Positions 1 through 64,000 of a stretch of DNA of 64,000 bases are shown in pieces. The translations under genes and the position numbers were made by a program. The notes below the pieces were generated by a model, which saw only the letters and a list, made by a program, of their open reading frames with translations, did not search any database and was not told where the DNA came from. The DNA is from Craterostigma plantagineum (taxonomy: Eukaryota > Streptophyta > Magnoliopsida > Lamiales > Linderniaceae). Position 1 is the stretch's first letter. Each line of letters begins with the position of its first letter. The stretch is from NCBI GenBank assembly GCA_027422505.1, contig JAPQWV010001606.1, positions 16,001 through 80,000 on the forward strand, in the 5' to 3' direction.

Positions 1-132
1 AAGTGATTTTAGTAGATTTTCGGCTTGATCTTTTAGAGCTATGAAGTTTAGGAAACGGCTTCGCCATACTTTGTATTAGTTGCGTTGCAAGATTGGTGGA
101 CGGTTGTCATTTCCTAGCGAGTAAGGATCCAT
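1..132 (-). pseudogene. C1 gag, N-terminal fragment with early stop
   Basis: The ATG is at 132-130. The first residues (MDPYSLGNDNRPPILQR) match the start of C3 Gag at 45690, which fixes the start codon. After 18 residues an in-frame TAA (78-76) replaces the Glu codon of C3. The same frame then resumes with the Gag segment around VWRSRFLN, which sits at the start of the copia Gag (UBN2-type) domain. Gag would form the cytoplasmic particle that packages element RNA. The fragment is cut by the window edge, and the nonsense codon makes this copy defective. Confidence 0.75.
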
Positions 133-1183
133 CTCTTCTTTTTGTTGTTGATGAGGGATCTTCTTTCGTTTTTTTGGTGGATTTGAGTGATGTTATGTGC
201 TTTACAAGTACCAAATTAGTTAGTAGCGTTTGATATTAAAGCAGTCGAGAATTATTTTCGAATCTATCTTTTATTTTCGATCGAAAATAATTTAGTCGGA
301 ATTAAGATGTACGTTACTGTTCTCGTGCGAGAAAGTGTGTCAGCGAGAAAATTTACGAGCGAGAAAAATTTGTTAAAAACTTTCGTCGAGAAAAATCCTT
401 TAATCGTGAATTGATTTCGATCGCAATAAACAGTACTTAAAGTAAGTTCCTTGCTTAGTCAAAATAAATTCGTTGACTGAAAATTTTCGATCGTAAGTAA
501 TTTTCGCTTGGTCAAACTGTATAAGTTTTGACCCAAAAAAATTCGACGGTAAGTTTTGCGAGCACAAAAGTCAAAATTGGTCTTCTTCGAAATAGTTTTT
601 TGCTAGATTTTGCTCGAGTAATTTTTTTTTTACTAAAATCGTTCTTAGTGAAGACGGTTTAGTGCTGACTTAGCGCTCTGACTGATAAAAAATTTCGCGC
701 GGAGTTTTGCGATCAAGAAATTTCTTCGATCGGATACTTTTGCGAGGAAAATTGAATTTCAGCGAATAAAATCAGAACCCTAATTAACACTGATTCAACT
801 AAAGGCAATTAATTAGTCTATGAATCGCAGGTGATCGTAATTAGATGGTTGATACGCACGAACACACAATTAAACATATTATGAAACAAAACATGTCAAT
901 TTTAATCAAACCAAACTGTGTTCAAGTTCGTTCTTCGCGCAAACAGTAACGATTCAAATCTGATTAACTCTGCTAAATCGACATCAAACTGCTACGAATC
1001 TAATCGCCAAAGATTTCTATAGCTAGAACAAACACAGAAACATCAAATTCAAATCAGATAAGCACAGAATTAGGCACTTCAGATCGCAAAGCTTTTTCGC
1101 GCCAAAACTGTTCTTAGCGTGAACAGTTCCAGAAAATGAAATTCGATCCGAATTCTAACAATTTCGATTCAAACAGAACGAAT
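133..1183 (-). repeat. C1 5' leader with TTTTCGATCG / CGAGAAA motif array
   Basis: Untranslated leader between primer site and gag, about 1 kb, AT-rich. It is densely sprinkled with CG-bearing words such as TTTTCGATCG, GCGAGAAAA, CGAGCGAG and TTTCGTCGAG, especially at 240-780. The same words fill the leader of C3. No gene is seen here; a short chance frame at 1328-1516 falls in the LTR. Confidence 0.7.
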
Positions 1184-1197
1184 CTGCTCTGAAACAA
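1184..1197 (-). other. C1 primer binding site (mutated initiator-Met type)
   Basis: Read on the minus strand just inside the LTR, this resembles TTGGTATCAGAGC, the complement of the 3' end of plant initiator-Met tRNA, with about two mismatches. It fixes the orientation of C1. Confidence 0.7.
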
Positions 1198-1199
1198 AT

Positions 1200-1551
1200 T
1201 GTTAGGCCCTCGTTTGTCAACACAATTAATCCTAGGCATGAATTCTAAGGAAATCGATTAGAATGATGAAGATTGAAGTTCGATCGAAAACCTTTGATCG
1301 AAGAACACGCGAGAGAAAACCTTTACTGTGAGAAAGTTTTGTGTGTTTCTCTCTCTAAAAATGAATTCTGCAGCCTTTCGGATCCGTTCTCTAATTTTCT
1401 GTGTTAAGCACAATGTTTGTACAAGTATTTATACCAAACAAACTTGGTGTAAATATCTAATTAGTCCTAGTCTATGGAGTAATACAAATAAATCACCTAA
1501 TAACAAGGACAACTAATGAAATCAAGCACAATCTAAAATGTATACTCTACA
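1200..1551 (-). repeat. C1 5' LTR
   Basis: A 352-bp LTR that begins TGTAGAG and ends CTAACA on the minus strand (TG...CA). It is clearly related to the 351- and 353-bp LTRs of C3 but visibly diverged. The neighbouring bases 1552-1556 (ATTTC) should be the target duplication. Confidence 0.85.
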
Positions 1552-2069
1552 ATTTCCATCCACGGTTCGTATATCCTCATAAGAAGTTGGTCCTTTAATA
1601 AACATGAGCAACATCTTCATGTGTAAAGCTCACCAGCAGTCGGATGATTATTCACAATTCTTCCAAGAGCAATTCCTTTCTTTCGTGGCTGCCAAGATCT
1701 TTCAGAATCTTTCAATACGAATCTTGATGGAAACTGCGTGTAAGTGAGAGTCCTTCTTCACTATTACGGGAAGTTAACATCCATTCACTAAACATGGTTT
1801 TTCGAACACCATCACGTGTTAGTAAACTCTCCAAATCAGCAGCATCATCATAAACAACACTCTATTGTCCTTCAAGATGTATGGGAAGTCTTTGAACAGC
1901 TGGCGATCTGTAATGTATGTCCAATTGAAATATTCTCCACATAGCTTCACAAGCAGATAAACTATTTACAGTCAAAATATCTTTTTATTTCATCACTGTC
2001 ATTACAATTTTTTCCAGAGCTATGAACTCGACCGCCTGCATGATTTGTGTTCTCGATGATCATTGTGGC
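1552..2069 (-). pseudogene. Helitron transposase, segment downstream of the Rep tyrosines
   Basis: Reading on the minus strand from 2069, the translation follows the classic plant Helitron order: a DEIKRYFDCK stretch, then SACEAMWRIF, HYRSPAVQRLPIHLEGQ, SVVYDD, a WMLTSR segment and KGPTSYEDIRT near 1575. This region links the Rep nuclease to the SF1B (Pif1-like) helicase. The frame shifts after DCK, a TAG replaces the second Gln of the usual GQQ, and further shifts follow, so it is broken. It continues exactly the reading interrupted at 5324, showing that C2 inserted into this gene. The helicase domain itself lies left of the window, beyond C1. Confidence 0.85.
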
Positions 2070-2849
2070 TGTTGAGGAAATGCTACCTTCGAATGAGGAT
2101 TCAATGTATATTTAGTGTATGCTAAGATTAAGGATCGAATTGAGCACAGAAGAGCTCAATGAAAGCTCAAAAACGCAACTAACACACATTGTTTGAGACA
2201 TATTTAACGTGGTTCGGCCCAAACTTTGGCCTACGTCCACGGATCAACCGAGCTTCCTTTCTTATTGATCACAACACGAAAGTTGTACACTGTCGTGCCC
2301 TCTACAAGTTTTGTCTTTACACCTCTATGTGATTCTCACTATATAAGAAACTACAAGCTCTCAAAGATAGCTAGTCGAACATGGAAATCTGATTTATATA
2401 GAGCAGATTTCATACTTAACACATGTTACGCGACCGATCTGAGCCGTCCCTTTTAATCCGATCGACCGCTCGAAAAGCTGCCACATCGCCATGTGTATTT
2501 CACGTGAACCAGCATGCAATACACGACTTTATAAGTGAATTTGCACTTTCTATATCGTCCGTCCGATCTTCTATCCAAGAGCCGAGTTTATCTATCCGCG
2601 TCATCTCTCTTGAATCGATCTGTGACGTCGATGCAATTCGCGTGCTATCCGACGAACACCATTCAACCTTGAACATTCAAACATCAGCCCTTAGAACGCA
2701 CGGCAATCAAGATCGAACGGCACCTGTGCATCGCGACTTCTCTTCAGCCATTTCTCTAGTTCCCGCTTCAGCTTCGACCAGTTCCAACCGGCGACTTCTA
2801 CGGCCACTCCCGGCAGCTCCGGCGAGTTGCTGGCTTGCCATTCTCAACA
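2070..2849 (-). repeat. C2 3' LTR
   Basis: Direct repeat of 4558-5323, with numerous substitutions visible by eye. On the minus strand it follows a purine-rich CTCGAGGTGGAGA tract (2850-2863), which serves as polypurine tract. Confidence 0.88.
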
Positions 2850-3215
2850 ATCTCCACCTCGAGACGACGACCTTGCGAACCCAACTCCGAGATTCTCCAT
2901 CGCAGCCCTAACCATGCCAGAAAAATCGCCCAGACATTACAGAAAAATCAGATATACCTCTCTGTTTGTGTTTTGAGAATCACCTTTCCAAGCTTCGAAA
3001 CTCCATCAAAGCTCCACCTCGATCAATACGCCCTCACTCGGTTGATCAACCAGCTCCACTAGGTGCTGCGAGCCTCAAGAGTGAACTTGCCGACCACAAG
3101 TAGGATTGAAATTTCCCACTTGGAATCGACTCGAACACTTGAGCTCGTTTCTTTCGTTCGGCTAGAAGAATCCTCCATCCCAGCCACTTGAGCCACCTCA
3201 CAGACCCTTCCTTGG
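2850..3215 (-). other. C2 region between the last frame and the 3' LTR
   Basis: Contains the polypurine tract next to the LTR (2850-2863) and otherwise untranslated sequence. The usual integrase, RT and RNase H genes of a copia element are missing from this interval. No gene is seen. Confidence 0.6.
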
Positions 3216-4075
3216 CTAGAAAGCATCTTCGTCTTGCTCAGCCAAGACAGTATCTGTACTAAAACCTACAAAACAGGAAACATCAGTTGAAGGCAAACTG
3301 ATCCTCCACCCGACTTGCTGCTGCGTTTTCTCCGTTTTCGTCCACAGAGCTTGAGTTGTTCTCCACCTCAAATCTATCCCTCCCATGTGGCTTGAGGTAC
3401 CTTCATCGCTCGGCACAAATAGCTCCATCTCGGGCTCGGAAACGTCGTCACAAACTGCCATCTCGAGCAATTTTTCTTCAGCAGTAGCAGGTTTCAGAAA
3501 TTCAGCCGCGAGCTCCACTTTTGCAGCGTCTGTTTCTACCTCTTCCCGAGTCTTCTGGGGCACCTCTTTCACACCATTAGAACCACCATACGTCCTAGTT
3601 TCATGATGTGCCTTTGCCTCCAAAGAGCAGCCCTCGAGCACGTAGATACACTGCCTTCTTCGGCCCTGCAGAATTAGCCTGACTTTCTTTTTGACTAGCA
3701 TCTTCCCACTTGCTATTTGGGTATTAAATCCTCTCCTATCCAAACCACCAATGGATATAAGATTCCTCTTAAGTTCAGGGACATAACTGACATCCTTGAG
3801 GATGCTCAACACCCACTTGAAAGCCTCATCCTTATGGAACCACAGCCACCTACTTCGAAGCTTTTTCCACCACCTACCTTAACCGTTTTACCTCTCAGCT
3901 CCTTAAACTCGTGCAACCACTCCTTGTTGCAGGTTATATGGAAGCTAGACCCTGATTCTAGGATCCGTTCCTCCCTTCTCTCCTCCTCGGAAATGGCTAA
4001 CACCTCGGCATACTCAAAAATATCATCAACATGGCTAGTTTGGTTGGAACTTCCCCGATTTGCAACTTTGGGCAA
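3216..4075 (-). pseudogene. C2 protease-like region and unusual 3' frame
   Basis: Two overlapping minus frames (4075-3806 and 3812-3216). The first carries a degraded aspartic protease start, with ESGSSFHIT where copia elements have DSGAS/DSGCS, so the catalytic Asp reads Glu. The second continues with the post-protease pattern (LKDVSYVPELKRNLISIGGLD), which normally leads into the integrase zinc finger. Here it runs instead into about 130 acidic, Glu-rich residues of no recognised family and stops at 3216. This fits internal deletion joining a 5' protease to sequence near the 3' end; the frame is open across the junction. Whether the tail is ever translated is unknown. Confidence 0.6.
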
Positions 4076-4513
4076 TTCATCTTGAAGTCACCCACCTCAT
4101 TGCAATTGAAACACCTCCTAGGCTCAGCGACCTCCTTCCCTTTGTTCTTCTTCAATGGCAGATTCCTCCCCCATTTGGAACCTATAAAGAGCTTGTTTGA
4201 GATAGAGCCGTCTTGCCAATGATTTGGTCATGTAAAGAGCTTCCAACTTCTTCCATAGTCCCTCAGCCGAGGTCTCACTTGCCACTTTCCGAAGAACAAT
4301 ATCCGAGAGGGATAAGATGATGATGGAATAGGCTTTCTCCTTTAGCTTCTTCTTTGCCATCGCGGTTAGCGTTGATGGCTCCATTTCGGCATCCGATTTC
4401 AAGGCTTCCTCCAAGCCTTTCTCCACGAGCACGGCCTTCATTTTGAGCTTCCACAGCCAAAAATCGCTAGCACCATTGAAGACTTCCATTTCGAGCTTAG
4501 TCATCGTAGCCAT
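4076..4513 (-). pseudogene. C2 gag (Tnt1/Retrofit-like)
   Basis: Starts at an ATG at 4513, about 45 bp inside the 5' LTR. It reads MATMTKLEMEVFNGASDFWL, followed by WKLKMKAVLVEKGL, the usual opening of non-Sirevirus copia Gag. An LWKKLEALYMTKSLA segment follows, typical of the UBN2 fold. The frame stops at 4124. In another frame a zinc knuckle (CFNCNEVGDFKMNC, about 4120-4080) has Asp where the knuckle His should be. Gag packages the element RNA. The frameshift and broken knuckle indicate a dead copy. Confidence 0.75.
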
Positions 4514-4557
4514 TTTCCAGGAATCGAGCTCCTTCGATCCACGCTCACCGCACCACT

Positions 4558-5323
4558 TGTTGAGGAAATGCTACCTCTCTAATGAGGATTCAATGTATAT
4601 TTAGTGTATGCTAAGATTAAGGATCGAATTGAGCATAGAAGAGCTCAATCGAAGCTCAAAAAATGCAACTCACACACACTTTGTTTGAGACAGATTTAAC
4701 GTGGTTCCGTCCAAACTTTGGCCTACGTCGAAGGATCAATCGAGCTTTCTTTCTTATTGATCACAACAGGAAAGTTGTACACTGTCGTGCCCTCTACAAG
4801 TTTCGTGTTTACACCTCTCTGTGATTCTCACTATATAAGATACTACAAGCTCTCAAAGATAGCTAGTCGAACTTGGAAATATGATTTATATAGAGCAGAT
4901 TCATACTTAACAGATGTAGCTCAACTGATCTGAGCCGTCCCTTTTAATTCGATCGACCGCTCGAAAAGCTGCCAAGTCGCCATGTGTATTTCACGTGAAC
5001 CAGCATGCAATACACAACTTTATAAGTGAATTTTCACATTCTATATCGTCCGTCGGGTCTTCTATCCAAGAGCCGAATTTATCTATCCCCGCCATCTCTT
5101 TTAAATCGATCTGTGCCGTCGATGCAATTTGCGCGCTATCCGACGAACACCATTCAGTCTTCAACCTTGAAACATCAGCCCGTAGATCGCGCGCCAATCA
5201 AGATCGAACGACACCTGTGCATATTTCTTCAATTCCCAGCTTCAGCTTCGACCAGTTCCAACTGGCGACTTCTCCGGCCACTCCCGGCGGCTCCGGCGAG
5301 TTGCTGGCTCGCCATTCTCGACA
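4558..5323 (-). repeat. C2 5' LTR
   Basis: Partner of 2070-2849. On the minus strand it is followed by AAGTGGTGCGGTGAGC, which is not the initiator-Met primer site of the other elements here, so C2 probably primes from another tRNA or has a mutated site. Confidence 0.87.
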
Positions 5324-7182
5324 GTCGCTTTGTCGACTCCCTTTGTAATATACTTGAACAGGTATTCGATTGCCTTACTCCTATTGCACCATTTGACGTT
5401 TATATGAGCATGATATTTTTTCGGAAGTGGTAGATTGTGCGGCACAACATAACTATTATACATGCGTGATAATTTGAATTCTGTCTGTTTTCCTGCGCCG
5501 ATATTTCACATAACCACTATCGTCCACTGTAGTCGTTTCATTATACTGTTTAGGGAACTTTTTTGTGCACCTGAAATTTTCCATACATGCATTGTTTGGT
5601 CTGTCAGAACCACATGGTCCGTGCATCATAAATTGTTTGACCAAATAATATCCTTACTCGTCGATATCTCTGTCAGGAATCTCCGCTGATATTACTGAGT
5701 CAACTGCCGAAGGACTTGGATGTCCATCATGTCCGCTTAGCCTAATCAATATATGTGCATGTGGCAAGCCTCTGTTCTGGAATTCTATCGTATACAAAAC
5801 TGTAAAAAAACCACTTACGACCGAATAATGTTTTTGAAATCTTTTTGTTATCATTCTGGCAAAATATATAATGCCATTTTGTAGAAAAAATACCTGCAAC
5901 AACAGGCCCAAAAAATAATCTTTCGAATGTCAGAAATTAAACTGTCCAGCTTTATCCTGAAAACTCGACATTGCAAATCTGGCCTACCATTAGAACTATC
6001 ATTGCCATACTTCGCCAAATGGTCTATAATTTCATCCCAATTAGGATTCGTTGTGATTGTGATGAATTGATGTGGGTTGTTGTACCATCTGCGTAAAGCG
6101 AGTGCGTCGTGATAGTTTTCCAACATATATCTGGGAGAACCAGTGAACAATGATAACACGATCTTCTTTCCAATAGATCTTGCTTCTGTCTCTCCCTTTA
6201 ATACAGCATCAGCAATGTTATTGTAAATATCTGCTCTCAATGTCTTTTGATTATTTCTTATCCAACGCTGTCTTTCTGTTTTAATAGTGGTGTAAGCATC
6301 AACAACATACTGATGAAGTAAGCGTCCATCTCGCACAATACCTTGTCCTTCTGATAATTTGTCTGTATTTGATAAGCATAGAATTCACGCATGGTTATGT
6401 AACGTCTCTTGATAGAACTGTGCACTTTGTGTGAATATGGTATTTGGTCATGGAAACCAGATTGCCCAAATGGGAATAGTAATGGATACTGCATCGCCAT
6501 AAAGGATGGATGTGATTCGCTAACTCTCTGTAGCGGACCATTTTTGGACTGCACTATGATGTCTCTTTCTCCGATTGTTTCAGGAAGGTGTCCAACTATC
6601 AATCCAGCAATCTCATCACTGGAGGGAAGTTCATATTGTTTTCCTCGATGGCCTCGTCCAATTAATAATATTGATAATTCAGCAGTTTTGCCGGACTCAT
6701 ATCTGTCCCGCGCCATTCGGAAAATTTTAGCCAGTTTATTGCATGCATCCATCATTTCAATAAGCCCAGTAACTACTTCTGCATTCAAATTTTTCGAGCT
6801 TTTTTTGGACAACGTACCTAAACGGTTAGATATTTCATTTGGTGTGTAGTAGATGTAGAGCTGCGCAAATTTTGGAGAATGACCTTCAGCAGGAAGTAAT
6901 GAACCAATAGTATGAAAATTTTGTCCGTGTATTCTGTATACGTATGAACCTGCCCTTGCCTTCACTTTTGCGTCTATATTTGCACCCATTGATGTGAATG
7001 AAAGGATTGAGTTATAGACTCTTATAGATTGCCGGAAAGTTCTATCGGATACCTTTCTGAAAGATACAATGGAGGATCTGCAAGAGGAGGCAGTGAAACT
7101 CTTCCTTGACTACAGCACAGGGAGAAAACTGATTTGCCATCATTCATTTCTCCTTTTATTGATTCTGATTTCCACACCAGTG
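5324..7182 (-). pseudogene. Helitron transposase, N-terminal and HUH Rep nuclease region
   Basis: The minus-strand translation follows plant RepHel proteins throughout: FSLCCSQGRVSLPPL near 7110, GSLLPAEGHSPKFAQLYIY near 6870, a Helitron-like N block (FMAMQYPLLFPFGQSGF) near 6480, then QFITITTNPNWDEI. The HUH motif GLPHAHI is at 5766-5746. The two-tyrosine motif EYLFKY is at 5367-5350. Rep nicks single-stranded DNA and attaches through these tyrosines during rolling-circle transposition. The catalytic His and Tyr residues are all present, but the frame is shifted near 7060, 6340, 5925, 5655 and 5460, so the gene is broken. C2 is inserted just after the second tyrosine (KGVDKAT) and D interrupts the N-terminus at 7183. 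Confidence 0.93.
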
Positions 7183-7513
7183 TGTTAGGATATTTTATAG
7201 TGTTTAATTTCAATGTGTTCATCTTAGTTGGCTTGTATTTAATTAACTTTGGGCTAGTTCATAATATTCAAGTTCTTAGTTACTAGGGGTATAATATACC
7301 AACTAATGTGGCATATATACCCAAACCCTAATTCATTATGGTGTGTGTTTTTTGGTGTAGTATGTGTGAGTGCGTGTGTGTTGAACAATAAAGAACCCAT
7401 TTTGAAAGCATTCGTAGTCTGCACTATCACACCCAACGTTTGATCTTTAAATCTTTATTATTAGCGTGGTAAACCGTCCTATGTCGGTATTGTTGGGTCA
7501 AATAGGGACAACA
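7183..7513 (+). repeat. D 5' LTR
   Basis: A 331-bp LTR, TGTTAGGA...GACAACA. It has a TATA-like CATATATAC at 7312-7320 in the setting AATGTGG-CATATATAC, a position that corresponds to the TATA box of A's LTR. Confidence 0.92.
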
Positions 7514-7515
7514 AG

Positions 7516-7527
7516 TGGTATCAGAGC
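7516..7527 (+). other. D primer binding site (initiator-Met tRNA)
   Basis: TGGTATCAGAGC lies 2 bp after the LTR, an exact complement of the initiator-Met tRNA 3' end used by plant copia elements. Confidence 0.92.
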
Positions 7528-8068
7528 AAACGCGTTTGGATTTGAGTGAGATTTCTGAAATTTTTGGGTATTTTTTGGGTTCGAATTTCTACGATTTCTT
7601 GATTTTTTGAGTTGATTTTATTGATTTTGCAAGCTCAAGAGGTAATTAGGTTGTTTTCGAGTGATTTGAAGTGTTTACCCAACTGTTTTCAGCAAATTTG
7701 AGTAAGATTTGAACAAAAATTCGAGTCTGGATTTTTTTTCAGTTCTTCAGTTTCTGGCAGAGTTTTTACACAACTCTTCAAATCACCCGAATTTGGTTAT
7801 TTTTAGAAAAAAGCACATGGCGATAGTGGAAAGATCAAGTTTCGACCGATCACTCAGTTGAATTGGCCACTCAAACAATCGGCCGGTTTCACTCTTTTAA
7901 CTGGTCAAACAATTGTTTTTTGTCAAAAAAGGGCACTATCGGCCAACTGCAATTTAAAAAAAAACTTCGAAAGTTTTAATCAACCACTATAGGCCGATTA
8001 CACACTTGGTCAAACTTTCTCTTTCGGTCAAAAAGTTGAAAGCAAGTGTCAGTTCAATACAATTCAGT
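7528..8068 (+). other. D leader, first part
   Basis: Untranslated and AT-rich, with TCGGCCGA/TCGGCC-type words near 7850-8000. No coding potential is seen. Its last nine bases (8060-8068) are the left copy of the MULE target duplication. Confidence 0.6.
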
Positions 8069-8173
8069 GGGCTTTTAAATAAAATAGGGTTATTTGAAGC
8101 CCTATTCAATAAAATAGGGCAAATGGGACCGAAATTATTAAAATAGGGTGAAACGCACATATTAAACGCGACG
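8069..8173 (+). repeat. MULE left terminal inverted repeat
   Basis: Starts GGGCTTTTAAATAAAATAGG. It pairs with the reverse complement of 10218-10322 over its full length at roughly 80 percent identity by eye, and contains the shared core TATTCAATAAAATAGGGCAA. Confidence 0.9.
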
Positions 8174-8362
8174 GCGCCTATTGGACGCGACGGTGACGTG
8201 GCGCGGAAACAAAGCAAAGGGGGGCCCGGTTGGGCCCGCTCGTGACCCGCGTCGCATGTAATGGAAGCGACGACGCGTTTAACGGGCGCGACATTGACCC
8301 AGACCAGCACGCGCTCAATGCTCTCGGCGAATTTTCCTATTTAAGCCGATCAACTTCGATTA

Positions 8363-9960
8363 TTGATTCATAAAATTTCATACATATCCAATATGGTGTC
8401 TAGAAAAATTGAAATAGTTGTTTATTATGGCGGTGAAATCATACACGGATCAAACACCATACAGTATAGTCTTCAACCCATCGGTTATCGACGAATTCGT
8501 CGCGATACCAATTTCGAGCAATTTCTTAGTATGGTGTACGACATGACTTCTGTCGACAGCAATACTTTCTTTTTAATCGTTCGTGCGAAGAACGAATACA
8601 TCAACACTCACAACTGTATCACAATCCCCTGCTATTGCCTAGTGATGCCGACCTGGCATACTTCTTGGATCCCGACATCGAGCTCGATTACATCGAGGTC
8701 TTTGTCGACGCAATCGAGATCGTTCAGTTCGAGCGCAACTTATATCCTCCCGACGAGTACACGAATCCCGCGACGAGCTTTTCGATTCCTGACATTGCTT
8801 CAGTTACTAAAGAATTGACAAATATTTCGTTTGCCCCTCGAAGATATACCTTCGAGCAGCCGTTGCGTTCCTATTAGTTCGACGGTTGCGCAGCCTGAGA
8901 TCGATCACGACGCCGTCCAAGATAGTGACGCCGGTGACTCTGAAGCCGATGACGAGGGTGGGGCACTAGACGATTTGCCAGATCCTGCAAATGCCGATGA
9001 TGAAAGTGACGATGAACCAATGCCAAGTGAGCTAGAAGAGAATAGAGCATTATACCAGTCGGTGCCGTTTAATACCTCTTATCAAATGGCTCCCACAGAA
9101 GCTGACGAAACTGGTGGTGATTTTTACGACACGGACGATCCCGCATTTTACGTAGGTATGACGTTTAATAGCAAAGAACAATTAAAATGTGCTGTTAACG
9201 ATTACCATTTGAGGGTTGTTAGACGTGAATACCACGTGACCGAAAGTAACAGAACCGCATGGAGCGTGAGATGCAACCACAACGACGATTGTAACTGGAC
9301 ACTGCGAGCAGTCTTCAAACAGAAAAATTTATTTTGGAAGGTGACGAGATACGGTGGACCGCACACATGCTTCACGCACGAGTTGGCCAGCACCCATCGT
9401 AATGTTTCGCGTACTGAAATCGCGAGAATATTAATCCAAAAGGTAAAGAACGACCCAAAGTATTTACCTAGAAACGTGCAACAGCTCGTAAAAGATACCT
9501 TTGGGTATGATATTCCGTACATTCAAGCATGACATGGACTCAAGCGAGCAAAAGAGATTGTTTATGGTACTTGGGAAACGTCAATCCAACAGCTTCCTAT
9601 ATTCATGAAAGCCTTGCAAAGATACAACCCCGGAACGGTGGTGAAGTTGTGGCATCTTCAAGACATGGCTGGAGTGAAACAATTCGGGTATGTATTTTGG
9701 GAATTCAGACCTCGCATTGACGGCTTCAAGCATTGTCGTAGAGTGGTCTGTGTCGACGGTACGCACTTGTAATCGAAGTACAAGCATAAAATGTTGATTG
9801 CATGTGCACTCGATGCAAAACAGAAAATTTTTCCACTTGCGTTTGCCATCGTTACACCGAAAGCTTACATTCTTGGAGTTGGTTCTTGAACTTGATTAAT
9901 GTTCATGTATTGGAGGGACAAGCGGTATGCCTAATTTCAGATCGCCATTCAGGTATTTGT
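8363..9960 (+). pseudogene. MULE transposase (mudrA-like), truncated and frameshifted
   Basis: Frames 8363-8818, 8635-8877 and 8831-9532, then a continuation to about 9960, appear to be one gene. From about 9145 the Mutator DNA-binding region is seen: YVGMTFNSKEQLKCAVNDYH, then WSVRCNH, CNWTLRA and GPHTC (Cys/His zinc residues). After a frameshift near 9530 the MULE catalytic domain begins: VVCVDGTHL (first catalytic Asp) near 9750, MLIACALDAKQKIFPLAFAI near 9800, then LISDRHSGI (second Asp) near 9935. The third catalytic residue and the C-terminal zinc finger are absent. A TAA interrupts after DGTHL. It would cut and join element ends in the nucleus; this copy cannot. Confidence 0.85.
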
Positions 9961-10217
9961 TGGTAAAAATTAATCCTGTCGTTGATTTTTTTCTTTTTAA
10001 TAAAATTATTTCATGTTACCTACGAACTGTAATTGGATGGCGACGCCCAGTTAATTGGCCGCGACGCCCAGTTAGTAATTATTTACTAAAATTATTTCAT
10101 GTTAATCCATTAGCCGCGACGCCCAGTTAATTGGGCCGTTAGTCGGCCCAATTGATCTTTTACAAAAAAAGGCCCGCGTTAAGCCGATTGAGCCCACGTC
10201 GCGTTTAATGGGCACGT

Positions 10218-10322
10218 CGTCGCGTCCATTAATCGTGTTTCACCCGATTTTATTAATTTCCTCCACATTTGCCCTATTTTATTGAATAGTGGCTTTAATT
10301 GCCCTATTTTAATTAAAACCCC
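10218..10322 (-). repeat. MULE right terminal inverted repeat
   Basis: Inverted partner of 8069-8173. On the minus strand it starts GGGGTTTTAATTAAAATAGG. The bases between the transposase remnant and this repeat (9961-10217) hold only GCGACG-type subterminal words. Confidence 0.9.
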
Positions 10323-10331
10323 CAATTCAGT

Positions 10332-11499
10332 CCACCCATCGATTATTTTACTCACACTCACTGGAATCGATTGGTGACTCATCAATTTCTTATTATTTCA
10401 CTCAGCACCCAACCATCGAACGGTGACTCATCAATTGATTGGTCACTCACACATTAAGCCTATTGCAATAACACAGTCGGCCGATTACAATTTACAACTA
10501 TTAAAGGGCATGATTTCACTGTAGCTATCTCACTGTAGCAATTCAATCTAATCGCTCGATTGCAAACGATTTTCACAATTCATTGTAGCTGTTCGCACGC
10601 TTCACTGTTGCAATTTATCGGGTGACTTGAATTCATTGTAACAATTTCACTGTAGCAACCAATCGACCGATTTTAATATACTGTAACAAAGTAAATGTAG
10701 CAAAATCAAGTCGCACTATTCAGTGTAGCAAATTCGCCCGATTTAATAAATTCACAGTAGCAAATCGTGCACTTGTAGAGCAAATCGGCCGATTTGGTAC
10801 TATTGCTAGAATTTGCAAATCGCCCGATTTGAACTCTAGGCGGATTTCAGTCCTTAGACAAACAATAGCCCGATTCTGATCCTCTTTGAACAGTAAGTCG
10901 CCCGAATTAAGTTCAGTGAATCTTCACTTTGCAAATTCGCCCGCTTTTAGCTACCCCAGTTCCCCGATTTTGAAATTTAGAATTTTTCAGTCAAAATCTT
11001 CATCATTCGAATCTTTAATCGGGCGATCCAATTCTAACAAACTCACCCTTAAAAAATCACACTTAATCGTTCTCGATCACCAAAAAAAAAATATTGACCC
11101 CCGCCGAACAAAAAGGTTAAAAAAACACTTAGGACACAGTCTCGCTTAAGACTTCTTCGAAAATTTTCAAAATAAATTTTTCGGGTCCAAAGTTTTCGGT
11201 TTAGACGACGTTTTTGTCAAATTATTTTAAGGCAAATCCCCAAAACATGTCAACGATCATTTATATCCAACAATCAACTCTTGACATCATTGGCAAATTA
11301 TAGAAAAAGTCTTGGTCATTTTCACAAGATTTCGAAATTATCTCAAAATTTTTAGGTGCACACCAAAAATTTTCGACACTGACTTTCTTCGATACTTCAT
11401 GATACTTCTCAAGTAAACCAAACTTTTCGAAACAGAACTTCCAAAAGCCATTTTTAAAACAAACAAAACTAATTAATTAATAATATTATATTAACTAAA
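10332..11499 (+). repeat. D leader, second part, with CACTGTAGCA and CGCCCGATTT repeats
   Basis: Untranslated leader resuming after the MULE. Between 10500 and 10980 two degenerate words alternate many times: CACTGTAGCA (with variants TCATTGTAGC and ACTGTAACAA) and TCGCCCGATTT / CGACCGATTT. The rest is AT-rich with no gene. The leader ends at the Gag-frame ATG at 11500. Confidence 0.65.
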
Positions 11500-11929
11500 A
11501 TGGATGCTCAAACTAGGAAAATTGAGGAATTAGAAGCAAGACTTGCTAATAATTACTCCGTGTTACTTAAGCAACAAGAAAGCCTAGCCTATGCTAATGA
11601 AGATTTGACCATTACAAAGTCTAAGACCATTAGCTTAGAAACTAAGTTAGAAGATAGTGAAAAGAGGGTCTGCGAGATGAGTAATAGTTTATGTTCTTGC
11701 GAAGCTGAGCGAAATGAAGTCTCATCAGAATATGAGACTGTCTTAGAGGAACAGCGTATGCTTTACTCTACGATTACACGGTTAGAGACTGATATTTCAA
11801 ATTTAGGTCCAACAGACAAAAACCCTCCTTCTAACTTAATTTCTAACGGGAAAAATAAGTTACATGATCAAAACCTACTATATGTGATACTCCAGAGACT
11901 CTTTGTAAATTGAAAGATTTACAAGATAC
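11500..11929 (+). pseudogene. D gag, C-terminal coiled-coil segment (5' half)
   Basis: Opens MDAQTRKIEELEARLANNYS and continues as Leu/Glu/Lys heptads (LETKLEDSEKRV; LEEQRMLYSTITRLE). It matches the coiled coil of A Gag (near 15130-15420) and of B Gag (near 40680-40330). The N-terminal Gag domain and zinc knuckle are absent, so D Gag is truncated or starts at an internal Met. The coiled coil is interrupted at 11929 by A and resumes at 25614 in a matching frame, with only the GATAC duplication added. Confidence 0.75.
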
Positions 11930-12226
11930 TGTTAGGATATTTAATTGGTTGTGTCAATAGTTTAAGTCTTGGGATTAATTATGTAATTATCTTTAGCTTG
12001 GGCTTTGGACTAGATAGTAATTTTTGTATTATTAGTGATTGGGCCTTAATATACCTAGGGTTAATGTGGTATATAAGGTTTTACCAACTCACTTTGAATG
12101 GTAATCAAAGATAAAAAGGCTTACTCTTATTTTCACACACTACACACACTCAAAGGTGAGAAACTCTCCCTTCTTCATTCCATTTAGCCTCTTTGATTCC
12201 TTGTTTGGTGCATTTCGGGACCAACA
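11930..12226 (+). repeat. A 5' LTR
   Basis: TGTTAGGATATT...GGGACCAACA, 297 bp. It carries the promoter (TATA at 12070) and the transcript start and end signals used by the element. Confidence 0.95.
12070..12077 (+). promoter_or_regulatory. A LTR TATA box
   Basis: TATATAAG sits 140 bp into the LTR. The identical site occurs at 25452-25459 in the 3' LTR. It is the likely core promoter for the genomic RNA. Confidence 0.65.
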
Positions 12227-12228
12227 AG

Positions 12229-12240
12229 TGGTATCAGAGC
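12229..12240 (+). other. A primer binding site (initiator-Met tRNA)
   Basis: TGGTATCAGAGC lies 2 bp after the LTR. It is a perfect match to the initiator-Met type primer site shared with D, B and C3. Confidence 0.95.
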
Positions 12241-13748
12241 AAACGTGGATCGATCTGCATTGATTTGAATCCAGTTTCGCTCGATTCCAAGCAAGATCAA
12301 AGGTGTTTTTGAGCAAAAATTGTTTTCGGGCATTTTGAGCTTGTTTTGGGGTTTTGATGCTTCGCTTTTATGTTTAAAACCTTTCCCCAGATCGAGTCTA
12401 CGCCTAAAAGGTTTTTAGAACACTTTTGGATCAGTTTTAACGAGTTTTGAGCGAGATTGAAGCAAAAACTTTTCAGAAAAAGGACATCTCGGCCACTCTC
12501 TGTTTTCGGTCGATTTGACCCATTTTTTGTTGTTTTTAGTTCACAAATCGGTCGATCATGTGTTTAGGGAAGAATTTCTGAAGTTTAGGATCAAGTTTGA
12601 GCGATTTTGGTTGAGACTTGGGTGAAAACAGACGGTTTTTCTGGAAAATGTCGCGACAAAGCAATGGAACAGTACTTGATGTTCTTGACCGCGAAATTTT
12701 GCTGAATCGTTCAAATCCGCGAAAGTTTCATCTCTGCGAAGTTGAATCCGAGAATTGTTAAACCGCGAAACGTCTCTTTCACTGAATTTTTTTCGCAACG
12801 GTCTATGCTCACAATCCGAGAATTTTTACACCGCGAAAATTTCGCTTTCACTGCAGTTTCTCGCAACAACCTATGCTCAAAATCCGAGAAAGTTTGAAAC
12901 CGCGAAAATTTTTCTAAGGCCCAATTTTCTCAACTTCGTACTCTTTAAAATCCGAGAATTTCCAAAAACCGCGAAAAAATTTCTCTAAGACTCTATTTTT
13001 CTCAAGTTCGTATTCTTTAAAATCCGAGAAACTTTATACACGAGAAAGTCAATTCCAAGAATCTTTCTAAGCCGCGAATTTTTTTTCAGCCGCGAACTTG
13101 TTGAAAATCTTCACATCCGAGAAAGTTTTTCTAAGCCGAGAAAGTTTATCTCATCTGAGAAAGTCTTTCAAAACCACGTCTCTTCCAAATCCGAGAAAAT
13201 TTCCTAAAAATCACACTTCACCACTCGATGCGATTCTATTTAACTTGCGAAATTTTCTTGTGAAGAATTTAAAACTCTCAACTTAGAATCATTCCCACAC
13301 GCGAAACTTTTAAATCCGAGAAAATTTTCACCTGTGATTTCTCGGATAACATTTCACTAATCACGTCTCCTTGAGCTGCGAATTTTTTTTCCTCTTTCGT
13401 GTTAAGTCTTTCTAGTGTTAAAATCTTCTTGGGTTAATTTTTTTTTTTCAAACTTTTTAAGATTTGATCCTCACACTTTAGAACTATCTCCCTAGACCAC
13501 TTTTGAGATAAAATTTGTTTTTGCTCCCCAAGTCTCAATTTAAATTTCTAGAACTACTCCTAATTTCAAGATATATTTCTCTTTCATACATTATCGACCA
13601 TCACACATGCTCACTTAGTTCTAAGAAATTCTTTAAACAATTTTATTCTCAAAACTCTACTCATCAAACTCGTATTTCTCATATCGTTCGTTACTAACTT
13701 TCTTATCTACGCAAGATCAATACCACGGACGATTCGACTGCACCAACC
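12241..13748 (+). repeat. A leader with TCCGCGAAA / TCCGAGAAA motif array
   Basis: Untranslated leader of 1.5 kb. From 12690 to 13390 the words AATCCGAGAAA, CCGCGAAA and TTTCTCGG recur roughly every 20-50 bp, for example near 12716, 12750, 12770, 12812, 12833, 12882, 12900, 12950, 13024, 13116 and 13190. The same CGCGAAA words fill 20320-21420 on the other side of pol. Short open frames across it are by-products of the repeat. Confidence 0.75.
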
Positions 13749-16688
13749 ATGTCTACCACGAATGACATCTCCATAGTGGGCTCCGACACCAGGCCTCCGA
13801 TGCTGCGACAAGGCGACTACAGCATATGGACAAACCGGTTCCTCACGTTCATCAGGAACAAAGGCGCACCACTCTCTCAATACCTTCTGGACTCCATCTT
13901 CAACGGCCCAGCACAGTTCTGGACAACCATCCCTGCACAGCCAAACGCAGACCCTCCCATGGATGAACGCCGCACTCCAAGAGGTCCCATCAATGAGGAT
14001 GAACTGGCTCGTGCACAGGCCGACGAGACTGCCAAAGGATACCTCTTCCAGGCTTTTGGAAACGAGGTCTACGATCACGTTGAGTGCTGCACAACTGCTA
14101 AGGAGATATGGGATGAACTTGCAGAAATTATGGCAGGCACAACTGAAAGTGCACAGGCAAGGAAATCAGTATGTCTCTCGCAGTATGAACTCTTCCAGGC
14201 CTATGAAGGAGAGGAACTGCGTGACACATACCTCCGATACTTGAAGATCATCAATGAACTCAAGAAAGCCAGGATCTCGAGGGACAAATTCGATATCAAC
14301 AATCGCTTCCTTGGTAGCCTCAAACCACATTGGGGCAATGCAATCGTGATGATGATTCAGAGTAAGGACCTCTCCAACACTTCCATCCATGCTCTCTATG
14401 ACAGTTTGTCTGCCTATGCTCCTTACGTGCAACCTCAGTCCACCAACACTCGAGTCGACCCACTGGCACTCCTCTCGAACAAAACCAATGAACGATCTTC
14501 CACCACTAAGATCAAACAGAACAAAGGGAAGCTACCAGCTGTTGTATCTGACACCTCTTCAGGATCCGAAGCCGATACAGAATCAGATGAAGATGTTCGT
14601 GATATACGCAAGCAACTGACAATGCTCACTAAGTTGGTCTCAAAAAAGATCGGAAAAAAATCCTCATCCTCCTCCAATCGCCAAAGAACCTATAGCGGCA
14701 CCACAAAAACCACTCCCACAGAGGAAACTAAGCCGACAAAGAAAGCAGAGGACTCCGCACCTCAAAAGTCTGTGAAGTGCTTTCGGTGTGGAAAGACAGG
14801 CCACTTTGCCAAAGAATGCCACGCCCCACGCGTGAAGGACTCCGGGTACTACGACCGAAAGGCCAGAATGACCCGCAAGATGGAAAGTGGGAAAGCCCTA
14901 CTCACCGAAGAAGCTGAATGGGTGAATGACACTTCAGAAGACGAGGAGCCTAAGGATGAAGATTGCTGCATGGCAAGGCTGGTCGAACATGACGAGGACG
15001 AGGAGATGGGTCACACCGGTGAAAACACAGCTAAGACTCCTACCAACGCTGAGTCTGAGGTACGAATCTCGCAACTCGATGATGTGTTTAATCACCGACA
15101 CACCATTAAGAAACCCACCGTAGACGCTAGAGATTATGATGAACTTAGACTAAAATTTGAAAACAACTATGCCTTACTTAGTCTAAAAGTAGAAGAACTT
15201 GCTTGCGCAAACGAACGTCTAATGGCCTCTGAAGCGTTAGTCAAACGTCTGCAAAGTAAGAACAAACAAAGTGAGACTAAGGTTAAGGAATCTACACTAG
15301 CCATTAGTTCATGTGAAACTTCTCGCCTCCTGACGGCCGCCCAATATGAACTCCTTACGAAGGAAAGAATTAGACTATACCGCAAGGTGAAAGAACTTGA
15401 GGAGCAACTTCACCTTAGGAAAAAGGCAGCAAACATCTTATGTCTATTAAACCAACCAGTTGAAACCGAATTCTACGACGCCCGGATGGGAATCGGACTG
15501 GCCAGCAACTGCGATCCAACGCCGCTAATTGTCAAAAGGTATAACATGTACAGTACAGCATTCCTAAAAACGAGGAAAGGGACTCCCTCACAACTCATGC
15601 CATTTGTAAGATCCTCCTCTACTGTGCTGTCAGAAGAAAAGAGGAAACAGAACATACTTTGGGCAGAAATCGCATACGACTACACAGAACTGAATGCTAG
15701 TGATAAGACTAGAAAGCCCTCACTCTCTGAAGACATCAAATCTCAATTCCCAACCGAAGAACAGGAAATCGCTCTCCGAGAATCACTTTCTCGCATCTAT
15801 GTCCCAGAGAAACTTCTAGTCATAGCAGAACTAGAACGAACCATAGAAGTAGAGCGAAAAGCCTTTGCAAAAGAGCGAGAAGATCTAATTTACAAAATCT
15901 TTACCCTAGAACAATCTCATAATACGAATAAACCTTCTACGTCAAGTCAAGTACCCGACTCTCAAACATGTAAATGTAAGAGGACGGCGAAGATGACTCC
16001 TGAAGCCGACACATGTTCTAACACTAACTCTAGTATTCTTATGGATACAGGGAATGTGAGCTCGACGTCTCTGGAAGGGAGTTCGTACCAAATAAAGGAG
16101 AATCCGCTCTTCAATGACAAGAAGAAAAGCCCATCCTATATTCATTCTACCTCTCTATGTACTGAATCCCAATGTCCTAAGGTCGTAGACAATTATGGTA
16201 CCAAAACTCATCTTTCTTTTACCAAGCTTATGTCTATGTGCTGCTGCAATGAATTTGTCCTCCCACGCTTCCACGAATATGAAACACATGAACACGCAAC
16301 ACTCCGACCACGCAAGCGAACTTCATCTACGACGTCTTTGAATTCTCCCATCTCGCCTAAACCTAAGGTCAAGCGAAAACGCCTCTCGTCGTCAAACGCA
16401 AGCTCACCTACTACTCGCAAGCCAAAGGCGACCAAAACCGACGCACAAAAACGAAAACCACATTCCACACGCCATTTCATGTATAAGGCACCACACATGC
16501 AAGCACATATTAGGAAAATATGGGTTAGAAAAACCATAATCCCGCCTAATCAAACAAACGACAAAGGGAAAGCTAAATTAGAAACAACACAATCTGATTT
16601 ACAAAACACATTTCCCTTAAAGCGCATAAAAACTTTACATATATCACAAGAATGTCCCGTTTGTAAACGGGGACCCAACGTTTGCTAA
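13749..16688 (+). CDS. A Gag, extended Sirevirus type (979 aa)
   Basis: Open from an ATG at 13749 to TAA at 16688. About residues 15-220 form the copia Gag domain (GDYSIWTNRF; GPAQFW near 60; AKEIWDELAEIM near 120; NRFLGSLKPHW near 185). A Ser-rich acidic stretch follows. The zinc knuckle CFRCGKTGHFAKEC is at about residues 344-357. Residues 455-555 are coiled coil, and the tail is basic and Ser-rich, ending with paired cysteines (ECPVC, GPNVC). Gag assembles the cytoplasmic particle and binds genomic RNA. It is far longer than the roughly 300 aa of ordinary copia Gag, as is usual in Sireviruses. No frameshift is seen. Pol begins in another frame 4 bp later. Confidence 0.93.
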   Translation: MSTTNDISIVGSDTRPPMLRQGDYSIWTNRFLTFIRNKGAPLSQYLLDSIFNGPAQFWTTIPAQPNADPPMDERRTPRGPINEDELARAQADETAKGYLFQAFGNEVYDHVECCTTAKEIWDELAEIMAGTTESAQARKSVCLSQYELFQAYEGEELRDTYLRYLKIINELKKARISRDKFDINNRFLGSLKPHWGNAIVMMIQSKDLSNTSIHALYDSLSAYAPYVQPQSTNTRVDPLALLSNKTNERSSTTKIKQNKGKLPAVVSDTSSGSEADTESDEDVRDIRKQLTMLTKLVSKKIGKKSSSSSNRQRTYSGTTKTTPTEETKPTKKAEDSAPQKSVKCFRCGKTGHFAKECHAPRVKDSGYYDRKARMTRKMESGKALLTEEAEWVNDTSEDEEPKDEDCCMARLVEHDEDEEMGHTGENTAKTPTNAESEVRISQLDDVFNHRHTIKKPTVDARDYDELRLKFENNYALLSLKVEELACANERLMASEALVKRLQSKNKQSETKVKESTLAISSCETSRLLTAAQYELLTKERIRLYRKVKELEEQLHLRKKAANILCLLNQPVETEFYDARMGIGLASNCDPTPLIVKRYNMYSTAFLKTRKGTPSQLMPFVRSSSTVLSEEKRKQNILWAEIAYDYTELNASDKTRKPSLSEDIKSQFPTEEQEIALRESLSRIYVPEKLLVIAELERTIEVERKAFAKEREDLIYKIFTLEQSHNTNKPSTSSQVPDSQTCKCKRTAKMTPEADTCSNTNSSILMDTGNVSSTSLEGSSYQIKENPLFNDKKKSPSYIHSTSLCTESQCPKVVDNYGTKTHLSFTKLMSMCCCNEFVLPRFHEYETHEHATLRPRKRTSSTTSLNSPISPKPKVKRKRLSSSNASSPTTRKPKATKTDAQKRKPHSTRHFMYKAPHMQAHIRKIWVRKTIIPPNQTNDKGKAKLETTQSDLQNTFPLKRIKTLHISQECPVCKRGPNVC

Positions 16689-16699
16689 ATGTTTGCAGG
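16685..16699 (+). promoter_or_regulatory. A gag/pol boundary: stop, T-rich run, GCAG
   Basis: Gag stops at 16688 and TGTTTGCAG at 16690-16698 comes immediately before the pol reading GLSCVWYLDSGCS-type junction in another frame. The same order (Gag stop, pyrimidine run, GCAG, pol in a new frame) occurs in D (26377-26402) and B (minus, 39164-39145). It could be a 3' splice site that lets pol be expressed, or a recoding signal. Confidence 0.4.
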
Positions 16700-18332
16700 T
16701 CTGTCATGTGTGGTATCTAGACTCAGGTTGCTCCACACACATGACAGGGAATAAGGAGCTATTGAGCAACTTCACCGAGCGCTATCTCGGAAGGGTCTCC
16801 TTCGGAAACAGTCAAATGGCGCCGATTCTAGGAACTGGCGATCTCGTGCACGATAAACTGACAATCAAGGGCATCTCCTATGTCGAGGGTTTGAGCTACA
16901 ATCTCTTCAGCATTGGTCGATTCTGCGACAAAGGATACAAGGTTCTCTTCGAATCTGACATCTGCAGCATTATAGATGCCTCAGGACAATCTCTTCTTTC
17001 TGGAACGCGCACGTCCCACCTCTATGTACTCAACCTTACGACCTCTCGACCAATATGCCTTCTCTCTCGAGCCGCACCCAAGTTGAATGATTTATGGCAC
17101 CGACGTCTTTCACATCTCAATTTCAAGACCATCAACAAACTGCGTCAGAATAAACTCGTCAACGGTCTACCCCAACTGACATATCATAAGGAACAGCTCT
17201 GCTCTGCCTGTGAATTGGGAAAGATGAAGCGATCGTCTCATGTCTCTAAGGAAACACCGTCCTCTAAGCTCATCCTCGAGCTCTTACATATGGATCTATG
17301 TGGCCCAATGCCTACGGCCACACTCGGAGGAAGACGGTATATTCTGGTGATAGTCGACGATTTTTCACGCTACACGTGGACGAAACTCATTCGCACAAAG
17401 GATGAAGTTCCTGATATAATCATTGAGTTTGTTGTTACGTCCCAAACTCTTCATCGACAGAAGGTTCGGATTATCAGAACTGACAACGGAACTGAGTTTA
17501 AGAACAAAAGCTCAGTGATTTCTATGCCACTCAGGGCATCACTCAACAGTTCTCAGCTGTGAAGACACCGGAACAGAATGGTGTTGTTGAGCGCAAGAAC
17601 AGGACACTAGTTGAAGCAGCTAGGACTCTTCTCATACAATCCAGACTTCCTCATTCTCTTTGGGGCGAAGCTATTCAAACGGCTTGCTACACACAGAACC
17701 GGGCTTCCATCCACAAGAGATTCAACCGCACCCCATACGAGATGCTGAATAACCGTCGTATCCCCGATATATCTTATCTAAGGGCCTTCGGTTGCCGATG
17801 TTTTGTGGCCAATGATCGTCAACATCTTGGGAAGCTTGATCCAAAAGCTCTTGAAGGCATCTTTGTTGGATACTCACTAAACTCAAAGGCATACAGAGTC
17901 TATCTGAAGGAGAAACGGTCAGTAATAGAAAGCACGAATGTCACTTTTGACGAAAGCGAAGGCGATCTCACAGCTTCTGGCCATATCAGTCCAGAACCAG
18001 GTCTTCTACAGACGTTGACAAAAGGTCAACCTTCAACGGCGGGAACTTCCTCATCTGAGGGCAATTGTGGTGAACTAGATCTTGATCTGCTCTTCGAGTA
18101 CTTCTACCCAGTTCCTAGGACTCCCGTCGCCACCACTCAACCTACTGCTGCACCCACTCCACCTACACCACCAGCTACCGTCAATAACGTCATCCCTCCA
18201 AACTTGAATGCACTCAATCTCAACGAAGACGACATACTACCCAACCCTGGGAATATTGCTGACTCTGACGCAGAACCCTCTCAATTTAATACAATTGAGA
18301 TCTCTTCTTCGGACACCGGGCCCCCAACCTAA
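16693..18332 (+). pseudogene. A Pol, protease and integrase
   Basis: Protease active site YLDSGCSTHMTG is near 16715. The integrase HHCC zinc finger (LWHRRLSHLN near 17093; LCSACELGKM near 17200) is followed by the core with catalytic Asp in HMDLCGPM (17290), Asp in RTDNGTEF (17480) and Glu in NGVVERKNRT (17580). The C-terminal GKLDPKALEGIFVGYS block is near 17830. The product cleaves the polyprotein and joins element cDNA to host DNA in the nucleus. Two breaks are seen: one near 17505, where the frame changes beside an A run, and one near 18320 beside a G/C run. Both are at mononucleotide runs in a very young element, so they may be sequence errors. The linker after integrase (18060-18400) is Pro/Thr-rich. 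Confidence 0.9.
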
Positions 18333-19407
18333 TGAGTTTCAAATAGACACAAATGCGGCCAGCTCCTCACAAACCAACGTACCACTTTGGGCTCGCTCTC
18401 ACCCTACCAATCAGATTATTGGGGATCCCACATCCGGTGTTTCGACACGTTCGGCTACGATGAATGAAAGTTTGTTTGCTTGCTATCTCAGTCAAGTCGA
18501 ACCATCACGAGTAGCAGAAGCTCTCAACGATCCTGATTGGCTGATTGCAATGCAGGAGGAAATAAATCAGTTTGAACGCTTACAAGTTTGGGAACTCGTA
18601 CCACGACCTCACAATAGATCCATTATCGGCACAAAATGGATCTTTAAGAACAAAAAGGATGAAGATGGTGTTGTTATTCGCAATAAAGCAAGACTAGTGG
18701 CTAAGGGGTACAACCAACAAGAAGGGATCGACTACGATGAAACTTTCGCCCCAGTTGCCAGGATCGAAGCCATACGAATGTTCCTTGCCTTTGCTGCTCA
18801 CAAGAACTTCAAAGTCTACCAAATGGACGTAAAGACTGCATTTCTGAATGGATTTCTCAAAGAAGAAGTGTACGTTGATCAACCTGAAGGGTTCTTGAGC
18901 GAAGAGTTTCCTCATCACGTTTATCGACTCTACAAGGCCCTCTATGGACTAAAACAGGCTCCCCGAGCTTGGTATGACGTCCTTTCAGATTTCCTTGTTC
19001 AGTCTGGATTCAAGAAAGGATCTCTGGATACAACTCTCTTCACAAAGCGGAGTGACCCGGACATCATGATTGTACAGATTTATGTCGATGACATCATTTT
19101 TGGATCGACTAAACCTCAACTGTGCGAAGAGTTCGCAGAATTGATGAAAGAGAAATTCGAAATGAGTATGATGGGTGAACTGAATTTCTTTCTTGGTCTT
19201 CAAGTAAAGCAACTCCCCAACGGAATCTTCATCAATCAGTCCAAATACATCCATGACATCCTCGAGAAGTATGGAATGAAGGATGCTAAGACTGCTGCTA
19301 CACCTATGTCACCCTCTGGCCGACCCGACGCGGACCCATCTGGTGTTCCCGTTGACCAAACCGTTTTATCGAGGGATAATAGGATCTCTTCTGTACCTTA
19401 CTGCTAG
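18333..19407 (+). pseudogene. A Pol, reverse transcriptase
   Basis: Copia RT domain (RVT_2 type). It opens near 18520 ([20 protein letters not shown]), with GTKWIFKNK (18630), [20 protein letters not shown] (18690), [12 protein letters not shown] (18820, catalytic Asp) and the active site [10 protein letters not shown] (19081-19110). It copies genomic RNA to DNA in the particle. This frame is open from 18208 but begins 5' of the true join. It ends at a stop at 19407 after a frame change near 19365, again in a T run, and the RNase H portion continues in a third frame. All catalytic Asp residues are intact. Confidence 0.93.
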
Positions 19408-20029
19408 TCGACCGGATATCGTCCTCTCGACAGGAATCTGCGCTCGTTTTCAGGCCACACCAAAGGAATCCCATCTCACTGCTGTCAAAAGGATTCTCCG
19501 CTATCTCAAGGGAACATCCAATCTGGGTTTGTGGTACCCCACTCTATCGGACTTCAAATTGGTTGGATTCTCCGACTCGGATTATGCAGGATGCAAGATG
19601 GACCGAAAAAGCACCTCTGGAGCTGCACACTTCTTGGGCGGTAAACTCGTAAGTTGGTCGTCTCGAAAACAAAACTGTGTCTCAACTTCGTCGACGGAGG
19701 CAGAATATGTCGCCGCCGCTAGTTGCTGCTCACAGCTTTTGTGGATGAGAACCCAACTACGAGATTTTAATTTACATATTGATAAAATTCCCATCTATTG
19801 TGACTCAAAAAGTGCCATCGCGATGACGAGCAATCCTGTACATCACTCAAGAACAAAACACATAGATATTCGTCATCACTTCATCAAAGAACATGTCGAG
19901 CAAGGCACGATTGAGTTGCACTACATCACAACTGAAGATCAACTGGCCGACATTTTCACAAAACCGTTGGATGTCAAACGATTCCAACACCTAGTGACTA
20001 TGTTGGGTATGTTGAATATTCAGTTGTGA
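19370..20029 (+). pseudogene. A Pol, RT end and RNase H
   Basis: Continues RT as [18 protein letters not shown], then RNase H: DSDYAGCKMDRKSTSG (first Asp) near 19580, STEAEYVAAASCC (Glu) near 19690, YCDSKSAIAM (Asp) near 19800 and RTKHIDIRHHFIKE near 19850. It ends with LADIFTKPLD and TGA at 20029. It removes template RNA during cDNA synthesis. The domain is complete within one frame; the only defect is the frame offset from RT. Confidence 0.92.
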
Positions 20030-20118
20030 TCAATCGACCCTACATGAACTTTGATGAAATGTACATATTTCATTTTCACTTCACTTCATTGTCTATGTGT
20101 CTTCTGGATTATGTCTGT

Positions 20119-20248
20119 TGAGGGGGAGTTTTTAGATTAAGGGGGAGCGTCTGATATTTCATTATTTAAAACGGGAGTTTTTCGATTAAGGGGGAGCGTC
20201 TGATATTTCATTATTTAGAACGGGAAGTTTTACGATTAAGGGGGAGTC
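20119..20248 (+). repeat. A cluster of polypurine-tract-like AGGGGGAG copies
   Basis: Four AGGGGGAG-type tracts lie right after pol (20121, 20139, 20188 and 20239). The last three are carried by a roughly 50-bp direct repeat built on GATTAAGGGGGAGCGTCTG and TTTCATTATTTA. Multiple tracts far from the LTR are characteristic of Sireviruses; they could seed extra plus-strand starts. Confidence 0.8.
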
Positions 20249-21535
20249 AAAATCGGACCGATCAAAACATTTGGGGTGAATTTCAAATTTCAACCCAAAA
20301 TAAGTCAAAATTGGGTCCAAGTCCGCGAAATTCAGCTACGCTGAATTTTTAACCAAGCCCGCGAAATTTCGGCCCATTTACTCAAAAATTTCGCATGTAC
20401 AGTGTCTACAATCGTAAAACCCCAAAACCCTTAACGTTTTTCACTTTCCTAAAAATCCCGAGAAAATTCAAAAATTCGCAACCCCTCTTTCAAAAAATTC
20501 GCAACTCCCCGCATCTTCGTCATCGTCAAAATCTGCATTCAAACTTCGTTTCCTGCTAACTCCACCATCGCAAATCAGCTTTTCGGTATGAATACAACTT
20601 AAATAACCCAATTTCTGTTCGATTTTACCCTGTTTTGCCCGTTTTGATTAAACCTGCTTGGTTAGGGTTAAAACTTTCTCGGTTCTGAATCGAACGAATA
20701 TTAGGCTTTTAATGTTTAAATCCAACAAATATGTATTTCCCATCCTATTACGAGTCGATTGAGTCCAAATTATTGCATTTTGGTTAAGATTTGAGTAGGT
20801 CTAAGGCAAAAAATTGATTGCGCTGTCTCGCACTTTTTCAACTGTGTTCTTCACCGCGAAAAATTCTCAGAAAAATTGCTTTAATTGTTAAAATTCGCTG
20901 CTACAGTTAGATAGGCCCCGCGAAACTTTTATTTTACCCGAGAAAATTCTTGGACTACAGTGAGTGAGGTCTCGCGAAATTTTATCTGAGGAAGTTACAT
21001 ACGAGAATTTACATATGTTAAAATTTCGCTGCTACAGCAAGTGAACTCCCGCGAAAATTTCATATACTTCACTTCATAATCCAGATTTTCGCATTTTCAC
21101 TTTTCTCGCATCTACAGTGAACAAATTTTTTCAATCCGCGAAACTTCCATAACCTGCGAAGTTTTTCCTTAAGTGCGAAAATTCATTATATGCTGAGTGC
21201 GAAAATTTCATTACAGCTAGATGCATGCGAAAATTCACTCTGAATGAGAAAACACATCAACGTGCGAAATTTTCATTATATGCTAAGTGCGAATTTCCTT
21301 GAAACATGAGAAAATTCCTTGAAACAAAGATAAGTTGCGAATTTCTCCTCATTACCTACGAAAATTTTGACAACGTGCGAGATTTCTTAACTTGCGAAAA
21401 TTTTCCATACTTGCTAAATTTACGCAAAATGTGAAAATTTTCTTATATATAATCTTGGGCAATTCTATGTCTATTTTTATCATTTTCGTGACTTAGTCAG
21501 TACTAATCTTATTACGATTACTGTATAGCACAGAT
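20249..21535 (+). repeat. A second CGCGAAA motif array, between pol and downstream ORF
   Basis: No gene. From 20320 to 21420 the words CCGCGAAA, GTGCGAAAATT, GCGAAAATTTC and TACGAGAA recur dozens of times, mirroring the array in the leader. CTACAGTGA/CTACAGCAAG words are interspersed (20900-21120). The block may hold the promoter or leader of the downstream ORF, which starts at 21536. Confidence 0.7.
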
Positions 21536-22738
21536 ATGACTGACAAGGATCAAAATACACTTGAAGCACTTGAGGCGGCTGCCATTCAAAGAGAGGTTGC
21601 TCGCATCGAACTCCACACGCGCACTTATGTCCCACCACCCGAAGAGATCTTCCCACTAAGTCAATGGGCGGCCCTGATTCCCAACAACTATATGGTGGAC
21701 TTGAACAGTTTTCGGTGCGATGCCCCCGTTATCATAGAAATTCTCAAAGGGCACCCACTTCGCCACGCCCTCACTCATGGCGAACCAGAAGCACAGGTGT
21801 ACCTTCAACAATTCTGGCATACGCTGCAGATAGCTGGACCAATGCGCCTTGCCAAGACATTATCCGCCCATATCGATCAAGAAACGGTGGTCCTCACACC
21901 CAAAATACTCCAAGATGTTCTTCAACTCCCGGTCTACTCACCCTACGATCCACCACCAACACACGACCAACTCATTGAAGACATAGACAGACTGGGCTAT
22001 CAACCAGATACCAAGAAGAAGAAAGGCCCACTTGTCCTCAGTGAAGTCACCACCCGCAATCTACCACAACCCTGGCGGACACTGTACCTGCTGGTGAACA
22101 AGTGTATGTCAGGAAAACATGCTGGTCAGGACCGCGGAAACATTCAAATCCTCACAATCATGACCGGCATCGCTCACAACCGCAAATACAACTACGCCGA
22201 CATCATCTGGGTGGACCTAGTCTCAATGATCCAGCGACGCGACCGGGAAGTCGCCAAGGGAGTCCCGAACCGCTTCGTCCCATACATGCGATGGCTCCCA
22301 GCTCTGATCAAGCACTTCCGCCTGCACTCAACCAACATCCGCATCCGTCCGGCAGCAGAGCACTTCCAAATCCCAACTGTCGAGAAGTTCGCCAAGAAGA
22401 ACACACCGGCGAAGGATCGACACGCAATGGTGATTCCGGACGACGTGCTCGCCTACGCCGACCAGACCAACCCGCACGTCCAAGAATACCGAGCCTCAAC
22501 CGCATCCTTCCGTGAAACCCCGCACCCTCTCTCCACTGTCCCTACGGAGCAGATAAACCCCCCTGCTCCTAACCTCGGGACTAGCCAAACCCCCACCACC
22601 GCCACCAAAGAGTCATCAAGTCACGCCGCATCCTCTTCCACCCGCGTTCCGAAAAAACGGGCGCGTAAGGATGACGTAAGCCGTCCCACGGAGCGTCGAT
22701 CGAAACAAAACACGATCGACCTCCTCAGCCACAAATAA
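21536..22738 (+). CDS. A downstream ORF, N-terminal domain (400 aa)
   Basis: ATG at 21536 (MTDKDQNTLEALEAAAIQRE), stop at 22738. Conserved blocks shared with B (minus 34304-33317): SQWAALIPNN near residue 45, APVIIEILKGHPLRHAL near 65, VYLQQFWHTL near 90, PWRTLYLLVNKCMS near 180, a KYNYADIIWVDL block near 220 and PYMRWLPALIKHF near 250. The end is Ser/Thr-rich and basic. It sits where some Sireviruses carry an env-like gene, but I see no signal peptide or membrane segment, so a soluble intracellular protein seems more likely. The function is unknown. It is the first exon-like piece of a larger frame continued at 22771 after a frame change. Confidence 0.8.
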   Translation: MTDKDQNTLEALEAAAIQREVARIELHTRTYVPPPEEIFPLSQWAALIPNNYMVDLNSFRCDAPVIIEILKGHPLRHALTHGEPEAQVYLQQFWHTLQIAGPMRLAKTLSAHIDQETVVLTPKILQDVLQLPVYSPYDPPPTHDQLIEDIDRLGYQPDTKKKKGPLVLSEVTTRNLPQPWRTLYLLVNKCMSGKHAGQDRGNIQILTIMTGIAHNRKYNYADIIWVDLVSMIQRRDREVAKGVPNRFVPYMRWLPALIKHFRLHSTNIRIRPAAEHFQIPTVEKFAKKNTPAKDRHAMVIPDDVLAYADQTNPHVQEYRASTASFRETPHPLSTVPTEQINPPAPNLGTSQTPTTATKESSSHAASSSTRVPKKRARKDDVSRPTERRSKQNTIDLLSHK

Positions 22739-22770
22739 GCCGAGCCGAACCATTAGGTACAGGAGGTGAT

Positions 22771-23361
22771 GTGTTCACCTCCCGAGTAGAAGTCGTGGCA
22801 TCTGGCTCAACCACGCAAACGTCCCCACCAATCCACTTATCTTCCTCTCTACAGGAAGATATTTCATTGCACGAGGAGCCACTTATACCATCGACATCCC
22901 ACTTGGAGGTGATCGATGTTGAAACAAGCAGTCTCTCGCCTCAGACTGCATCCTCTTCAGGCACATCGAGTCTAGTGCCCTCACTCCCCATAATTTCTCC
23001 CATTTCTAGGACACATACACCTCTTACCGCACCACAGAGTCTTCGTGACTCTGTCAGAACGCTCGCTGATGTCTCTGTGACTGAGAGCGGAAGACCTAGC
23101 ACGGCCAACATCACAACAACCGTGAGCCTAGGCCATCATTCGATTGAGTCTGTCTCATCGACGATGCTAACGGGAAGTCTGAGTGACCCCGTCTTTTCCA
23201 GACCTGTGCAAACGGGCGGCCGATCGGCGATATTCACCGAGTCGGTGTCAGTTGGATTTCTCCGTGATTCCAACCTGGTTACTTTACCCCAATTCGTCAC
23301 CGAGACAGCGCTAGAGACACGTCTTCAAGAGTTTGCAAAGACTCTTGAGGCGTCAATTTAG
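22771..23361 (+). pseudogene. A downstream ORF, middle Ser/Thr-rich segment
   Basis: Continuation of the ORF in another frame. Low complexity overall, but with a conserved run: TSSLVPSLPIISPISRT near 22965, LRDSVRTLADVSV near 23040, ESGRPS and NITTTVSLGH near 23105. B carries the same order at minus 33010-32815, and D has a decayed version near 27720-27930. Then follow PVQTGGRS and LETRLQEFAKTLE (23305). Conservation of this order in three elements argues that the segment is part of the protein, not spacer. It ends at a TAG at 23361, possibly by a small indel. Confidence 0.65.
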
Positions 23362-24195
23362 ATAAAGTCTACGCGCATCTCGAAGCGTCCACGGTCGATA
23401 AAGGCAAAGGTGTGGCCCCGGAGACGCCACCACCAAAGCAAAATGAGGACGCAGAAGCTGTTCTCTCCTCCATTCCGCCAAGGAGCTCTTCTACATCCTC
23501 AGAGCTCGCTTCGAGTCAATGACGGAACTTGACGAGGAGGAACAGCAGATGAAGAAGATAATGACGCAACCATTGTCTTGCCGCGCTCAAGGCGAGACTA
23601 GCGGGATCAGGCGCGACGATCAAGACGATGATCAAGATCGCCGCGAGGGGGAGATAAATAGGCAGCTAGGCGCACAATCTCAAGGACTCATACAATCGAC
23701 GCCGATCTCCTCCTCTGGACCTGAAACGACACCCGCAACAGAAACCTCACACCCCACTAGCCAAAATCCCATCCCATTAACCCCGAGTCATTAACCAAAT
23801 CACCCTCACCACTACCCATCACCGTCTCCGAAACTCTAATCGTCACATCGGCGTTAGAGACCATCTCCACACCGTCTCCACCCACCAACACAAAACCTCT
23901 AACTGTCACATCGACATTAGAGGCCACCACCACATCTATACCACCCGTTACCCAAATCATCCTCGCCAAAACCATCTCATCAACTGAACCACCTGAATCT
24001 CCACCACAACCATCCCCACAATCCACAAACTCCTCCGAAACAACGCCCTCGCCACCACACAGCGACACTCCTCTCAACACCGACCCCAACATAGCTCCCG
24101 AGGACGTCTACTGCGCACAGAACGAGATCGAAGCCTACATCTTCAACGATGAATGGCTGTACACACCCGTCGATGCAGTAGCAGCCAGGAAGCTG
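23362..24195 (+). pseudogene. A downstream ORF, acidic and Thr/Pro-rich linker
   Basis: Partly open frame 23519-23794 with an acidic stretch (DDQDDDQDRREGE near 23620), then Thr/Pro-rich sequence to about 24100. B (DDPDGGDRPEGEK, minus near 32335) and C3 (DDPDDQDTHEGRRG, near 52965) have the same acidic then Thr/Pro/Gln-rich order. The frame is broken at least twice. A long minus-strand frame here (24092-23757) is a Gly/Val shadow of the repetitive codons. Confidence 0.55.
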
Positions 24196-25253
24196 GTGGA
24201 AAACGCTCGACGTCTGCTAATGGAAGCCTCACTAACGCTGATCAACACAGCAGACAACGAGGACGGAGAGGAGTACGACGCTGAACCGGCCGAGCTTGAG
24301 GACATCCTGCAATTCCAAGCGCAGCAAACTGAGGCCCCTGCTGCTCAAACGGATGCACCCACGGTGGATATACCGGAAGCACCGTGGGAAAACAAAAAGA
24401 TCACCGCACCGTTTCAAGAAGAGATCAGGAAGAGGATCTGGCGACGCAAGGAGCAGATCATCACCACCTTCGACGAGTATGAGCTGATGAACATCCAAAG
24501 TTGGAGCGAGAGAAAGAAGCAACTCTATCGATGGAGCCTTCTGTGCCACAAATGCACAAATAGGACGCTATCCGATGAGAAAAACATCGCTCAGGAAATG
24601 AGTCGGCCCCCATCTGCAAAGTCACTGACCTTCGCCAAGAATCCAAAGGACCTGTCCATTACCCAGTATTCACGGTAATGAGGCAAGATGAGAGCTACTG
24701 TGAAGTCAGTGAGGCGGACTTCAAGTTTCTGCGCCTGGGCGACCTGTACAGCATGCTGGAATCCATGAAGCAGTTCAGACTCGTCCTCAGAAGTTCTGGA
24801 CATCTCATACGTGCTGAACCGGTCACCATGGGATATGTGGCTATCAAACGCCACATGCTCCGACAGGTCAGATTCTTCGCCACCCATGATCTGCAGATGG
24901 CGGTGGAGCACAACCTAAAGAAGGTGAATCTGACTCGCCCATCTTTCAAAAACGCGGACGACTATCGAGAGGGCGATGTGATCGACGGAGACGATCCGGC
25001 GGTCGTCTACTCGAACTATAAGGGAAAGATGAGGATGCTGCGCTGCTCTGAAGTGGCAAAGTTCTCGGATGGAACGCTCACCATCATCCAAGACAAACTA
25101 ATGAAGATCTGCCGCATACTTTCAAGAGAAGATCCCCTCTGCCGATCCAAGTTCGCGAAGCTCATTGACGCTATAGCTGATAGAATGGTTCTTCGAAGGA
25201 ATCTCCGCGCCTTCGAGTTCAAGCTAGGGCTTCGCGAAACACTCACACGGTAA
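24196..25253 (+). pseudogene. A downstream ORF, C-terminal domain
   Basis: Two abutting frames, 24196-24678 and 24678-25253. The block starts before the first Met (IEAYIFNDEWL near 24130), then ARRLLMEASLTL, EDGEEYDAEPAELEDIL (24265-24310), PFQEEIRKRIWRRKEQ (24410), RHMLRQVRFFATHDLQMAVE (24850) and KVNLTRPSF. The C-terminal tail is a predicted helix with RMVLRRNLRAFEFKLGLRE near 25185. C3 and B have all these blocks. No known fold is recognised; it is charged, helical and lacks membrane segments. The frame change at 24678 is a one-base overlap of stop and start (TAATG), so either an indel or a translational coupling. It ends 48 bp before the final polypurine tract. Confidence 0.7.
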
Positions 25254-25300
25254 TCCACCATCCCAACGCCCAAGATTCAAGACTCCCAACAATTGACACA

Positions 25301-25311
25301 AAGGGGGAGAT
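25301..25311 (+). other. A polypurine tract at 3' LTR
   Basis: AAGGGGGAGAT immediately precedes the 3' LTR; it is the standard Sirevirus plus-strand primer. Confidence 0.92.
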
Positions 25312-25608
25312 TGTTAGGATATTTAATTGGTTGTGTCAATAGTTTAAGTCTTGGGATTAATTATGTAATTATCTTTAGCTTGGGCTTTGGACTAGATAGT
25401 AATTTTTGTATTATTAGTGATTGGGCCTTAATATACCTAGGGTTAATGTGGTATATAAGGTTTTACCAACTCACTTTGAATGGTAATCAAAGATAAAAAG
25501 GCTTACTCTTATTTTCACACACTACACACACTCAAAGGTGAGAAACTCTCCCTTCGTCATTCCATTTAGCCTCTTTGATTCCTTGTTTGGTGCATTTCGG
25601 GACCAACA
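25312..25608 (+). repeat. A 3' LTR
   Basis: 297 bp, identical to the 5' LTR except one base I can find. It is followed by the GATAC duplication and the rest of D gag. Confidence 0.95.
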
Positions 25609-26389
25609 GATACTTTGAACTCTGAAAGGATAGGTTTTGGCGCTGAAAAGGAAAAGCTTTTAAAGGAGATTTTATATCTCAAAAGTTCCCCGTCTTTATC
25701 TGTTTCAAATGATTTGTCAAATAATACATCTGCTCAAAACAGGTAAAGAAAACAAAAACTAAAAGAAGCATCCTTGTTCCTAAAACTGAGAAGGCATTAC
25801 TAATCATTCTAAGTCAATATTGACTGAAGCTGAAACGTTAAGTAAAAGCAAAGCGCTAAAAATAGCTAAAGAACAAATAAAGATTAGGACAAGGAAAATC
25901 AATATTATCTTCGAAAAATACAAATCGAAAATGTTCAAAGATTTTTTCTCTGCCATTCCTATCAAAAGTCAGCGTGCAAAGAAGAAGCTCCAAGCTTAAG
26001 CAAACGAACTTCTCAAATCTCGCACAATCATCATTATAAAGTAAATGATGTGAACTCTCGTAGGCAGTGTGACTCATCATCTAATGACGCATATAGCGCC
26101 ATAAGCTCATATTCCTACTTGCAATATCCAGTCCAAATTCATTCTAGAAAGCATCTTATGCGACTGGCTAGAAGAAAATCTTTAGGTCTTCTACACCTAG
26201 GCACACAATCACCGGCGCTGAATTGTCATTTCCCTCTAAGGTTCACCAAACTTGGATTCCTAAATAGCAAATCAAATTGAATAGGACTGAAAAGGATGAG
26301 ATATGATCAATATTTGAACCAAATGTGCTTAAACCGTTTTCTGCTAACAAGGGAGGACCCATCCAAAATGGGTACCAAAGTCTCGGTAA
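25609..26389 (+). pseudogene. D gag, continuation after A
   Basis: Resumes the D Gag frame after A (TLNSERIGFGAEKEKLLKEI), matching the segment of A and B Gag that follows the coiled coil. An in-frame stop occurs near 25745 and the remainder to 26389 is frameshifted. The tail still shows the basic region and the WVPK-type ending (near 26368) that closes B Gag before its stop. Confidence 0.65.
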
Positions 26390-26545
26390 TTTGTTTTTGC
26401 AGAATCCCAGCATGGGTGGGTACTGAGAGAGCTGCTCCACACTCACGACTGGTATGCCACGAGAGCAGCCAAACATCCCAGCGTGTATGGTATCTTGGGT
26501 TGCTCCACATACACGACTGGTAAGCGATGCGAGCAACTACGTAGG
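26390..26545 (+). pseudogene. D pol, protease start only, with local duplication
   Basis: After a T-rich run ending GCAG (26402), pol begins with a degraded protease site: VWYLG-CSTYTTG near 26488-26522, where A has VWYLDSGCSTHMTG. The Asp-Ser pair is lost. A related copy of the same stretch sits about 70 bp upstream (26404-26475), so the site is tandemly duplicated. Everything downstream in pol (integrase, RT, RNase H) is missing. Confidence 0.65.
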
Positions 26546-26935
26546 TAAATTCTATATGCATCCCATGAGAAACATGGCATGCATCTTGAGCTGAAAAGAC
26601 AATATACCTACTTTGAAAAAAATAGGGTACATTATAAACATGGATGAATCAAATGTACTTTAAAATGTTAAATTTTCGCATGCATATGAGTTGAAATGTC
26701 TAATACACCATGATAGGTACATTTTAACTATGCATATATCTTAAAGAACTTTGAGCTTAAACATTCACGTATGCATAAAGCTGAATTGTCAAAAATACCT
26801 ATTTTTTCGGAGCGATAAAAAGTGAAAAACGTATGGAATTTTTAAAGAATAATAATTTTTTAGTTTGCATCTGCTCCGAAAAGAAAATACGTTACGCTTA
26901 TTTAATTGGAGAGAACTTACATGTTTAAACGTGCA
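26546..26935 (+). other. D AT-rich remnant with GCATGCATATGAGTTGAAATG repeats
   Basis: No gene. Three or four degenerate copies of a word built on ATGCAT-GAGCTGAAA (near 26568, 26683, 26733 and 26772), alternating with AGGTACATT words. This takes the place of pol. Confidence 0.45.
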
Positions 26936-27149
26936 TGCGTTGAGGGGGAGTATCACTCCACAGTTACGAGGGGAGAGTATATTTTTAGGTGGAGTACATC
27001 TTAGGTCCAAGATTTGAGAGGGAGAAACTTAATTTAACCCATATACATATATGTATACATATACTTATATATTACTATTACGATAATACATATATACGTA
27101 TATCTATATATATATATATATATAAAGGAAAAGAAAATCAAAAAAAATT
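26936..27149 (+). repeat. D polypurine-tract cluster and AT microsatellite
   Basis: GAGGGGGAG at 26942-26950, GAGGGGAGAG near 26973 and GAGAGGGAG near 27016 repeat the Sirevirus post-pol tract cluster. A (TA)n/(ATAC)n microsatellite fills 27040-27125. Confidence 0.6.
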
Positions 27150-28735
27150 ATGAAAACAAAAAAAAAAAAGAAAAACCCTCTCCGGCGCTTCCATATCCCA
27201 AGACGGACTTCAACTAAAAACAAGCAGCCCTCGAGAACTCAAGAATTTCAAAAAGGTGAAGGTGACATCCTCACACTAACACGACACCAATTGACCTGCT
27301 CCGACTTGCTGATCAAGCAGCACTTACCAAAATTGACGGACGCATGGATTCTAAGTTCCCATGGTTCAGTCAAACCAAACTGAACCTAACCCTGGAACGT
27401 AGCCGAGTGTTAGTGACGGTTTCAAGCTCGTAAAAGTCGCATCCCTAGTTTGGCAATTCATGATAAGACCAAAGAGCGGAATATACAAAATTCCCTTAGC
27501 TCACAAATTACTCGGGCCATCCCATATAGGTGCAGGAGCTGATTGTTATCAGCTCCCGGGTAGAATTCGCCTCATTTGGTCCAACGGCGCATGCACAACC
27601 GAGCATTACCCATTCATCGATCTCCCTAAAGACTGATGTTTCATCAAATCACGGGGAGCCACGCATGCTATCACGCTTCACTTGGAAGCGGGAGATATTG
27701 AATTAAGTGGTAGTTAGCCCCACACCACAGAACTTCTTGAACACATCGAGTCTAGGTGTCCTCACTACCTAAATGTTTTATAATTTTTAGGACACATACA
27801 CTTTTTCTTATCTGGACTTCATGACCAGATCAGAACTTCCATAGACACGTCTGTAGTAGATGCGATTCCAAGATTGGAAGGAAGTCCTACCGTTGCAACA
27901 TCAAAACAACAATGGCATCAGGCCATCGTCTGCAAGCTACGCTCCTAGATCGATGTTAACGGAACGCATATGTGGCTCCGTTTCTAAGCCCTGTCCTCAC
28001 AGACCGCGTCTCAGAATTTAACTCTGAACTCGTATAGATGGATTGCCTTAGTGGCTCGTCCGATTATTACCTACACCGACCTGTCGTTTGTGTATTTCTT
28101 CGACTCCTATATAAGCATGCCTGACTCGTTAACACGAATCGCCATGAGGGGGAGAAGGGGACACGTATAAACAAACAGGTCGGCTCACCCACCAACTTCC
28201 AGTCGCGCGTACCACTATGAAGTCGGGCTCTCGTGCACTCAAACGTCAATTCAGAAGGAGTCTTGGCACATTTATAACACATCCCACGCTCACCATAAAT
28301 ATTCCACCGCGGTTACCAAGATGAAGCTGAACCCACTAGAACCTACAATGTCACATTCCAAAGGAGCTTTGGCACATGTTAAAAGACACCCCACACATAT
28401 CTTCTTATGGAGCCAGACAAGCTTCCTCGAGGCCGAACCAGAAAACTTCCTTCGACAAAGACGAATCTGGCACCGAGAAGAAGACTGGAGAAAACTTGAC
28501 GACTTCAAAGTACAGAAAAAGACAAGAACAAGATGAAACAAAATTTCAAAGATCTGCGACATCATCAAGAAACGACTATCGAGGCGTGGATCATAGCATA
28601 CATCCGATCTACAATGTATAGCGTCAAGACAAGAGAGTTCTAGCTGATAGTTCATTCAAATCCTCCACAAGAAGAGGAGACAACCTTTGCAGGGGGAGCA
28701 AGGGGAGATTGTTAGGACTCGAGAGATTCTCCATG
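27150..28735 (+). pseudogene. D downstream ORF, decayed
   Basis: Nucleotide similarity to the downstream ORF of A is visible in blocks. 27530-27690 resembles A 22755-22920 (a gap-free stretch around CAGCTCCCGGGTAGAA). 27730-27990 follows the A order of the SSLVPS...SRT, VSV and LGH segments in broken frames. 28140-28160 resembles the acidic Glu/Gly stretch. No frame of useful length remains. It shows that the extra ORF was already present in the ancestor of D. Confidence 0.6.
28690..28722 (+). other. D internal decoy: polypurine tract followed by LTR-like start
   Basis: GGGGAGATTGTTAGGACTC reproduces the junction polypurine tract plus TGTTAGGA LTR start about 75 bp before the true one at 28779-28796. 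The sequence beyond it does not continue as LTR. Confidence 0.45.
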
Positions 28736-28777
28736 TGCCCAACAAAGATAACCCGCGCTGAATCGAAGATTGAACAC

Positions 28778-28788
28778 TAAGGGGGAGA
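28778..28788 (+). other. D polypurine tract at 3' LTR
   Basis: TAAGGGGGAGA directly precedes TGTTAGGAAT. Confidence 0.88.
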
Positions 28789-29117
28789 TGTTAGGAATAT
28801 TTTATAATGTTCAATTTCAATGTGTTTATCTTAGTTTGCTTGCATTTAATTAACTTTGAGCTAGTTCATAATATTCTAGTTCTTAGTTGGGGTATGATAT
28901 ACCAACTAATGTGGTATATATACCCCCAAACCCTATTCATTAGGGTGTGTGTTTTTGGTGTAGTATGTGTGAGTGCGTCTGTGTTGAACAGTAAAGAACC
29001 CATTTTGAAAGCATTCATAGTCTACACTATCACACCCCACGTTCAATCTTTAAATCTTTAGTATTAGCGTGGTAAACCGTCGTAGGTCAGTATTGTTGGA
29101 TCAAATAGGGACCAACA
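28789..29117 (+). repeat. D 3' LTR
   Basis: 329 bp, pair of 7183-7513 with about 30 differences and a few indels by eye, followed by the CAGTG target duplication. Confidence 0.92.
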
Positions 29118-29203
29118 CAGTGCATGACAGTAAGAACATTAAGTGATGTTGTCTGATGTTTTGGTCTGAGAATTTCTTCTGATTCTTTCACTTGATACGG
29201 AAT
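29118..29203 (-). pseudogene. Helitron transposase exon split by D
   Basis: On the minus strand an exon begins after AACAG at 29206 and runs into the D insertion. With one copy of CAGTG removed it joins 7182 in frame as CSYCHALVWKSE, the usual CxxC zinc motif at the start of plant RepHel proteins. A TAA sits one codon before the first Cys, a nonsense mutation independent of D. Confidence 0.75.
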
Positions 29204-29290
29204 CTGTTAAAACAAACCATTCTTTCATATTAAACATCATTTTGGACATTAGTACATAAACATTTGAAAATCTGTTGTACTGACATTTAC

Positions 29291-29376
29291 CTTGTAATGA
29301 ACTTCGAGGTATTCGTTCATTGTCTCCAAATAATCTTGTATGATCGTTGCGCGAGAAGCGTTTTCTCCTTGTGGCG
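29291..29376 (-). pseudogene. Helitron gene, candidate upstream exon
   Basis: An 86-bp open stretch on the minus strand, bounded by an AG acceptor (29377-29378) and a GT donor (29289-29290). It encodes roughly PQGENASRATIIQDYLETMN and EYLEVHYK. Not a recognised motif; assigned by position between other Helitron exons. Confidence 0.45.
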
Positions 29377-29451
29377 CTATTAAAATATTTGGGAATTAAA
29401 TAACTAAATCAAATTCGCCATGATATTCGAATCTGGTATGGTAAAATATGT

Positions 29452-29691
29452 CTAGTGTAATTCTTGATGAAATTTGTTGTAAGATTCTGAAGAATTGATA
29501 GAATCATTCATATTAGTCTCTTCGGAAGATTTTCTTTTTCTTTTTTGTTGGATGCTTGCAATATGATCTACAACGTAAAATACGAATTGAAGAAAGATAT
29601 TATTTTCATAAAAATTATATTTTAATACAAAGATACATGGCATTACCGAGCTGCAGATCAATTTCGGAAATTTTCTGCAATATTGGCACAT
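29452..29691 (-). pseudogene. Helitron gene, candidate first exons
   Basis: A minus frame from an ATG at 29691 contains a CQYCRKFPKL start, then an AT-rich stretch that looks like an intron (GTAATG at about 29645 to TTGTAG at 29568). It is followed by a basic patch HIASIQQKRKRKSSEE reminiscent of a nuclear localisation signal or the basic N-terminus of plant Helitron proteins. The proof would be a transcript. No promoter is identified. Confidence 0.4.
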
Positions 29692-30575
29692 ATTGGTATT
29701 GGAAAAATCTGAAGAGTCTTATATGTTCTGGGTAAGTGAACTCCTTAGCAGATTCCGGCAACGATCATGCTCATTTTTGAATTTGATATTCTTCCGTTTA
29801 ATCGATCAAGAAATACAGTCCCTGAAATATTTTTTAACGGAATCTTCAAAATCTTTCTCCATAACTATTCTTTAATTTTGCGTCACTATAGATAGATTCT
29901 GTCCTATTATACTGATGTCTTTTCTGCGATGATATTTTAATCCTTTCTTAAGATGTAAAGTTTAACTGTCATAAAATTTATCATCCTTATAACCCCCTGT
30001 CCTGTAACAGCAATTATTAACATTCTCCCAGCTATCTGAGGAGGCACGTTACATATTTATAGTCGTTGCTTCGGGTTAGATACACGACATGAGGTACAGC
30101 TGAATAAAATATATCATATGACCTTAAATTGTAACTAATAATGTACTGAAAAGATGAATAAAATTATAGTTAATTTTTAGACAGTGCCATAATGTTCACA
30201 AATAGTTGTATTTATTTGTAAATAAAAAAGTATTTTTATCTGAAAACGTTATGGCGAATTGCTAATGACATCAGTTTATATCCATTTGAAATCCTCAGAG
30301 ATGGAGGGAATAATGATAGTAATTAAATATATGAAAATTTCACCCTTTTAACGATACAGTGTACATTCGCTACCTTAATGCTATAGTTGATATGAATCAT
30401 GCGCACTAATTAATTATATGGAAGTTAACTTAATCGTGATTTTAACGATACAATGTATGTTCGCTAGATAAACTTAATGCTATAATTCATACCAATCATG
30501 TAATTGTTCTAATGCGATAATTAATTATGTGGAAGCTGACGCTTCAAGCAACGATTGGGTGCAGTGTAATAAGGG
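29692..30575. repeat. Diverged direct repeats upstream of the Helitron gene (left block)
   Basis: AT-rich, no gene. A unit of about 100 bp recurs at 30345-30430 and 30438-30540: TTTTAACGATACA-TGTA, TTCGCTA, CTTAATGCTATA, then ATCATG and TAATTA. Related copies lie at 43830-43925, beyond B. The block ends with GATTGGGTGCAGTGTAAT and AAGGG, the left target duplication of B. Confidence 0.6.
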
Positions 30576-30884
30576 TGTTGGCCCTTATATTACCAAACAA
30601 GGATCAAAAGAAGGGTTTGAATGTATTAAACGTGAAGAACACCTTGAGTGTGTGTGTTAGTGTGTGTTTTCTTAATCTAACGTGCAAGGTGGCTTACCTT
30701 TCAATTCTTTTGATAAAACCCTAATTAGGGTAATTTGGGCTTTATATACCACAATTGTTTGGTATATTAAAGCCCAATACAAAACTATGACTTAATATCA
30801 TAAGTCACCCCAAACTATTACAACCCACTAAATAAAACATATTAACCCAATATTACACAAATCAAAGGATGCTAATTCCTAACA
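30576..30884 (-). repeat. B 3' LTR
   Basis: 309 bp, direct repeat of 43030-43344. On the minus strand it begins TGTTAGGAATTAGC and ends GGGCCAACA. Confidence 0.94.
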
Positions 30885-30894
30885 AACTCCCCTT
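30885..30894 (-). other. B polypurine tract at 3' LTR
   Basis: AAGGGGAGTT on the minus strand abuts the LTR start. Confidence 0.85.
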
Positions 30895-32149
30895 AGCATC
30901 CTTTTCGCTTTGGCGTCCTTTGTGTCTTCTTCTTCTTGGGTTTCTCCACTGCATCAATCGATTTCCTGAGTCCAAGTCTGAACTCGTATGATCGTATCAT
31001 TCTTCGCAAGGATAATCGATCGGAGATGATGTTTATCAGCTTCTCGTACTTTTCCTGGACTTCTGCTTCTTCGTGCCTTAGCTCCTCCAAAATCCTTTCG
31101 AGTTTCACCCGAACAATCAGCAGCGTCCCATCGCTGAATTTGGCAATCTCGGATGTTTCATCAGCCTCTTTTCTCCCTTGTAATTGATGTAGACCAATGG
31201 ATCGTTGTTATCATTGATTATGTGGCCTTCACCGAGACTTGAGTCGGGGACTTCGAAGGATGGCTTCGTGAGATTCACCTTTTCATGTTGCTTTCCACCG
31301 CCATTTGAAGATCGTTAGTCGAATTGAACTTGATTTGGCGCATCATGAACCGCTTTAGAGCAACGTAGCCCACTTTCAAGTCTGGATTCTGGAGTGTCCA
31401 AGAAATCTGAAGCTTATAAGTATCGATCAACATCTTCACCTCTGATGTAGGAGAGATCGCCTTCAGTCAGTTCCTCGACCGTTCCATCTTCTCGCTGCAC
31501 CTTATAGATAGGGTATTCATAAAAGTCGACACGACCTCGCCGAACTCCCAAGATTTTGTTGATCTGGCCTTTTCCTTCTCTTCTCTTCTAAGAATGTTAA
31601 CATCTGTATCTTTTGCTCTCCACACAAGCCCTCTACGAAGAGAGAGCAGGTATCGTATAGCAGTTGGTCTCGGGAGATGAGTTAGGCCTCTTAGACTCAG
31701 CTCGTCTAGCTCCTTGATACTATCTTCCTTCCTCCAAATTCTTCTCCGTATCTCTTCTTGATATGGAGCTATCACTTTGAAATTTTCCCACGGCGGCTTC
31801 TGTTCTTTTCCTTTCTTCGACTTCGAGGGGGAGCACTCTTATCGACGACAGCGTGTTTGAGAAGCTCTGGAAGTTCTGGAATGTCTGCTTCGTAGTCTTC
31901 GCCTTCCTCGAGCTCATCATCGTCGATAAGTGCTAGGTCAACATTTGCCTTCATCAAGAAATATCTGGCGTTGTCCAGTAAGCCCTTGGCCAAGGCTGGA
32001 TGCATCGGCTTTGTTAACCAATCGTCGTTGAAGATGTACTTTTCTACCGCTGAGTGTGGGTTGTAAAGTGTTTCGAGAGATAGAATATGTGAGGATGGAG
32101 GATCAGAGGAAGGTCTTGGGTTTGTAAGGCTAGGCGGTGATGGACTCAC
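30893..32149 (-). pseudogene. B downstream ORF, C-terminal domain
   Basis: Homologous block by block to A 24100-25253, in pieces. 32149-31772 carries AVEKYIFNDDWL, then ARYFLMKANVDLALID and EEGEDYEADIPELPELL. 31775-31467 carries APYQEEIRRRIWRKED. Broken sequence near 31300 has KVNLTKPSFE. 31108-30893 carries DRLSLRRMIRSYEFRLGLRK followed by a lysine-rich tail (KPKKKKTQRTPKRK) that looks like a nuclear localisation signal. At least four frame breaks. No membrane segment. The final basic tail is stronger than in A or C3. Confidence 0.7.
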
Positions 32150-33316
32150 GGTTGATGAGGAGGTCGTTTGGGTTGTATTGGTAGTAGTTCGGGTAGATTT
32201 TCTGGTTTGGGTGGGTGTAGGTGATTTTGTTCTGGTGGGTGTTTGGGTGGTTCTAGGTTGCGGCTGTGGCTGCGGCGGAGGCCCTGTCCCTTGTGTCTTC
32301 TCCCCCTCGGGACGATCCCCACCGTCAGGGTCGTCACGTGATTGTCTTGATGACTGGGCCTCGCCGGGTTAGGCGGGTTGAAAGGAAGTTCCAGACGTCT
32401 GAAGACCTCCGCTTCATAGGCAGTGAGCGTCGGTGCAGTACGGAGTCTGGCCAGAGAACGTCAATCAGTTCCGGGATTGGTACGTTCTACGGTCCTTCCT
32501 TAGAGCCAGGAGTTGTGTTGGGTTGCGTGGGTACTTCTTCGTTGACGGGGGCTTTGCCTTTATCCCGAGAGGATGTCCCAATGGCATTGTAGACTTGGGT
32601 CATAATAGTATCCTCGAGATCTTTCGCCAATGTTACGAGTCGATTCTCTAGCCTCGCCTCCGTCACGAACGGGGAAAATAACCTGACGGAGTCACTAAGA
32701 CGTTCCGTCGTCACAACATCAGTAGAGGGTACTGATGTGCTGCCCGTTTGCACAGGACTTGAAAAACCGAGGCCACGAAGGCTCATCGTTGACATCAAAG
32801 CTGAGACTGACTCAGATATGGCCCAAGGTCGTAGCTACAGTGATGTTGACTACGTTGGGTCTTCCGCTCTGTTCCGTACTAGACTCTAGTACGGAGACAT
32901 CGTAGAGCGTTCGGTCTAGATCACGAAGATCTAGAGGTGCAGAATCTAATCGTAGTGTCCTAGAAAGTGGAAAAATTATGGATGGTGAGGGCACTAGACT
33001 CGTAGTGATCAAAGAAGGTGCAGTCTGAGGCGGAGTACTGCTTGTTACATCAACCACCTCCGAGCGAGGTGGTGATGAATGACGTGGCACCTCGTGAGTA
33101 TGTGAAACAATCATCTGTTGGAGATGATTGAGTGGCTCGGAAGGGTAGTTTGCGCGATTGGACCCGATGTCGCGACTTCTACTCGGGGGAAGACAGTCAT
33201 CCCCTGTACCTATGGGCTCGGTCCAGATTATAAGTGGACTAGTTGGCTTAGGAGTACGGTCGTGTTTTTTCTTTGTACGCCGTTCCTGTTGTCTTCCTCG
33301 GTCATCCCCTTTGGAT
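32150..33316 (-). pseudogene. B downstream ORF, middle and linker
   Basis: Frames 33114-32812 and 32798-32487 carry the conserved Ser/Thr segment (TTSLVPSPSIIFPLSRT; DLRDLDRTLYDVSV; NITVATTLGHI) and then LENRLVTLAKDLED, in the same order as A 22965-23340. 32360-32150 is the acidic (DDPDGGDRPEGEK) then Pro/Thr/Gln-rich linker. Plus-strand frames here, rich in Gly, Val and Trp, are antisense shadows. Confidence 0.65.
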
Positions 33317-34304
33317 TTACGCTTTCGTTTTGGTTGTGGGGATGAGGAGCTTCCTAGACCTACATTTGGCTGTGGGGTTGGCTTGTCCCTGGATTAGGTT
33401 CAACTGGGTTTTGTTGAGCCACGGGGACGTCGTCGAGGTGTTGGCTTGCATATATTTGCATAGCTCCAGCTCATTCGGATCGAGGAGGCGAAGTAAGTAT
33501 TCTGGGATGATCATGGCCTCCTGATCAATTTTGCTCTTCGTCGATTGGATTTTTATGAGCTTCGGAGACTGATAACCCTTGTCTCTCGGTCGGCGTTCGA
33601 TTTCGGGATGAAGATCCACGAAATGTTGAACGATGACGGGCAGCCACCGTAAGTAAGGTTGCACTGGCTTCGTGGATCCGAGACCTCGCCTTCTTAGTTG
33701 ATCGAGGATATCCGACCAGATGAGTTGGGCGACATCATAATTTTTGTTGAAGACGATCCCATGGAAGATCAGCATGATGTTTCGGTTGCATTTGTCGGAC
33801 CCTGAGTGTTTTGGCGAGAGACATTTGTTTACGATCAGGAACAGGGTCCTCCATGGTCCAGGGATGTCTTTGGCCGTGAAGTCAGGGAGATGAATGGAAT
33901 TTTGGGCGTTAGGTTTGTGGCCCATGAATAGGAAGTCCCTGATTAGGACGCATTAGATGGATGGGGATCATATATGAGTGAGTGTGGTAGGTTTAGAGTG
34001 GAACGGAGAATGGTTGGAGTAAAAACAACTATGGTGTTGTCGATTATGGCTGAAAGGGCGGTTGTTTTGGGTTATTTGTTGGTTTCTGAAGGGTAGACCA
34101 AAATTGTTGCACATACACTTCAGGGACTACCTCGGCGATGTTTAGGGCAATTTTTAGAGGGTGGTTTGCGAGGATTTTAATAATGATAGGATCTGGGCAC
34201 GAGGTATTATCAAAGTCAAGTTGATGGTTATTGGGTGCCCTCTGTGCCCAGTCCTTGGAGGCGAAAATCTCATCAATTAGTCGCACCATTTTGTATATCT
34301 GCAA
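33317..34304 (-). pseudogene. B downstream ORF, N-terminal domain
   Basis: 34304-34044 reads MQIYKMVRLIDEIFASKDWA, then PIIIKILANHPLKIAL and VYVQQFWSTLQ. 33925-33317 carries PGPWRTLFLIVNKCLSPKHS, KNYDVAQLIWSDIL and PYLRWLPVIVQHF. These match A residues 45-270 block for block. The two frames are separated by about 120 bp with stops. The protein role is unknown; the family resemblance to A is clear and is the main evidence that it was a real protein. Confidence 0.75.
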
Positions 34305-35577
34305 GATAAGAGCAATGGATTAGTGGAAATCGACGATTTAGAGTTAGAGAAAAATGCAAAACTATTTAATGCGTGTTGAGCATGTTATGACTTACAAAAA
34401 TTTTGCAAAAATTATGACTAAGTGTAGTTGATGAAACAAAGTGAAATTGAATTAGTAATCGGCGAAAGTGCCAATTCCAATTCAATTTCAATTTGTTTTG
34501 AGTTTCGGGCAATAATGTGCATCGTGCGATTTAAGTCGTAAATTCAGTTTGGTCTGTGGTTTCGATCGAAAGTCATTTTAAATTTAAATAAGTTCGGCGA
34601 AAGAGGAATTCAATTCAGTTTCGATCGAAATTCCTATGTGGTACGATTTAAATCACAAATCGATCGATTCAATTGAGCCTTCAGTTTCGATCGAAACTGT
34701 GGAATAGAGCAAAACTGTGAGATAGTGTCGATCGATTAAAATTGATTTTGTCGTCAGTTTCGATCGAAACTGTGAGATAATATCGGCCGAAATGGTTAAA
34801 TCAAAGCGATTAAAATTATGTTGAAAATCGAAATGCCCTGTTTCGATCGAAAGTAGTAAAACCCTAGAATACGTCGATTTGAAAACACAGAATAAGTAAT
34901 ATTTTCAGTAACAATCGATCGATTGGGATGTGAAATTGAAGCAAGAGATTAGTTTCGAGCGAATCTAGGCGATATGAAGACACGTTTTAACAGTGATTCG
35001 CTCGAACTCACGCAACCCTAATCTGCGTAACCTGCACGAATGAGAAAAAAATCAGTTAAAAGCTGTATATTAAGCGTTTTTTCCTTACCAATGAGGGATT
35101 TGGAGTTGCAATAAACGGAAAATAGAGTGAGACAGTGATGAGTTCGTGCGCGAATGCAGAGAGGTTTTAAGAGTGAATTTGAAAATCGATGAAGAAGAAC
35201 AGTGTTTCGGGCGAAACTCTATTTAAATAAGCAGAATCTCAGTTTCGCCGAGAATAATTGCAAAGAGTCAATTTTGATTTTCGATGGATTGAATTGAGTT
35301 TCGGGCGAAAGTTAGTTTCGCCGAGAGAAATTTCAAAGGATTTAATAATCAATTTCAATCGAAAGGATTTCGAGCGATATGCAGTTTCGCTGAGAGAATT
35401 TGAAGAGGAATTTCAAGAGAATTTTCAGTTTCGACGAGAAATATTTGTGATATTTGAAATTTTTGAATGATTGTAATGTCGATAGAAATTTAAGGAGTTT
35501 CACCATACTATATAATTTAAATTTGATGAGAAATCATAAAAACTCCTTGTGTGAACTATTTTGTGCATAATTTTGAG
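34305..35577 (-). repeat. B second motif array (TTTCGATCGAAA, TTTCGCCGAGA)
   Basis: No gene. The palindrome TTTCGATCGAAA or close variants occur near 34559, 34619, 34684, 34761 and 34849, with TTTCGGGCGAAA, TTTCGCCGAGA and CGAGCGAA words to 35450. The leader of B (41945-43015) carries the same set. The short plus frame at 35258-35470 is a by-product of the repeats. Confidence 0.75.
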
Positions 35578-35694
35578 AGACTCCCCCTAGATTTGTGCGA
35601 ACCATTTAATGACTCCCCCTAGATTAGTGCATAAAAATGAAAGACTCCCCCTAGATTCATGCATAAAAAATTTTTATTAGTCTCCCCCTAGATA
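35578..35694 (-). repeat. B cluster of four polypurine-tract-like copies
   Basis: On the minus strand CTAGGGGGAGTC occurs four times (35579, 35611, 35642 and 35679), spaced 31-37 bp, with ATTTTTATGCATAA-type spacers. It is equivalent to the cluster after pol in A. Confidence 0.85.
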
Positions 35695-35782
35695 TAATAG
35701 TAGGATTTTTACCATTCATAACATATAGAGAAAAATTAAATGATCTATTTACACAATATCAGGTTCATGTAGGGACAATCGA

Positions 35783-36280
35783 TCATGTCTTATGGTTCAA
35801 CATGCCTAATCTAGATACCAAGAATTGGAATCGCTTTTCATCAAATGCCTTTGTAAATAAGTCAGCAAGTTGAAGATCTGTGTGGACAAAATGCATTTCG
35901 ATTGTACCTTGTTCCACATGTTCCTTGATAAAGTGATATCTAATGTCTATATGTTTTGTGCGTGAATGATGTACTGGATTACTTGTTATAGCTATAGCAC
36001 TTTTAGAGTCACTAAAAATTGGGATATGATTTAACGTTATGCCAAAATCTCGCAGCTGGGTTCTCATCCACAAAATTTGGGAGCAGCAACTCGCAGCAGC
36101 GACATATTCTGCCTCTGCTGTAGATGTTGAGACACAATTTGCTTTCGAGACGACCAGCTTACGAGTTTACCCCCGAGAAATTGAGCGGCTCCAGAAGTGC
36201 TCTTTCTGTCCAGCCTGCATCCTGCGTAATCAACATCTGTGTATCCTACGAGTTCAAAGCTTGATTCCATCAGGTACCAT
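35783..36280 (-). pseudogene. B Pol, RNase H
   Basis: Minus frames 36270-36064 and 36073-35783. GYTDVDYAGCRLDRKSTSG is near 36230, FSDSKSAIAITSN near 36020 and RTKHIDIRYHFIKE near 35960, ending LADLFTKAFDE and a stop at 35783. The Glu-containing segment (AEAEYVAA in relatives) is shifted out of frame near 36120. Function as in A. Confidence 0.85.
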
Positions 36281-36284
36281 AGAC

Positions 36285-38380
36285 CTAGATTCGGAGTTCC
36301 CTTGAGATATTGAAAATTCGCTTGACCGCGAGCATGTGAGATTCCTTTGGATCAGCTTGAAAGCGTGCACAGAGACACGTGGCGTACATGATATCAGGTC
36401 TACTTGATGTAAGATAGAGCAAGGATCCTATCATGCCTCGATAAGTTGTCTGATTAATAGATTTTCCTGAGGAATCTGCATCAAGTTTACATGAGGTAGA
36501 CATTGGAGTCATGGCAGTATTCGAGTTGTCCAAGTTGTACTTCTTGAGTATGTCGTGAATGTACTTGGATTGACTGATGAAGATTCCATCGTGAAGCTGT
36601 TTAACCTGAAGTCCTAAGAAGAAATTTAGTTCACCCATCATGCTCATTTCGAATTTCTGCTTCATTAAATCCCCAAAGTTCCTGCACATTCGTGAGTCTG
36701 TTGACCCGAATATGATGTCGTCAACGTAGATCTGCACTAGCATAATGTCTGATCTGTCCTTCTTGATAAAAAGAGTCGTATCTATCTTCCCTTTTGTGGA
36801 ACCAATGAGATGAGAAAATCCGAGAGGACCTCGTACCAGGCTCTGGGAGCTTGTTTAAGTCCATATAGAGCTTTATCGAGTCTGTAGACGTGGTCTGGGC
36901 GTTGTTCGTTTACAAAACCATCAGGCTGGGATACAAAAACTTCTTCTTTTAGTATTCCGTTGAGGAATGCAGTTTTGACATCCATCTGGTAGACTGTGAA
37001 GTTCTTGTGTGCATCGAAAGCTAAGAATATCCTGATGGCTTCTATTCTTGCGACTGGAGCATATGTCTCATCATAGTCGATTCCTTCTTGTTGATTGTAA
37101 CCTTTTGCCACCAGCCTTGCTTTATTCCGGATAACAACTCCTTGCTCGTCTCTTTTGTTCTTAAACACCCATTTAGTCCTTATAATGGTTTTCCCAGCTG
37201 GTCTAGGTACTAGGTTCCAAACCTTCAACCTCTCAAACTGATTGATTTCCTCCTGCATTGCTATTATCCAGTCTGGATCGACGAGTGCTTCAGCTACTTT
37301 ACTTGGTTCCTTTGACTGAGAAAGCAGGAGTAGAGGCTTTCGTTTATCGTTGATGCTCGAGAGGTTACTCCAGTAGAGGGATCTCCAATTATTTGTGAGT
37401 ATGGGTGGGCTCGAGTCCACTTTCTGGTACTAGGTTGTGATGATCCAGCTGTGTTTGTATCGTATGTTATTTCTCCACCTTGATTAGCCTGATGTTCTAT
37501 TTCTTCTCCAGGTTGTGGCATTACTGACTCTCCTGAAGAAATTTCTATTGTTGTATCACAAGGTTGAGGAGTTTCAGCGCCTGAGCTGGATATGATTTCT
37601 GTATCTGTAGGGGGTTCACTATCGTCATTAAGGTGAAGATTTTCCATCGTAGGAGGGGTATTGTCATTGTTAGGCTCCGCATGATCAATATTTTCTGGTG
37701 CCGCAGATGTTGTTGGAGCAGTGTGTGGTGCCGGCTTTGGGAAGAGATCTTCAAATAAGAGATCGAGTTCCATGTCACTTAACGCCTTTGTTTTTGAAGT
37801 TTCTCCCATAGAGGAAGTGCTAGGTTGATCCTTTGTTAATTCTCGTAGAAGTCCTGGTTCTGGACTGATTTGTGCAGAAACGACTCGGTCTACTTCATCA
37901 AACGTTACGTTAATGCTCTCCATAACAGATCTTTTCTCCTTGAGATATATGCGATAGGCTTTTGATGTTGTTGAGTATCCCACCAGTATGCCTTCGAATG
38001 CTTTTGGGTCGAGTTTGCCTCTATCTTCACGATCATTTGCCACATAACACTTGCATCCAATGACTTTCAGAAAGGAGACGTCTGGCACTCTACGATTTAT
38101 CAACTCATAGGGAGTCCTATTGAACCTCTTGTGAAGTGAGCCACAATTTTGAGTGAAACAAGCTGTGTTCATTGCTTCGGCCCATAAGAAGTGAGGTAGT
38201 CCAGAGTGAATGAGGAGTGTACGAGTTGCTTCAACTAAGGTTCTGTTTTTGCGCTCAACTACCCCATTTTGTTGAGGTGTTTTAGCTGCTGCGAACTGTT
38301 GGGTGATTCCAAGCGATGCATAGAAGTCACTGAGTTTTCTGTTCTTGAATTCTGTCTCATTATCAGTTCTGATGATTTGT
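36285..38380 (-). pseudogene. B Pol, integrase C-terminus and reverse transcriptase
   Basis: Integrase: a TDNETEF-type Asp site lies near 38360 and NGVVERKNRT near 38245, with the core C-terminus in 38172-37780 (FKVIGCKCYVANDR-like block, GKLDPKAFEGILVGYS). [22 protein letters not shown] near 37280, [20 protein letters not shown] near 37100, [12 protein letters not shown] near 36980, and [10 protein letters not shown] near 36730 with both Asp residues. The frame breaks near 37400, 36800 and 36285, so the gene is inactive as read. The linker between integrase and RT (37800-37450) is Pro/Thr/Ser-rich. Confidence 0.9.
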
Positions 38381-39160
38381 ACACTTAGTTGGTAGAGGTT
38401 TGAGCGGTTTTGATAAACTCAATGATTAGACCTGGATTTTCATCCTTGGTTCTCAGAAATTTAGTCCATGTGTAGCGTGAGATATCATCCACAATGACTA
38501 ACACATATTTTCGCCCATTAATAGTCTGAGTGCGCATGGGTCCACACAGATCCATATGAATGAGTTCGAGAGGTTTGGAAGTTGAGGCTATGTGTTTGGT
38601 CCGGTGGGAGGCGTTCCTTATCTTTCCCATTTCACACGCCGAGCAAAGATGCTCTTTGTGATATATGAACGAGGGAAGACCTTTTACCAAGTTTTCTGAT
38701 CGCAGTTTGTTCAGGTCTTTGAAGTTGAGATGTGAAAGTCGCTGATGCTAGAGATCGTTCTGATGTAGAGAGGCTCGAGAAATAAGGCATGTCGGTCGGA
38801 TAGTCTTGAGGTCAATGGAGTAGAGATTCGTCTTCCTGTGTCCAGTGAGTAGTTCTCTTCCATTGATATCTGTGACATTACATTTGTTGGTCTCGAAGTT
38901 CACCTTGTAGCCTTTGTCGCAGAAACAACCTATGCTGAATAAATTGTAGCTCAGTCCTTCGACGTAGGGTACTCCTTTGATGGTTAGCCTGTCATGGATG
39001 AGATCACCCGTTCCTAGCATGGATGCGGATTGACCGTTTCCGAAGTAGACCTTCCCGAGGAATCTTCAGAGAAGTTGCTCAATAGCTCTTTGTTTCCAGT
39101 CATGTGTGAGGAGCAACCTGAATCTAAGTACCACACATGACGGACCTGCAAAAAGAATCA
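38381..39160 (-). pseudogene. B Pol, protease and integrase zinc finger
   Basis: Pol starts after a T-rich tract and GCAG (39164-39145) with HVWYLDSGCSSHMTG near 39140, an intact protease site. The frame is lost near 39050, then 39020-38748 carries MLGTGDLIHDRLTIKGVPYV. A TAG replaces the Trp of the integrase LWHQRLSHLN zinc finger near 38748. 38690-38385 has CSACEMGKI and HMDLCGPM (first catalytic Asp). Two breaks and one nonsense mutation. Confidence 0.87.
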
Positions 39161-41944
39161 AGTAAGTTTTGGCACCCATTTATAGATGGGTCCTCTTTTG
39201 ATAGCAGGTGTAGTAGATTTCTTGTTCGTTGCTAGATTTAATTCTTTGCTAGGTTGTTGTGTAGCTGGTTTGAGAGTCCAAGGGTGATGATTTCCTATAG
39301 GATGCAGTTGAGATTTCGGAATCCAAATCTGTTTTGGACTTAATTTCTTGCTTGGCTTGGTCTTGTAGATGTTGTGTTTCTTTACTTTAGATTTAGTAGT
39401 ATGATTGGACGGCGTGGGAGATGTGTCCTTAGAACGAGCGCTATGCGATTTGGAAACGCTATTGCTGAAGTGACTGTCATGAGGATGGGAAAGTACATCA
39501 TTGTTGACATGACAGAACTTTGATTTTAGGGAATGGAATAACGAAACACGTTCTGCGACATTACAAGAAGTCACTTTTGGAAATGCAAAAGATTTTGAAA
39601 CATGAGAAGAAAAGTTGGAGATTGGTCTCTTCTTCTTATCAGGGACTGTTGTCTTCTTAGCTGAGCCAGGTTGAACCTTCTTCGCTTCCTTAGATCTCAC
39701 GCCTTTGTCTGTGAGCACATGCGATACCAAGTTAGTGTGAGATAAAGGTATTTTCTTTGTAGTTTGCTTGCATTTACGTGTAAATGATTCTGGAATAGGA
39801 CGGGAGGTGGAAGGTTTGTAAGCATCGGAAAGTTTTCAAGAGTATAAATTTTGCTCAACAAAATAGTTCTCTCTTCTTCGTGAGCTTTCTTTTCCGACAC
39901 TAGAGAGGCTGTCAAGGAACCTATTTTGCGTATAATTTCTGGAATATATATGAATGAATAAATAGGTTTAGTCTGTTCGTCAGTGCCTTCGGGTCCAAAT
40001 GGTGACATGTAATCATCAGAGAGCGTTATCTCTCTTGTTTTGTATCTATTATTGAGTTCGTCGTAGTCACACATGATTTGAGCCCATTCTTTGTTCTTCT
40101 GCCTTTGTTCATCAGATTCAGTCACCTCACTTGATCCGACGAAGGGCATTAGTCGTTCGATGCTTAACCCAAAACGTTTGATGTTGTACAGAGAGTCTAC
40201 TTTATCTGCTTCAGGGTTAGTGGTAGGCTCAAATCCCAATCCTTCGCGGGGATTATAAAATTCAACATCTTTAGGTTGGCTAAGGAACATGGTTCGTTCA
40301 CTTTGACCTCTTTTGGTGTTGATGTCCTCTAAATCCTTGATTTTCTTGTATAGTCGTACACGTTCGTTGGTGATTAGTTCGTATTGAGACGCTACATTTA
40401 CACATTCTTCCTCGCTGTCTTTCAATCTTCTACTCATACTGCTAATTTCTATTTTCTTGTTTTCTATATGATCTTCTAAAGTCTTCACTTTAGTTTCAGA
40501 CAAGATAAAGGATTCATTAAGAATGCTATCTCTTCCTGTGGTTTGTTTAACAGGGCATAATTTTTGTCGAAATTGCTTTTAAGTTCTGAGTGATTTTTAC
40601 GATGCATGGAGAGTTTGGCTATCCTACGTTCTAGTTTAACGAAATCATGTAGGGATGGAGTGTATACCTCCAGGTCGGATGATGAAACATCTGTCCTGTC
40701 TGATCCGATGGCTGGCTCATCCTCGTCGGAGTCATCTTCTATGCTTTTCACCATGAAGGCCATTTCTTCTTCCTCCTCGTCAGATGTGTCCTCCAGCCAT
40801 TCCTCTTCCTCAGCTACAAAGACTATTCCCGCTTCCTTGCGCTGTGAGAGCTGAAATTTTTTCTTGTAGTATTCAGTGTTTTTCTTCTTGGGTCAGAAGC
40901 ATTCCGAAGCAAAGTGACCTGGCTTGCCACAGTTGAAGCACTTCTTCACTATTTCAAATTTCTTAGTTTCAGTCTCTTCAGGGGCAATGTACTTCTGTTT
41001 CCCGCCCGAGGTTCGTTGTTTGTTGAAGGAAGAAAATGATTTCTTGGCGCTCATCTTATTGACGGTATCTGAAATCATTGCCAGCTTCTTTCTGATTGAT
41101 TCGAGTTCGTCCTCTGATTCTTGGTCAGATTCGGTGTTGTCAGAGGTGTCAGATGGTACGACCTGCTTTCCTTTAGAAGTCTTCGAGCTCCTGTTGCTTG
41201 AGTTACAAGTTACGAGTGCAATTGGTTCCATTTCAACGTTTGGCTTTCCTTCGTTCTTAATTTCTTTGGCATATTGCGAGTATTGTGAGAGATTATCGTG
41301 TAAGGAATGAATATCCATCGCGTCCAGATCTTTGTTCTGTTGCTTAACCAGAACTGCAATTCGTCCCCACTCAGGTTGAAGTGTGGAGAGGAACTTGATG
41401 TTGTGTTCGAGATTGGAGCGCTGGATGTTAATCTTTCTCATCTCGTTGATGATGGTTAAGAGCGAAGGTAAGCATCTCGAAGTTCTTCCCCCTCCTTAGC
41501 CTTGAAGGAGTCATAGGCAGTAAGGATACTGGATTTCTTGGACAAAGTACTAACTTCTGTTCCGACCATCATCTTGCAGACTTCGTCCCAAATTTCCTTT
41601 GCAGTGACCATTGCATCTACTTGCTTGTAGACATCATTTGGTAGAGCCTGAAGTAGATAGTGTCGAGCAAGCTTGTCCGCTCTGGCTCGTGCTATCTCAG
41701 CATCGTTGTATCGACTAGGATCCTTAGGAGTTCTCCTTTCTGGAATTGCAGGAACTGCATCGGGTTGAGCAGGGATAATGGTCCAAAATTGGGCAGGTCC
41801 TTCAAAAATGGAGGAAAGCATGTCATTTGCGAGGTCTCCATCCTTGATTTCTATGAAATTTATGAATCGTTGCTTCCATATGCCGTACTCTCCCCATCTC
41901 AGTACTGGTGCACGGTTGTCAGATCCAATAGCAAGACCGTCCAT
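39158..41944 (-). pseudogene. B Gag, extended Sirevirus type, frameshifted
   Basis: ATG at 41944 (MDGLAIGSDNRAPVLRWGEY). The Gag domain (GPAQFWTIIPAQP; AKEIWDEVCKMM) runs to a frame change near 41450. 41441-40893 ends with the zinc knuckle CFNCGKPGHFASEC near 40940. 40763-39697 is coiled coil (KNYALLNKPQEEI; YELITNERVRLYKKIKDLE). 39730-39158 is the basic Ser-rich tail ending WVPKLT and stop. Domain order and length match A Gag. At least four frame changes. Confidence 0.88.
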
Positions 41945-43015
41945 GTTAATGTTTGGTAATGATCGTTAACGCGAGATATATCTGCGAAATGAAACACTTT
42001 AGTTTTGAAAGAAATGTAGTCAAGTTTGAGTAATTTCTAGTGTTGAGTCTAAGTAGGTCTTAGTGAATTCTGTCGATATATAAGAGTTTGATGAATCTAG
42101 TGTACTGCTCGAGGATGGAACAATTGGTGTTAAGTGAGATTGAGAATTTTGTTCTACTCAATATGAGTGCTTGATCGACTCTAGTATGATATGAAGATAA
42201 GCTCAACGATTAGTCCTAAGTATTGAGAGTCGGGCAATCGAAAGTAAGTTTAGATTTGAAGATTCGGGCGAAAGTGTGAATTGGGCGAAAGAGTTTTGAA
42301 ATTGTTAGTTTCGATCAAAAGATGGAAATCGATTTTGATTTGAATAAATAGTTTCGATCGAAAGATGGAATACGATTTTGATTTGAATAAACAGTTTCGA
42401 TCGTCTGATATTGAAATTGACTAAGTGGAGAATAAAGTTTCGAGCGAAACAGTTAGAACATTGGACTTTCGCCGAGATGTGTATCGATCGAAAATGTGAA
42501 ATTGTGCACTGTAGCGTTCGAGATGTGTATCGATCGAACCTGTGAGATTGTGCACTGTAGCGTTTCGGGCGAAAAAGATTGGCCTTTCGCCGAGAATTGT
42601 ATCGATCGAACCCTGTGAAATTGGTGGAAAATTCGTCGAAACTCAAATCGATTAACTTTCAGGCGAAACAATTGGACTTTCGCCGAGAAACCTTTCGAGC
42701 GAAACTGTAAAAAAAAGCAAAAAAATTCCCGAAATTAAAATTGATTGAATCTCATCACAGTGAGTTTCGGTCGAAACCTTCAAACTCAATGGTCCTGTTC
42801 AATTCGTTGCTTGACTGGAATCGACGTGAAAGAACCTAAATATACTCAATATCAGTTTTCTAATGTCCTAGGAGTAAAGAATCACTGAAAAGCGATTTGA
42901 AAACATCTAAAAACAGTGAAAAAACAGAGAATGAGTTTTCAAGCAAAAATCTTCGTCAAATCACGTCGAAATCGAGCAAAACTGGATTCAAATGGAAGAT
43001 ATTGATCCGCGTTAG
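41945..43015 (-). repeat. B leader with TTTCGATCGAAA / TTTCGGGCGAAA array
   Basis: Untranslated leader. Between 42240 and 42720 the words TTTCGATCGAAA, TTTCGGGCGAAA, TTTCGAGCGAAAC, CTTTCGCCGAGA and GCACTGTAGCGTT recur every 20-40 bp. Minus frames at 42671-42305 are by-products of the array. Confidence 0.75.
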
Positions 43016-43027
43016 GCTCTGATACCA
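43016..43027 (-). other. B primer binding site (initiator-Met tRNA)
   Basis: TGGTATCAGAGC on the minus strand, 2 bp inside the 5' LTR. Confidence 0.93.
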
Positions 43028-43029
43028 CT

Positions 43030-43344
43030 TGTTGGCCCTTATATTACCAAACAAGGATCAAAAGAAGGGTTTGAATGTATTAAACGTGAAGAACACCTTG
43101 AGTGTGTGTGTTAGTGTGTGTTTTCTTAATCTTACGTGCAAGGTGGCTTACCTTTCAATTCTTTTGATAAAACCCTAATTAGGGTAATTTGGGCTTTATA
43201 TACCACAATTGTTTGGTATATTAAAGCCCAATACAAAACTATGACTTAATATCATAAGTCACCGCAAACTACTACAACCCACTAAATAAAACATATTAAC
43301 CAAAGATTACACAAATCAAAGGATGCTACAAAATATTCCTAACA
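43030..43344 (-). repeat. B 5' LTR
   Basis: 315 bp. On the minus strand it begins TGTTAGGAATATTTTGTAGC, with a TATA-like TATATAAAG at 43202-43194. It is followed on the plus side by the AAGGG duplication. Confidence 0.94.
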
Positions 43345-44255
43345 AAGGGGCTATGCTATATTTTACACGAATGCGACTCAAACAATCGTGTAATTACAGG
43401 AGACGCCTATTCTGCACGACTGGTATGCAGTCGTTAAACGAAAATCACGCTATCGACAACTGCAGTACAGTAGTGCAGAAACCTTTTCAGTCACATGGTT
43501 TCAGTAGTGCAATTTATCAGCCATTAAATCCCACAAGCCAAGGTTTTCAGCCCTACGATTTCAGTACTATCAGCGGTGTGTTTTGAGTTGCAGTGTAACA
43601 TAATCCACCATGGGTAATTGAAACTTACAGTCCAACGATTCCACGGCATCACACATCGATTGGGTACAGTGTAATAAGAGGCTATGCTATTATTAGCACG
43701 AATGCGAATCAAACAGTCTCGTAATTACAGCATGCGACCTATTCCACATGACCGTTACACAGTTGTGTAAAAGAAAAGTACGGTCAACTGTAGTGCAGCA
43801 GTGCATAAATAATTTACCAAAAATTCCCGATTTTAACGAACAATGTACGTTAGCTAGCTTACTTAATACTATAATTCGTACGAATCATGTAATAGTTCTA
43901 ATATTAATTATTTGGAAGCCTACGCATCACAATATTTTGCACGACTGTGAATCAAAGAGTCATGTAATTACAGGATACGGCCTATTCTGCACGACTGTTT
44001 ATCATCGCTGGAAAGATAATTATCCCAGAGGTATCATTAACGTAAGGCATAGAGGGTGAGGTCATAAGCGTCTATACCGTAAAATTGATTTTCAACGGAA
44101 TGAAAAAGACATATATGGTATAAACGTAATCACATGATATGACCTTAATCGAAGTGCATCCATTTGTTTCATACACCGTGGGGTGCTGAGAAGAGATATA
44201 TTTTACATCCTAGGTGAGGTATAATTGGAGATACCGTTGTTTCTGGTACATTGGA
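43345..44255. repeat. Diverged direct repeats (right block, split from 29692-30575 by B)
   Basis: No gene. A unit of about 300 bp is repeated with divergence: GATTGGGT-CAGTGTAATAAG, GGCTATGCTAT, CACGAATGCGA-TCAAAC, GTAATTACAG and CCTATTC-CA-GAC. Copies begin at 30554 (interrupted by B, continuing at 43345), at 43659 and in part at 43935. The TTTTAACGA...AATCATGTAAT segment at 43832 is the same as in 30345-30540. The block ends at the TTGGA target site of C3. Confidence 0.65.
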
Positions 44256-44606
44256 TGTAGAATACTATTTGTAATTGTGCTTGATTTCATTAGTTGTCCT
44301 TGTAATTAGGGGCGTTTTGTATAGTAGTCCTTAGATTATGACTAGATTGATATTTATACCAAGTTTGTTTGGTATAAATACTTGTAAATCAATTGAGCTG
44401 AATAGAGAAAGTTTTTAGAATTGATCCGAAAGGCTTGCAATTCGATTTATAGAGAGAGAAACAACAGTAACTTTCTCACTCTACTCGAATTCTCTCTCTT
44501 GTTCTTCATTTGAGTTTTTCGATCGAATTCAATTGCTTATCTAAACGATCGAATTACTATGAATTCTAGCCTAGGATCATAGCGTTGTTAATTGTGGGAC
44601 CTAACA
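44256..44606 (+). repeat. C3 5' LTR
   Basis: TGTAGAATACTAT...GACCTAACA, 351 bp, with TATA-like TATAAATA at 44373-44380. Confidence 0.95.
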
Positions 44607-44608
44607 AT

Positions 44609-44620
44609 TGGTATCAGAGC
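44609..44620 (+). other. C3 primer binding site (initiator-Met tRNA)
   Basis: TGGTATCAGAGC, 2 bp after the LTR. Confidence 0.95.
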
Positions 44621-45689
44621 AGATTCGTTCTGTTTTGGATCGAAAAATTGTTAGAATTGGATCGAAAATTTAATTATGTTCACTGTTCATCGAAGAACAG
44701 TTTGGCGCGAAATCTGTTTTCGATCCAATAGCTTAATTCTGTGCTTAATTGACTTGAATTTGGTGTTTCTGTGCTTGTTTAAGTGATAGATCATCATTGC
44801 GATAAGTTCTGTAGCGTTTTAAACGTCGATTTCTAGGATTGAATTGCCTCTGCGTGTTACTGTGTGCGAAGACATGAAGAACATGTTCTGATTTTGATCA
44901 AATTCGATATATTTTACTTCATAACGTGTTTAATTGCTTGTTCGTGCGTGATTAGAACTTAATTGCGAGCATTTGCCTAAAATTTCACTATCTGATTCTT
45001 TGTTTTTGCTCGAATTAGTGTTAATCGTATTCTGTTAATTTTTCTCGATTGCTCAAATTTTTCTCGCTAAGTTTTGCGATCGGATTAGTTTCTCGATCGA
45101 TAAACTTAGCGCGAGAATTTTTCTCGGTCAGAATACGAAGTCAGCGCTAGAATCGTCATCAGTAGAAACGATTTTAGTTAAAGAAAATTTCTCGAGCATT
45201 ATACAGCGAAAAACTTTTTCGAGGAAGACTTATTTTGACTTTGCATGCGTAAAAAACTTTCACTCGAAAAACTTTTTTAGTCAAACCTTTTAACGTTTGA
45301 CCAGGCGAAAATCATTTATACGCGAGAAACATTTCTAGTCAACAGATTTATTTTGACTTGTCGAGAAACTTACTAACGTACTGTTTCTTTACGATCGAAA
45401 TAAATTCACGATCAAGAAATTTTCTCGACCGAATGATTTTGAGCAATTTATCTCGCTCGCAAAATATCTCGCTGACAAAATTTCTCGCACGAGAACAGTA
45501 CCTAGTACACTCTATCTTAACGGAATTAATTTCGATCAAACTTTAAAGATTGAATCGAAAATAATTGTCGATCTAATTTTCGAATCAAACGCTACTAACG
45601 AATTTCTTCACTTGTGAAGCACAACATCATCTTCAACCTTCAAAACAATTAACGAAGATTCTTCAACAAACTCGACTACAATACAAACA
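44621..45689 (+). repeat. C3 leader with TTTCTCG / CGATCGAAA array
   Basis: Untranslated leader. Words TTTTTCTCG, TTTCTCGATCG, GCGAGAAA and CGATCGAAAT recur from 45030 to 45560. It aligns with the C1 leader. Small frames at 45348-45546 are by-products. Confidence 0.75.
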
Positions 45690-46266
45690 TGGATGCTTAC
45701 TCACTCGGAAATGACAACCGTCCGCCGATCTTGCAAAGAGGCGAATACACAGTTTGGAGAAGCCGCTTTCTGAATACACAGTTCTAGGTCCATGTACCCG
45801 AGGACGAAACAGCTACTCCAGCAATTCCAGCTTCTAGGCAACTAAAGGAGCCTAGAGAATACTCTCTGGAGGAAAGAGCTCGAGCTAAGGCTGATGTAGT
45901 AGCCATGAATACCCTTATGCAGGGCATCCCCAACGATATATACAGACAAATCGACAGCCTTACATCTGCCAAAGGGATGTGGGATGAACTGCATAGGATG
46001 ATGCAAAGAACGGAAGTTGGCATAATGGCCAAGAAGGCGAACATTCTCACCGCTTACGACTCATTCAAAGCAAAGCTGGAGAAGAGTCTAAACGAGATCT
46101 ACCAACGATACCTCACTCTTCTCAATGAGATGAGGAAGATAAAAATAATAAGACAAACATGGAGACAAACATAAGATTTCTATCTTCTCTGCCCACGGAA
46201 TGGAAGAAAATATCCACTCAAATACGACAAAACAAAGATATAGAGGAGTTGGATTTCCAGAGGTCT
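45690..46266 (+). pseudogene. C3 gag, truncated
   Basis: ATG at 45690 (MDAYSLGNDNRPPILQRGEY). A TAG at about 45786 interrupts, then the frame 45905-46174 carries NDIYRQIDSLTSAKGMWDEL and YDSFKAKLEKSLNEIYQRYL, the copia Gag domain. Sequence equivalent to the zinc knuckle, coiled coil and basic tail of A and B is absent: the reading passes within about 90 bp to the post-protease region of pol. An internal deletion of some 2 kb is inferred. Confidence 0.85.
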
Positions 46267-47375
46267 GACCATCAAAGATGTCTCGTACGTCGAAGGCCTC
46301 CGCCATAACTTGTTCAGTATAGGCCAATTCTGTGACAAAGGCTTCCAAGTGGTCTTCCATGCTGACCGGTGCAGAATTTTGGATAGTCAGGACACAGAAC
46401 TCCTTCAAGGACGTCGGAGATCCAATCTTTACACGATCAACCTGACGTCTGTGCGACCCTCGACAGCTGTATGCCTCATTTCTCAGACGAATTTACAGAG
46501 GAACAGCTTATGGCATCAACGAATGTCTCATCTGAATATGAAAGCTCTCCAACGTCTTTCTACGAAAAAGTTGGTTCACGGTCTTCCAAACTATACAACT
46601 ACCAAGGGAGCATCACTGTTCGGCATGTCAATTAGGAAAAATGAAGCGAGCATCTCGTCACATCAAGCAAATCTCGTCTACTTCTCAACTATTGGAACGA
46701 ATTCACATGGATCTCTGTGGTCCGATGCAGACACAGAGTATCAATAGAAGAAAGTATGTCCTAGTAATTGTGGATGACTATTCTCGCTACACGTGGACTA
46801 AGTTCCTCCGAACGAAAGATGAGACCGGTGACTTGATTATCAATTTGTGAACACAACTCAAAATCTGCTGCAACAGACTATTCAAGTCGTTCGAGCAGAC
46901 AACGGCACTGAGTTCAAGAACAGTCACCTCAATGAATTTTATCAGAAACGTGCAATAAGTCAACAATTTTCAGCCGCCAAAACACCTCAACAAAATGGGG
47001 TCGTTGAAAGGAAAAATCGAACACTAATGGAAGCCGCTCGTACGATGCTATCCAATCGAAACTTCCACACTTTCTATGGGCTGAAGCAGTCAATACCGCT
47101 TGTTTTACTCAAAACAGGACGGTGGTTCATAAACGGTTCAACAAGACTCCGTACGGGATTGTGAATAATAGGGTGCCCAACATCTCTTTCCTTAAAGTCT
47201 TCAGGTGCAAGTGCTTTGTGGCGAACGACCGAGAGCAACGTGCAAAGTTCGCCCTAAAGCATTCGAAGCTACATTTGTCGGGTATTCTTCAACATCAAAA
47301 GCGTACCGAGTATACATCAAGACCAACCGAACTATTAAGGAAAGCTATAATGTCACTTTCCACGAAGTGGCAGAG
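46267..47375 (+). pseudogene. C3 Pol, integrase
   Basis: Begins without protease at LTIKDVSYVEGLRHNLFSIG. The zinc finger LWHQRMSHLN is near 46510. After a frame change, HMDLCGPM is near 46700, RADNGTEF near 46895 and NGVVERKNRT near 46995, so all three catalytic residues are present. The GYSSTSKAYRVYIK block is near 47280. Frame changes near 46600, 46850, 47080 and 47240. Confidence 0.88.
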
Positions 47376-47711
47376 ATGGTTCCTGCTCAATTCAGTTCAG
47401 GACCCGTGCCTAACCCGATGGTTCCTGCTCAATTCAATGCAGGACCCGTGCCTAACCCGATGGCTCCTGCACACCTCAGTTCAGGACCCGTGCCTAACCC
47501 GATGATTCCTGCACACCTCAGTTCAGGACCCGTGCCTAACCCGATGGTTCCTGCACACCTCAGTTCAGGACCCGTGCCTAACCCGATGGTTCCTACACAC
47601 TTAAGTTCAGGACCCGTGCCTAACCCGATGGTTCCTGCACACTTCAGTTCAGGACCCGTGCCTAACCCGATGGCTTCTGGTCAATTCAGTCCAGGACCCG
47701 TGCCTAACCCG
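47376..47711 (+). repeat. C3 42-bp tandem repeat, eight copies, in the integrase-RT linker
   Basis: Eight consecutive 42-bp units encode MVPAQFSSGPVPNP and variants (MAPAHLSSGPVPNP and others), followed by a partial unit. The frame is kept throughout and most changes between units are at a few codons (Q/H, F/L, V/I/A). Relatives A and B have non-repetitive Pro/Thr-rich linkers at this position. Confidence 0.95.
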
Positions 47712-48960
47712 ATGGCTTCTGAAGACAACATTTCAGAACCCGTAATCACTGGTGTGTTGGCACAAAACCAACAGAAGATGGCAACAACTTCAGGATCAGT
47801 GTCAGACGAAGCAACGAGACTTGCAATAGACGACTTGGATTCTCTCTTCTAACCGGTATATCAGTCATACACGCCTGATTATGAACCGAACGAGACCGAC
47901 ATACCAAGTTCATCTCACACCTCTACCCCACCCGATTCAGAATTGCCACAGAACACGAAGAACCTACAGTGGTCATCGAGGAAGTATCATCTGAGACGAT
48001 CAATCCAAGTGCAGTATTGGAACTTCCTCAGACAAATGATCAATCTGAGACTATAGGCAATCTTGATCCACTGATGGCTGACGCATCGACTTCAGCCTTG
48101 CCTCATGAGCGCAAGTGGACGAGAGTCACTCGGTTGATCAGATAATTGGCGATTCTTCGGTTGGTGTGAGGACACGTCGTCATCATAGTCTTTTCAGTTG
48201 CTTCCTGAGCCAAAACGAGCCTACCAAAGTACCAGACGCACTTCGAGACCCGGATTGGACAATTGCAATGCAAGAGGAAATCAATCAATTCGAACGTCTT
48301 CAAGTGTGGACCTTGGTACCCCGTCCACATGGGAAAACAGTTGTCGGAACTAAATGGGTTTTCAAGAATAAGAAAAATGAAGATGGTGAAGTGATCAGGA
48401 ACAAAGCAAGGCTAGTTGCTAAGGGATACAATCAACAGGAAGGCATCGACTACGACGAGACTTATGCACCTGTTGCTCGTATCGAAGCTATCCGCCTCCT
48501 GCTGGCTTATGCAGCTCACAAAGACTTCAAAGTCTATCAGATGGATGTTAAAACAGCCTTTCTCAACGGCGTGTTAAAAGAAGAAGTCTACGTCGCTCAG
48601 CCGGAAGGTTTCGTTGATCAAGAACATCCCGATCATGTCTATCGCTTGGACAAAGCTCTCTATGGACTAAAACTAGCCCCTCGTGCTTGGTACGATGTCC
48701 TGAGTGATTTCCTCGTGAAGTCTGGATTCATACGAGGAATGATAGACACAACCCTCTTCATTAAATGGCACGACAAAGATCTGATGGTCGTCCAAGTATA
48801 CGTCGACGACATCATCTTCGGATCAACAAATCCTCGGCTCTGCAAGAAGTTTGGAGATCTCATGAAGAGCAAATTCGAGATGAGTCACATGGGAGAGATG
48901 CAGTTTTTCTTAGGCCTTCAAGTCAGGCAGCTCAATGATGGAATTTTCAGCAGTTAGACA
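47712..48960 (+). pseudogene. C3 Pol, linker end and reverse transcriptase
   Basis: The frame to 47852 ends the repeat linker. RT in 48115-48957: [20 protein letters not shown] near 48250, [10 protein letters not shown] near 48350, [20 protein letters not shown] near 48410, [12 protein letters not shown] near 48535 and [10 protein letters not shown] near 48800. A TAG at 48955 falls where relatives read INQSKYI or ISQSKYI (Gln codon to stop). The catalytic residues are intact. Confidence 0.92.
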
Positions 48961-49732
48961 AAATACATCAAGGATATTCTGAAGAAATTTCATCAGACCA
49001 GAGCAAGCCTCTCAGCACTCCTATGTCACCAAGCTGCAAGTTGGATGCCGATCCCTCTGGCAAGTCGGTCGACATCACACTGTATCGCAGTATCATTGGA
49101 TCTCTTCTCTACCTTACTTCGAGCCGGCCGGACATCATGTTTGCCACGTGCTTGTGTGCCCGTTTTCAAGCCGATCCCAAAGAATCCCATATGCTCGCGG
49201 TCAAAAGAATTCTACGCCACCTTAAGGGCACCTCTACCCTTGGCCTATGGTATCCAAAAGGTACGAATTTTGAAATTATCGGCTACACTGACGCTGACTA
49301 TGCAGGTTGCCGAATGGATAGGAAAAGCACGTCCGGTGGCGCTCAATTTTTAGGCGAAAAGTTGGTTTGCTGGTCATAAAAAAAGTAGAACTGTGTGTCA
49401 ACTTCGACGGCCGAAGCAGAATACGTAGCTGCTGCCAGCTGTTGCTCACAGATGCTGTGGATGCAGACACAGCTTCGCGACAATGGGTACAATCTGAATA
49501 ATATACCCATATATAGTGATAGTCAGAGTGCAATCGCCATTACTTGCAATTCTGTTCATCATTCACGCACACAACACATAGACATTAGATATCATTTTAT
49601 CAAAGATCACGTACGATAGAGATGTACTTTGTGAACACGGAGTTTCAACTAGCCGATATTTTCACCAAGGCATTGGATGAGAAACGATTTCAATTCCTTG
49701 TCGGAAAATTAGGCATGTTGAATCTTCCGTAA
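48961..49732 (+). pseudogene. C3 Pol, RT end and RNase H
   Basis: 49023-49379 carries LYLTSSRPDIMFATCLCARF and TDADYAGCRMDRKSTSGG. A TAA after LVCWS, where relatives read SWSSRKQ, stops it at 49379. 49395-49619 continues with STAEAEYVAAASCC and YSDSQSAIAI. A further break near 49615 precedes LADIFTKALDE and the final TAA at 49732. All RNase H acidic residues are visible. Confidence 0.9.
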
Positions 49733-51779
49733 TATGTGCATTACCTGATCTTCTGTGCTATCACATGCTCTATTCTATGTGTTTTCTATGTTATTTATTC
49801 TTATCTTGCGTGATAAAAATAAATAAAAATAAAATATTAATAATATAATTCTATATATAATATAAAGGGGTATGACGAAATCATTTAGGATGCTTTGATC
49901 TAAAGTTACTTAGAATTTTACCACGACATGCGATCGATCTAATTGCTTAATTTTGCCAATCTAGAGTCGCGTTCTTGTGTCTAAATGTCATTAGGTTGCT
50001 CCACTAGACACAAAGCCACTATAAATGTGAGGATTCGAGCCTTGTTCTATTTCCCTTTCTTTGGATCTATTTCTCGAGTGAGTCACACATCAATTGCTTG
50101 TCTTAACTAGTGATACTTGGCTTCATACTCATCTTGCGTTAGATCTTTAGGAAAATGATAAGGAAGTTTAGGATATTCCTCATTCGGCCTTATATAAATT
50201 TCCCCACATTAGCCCTTAGTCATCCACTTTGAGCCTTCTCCGATGTCCTTTTCTTCATTTGAAACCCGTTCTCAGCCTTCAACCGAACTCTATACTCTTC
50301 GAATGGTTGTTCAAACGAGAAAATGAGGGGAGATAACGAAAGAAAAAGTAAGATGATGACAAGGCATTGCTCAACGCGCAACAAACGGACAAAAGGAACC
50401 GACCTTCCGACTACCTTGTAGAAAGTGGCATGGATCCTGCTGTGAACTTCTCCATCGATAATCTCGTACGCTCGTCAGAACGGCTGGAAGAGGAGCACCA
50501 CGAAGTGAACCTCTCCAACGATAATCCGGTCTTATATCGGGAAACGAGAAGAGGAGTGCAGCCTCAGGTACGAATTCCATAACCGAGAACGTCTCCATAT
50601 TGATAATCTCTGAAACCTCTATAGGGATTAAGAGAAGAGGAGCTCAGTATCGGCCCGAGAACCAATAAGAAGAACCTCGCCTACGATAATCTTCTAGAGC
50701 CTCATGGAGAAGCGGGGCTTCAGCTTGAGGATAACATAAAAAGGGATAGTTCTTAAAATAAAAAGAGGGAGAAAAGTTTGAAAAGAAGAAAGACGCCGAA
50801 AAAAAAAAGGAGACGGACGTAGGATTGGAAGACGGTGAAGAGATAAGCTCATTTTCCTTTAAATTCCTTCCGTTCTAAGTCCTAGCCAATTATAACCCTT
50901 ACAACCCTTTGATTCCACATAGACGGTCTCTCGCTTAGGTGAAATGATTAAAATAGTCTCGATCACAGGTAAATTGACATAAAATTGCTTGTGTTGACTT
51001 GAGTGATAAAAATATAAAAATCCCAAGATAGCTAATTGAGAGCAAGAGCGAACCTGGTGAGAGTTGTCGAAAGTTGATGACATGACTTGACGACATGTTC
51101 TTCTTTCAAATGTCTCGTAAAATTTTAGGCGTGACGATTAATCGAAGCAAAATAATCTGACCCCATCCCATAAAAAAAATTCGCACATTTTGACATGAAA
51201 TGTTATGTTTCATAAGCATTGAATTGAATAAATGCGAATTTATTTAGTATATCGCACATTCTAAATGCAATTTTAGATTGCATTGGTGCTGAATTGTTTA
51301 AATGCGATGAATTTATCATTGCTTCTACCCTCACACAATATTTTAAAGTACATGTTCTTGGGGACCATGTATACATGCTTACTTGGTCAATTTGTGTGCT
51401 CGTGACTTAAATTGATTTTATATGCTTGCATAATTAATCAATTCGTGTGCATCATTTGGGGGGGAGCAAGTACAAGACTTGTAGCTTAGCTCCAAATATT
51501 TTTGACGTTTTTCTCTGGGTATTTCAGATCATTCAAAATTAAGGAGCAAGACGTCGACACTACAAAGAAGGGAGCAGACCAATTATTTCAAAGATAAAAA
51601 TGCCATAAATAATTGTTGATTAACTCCATCATTACTAACGCTTATCTCTGAGTGGTACAGATTTTTAAATTTCTGCCAGGGGAGCTAGACGTTACTACAC
51701 GGAAAATACAGGGAGTTAATTGCATTTATTTTAATTACTAAGGGGGAGTCTTACAAAAGGTTTTATTTGAAATAGGGGT
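49733..51779 (+). other. C3 post-pol region with degenerate tandem repeat and polypurine tracts
   Basis: No convincing gene. 50395-50720 holds three to four degenerate units of about 80-100 bp built on GAAGAGGAGC, GAACCTCTCC and CGATAATC; the short frames crossing it (50367-50598) follow the repeat. Tracts GGGGGGGAGC (51458-51467) and AAGGGGGAGTC (51740-51750) are the equivalents of the Sirevirus post-pol polypurine cluster. Confidence 0.6.
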
Positions 51780-52631
51780 CAATCTGTAAATTTTAGAAGT
51801 ACTTACTATCGAGAAACTAGATAGAAGACTTAATTCACGATCATAAGTTTCTCGATCGTAAACAGTGTTGGGAACAATTTTGATTGGCCGCGATAATTTG
51901 CAATCGAAAATAGCAATTTTCGATTTCAAAAATTTCTCGAACGGAAATAGTAATGGGCCTGATCCATTTAATCGCAAAACGTCCAATCGCAAACCCAGAA
52001 TTGAATTAATGCTAGTTAATAAAAGTTAACTTTTGTCAGTCAAAAAACTTTTTCTCACGCAAAACCTAATCGATAGAAAAAATTCTCTCTCGCAAAACTT
52101 TCTCAGACGATACACAATCCTTCAAAAATCTTTCAATTTTTCACTTCAAAAGAAATTCGATTCGGTGAACGATTGCGAATGTTATAACTTGATTTGCATT
52201 TCCATTCTGTAGTTTTCCGATTATTTAGTTAAGATATTTCGACTGAAACTTCAAAAACCATTTAAACGTATACTGTTTCACTAAATCTAGGCATGCTTCT
52301 TGGATTTTTTAAGTTACATGCCTGTTATTTAGACAGATTCGAGGTTTTTGATGAAACAGATAGCGTAAATCGTTGGAAAATTTCCATCTGTGATGATAAA
52401 ATGAGTTTCGATGAAACTGGGTATTTTGAAGTTTTGAAGCTGTCGAAGAACTTTGTCGATCGCAACTAGACTTAATTGAACTGAGAACCTATTTGTGTCG
52501 ATTTAGTTTTCGATCGGAAAATTTGACTTAGTCATCACGATAAAAGATTTTAACCGTTACATTTACCATCGAGAAATCCAATTATAATTTTCAGCGAGCG
52601 AAAAACTTATGCACTGACTAGGCAATTTAAG
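51780..52631 (+). repeat. C3 second motif array (TTTCTCGATCG, AATCGCAAA)
   Basis: No gene. TTTCTCGATCG, CGATCGCAA, AATCGAAAAT, TTTCTCGAACGG and CTCTCGCAAAAC words recur from 51800 to 52600, echoing the leader array of this element. Confidence 0.7.
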
Positions 52632-54517
52632 ATGCAAATTTTATTGAAGAGAGAGTACTCCAAGCACTCGAGGCATTCCGAAGAGATACCGGGAAAGACC
52701 TGCCTCAGAAGGCCCTTCGTCACGAACCAACGCCACACCCCCATAACCCACACCCACCGACCCTCTAGCCACTTCTTCAATCCTCATCAACCCATACACA
52801 ATCCCAATCACCAAGCTCCGTGATATTCTCCTAGCCCGTTTGATAGGCCTGTCCATCCGATCGCTTCAAGAAGAATCCCTCTATCGGCGATTGGTGGATC
52901 ATCCTGAGCCACCGACCGACACCTGCCGCGGCCAAAGCTCCCACTCACGGTGCAGACATGATGATCCTGACGATCAGGACACTCATGAGGGGAGAAGAGG
53001 CCGAGGACATCTACAAGTGGCCAATGACAAGGCTCGGGCGCTACACAGACAAGCGCTGGAGCTGGTGAAACCCAAACAACCCAAACACAAACCCACCATA
53101 CCCAAACACAAACCACCCACCAAACACAAACCACCCAAACCGCCCACACCATGCACCGCATCGCCCACATCGACCCACCAACCTTTCACCTCAAGACGCC
53201 TCCGTCCACCCCACTGATCTACTTAAGCCCCTTGCTTCCGGAAGAAGAAGCAAGTGCTGCGATGCTTGTAGCTCTAGCAGCTACCCAAGCCACTCCCTCT
53301 ATCGCTCTAGACCAACCGGGACCCTCAGGACATGGCGTCAATCCACACGAGGCCCTAGACAAGTACATCTTCGAAGGCCAGTGGATGACCCATTCCATGC
53401 CCGGGGAGCATCAAAGACAACGGTTTCACGACGTCCAGTGCTTTCTACAACAAGCGTCCATTGATCTCGTAGTCATAGAAGACGACGAGCTTCATGAAGA
53501 TGAAGACTACGAGCGAGTTATCCCAAGACTACCAGAGTTAATAGCTCAACAGGCGGTTCCCTCTCCAAGGCTAACGCCAGGGATCGTCCGGATCGACACG
53601 CAATGGAAAACATTCAAATTGAAATTCCCTTCCTCGAAGAAGTTCGTGAGAATATTCTGAGGTCTCCGGACAGAGTGAAGAAGCCGAACGAGTTCGAGCT
53701 CATAGGGATCTCTCATTGGGACCAGCAGAAGAGGATGACCTACCTCTGGATGCCGACCAAACTAGGACCTAACGTTAGGCTGGGGATGACTAAGACACAA
53801 GCCAAGAGCCATTATAAGAGTCTCTCCCCAATAAGCCAACTACTCACCGTCTACTGTGCCAAAGGAGGACTTCCAACACCTCACTACATCATCGAACGAG
53901 TGGACAGGACCCGAGAGGAAACTGAGCGAGAGCGACCTGCCGTACCTCCCAGCCGATGAAGTGTACCGATCAACTATACGCGGAAAAGTACAAAGGTCCT
54001 CAGGGCTTAATCAAGACAGAAGGCCTCGAAGGGCTCTACCGATTCATGTTGCGCCAGGTCAAGTACTATGCCGCACACGACCTTCAGATGGCTCTAGAGA
54101 GCAATATGGAGAAGGTCAACATGACCGCTCCACTCAACAAAGAACCTGAGATCGAAGGGCTTCCAACAATCACGTGCACATCAGCTCAGTCCTAGGCATC
54201 ACCTACCACAATCCAATAGCAAAGAAGAATAGGTTGATACTGAAGACTGAGATTCATAAGTTTTGCGATGGGACGCTCAAGGTCATCAGGAAAAAATCGA
54301 GCAGAGGTTGGAAGAAATCAACAGAGACACTATGCTGAGGATCCACAGGTTCGTGAGAGAACAGTCGCTCCTAATGGAATTGCTTGAAGATATCGAGGAG
54401 CGACTGGAGCATAGGATCACTCTTAGGAACTACGAGCATGCGCTGGGCTTGCACGGATCATATTACGCCCGACAAGGACAAACGGCGCGGAGACGCAATC
54501 AAGCACAGAGGGGGTGA
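52632..54517 (+). pseudogene. C3 downstream ORF, linker and C-terminal domain
   Basis: 52840-53217 includes the acidic stretch (DDPDDQDTHEGRRG) and a Lys/Pro/Thr/Gln-rich linker. 53151-53660 carries ALDKYIFEGQWM and DDELHEDEDYERVIPRLPEL. 53603-53959 carries IPFLEEVRENILRSPD. 53956-54195 carries RFMLRQVKYYAAHDLQMALE and KVNMTAPLN. 54263-54517 ends with EERLEHRITLRNYEHALGLH. These match A and B in order. The N-terminal domain seen in A and B is missing. Each frame starts a few bases before or overlaps the last, with at least four breaks. It ends 1-2 bp before the 3' LTR. Confidence 0.72.
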
Positions 54518-54518
54518 T
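54505..54518 (+). other. C3 polypurine tract at 3' LTR
   Basis: ACAGAGGGGGTGAT precedes TGTAGAATAC; it lies inside the last codons of the downstream ORF. Confidence 0.75.
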
Positions 54519-54871
54519 TGTAGAATACTATTTGTAATTGTGCTTGATTTCATTAGCTGTCCTTGTAATTAGGGGCGTTTTGTATAGTAGTCCTTAGATT
54601 AGGACTAGATTGATATTTATACCAAGTTTGTTTGGTATAAATACTTGTAAATCAATTGAGCTGAATAGAGAAAGTTTTTAGAATTGATCCGAAAGGCTTG
54701 CAATTCGATTTCTAGAGAGAGAAACAACAGTAACTTTCTCACTCTACTCGAATTCTCTCTCTATTGTTCTTCATTTGAGATTTTCGATCGAATTCAATTG
54801 CTTATCTAAACGATCGAATTACAATGAATTCTAGCCTAGGATCATAGAGTTGTTAATCGTGAGACCTAACA
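54519..54871 (+). repeat. C3 3' LTR
   Basis: 353 bp, with TATA-like TATAAATA at 54636-54643. It is followed by the TTGGA duplication. Confidence 0.95.
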
Positions 54872-54876
54872 TTGGA

Positions 54877-55261
54877 AGTAACCAATTAGGGTTACGATGA
54901 ACTAGAAATCAATATCTGAATCAAGTGCAGTAGTACTGAATATATAAATGTTTCTATATATAATCTATCCGAAATGTATACGATATACCTTGTTGAGTCA
55001 TTTTCTGTTGAATTTATCACGAACAATTTTTGGTTTTGTCATTATCCGCCCATAGTAAAATATTTCTGCATTCGTCAAATATCGGAACACATCTAAGTCA
55101 TGAAGTCATTAGATCACATAATCGCACCAAATAAAGTTACTGCATAGCGACACTCTTACGTACACGAATGGTACAAAACGGGATCAACAAAGTCTTAAGC
55201 ACACGACTTCCAACAAACATCATCAGACACTTAATTTAAAACATAGAAAAGAACAAAACAT
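54877..55261. other. Spacer between C3 and the first Ulp1 gene
   Basis: AT-rich, no gene or repeat recognised. It is the presumed 3' flank of the minus-strand gene that follows. Confidence 0.5.
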
Positions 55262-58083
55262 TCACTTAATTTCAGACGGCCAATGCCAATACGACAGGAA
55301 CATAGCGACCGTCAAATACTTTCTAAATTGAGAGACGTCCAAACCGGCTAGTTCAACCATCGTATCCTTTGCAAACATCAAGGAGAGGGCATTGCGTAGC
55401 ATGTGTACACCAGAATCTCTGCTGAGAAGGAAAATGATCAAATCATCAAATTACTTAATGTGTTTTAGGCAAATAAACAAAAAATATTTAGGAAAACCTG
55501 GAGGTCTGTTTCGGAATGCCAAGATGCTTCTCCACAGTAAATGGCTTTCCGCAAGTTGGGAGGCTTAAATCTTCTTGGAGAACCATAATGGCAGATTTTA
55601 TGCTCTCAAAAGCATCAGACGCAATCACACTTTCATCGGCATTCATTGAACTAGAGTGTACGATGGTCAGTTTTTGTGCATTTGGCGAGAAAATGCACAT
55701 AATCCAATTCACATCGTTAACCAAAAGTGGAATGACTGTTGTCTCTGACCTTCTCCATGGGCACGTAGGCCACGAATCCACCTTACTAAGAACAAATGGC
55801 CTAAGACTAGCTAAATCTATTTGTCGGTCTGCAGTGTGACGGAGCGTTACATATTTGGAAAATGCAGTGTTCATGAATGAGACCTTTTTCCTGCTAGTCG
55901 TGCATCGAATTTGCATCTCAATGAAGCCACGCAAGCATTCTCCGATATAAAGAAAAAAAATAATCAAATAGGTAAGTGAATCGTTAAATTATCAATAAAT
56001 TAATGCATGACAAACAAAAGACTTACATCGTCTCTCAAACAACCACCATCCTTCATAATAATACGCAAGAAAACTCTACCGATCTCAGTATTGAAAAGTC
56101 CCCGTACTTGTTGACGGGCCTCCATACAACATATCAATTCCACCGTTTTCGGAAGCAAATCTAGCTTCCATGCAATGTGCGCTTCGAGTTTCCGGAACTC
56201 ACGCGATCCTATTTTGGGTTTCTTGCATGCAGTGGATGTACTTTGGTCGGAAGATTGCAGTCTCTTTGAAGCCGAACGTTTTAAATCGACATCGAGGTAG
56301 CTGTTTTTGAACTCATCGATTGTTACGTTACCGAAAAATTAGCACCTTTATGAAAGCTCGTCTGTTTCAGTTTCCACCGGGAGTTCTTTCTGTTGCACAC
56401 TTGGGCCTGCATCGGTTGCTACAGATTTCACCGATTTATTCTTTCTGCTACTACAGGCAACAGAACTCCCCACTGCAGGGGTCTTTTTCGATGGGAGTTC
56501 TTTCTCTTTCATACTTGGGCCTGCATCGGTTGCTACAGATTTCACCGATTTATGCTTTCTGCTATTACAGGCAACAGAACTCACCACTGCAGGGGTCTTT
56601 TCTGGCGGGAGTTCTTTCAGTTTCACACTTGGGCCTGCATCGGTTGCTGCGACAGAACTCACCATTGCAGGGGTCTCCAAGTTTCACTGCATTAACAATC
56701 TTGTTCGGATGTCATCTTCAAAACAACTCATCGAAATGTAAGATGCGTTAGACTCTTCCGTCGTTGGTTCTTACACACTCTTGTGCACGACTGACGTTGA
56801 AACTGCATTGATTACAACTTTAAGTTTAGGAGATGTCTTCTTTTTCCAAGAATTTGTTTTCCAGCGACACGTTCGAGGGAGCATTGGATCCACATCTTCA
56901 ATCTTGGCTGCAAACTTTGCAGAAACACCAGGCTGATATTCATATGCAAGCACCTAATACAAACAGAATAAAATTATCAATTAGCCAGTAAAGAAGACAA
57001 ATAAGAAGTTACGTTCATAAGAAGTTATGTTCATAAAAACATAATCATACAGACGCAAAATACGTAATTCACATCAAAGAATACAAAATGAACTTGAAGT
57101 ACATGCACAAATCCTCCAAAGGTCAAACCTCGATATTGCTTTGTTTTCTTCTCCGAAACGCAGGACTTAAACGAAGACAGGTCCCTCCTTATCGATTACG
57201 GACCTCATTGCATGCATCAGTACCCCACGGGTAATTATTAAAATCATCAAAATTAGCAGCTAAATGAAATAATAGGAGGAATCAGAATTCCAGCTCTGGC
57301 ACTTCGTTCGTAGAGAACTTCAGCAACAAAGATTATGCTCGCAAACTTGAGCTTTTCAATGTTGACTAACACAGAAGATGACTGGCTATCCATGTCTTTA
57401 AATTTCTCAATAACATCATCCACACTAACTCTTCTTTTCGTTGGAAAGTGTCTCGAAATGAAACTATCATTCTCAATAACAGCAGGGGGTTTCGAACATA
57501 TCAACCAGTCAAAAAACAAAATTCAGTAGCAGAAAATCGCACAGGCTTTCCTCTCACAAGCATCCACACGTCATCAACTCCATTATCTTTAACCTGACAT
57601 TGCATCATATACCATATTACCCGACTGAAAGGCTGAAATTTTGAGCATGCGCAATTACGTTTCCAAATTGAGACTTACCAATCATCTCTTTCATCTCCAC
57701 TGCATTCAGTTTATTTGCAATAATACTGCAGGTCTCTGCATACTCTGAGCATTTCGATAATTTGCACGGTATAATTCTATCCTGGGGAAGCTCGGTTTCA
57801 AATACCACCTGCAGAAGACACATCGGAAACACTATTTATACTACAAATCAGATATGAAATCAGATACATTATTGAAGAAGAACGGAGAACATCACATACC
57901 CCATCGACAATTATGGCCATTCCTATAAGCGTTCTGAAAGATGGGTAACTCCTCTGGAAATGGATCAATTCGGAGAGACTTACAAGATTGCAAATACTCT
58001 ATACCGTTCGTTTGACTCAACAGAAGACCGATTGTTACAAGGTTTGAATAGGTTAAGCTTTGAGTTTGGTGACCCACAAACAA
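55262..58083 (-). pseudogene. DUF1985/Ulp1 (C48) gene 1, catalytic triad replaced
   Basis: Minus-strand, several exons. The N-terminal part shows DUF1985: VWMLVRGKPVRFSATEF and FLTG near 57560, KRRVSVDDVIEKF near 57430 and YPWGTDACNEV near 57220. A linker with 114-bp repeats (56379-56678) follows, then the C48 fold: ECLRGFIEMQ near 55940, VIPLLVNDVNWIMCIF near 55735 and, in a last exon, RDSGVHMLRNALSLMF near 55410, ending at TGA 55262. In Ulp1 proteases the triad is His (before Trp), Asp 17 residues on, and Cys in DCGV. Here these are Asn, His and Ser. The family removes SUMO-like tags; this copy should be inactive. The 480-bp core frame (55967-55488) is uninterrupted. Such genes are often carried by plant transposons. 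Exon limits are not proven. Confidence 0.78.
56379..56678 (-). repeat. 114-bp tandem repeat inside Ulp1 gene 1
   Basis: Two and a partial third copies (starting 56379, 56493 and 56607) with period 114 bp (38 codons). On the minus strand they encode ELPPEKTPAVVSSVAC, SRKHKSVKSV and ATDAGPS units. It keeps one reading frame and lies in the linker between DUF1985 and the protease domain. The third copy lacks about 40 bp. Confidence 0.9.
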
Positions 58084-58828
58084 TTTTATTTTTTTTCATT
58101 TTTTTTCAAGGTATTTTTTGTTTTTTCTTTTTTTTACTTATCGCAGAAGCAGTCGCTAACACTTATATAAAAAAAGGGGCCAGGTAGGGTTACGACAGTT
58201 TAGATGACATTATAGTATTATGTTTTCTCTGCCAAGTTAGTAGTGTTAGTAGTCTGGTCTCACACAGTTGACATGTTATTTTTATAATTTGTGTAACATA
58301 AGAATTGAAATTATAATCACTCCCATGATCATGAGAGGAAAAGGTATAGAAATAAATATTATATCATCGTTTTCATGCACAGATACAAAAATGTCGGTAG
58401 TGCAAACTTATAGTATACGAAGGAAATCAGGTCATCAATCTAAAAATATCTCAAAACAAATGCCATCAAATGTCATAAAAACGCATTCACAAAGTCTCTT
58501 TGTAAGCCATCTTGTTTACCAGGTTGTCTGTGATTTAATAAATTCTCAGTGCATGGCCACTTGTGGTACGACTATGTCAAACCAATAATAAACATTACTG
58601 AAATTAATACCGCGATAATAACATATATATCGGATAATAATCATGTGACAACAGTATTGGGCTAATGCCTGTAAATATATGTACCAGGTGTAGCAGAAAC
58701 TTTTGTTCAATGCACAAATTTGACTACTTTTTTAACAACACACAGTCATTGTAATAACAAAAGTAGATGTTTGTTCACATTGCAAGGGACTAACATTCTA
58801 GAGAAATATGAATTGCACAATCTGCTAC
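58084..58828. other. Spacer between the two Ulp1 genes
   Basis: AT-rich with long T runs near 58085-58140. A plus frame at 58268-58588 has no recognisable content. I see no gene or repeat. Confidence 0.5.
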
Positions 58829-59582
58829 TTATATCCATTTGTTGTAGGCAAGACCCACTGTCAGATATTTTCTAAAATCTTCTATGTGACGCTTTGTAAT
58901 TTCGTAAATAGAATCATCAGAGAACATTAAAGCAAACGCTGAACGCAAGACGTACACACCACACTCCCCACTGTTCCAGAAGATCAGAAGAATGGATCAA
59001 CGATTTCAGACAATGGCACGTATGAAATATATGCATGAACAAAACAAAATTCTTAGCTTACGCGATAGCTTGCCGAGGGTATTTTTCGTCTCGCGTAATG
59101 GAGAATTCTGTACGGTCAGTTGTCAACCCAAGATGTTCAAGCAGAAATTGCATGGTGTGTAATGTCTTACCAAAAGCGTGGTTGAAAAATCTCATATTTA
59201 TATCACACGTTATGTCTGAATCGTGAACAACAACAGTCAGTGCTTTGTAGTCCACTATTGTAAGAACTCAATGACACTGATTGACGTTCACTGGCACCAC
59301 AATTAAATTAGTTTCTTTCCATGGTGTTGCGGGCCAGCCAGCCAACATTCCTTCAGCATAAGGTTTGATCACAGAAAGGTTGGATTCCCTTCCAATAGGT
59401 AATCTGATGTAAATATATTGCTGAATGCAGTATTCATAAATGCAATGGAACGGCGTGCAAGCCTTGTTTTTCGTTGAAGTTCAATAAATCCGCGCAAGCA
59501 TTCATCAATATGCTGCATGAACCCAATTTTCATTCAAGCATATTACGACAATTATGGTTGGAAAGTATCACATGATATACCT

Positions 59583-60048
59583 TGTAACGACCCGTCCCAT
59601 ACCGGGTGTTACTAAGCATCGGTCCCTACTAGGACCAGTGGGGTTGGGCCCACTACACTCCGACTGATAGTCTGGCCCCACTGTACTACCATTTAACCTT
59701 TTAGCGTTCTTCGTGCACTCGCTCACACGCACCCTGAGAAACTTCCCAAGAGGTCACCCATCCCTAGATTGGCCCGAGTCAAGCACGCTTAACTTCGGAG
59801 TTTCTATAGATGGACTCCCGAAAAGGTAGGTCGACCTTGGTGATATGAGTAGTACTATCAATTCCTTATACGATTCTTAGCCTGACACGCCCATACATTG
59901 TCAGTCTTAGGATCCCCTCTCATTTGGGTGTCGGATCGGTTCGTTCACGTACCCCTTCGCCTAGAAGCCTGCCAGGAGCCGCTCCTTATCCGTGCACCTC
60001 TCTGGCACCGGCGATCACTCTCCGCCCTCATCGGGCCCGGGCGTCACA
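59583..60048 (-). repeat. Cassandra LTR (left)
   Basis: 466 bp, containing the 5S-like segment at 59740-59856. Short plus frames over it are chance readings repeated in each copy. Confidence 0.88.
59740..59856 (-). promoter_or_regulatory. 5S-rRNA-like segment in Cassandra LTR (left copy)
   Basis: On the minus strand CTCCGAAGTTAAGCGTGCTT matches plant 5S rRNA, followed by GGGTGACCTCTTGGGAAG as in the 5S 3' half. It includes the region of the pol III internal promoter. Related copies are at 60278-60394 and 60817-60933. The rest diverges from 5S, so this is not a ribosomal gene. Confidence 0.88.
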
Positions 60049-60120
60049 TGCCCACCAGCTTCCGCCTGGTTCGTCCCCGAACCAGCACCGTACTGCGAGA
60101 GGTTGTACTCTGATACCACC
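60049..60120 (-). other. Cassandra internal domain 1
   Basis: 72 bp. Primer site GGTGGTATCAGAGT is at 60120-60107 on the minus strand, and a purine-rich GGCGGAAGCTGGTGGGCA lies at the other end as likely polypurine tract. Confidence 0.82.
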
Positions 60121-60587
60121 TGTAACGACCCGTCCCGTACCGGGTGTCACTATAGCATCGGTCCCTACTGGGCCAGTGGGGTTGGGCCCACCACACTCCG
60201 AATGATAGTCTGGCCCCACTGTACCACCATTTAACCTTTTAGCGTGCTTCGTGCACTCGCTCATACGCACCCTGAGAAACTTCCCAAGGGGTCACCCATC
60301 CCTAAATTGGCCCAAGTCAAGCACGCTTAACTTCGGAGTTTCTACAGATGGACTCCCGAAAAGGTAGGTCGACCTTGGTGATATGAGTAGTACTATCAAT
60401 TTCCTTATACGATTCTTAGCCTGACACGCCCATACATTGTCAGTCTCAAGATCCCCTCTCATTCGGGTGTCGGATCGGTTCGTTCACGTGCCCCTTCGCC
60501 TAGAAGCCTGCCAGGAGCCGCTCCTTATCCGTGCACCTCTCTGGCACCGGCGATCACTCCTCGCCCTCGTCGGCCCTTGGCGTCACA
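60121..60587 (-). repeat. Cassandra LTR (middle)
   Basis: 467 bp, close copy of the left LTR with scattered substitutions; 5S-like segment at 60278-60394. Confidence 0.88.
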
Positions 60588-60659
60588 TGCCCACTAGCTT
60601 CCGCCTGGTTCGTCCCCGAACCAGCACCGTACTGCGAGAGGTTGTACTCTGATACCACC
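60588..60659 (-). other. Cassandra internal domain 2
   Basis: 72 bp, near-identical to 60049-60120, with the same primer site next to the right-hand LTR. Confidence 0.82.
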
Positions 60660-61126
60660 TGTAACGACCGTCCCATACCGGGTGTCACTATAGTATCGGT
60701 CCCTACTGGGACTAGTGGGGTTGGGCCCACCACACTCCGACTGATAGTCTGGCCCCACTGTACCACCATTTAACCGTTTAGCGTACTTCGTTCACTCGCT
60801 CACACGCACCCTGGGAAACTTTCCAAGGGGTCACCCATCCCTAGATTGGCCCAAGTCAAACACGCTTAACTTCGGAGTTTCTATAGATGGACTCCCGAAA
60901 AGGTAGGTCGACCTTGGTGATATGAGTAGTACTATCTATTCCCTTATACGATTCTTAGCCTGACACGCCCATACATTGTCAGCCTCAGGATTCCCTCTCA
61001 TTCGGGTGTCGGATCGGTTCGTTCACGTACCCCTTCACCTAGAAGCCTGCGAGGAGCCGCTCCTTATCCGTGCACCTCTCTGGCACCGGCGATCACTCCC
61101 CGCCCTCATCGGCCTCGGGCGTCACA
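60660..61126 (-). repeat. Cassandra LTR (right)
   Basis: 467 bp; 5S-like segment at 60817-60933. On the minus strand it is the first LTR of the array and begins TGTGACGCCCGAGG. Confidence 0.88.
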
Positions 61127-61830
61127 TACCTCATCAAGCAGCCATGCAGCATTTTTCATCGGGTTTTTAGAAACAGTTTGTCACGCTGCATACGTAAATA
61201 TCCAGTAACGTACACATCTGCGCTCATATTTTCAATGTTTATGGATACATGGCGGAACATATCAAAAATTCTACTGATACGAATATCAAATGCAGTTCTG
61301 ACAGAACTACTTCTTCCAGCATCTGAAACGGAGTTTGGCGACGAATTCATGGGAATGACTGTACGCTTCCTTTTTTTATACCATTGCTGAAATAGTTTGT
61401 TTTTCTAGGGCTGTTGTTGTTGCTTCTTTGCCAGATGCACTTCAGTACCTGTTGATCGGAGTGGATTATGCAGTTCTGTAGGGAATGTGTCTCCTGAACA
61501 TTGATGACTAAGAAGGTTAATAGCAAAATAAAAATGTAATGATGTTTCTATATATTGTCAGGAAACAGTCGTATACCGAATTTTGTCTCTATTGTCAGCA
61601 ACTTGTGATTCATTTGTTGAAAATGTTGATCAATCATGTCCCCATATTCTTCAGCATAGCGGCGTGAACATCGTATCTTGTCTGTAACGCATCAAAGCTC
61701 TGCGAAGCATGTTCTGCATAACCATCGATCTTCCTGTCAATATGGCCAATCATCTGGCTTATTGCACTCTGCAATTCCCCAAAAGTTCTTTGTAAAAAAT
61801 TTCGAATCTCATTCATCATCGCGAGTGCAG

Positions 61831-62228
61831 TAAAAATTACTATGATTATTTTTCTCCTACAACAATGAGATTTATATATGCAAAAGGTGACCTACATAGA
61901 TTGGACAACAATTAATGTTACCTCTACAAACACGTCCATCTGAAATTATTAATGAAGGACACTAATACGATCAACTCGATGCTGAAAAGTTTCCAAATGG
62001 AAAATTAGTGCATGAATTAATAAAGGACTGGAAGACTAACGGTTTCTCCACCCCACTCCCCCATGAGACCAAATTCATTTCTACAATAATTTTTTTTTGG
62101 TAAAATGATTCATTTACCACAAGCTTAATCTGGGAGTTACATCACACCACATACAGAATCAAAACAACCCCTATGACTGATACCAATTAATAACAATTTC
62201 TACAATAATTAATTAGGTAGTTATGCAT
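61831..62228. other. Spacer right of Ulp1 gene 2
   Basis: AT-rich, with a T run at 62092-62100. No gene recognised; it may include the 5' part of the Ulp1 gene. Confidence 0.45.
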
Positions 62229-62393
62229 GGAAAGCTGTTAGCTGTCCTTCAGCCGCTAACTCATAGCTCAAGAACTCCTATAGATAAGTATGGTAGACCC
62301 TTACTGGATTCCTCCTTGTATTTAGCGTCGGAATCCTCGGGTCATTTAGCATCATCTTGGCAATCTCTCATCCTTATCAGGAAGCTCGCTGCC
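62229..62393 (+). repeat. 165-bp direct repeat, copy 1
   Basis: Begins GGAAAGCTGTTAGCTGTCCT. Copy 2 at 63836-64000 is cut by the window edge, so the true repeat is at least 165 bp. The distance between copy starts is 1,607 bp. Confidence 0.95.
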
Positions 62394-63835
62394 GCTTTTT
62401 CTTTTGTATTTTAGATTCCCCAGGGTCCTATAAAAGAAGACAAAGAATTTCATTTCTTTTTAAGACTAGACTGAGATTTCATAATTCCATAAGTGATGCA
62501 CGAAATCATTGTAGTTTGATGGATGTTGCTTTTTGCAGTGTCCAGGAATCTCTACTGTCGCTGCAAGGTCCATACTGTACTGAAGATACTAGTCCATCCC
62601 GGATTAAGTGCCTAAGGAACTAACCCATAAAACAGGTTATGATCTCCTTAGAGCCGTTATCATGGGTGACCGACCATAGGGGTTATGACGGGGAAAGCCG
62701 CCCGATCTAATCTATTACGCAGGAAAGGGAACAAGAACTCGAGGCTCAGTGAAGTGGGTTCAACAGACTGAAATATCGATTCGAACGGAGATCCACAGCC
62801 TAGTACAAATAGGTGGCAGCTAAAAGTGTGGGCACCCTAGTAAGATGAGATAAGGCCCCGCCTGAGAGGGACGCGTAGGGAGAGCTATATAAGGGGTAGC
62901 TTTCCCGGTCGGATAAACACCTGCAGTAAAACATGGAATCACCTACCAGATAGACAGCATATTCCAAGGCTTTAGCGGGTCATTCCCCTGTACAGTAGAA
63001 CATTAGGCAGCAGCGAACCTTGGTGATTCTGAAAGGGGATTGACGCTGCAATCAGAAGCAACATCATATCTTGAGGATTCCATTAGAAAACTAAAGTAAA
63101 CGAATCCTTCGACAGCTACAATACAAGACGGCGGGCATTGTTAGACTAGGGAGATCGCAACTCCTGACTCCAGCTTGTTGGATACGTCCTAACGCCTGAT
63201 TGGGGGAGTGGTGGTCCCCAATCCCTTAAGTACCAAAAGAAAAGGAGAAGGCATGTCAGGGTGAAGAAGGTGGCTCCATACGGTGAGAACAAGAGGGATG
63301 CATAAATAAAAGAGGAAAAGACGCTCCTAATCAGGTAGAAAGTCTTATTTATAGATTGCTTTTGTGAGTGAGAGGCCCCACGAAGGAGGGTGGTGTCCCA
63401 GGTTGTGGGTATTCTACCCCCCTGTGACCCCCCCTTGCTTTCATTTAGCTCTTCTTTGAAGGAAGGAGGTGGTTCGCTTTTAAGCCCGGAAGGGTAGCAC
63501 ACAACAAGAGCAGCTCTATGAATAGCTCCTTTGGGGGGACAGCATACGGACAGGGCTCCATCAGGGCTTCGTCCATGCTCTCCTCTCCCTTATGTATCCC
63601 TCACCGGTGGTGGACCAAAGCAGAACTTTGGCCCTCGTACACGCTTATCACATCCGGAAAAGGCTGATTGAGAAAGTGGTCCGGGAGTTGTTACCTATAT
63701 AATCAAAAAGATTACTCTGTAGGAATCCTAGAACCCTTTAAGAAGCCCTAAAAAGACACATAAAGCCAATCTAGGATAAACCTAAGAGTCCTATAGCTCC
63801 ATAAGACATCTAGCTCAGTAACTCTCTTGGCTTTC

Positions 63836-64000
63836 GGAAAGCTGTTAGCTGTCCTTCAGCCGCTAACTCATAGCTCAAGAACTCCTATAGATAAGTATGG
63901 TAGACCCTTACTGGATTCCTCCTTGTATTTAGCGTCGGAATCCTCGGGTCATTTAGCATCATCTTGGCAATCTCTCATCCTTATCAGGAAGCTCGCTGCC
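63836..64000 (+). repeat. 165-bp direct repeat, copy 2 (window edge)
   Basis: No difference from copy 1 found by eye. It could be a second LTR of an element whose internal part is 62394-63835, or a mitochondrial-type repeat. No primer site or polypurine tract is seen beside either copy, which argues against an LTR. Confidence 0.95.

What the first reader, a model, noticed from the sequence alone, without database searches (positions are those of the whole stretch)
21536..25253. One large extra ORF downstream of pol, shared by four Sirevirus copies of at least three families
A (21536-25253), B (minus 34304-30893), C3 (52632-54517) and the wreck of D (27150-28735) share the same block order after pol: N domain (PWRTL-L-VNKC; RWLP-VI-HF), a conserved Ser/Thr segment (SLVPS-II-P-SRT), acidic DD-rich stretch, Thr/Pro linker, and a C domain (YIF---W; EDYE; LRR---FEF-LGLR-type end). 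LTRs of these families are unlike one another, so conservation of the protein over that divergence suggests selection. It occupies the place of the Sirevirus env-like gene, yet I see no signal peptide or membrane segment, and B ends in a lysine-rich tail like a nuclear signal. A nuclear or RNA/DNA-binding accessory protein is a reasonable alternative to an envelope.
Basis: partly seen in the sequence, partly recalled or inferred. Interest (0 to 1): 0.82.

Follow-up and report, generated by a model that had tools for sequence, protein, structure and literature searches.

The report
Structured RNA inside retrotransposon accessory gene
A common plant jumping element carries an extra gene for a probably nuclear protein, and one stretch of that gene also folds into a conserved RNA shape that looks like a signal the element needs to copy itself.

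Summary
The extra ORF is real. Window copies A and B are broken into several frames, but intact natural copies (A about 1240 aa, 20 fetched; B about 1137 aa, 11 used) exist elsewhere in this 1.71-Gb plant genome, colinear and about 40% identical. C3 holds only the C half; D detectably only the middle segment. It belongs to a known class, the 3' extra ORFs of SIRE-lineage Copia elements. N and C domains are under purifying selection (median dN/dS 0.09-0.18). Hydropathy shows no membrane segment or signal peptide; basic NLS-like clusters are present.

The main result lies outside the finding. The 'conserved Ser/Thr segment' is conserved as nucleic acid: codon periodicity is lost and it folds as an RNA of 75 pairs in 11 helices, 98.2% of cells paired, 101 double-change cells against 36 in shuffles and 2-12 when slid. 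Covariance models find it in A, B, D and all 32 A/B loci searched, not in C. Window D, without detectable pol or N domain, keeps LTRs, PBS, PPT and this RNA. Best reading: a cis-acting genomic-RNA signal nested in an accessory gene. The structure is well supported; its role is inferred.

The parts
11930..25608 (+). Element A: LTRs 11930-12226 and 25312-25608 (99.7% identical), 5-bp repeat GATAC on both sides
12229..12240 (+). Primer binding site string TGGTATCAGAGC of A
   Evidence: read; naming from PMC2829016 passages and recall
12227..13748 (+). Leader of A with 7 CGCGAAA motifs
13749..16688 (+). gag of A (Copia-type gag, CCHC zinc knuckle)
16689..20029 (+). pol region of A (RVT_2), broken over several frames
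20030..21535 (+). Linker before the extra ORF: four AGGGGGAG octamers (20121, 20140, 20189, 20239) and 7 CGCGAAA motifs
21536..25253 (+). Extra ORF, copy A, broken over six pieces in three frames
21632..22510 (+). N domain (residues 33-325 of the intact protein), faint likeness to Transposase_32
22634..22720 (+). Basic NLS-like cluster
22760..23140 (+). Core of the structured RNA: 11 helices, 75 pairs; further weaker helices to about 23256
24097..25250 (+). C half (residues 856-1240), with a chromo/Tudor-like module suggested near residues 1028-1090
25302..25309 (+). Terminal polypurine octamer AGGGGGAG, starting 10 bp before the 3' LTR
30576..43346 (-). Element B, minus strand; about 310-bp LTRs (96.5% identical)
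30893..34304 (-). Extra ORF, copy B, broken
32818..33204 (-). Structured RNA in B
7183..29117 (+). Element D (LTRs about 90% identical, CAGTG on both sides) with A nested inside it; no pol found in its interior
27533..27930 (+). Structured RNA in D (64 of 71 ungapped pairs formed)
53028..54517 (+). C-half pieces of the extra ORF in element C

Best explanation
The gene is the 3' extra ORF of SIRE-lineage (Sirevirus) Copia elements. It encodes a soluble accessory protein: an N domain, a basic NLS-like cluster, a long disordered linker and a C half (shown: coding, selection, no membrane segment by hydropathy; inferred: nuclear, chromatin contact through a small chromo/Tudor-like module). The linker-coding stretch doubles as a structured RNA of about 380 nt (shown by covariation in three families). 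Most likely this RNA is a cis-acting recognition signal of the element's genomic RNA, bound by Gag or by the extra protein, for packaging, dimerisation or trafficking (inferred). The extra ORF is probably driven or regulated from its own upstream linker, which repeats the motif of the leader (inferred).
For: Selection: median dN/dS 0.130 (N) and 0.093 (C) in A, 0.095 and 0.184 in B, 0.54-0.74 in linkers. RNA: 75 pairs, 98.2% of 811 cells paired, 101 double-change cells against 36.2 in 500 shuffles and 2-12 slid; A against B 21 pairs changed on both sides and 2 broken, A against D 17 and 7; alifold z -9.8 against 0.1 to -5.5 in four control segments; G-U 27 against A-C 6 cells; found in 32 of 32 A/B loci, 24 of them not used for the model, and 0 of 13 control loci; found in L077-L082, also not used for it. 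Cis role: window D and copy L084 show a late-gag fragment but no pol in the stretch seen, and D keeps LTRs, PBS, PPT and the RNA. Motif shared by leader and linker: 7 and 7 in A, 7 and 13 in B, not reached in 300 simulations each.
Against: No experiment. Three lineages only, so the double changes are many pairs but few independent lineages. The antisense strand also folds far better than shuffles, with a lower consensus energy (-116.9 against -101.2). One sequence folded alone is only moderately stable (z -2.5). Low four-fold variation also occurs elsewhere, notably in B's Thr/Pro linker (4 of 41 sites) and in single windows of A (241-320, 1081-1120), so low synonymous variation alone is not specific. 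Copy L083 has pol-like pieces upstream of its RNA, in an order unlike pol, and cannot tell whether its family lacks pol. L077-L079 carry an N-domain stretch after the RNA. Chromo/Tudor and Transposase_32 likeness are at noise level or just above.
Confidence: 0.5

Rival explanations
1. The RNA is an export element comparable in place to the HIV Rev response element (inside the env-position gene), and the extra protein with its basic cluster is its partner that takes unspliced element RNA out of the nucleus.
For: Structured RNA inside the env-position gene and NLS-like basic clusters in the protein of that gene. The analogy itself is recalled.
Against: No splicing, export or binding data. Window D keeps the RNA without detectable protein domains, though the protein could act in trans.
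Confidence: 0.2
2. The RNA controls translation or makes the C half separately (reinitiation, internal entry or splicing), which would fit element C having only the C half.
For: The RNA lies between the two folded parts; C3 shows only C-half pieces.
Against: No start codon or splice signal was tested. D keeps the RNA although no C-half protein was detected by search.
Confidence: 0.12
3. The RNA stabilises element transcripts, as the ENE does in the Arabidopsis Copia element Evade.
For: A structured RNA in a plant Copia element is reported to raise RNA stability and new insertions (PMC12501189, passages).
Against: That ENE lies in the 3' UTR and has U-rich internal loops; this RNA lies inside an ORF and I see no such loops in the predicted structure. 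No Rfam family reached its cut-off.
Confidence: 0.08
4. The ORF is an ordinary envelope-like gene and the middle segment is young through recombination among families, without RNA function.
For: Position between pol and the 3' LTR in sense. Exchange of segments could lower synonymous difference. PMC3414828 (passages) says Sirevirus ENV-like genes share transmembrane and coiled-coil domains.
Against: No membrane segment by hydropathy. A younger segment does not explain 21 compensated pairs against 2 broken at 32% divergence, nor slid controls of 32-43% paired.
Confidence: 0.04

Closest known systems
eORF-3'F of the SIRE lineage (Neumann et al. 2019, PMC6317226; passages read)
   Same: Extra ORF in sense between pol and 3' LTR of SIRE elements; reported in 74% of them, in 19 groups with little or no mutual similarity, function unknown.
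   Different: Which of those groups this is was not compared. No embedded RNA is mentioned in the passages I saw.
Sirevirus ENV-like gene (SIRE1 and others; PMC3414828, PMC2829016, passages)
   Same: Place in the element; repeats upstream of the gene.
   Different: No membrane segment by hydropathy here. A spacer of about 1.5 kb separates pol from the ORF, unlike SIRE1, where a stop codon separates them (PMC2829016, passages). No sequence comparison with SIRE1 ENV was made.
Transposase_32 (PF20167), reported in an Athila extra ORF of sunflower (PMC11728184, passages)
   Same: Colinear faint likeness to the N domain.
   Different: Below Pfam's cut-off by far; no direct hit for A or B proteins.
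HIV Rev response element (recalled)
   Same: Large structured RNA nested in the env-position gene.
   Different: No Rev, no binding or export data.
ENE of Evade (PMC12501189, passages)
   Same: Structured RNA in a plant Copia element.
   Different: 3' UTR, U-rich loops, triple helix with poly(A).

Membership tests
Sirevirus / SIRE lineage | Copia-type gag and reverse transcriptase, CCHC knuckle | tested here: met
   Element A: PF14223 E 1.4e-12, PF00098 E 2.5e-5, RVT_2 E 1.3e-78
Sirevirus / SIRE lineage | AGGGGGAG octamer starting 10 bp before the 3' LTR | tested here: met
   Met in A. Not exact in B (AAGGGGAG) nor in C; in D it starts 9 bp before
Sirevirus / SIRE lineage | Several identical octamers in the linker | tested here: met
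   Four in A and four in B after pol; one in C. They lie before the extra ORF, whereas PMC2829016 reports most after it
Sirevirus / SIRE lineage | Repeated motif in LTR and in linker upstream of the ENV-like gene | tested here: inconclusive
   Present in linker and leader, absent from the LTR in A
Sirevirus / SIRE lineage | Place in a reverse-transcriptase tree | not tested
   No reference tree was made
Sirevirus ENV-like protein | Transmembrane segment | tested here: not met
   Hydropathy only, four proteins: best 19-residue mean 0.93-1.46
Sirevirus ENV-like protein | Coiled coil | not tested
   No predictor was run
Sirevirus ENV-like protein | Sense ORF between pol and 3' LTR | tested here: met
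Transposase_32 (PF20167) | Score above Pfam's cut-off | tested here: not met
   No hit for the intact A protein up to E 10 nor for the window's N-domain pieces of A and B; Cuscuta relative 12.4 bits against a cut-off of 45
Transposase_32 (PF20167) | Profile-profile similarity | tested here: inconclusive
   hhalign score 25.7 against at most 21.2 in 100 column shuffles and 13.5 reversed, but probability only 5.7%
Chromo / Tudor (Royal) fold | Three strands and a helix matching solved members | tested here: inconclusive
Known RNA families (Rfam 15) | Match at the family's gathering score | tested here: not met
   20000-25700 scanned; one sub-threshold hit at 22652-22725, minus strand, outside the core
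Rev response element-like | Bound by the element's own protein and exports RNA | not testable with these tools
   Needs an experiment

The most novel reading that the evidence does not exclude
A cis-acting genomic-RNA signal of Sireviruses lives inside the coding sequence of their 'env-like' gene. The linker protein there is a by-product of the RNA, and the extra protein is the nuclear partner of that RNA. A pol-less family rides on autonomous relatives by keeping the signal. The long-debated env-like genes of plants would then be RNA-plus-nuclear-protein modules rather than envelopes.
Probability: 0.3. Interest if true: 0.88.

Novelty: new variant of a known kind. Interest (0 to 1): 0.74.

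Why it matters
What the extra genes of plant Sireviruses do is unproven, and 'envelope' remains a guess (PMC3414828 and PMC6317226, passages). Here the gene separates into two selected protein parts and an embedded RNA whose pairs are kept through compensatory change in three families. That gives concrete handles: probe the RNA, ask what binds it, localise the protein. It also warns that conservation inside such ORFs need not mean protein function.

Tried and rejected
Considered and rejected. Overlapping reading frame as the cause of the lost codon periodicity: in the eight copies listed no other frame stays open across residues 401-560. Pfam DUF7487 for the C domain: hits in 6 of 8 Tanacetum relatives scanned, best E 2.3e-6 in one and 0.0036-0.021 in the others, but none in this genome at E 0.001 while one bacterial control genome has it; taken as chance likeness. 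Antisense structure: G-U against A-C counts favour the sense strand, although antisense folds well too. L077/L078 as the normal D order (RNA before N domain): L079 shares that arrangement at 99.6%, while L080, L082 and window D continue differently, so it looks like a rearranged subgroup.

Weak or without result. N-domain model mean pLDDT 51.4, not searched further. C-domain model 68.9: no Foldseek hit at E 0.001 in PDB or the viral library. No PDB sequence hit for the whole protein, for profile A6 or for one B piece. PMD (PF10536) is abundant in this genome; no profile comparison was made. Profile searches gave 788 (N) and 2694 (C) proteins with 120 listed each, all 240 from Tanacetum; taxa among the unlisted were not seen. 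These profiles held Tanacetum pieces, and the N profile a Cuscuta piece, so the link from family A to them rests.

Selections. dN/dS used the 20 A copies that, of the 101 scored, had an open frame of at least 1229 aa and no stop in the match, and 11 of 12 fetched B copies (L041 dropped because its longest frame was another one; L043 kept although shorter). Choosing intact copies biases against broken ones. The RNA structure was derived from the same alignment on which pairs were counted. Window A, B and D were in the training sets of R1 and R2. B's leader and linker limits in the motif test were set by eye. In one search one measure, further pair types, was below all shuffles (46 against 54.2).
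Full report
Setting. The window lies in a plant genome of 1.71 Gb that is held without a name. Element A is 11930-25608: 297-bp LTRs 99.7% identical, GATAC on both sides, the string TGGTATCAGAGC after the 5' LTR and the octamer AGGGGGAG starting 10 bp before the 3' LTR, with four more octamers after pol. It sits inside an older element D (7183-29117, LTRs 90.3% identical, CAGTG on both sides). A D-family copy elsewhere, L084, runs through the place where A is inserted. These features match the Sirevirus description in PMC2829016 (passages); in B the terminal octamer is inexact, and C was not examined for membership beyond the octamer count.

The ORF. In the window it is broken in A and in B. 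Of 101 scored A-type places, 20 had a frame of at least 1229 aa with no stop in the match; all 20 were fetched and read as open frames. Of 150 scored B-type places 12 were fetched and 11 used. A and B proteins align from end to end; segments are 37-43% identical to A. The intact A protein has no Pfam hit up to E 10, no NCBIfam hit and no PDB sequence hit up to E 1. A single-sequence search gave three relatives: one in Cuscuta europaea (E 3.5e-34) and two in Tanacetum (E 1.6e-9, 3.4e-4). The better Tanacetum protein matches in both the N and the C part, so the plan is shared by plants of different families. Neumann et al. 2019 (PMC6317226, passages) report such ORFs in 74% of SIRE elements, in 19 groups with little or no mutual similarity. 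The gene is therefore a known class of unknown function.

Protein. Pairwise Nei-Gojobori counts give median dN/dS of 0.130 (N) and 0.093 (C) in A, 0.095 and 0.184 in B, and 0.54-0.74 in the linkers; pairs with dS above 0.02 only; A against B is saturated in N and C. Hydropathy finds no membrane segment in four proteins; basic clusters lie after the N domain in A and B and at the C end of B. The N domain resembles Transposase_32 at the edge of detection. The C half is predicted at mean pLDDT 68.9 with three strands and a helix in its best part. Chromodomain, chromo shadow and Tudor matches are weak and outranked by unrelated rows; I use them only as a hint.

Loss of codon structure. Over residues 401-560 the three codon positions differ about equally: 0.015-0.061 in A and 0.017-0.081 in B, while third positions differ by 0.108 and 0.117 in the N and C domains of A and 0.184 and 0.093 in those of B. 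Amino-acid change there is not lower than in the domains. Four-fold sites that vary: 11 of 93 in residues 405-600 against 91 of 241 in N+C for A (Fisher p 1.5e-6), 15 of 98 against 85 of 214 for B (p 1.3e-5). B's Thr/Pro linker is also low (4 of 41), A's is not (16 of 54). So a low synonymous rate is not unique to this segment; the pairing evidence below is what singles it out.

The structured RNA. RNAalifold on five A and five B copies gives -106.4 kcal/mol, z -9.8 in 30 shuffles, against z -3.5, -5.5, 0.1 and -2.9 for four other stretches of the same ORF. One A copy folded alone has z -2.48, with 1 of 100 shuffles as stable. The larger alignment A7 gives 103 pairs, 36 with a double change. 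On the core alignment A8 (13 rows, 11 distinct), 75 pairs in 11 helices: 98.2% of 811 cells pair; 31 pairs and 101 cells show a double change, against 19.4 and 36.2 in 500 shuffles, none of which reached them; slid structures give 32-43% paired and 2-12 such cells. A against B: 47 pairs same, 3 changed on one side, 21 on both, 2 broken. A against D: 41, 6, 17, 7. B against D: 37, 6, 17, 9. Paired and unpaired sites diverge alike between A and B (0.32 each), so pairing is kept by compensation and not by frozen sequence. G-U cells outnumber A-C cells 27 to 6, which points to the sense strand, though the antisense consensus also folds well. Models R1 and R2 find A, B and D in the window, all three in the training sets, with the next hits at E 0.24 and 1.9. 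R1 finds all 32 A/B loci, 24 of them not used to build it, and none of 13 Transposase_32 loci; it also finds D-family copies not used to build it (L077 and L078, and 4 of 4 of L079-L082). No Rfam family reaches its cut-off.

Element D. A 401-bp piece of D finds 39 other places at 95-97% identity among the 40 listed. Gag and pol frames of A, B and C against D's interior give one real hit, to late gag (E 4e-9), and no pol; the same queries against B reach E 1e-128. L084 shows the same gag fragment and no pol in the stretch fetched, with an unmatched insert of about 1.5 kb. L083 matches D only near its end and has pol-like pieces upstream in an order unlike pol; it cannot tell. A family that keeps LTRs, PBS, PPT and this RNA without pol is what one expects of a cis-acting signal used in trans; this rests on two copies.

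Regulation. CGCGAAA (both strands) occurs 7 times in A's leader and 7 times in the linker before the extra ORF, once in the extra ORF and never in LTR, gag or pol. In B another motif (AGTTTCG) occurs 7 and 13 times. The best shared 7-mer in 300 simulations was 6 for A and 5 for B; gag against pol and A-leader against B-linker give 3. PMC2829016 describes family-specific repeats in LTRs and upstream of ENV (passages); here they are in the leader instead of the LTR.

Literature. Eight searches list no paper that I recognise as describing a structured RNA inside a Sirevirus extra ORF; the library is open-access only and I judged by listings and abstracts. Of PMC7264820 I read part 1 of 3 and passages; of PMC11728184, PMC3414828, PMC2829016, PMC6890757, PMC12501189, PMC3599292 and PMC6317226 passages only.

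Verdict. Observation partly confirmed, interpretation partly supported. The better description is a SIRE extra ORF with two selected protein parts and a covarying RNA nested between them. The RNA structure is the firm part. Its role, the nuclear location and the fold hints are inference.

Noticed in passing
window 8069-10322: Inverted ends (8069-8192 against 10197-10322, 79.5%) around a stretch whose translation looked to me like a Mutator-type transposase (read by eye): probably a DNA transposon inside element D.
   Followed up: no
window 12689-12976 and 20323-21143: TTTCGCGG, which fits the plant E2F consensus (recalled), occurs 6 times in the leader and 6 times in the linker of A; TTTSSCGS has 24 matches in the window against 11.4 expected. 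The extra ORF may have an S-phase-type promoter.
   Followed up: partly
L016: An otherwise open A-family copy whose extra ORF is 1389 aa, with an internal duplication in the linker.
   Followed up: no
L077, L078, L079: D-family subgroup, 99.6-99.7% identical, in which the RNA is followed by an N-domain coding stretch instead of D's usual continuation.
   Followed up: partly
window 47333-47794 and 59583-61208: Tandem repeats of 42 bp (inside element C) and of about 539 bp.
   Followed up: no
whole genome G000: Transposase_32 and PMD domains are both abundant, many in long open frames.
   Followed up: no
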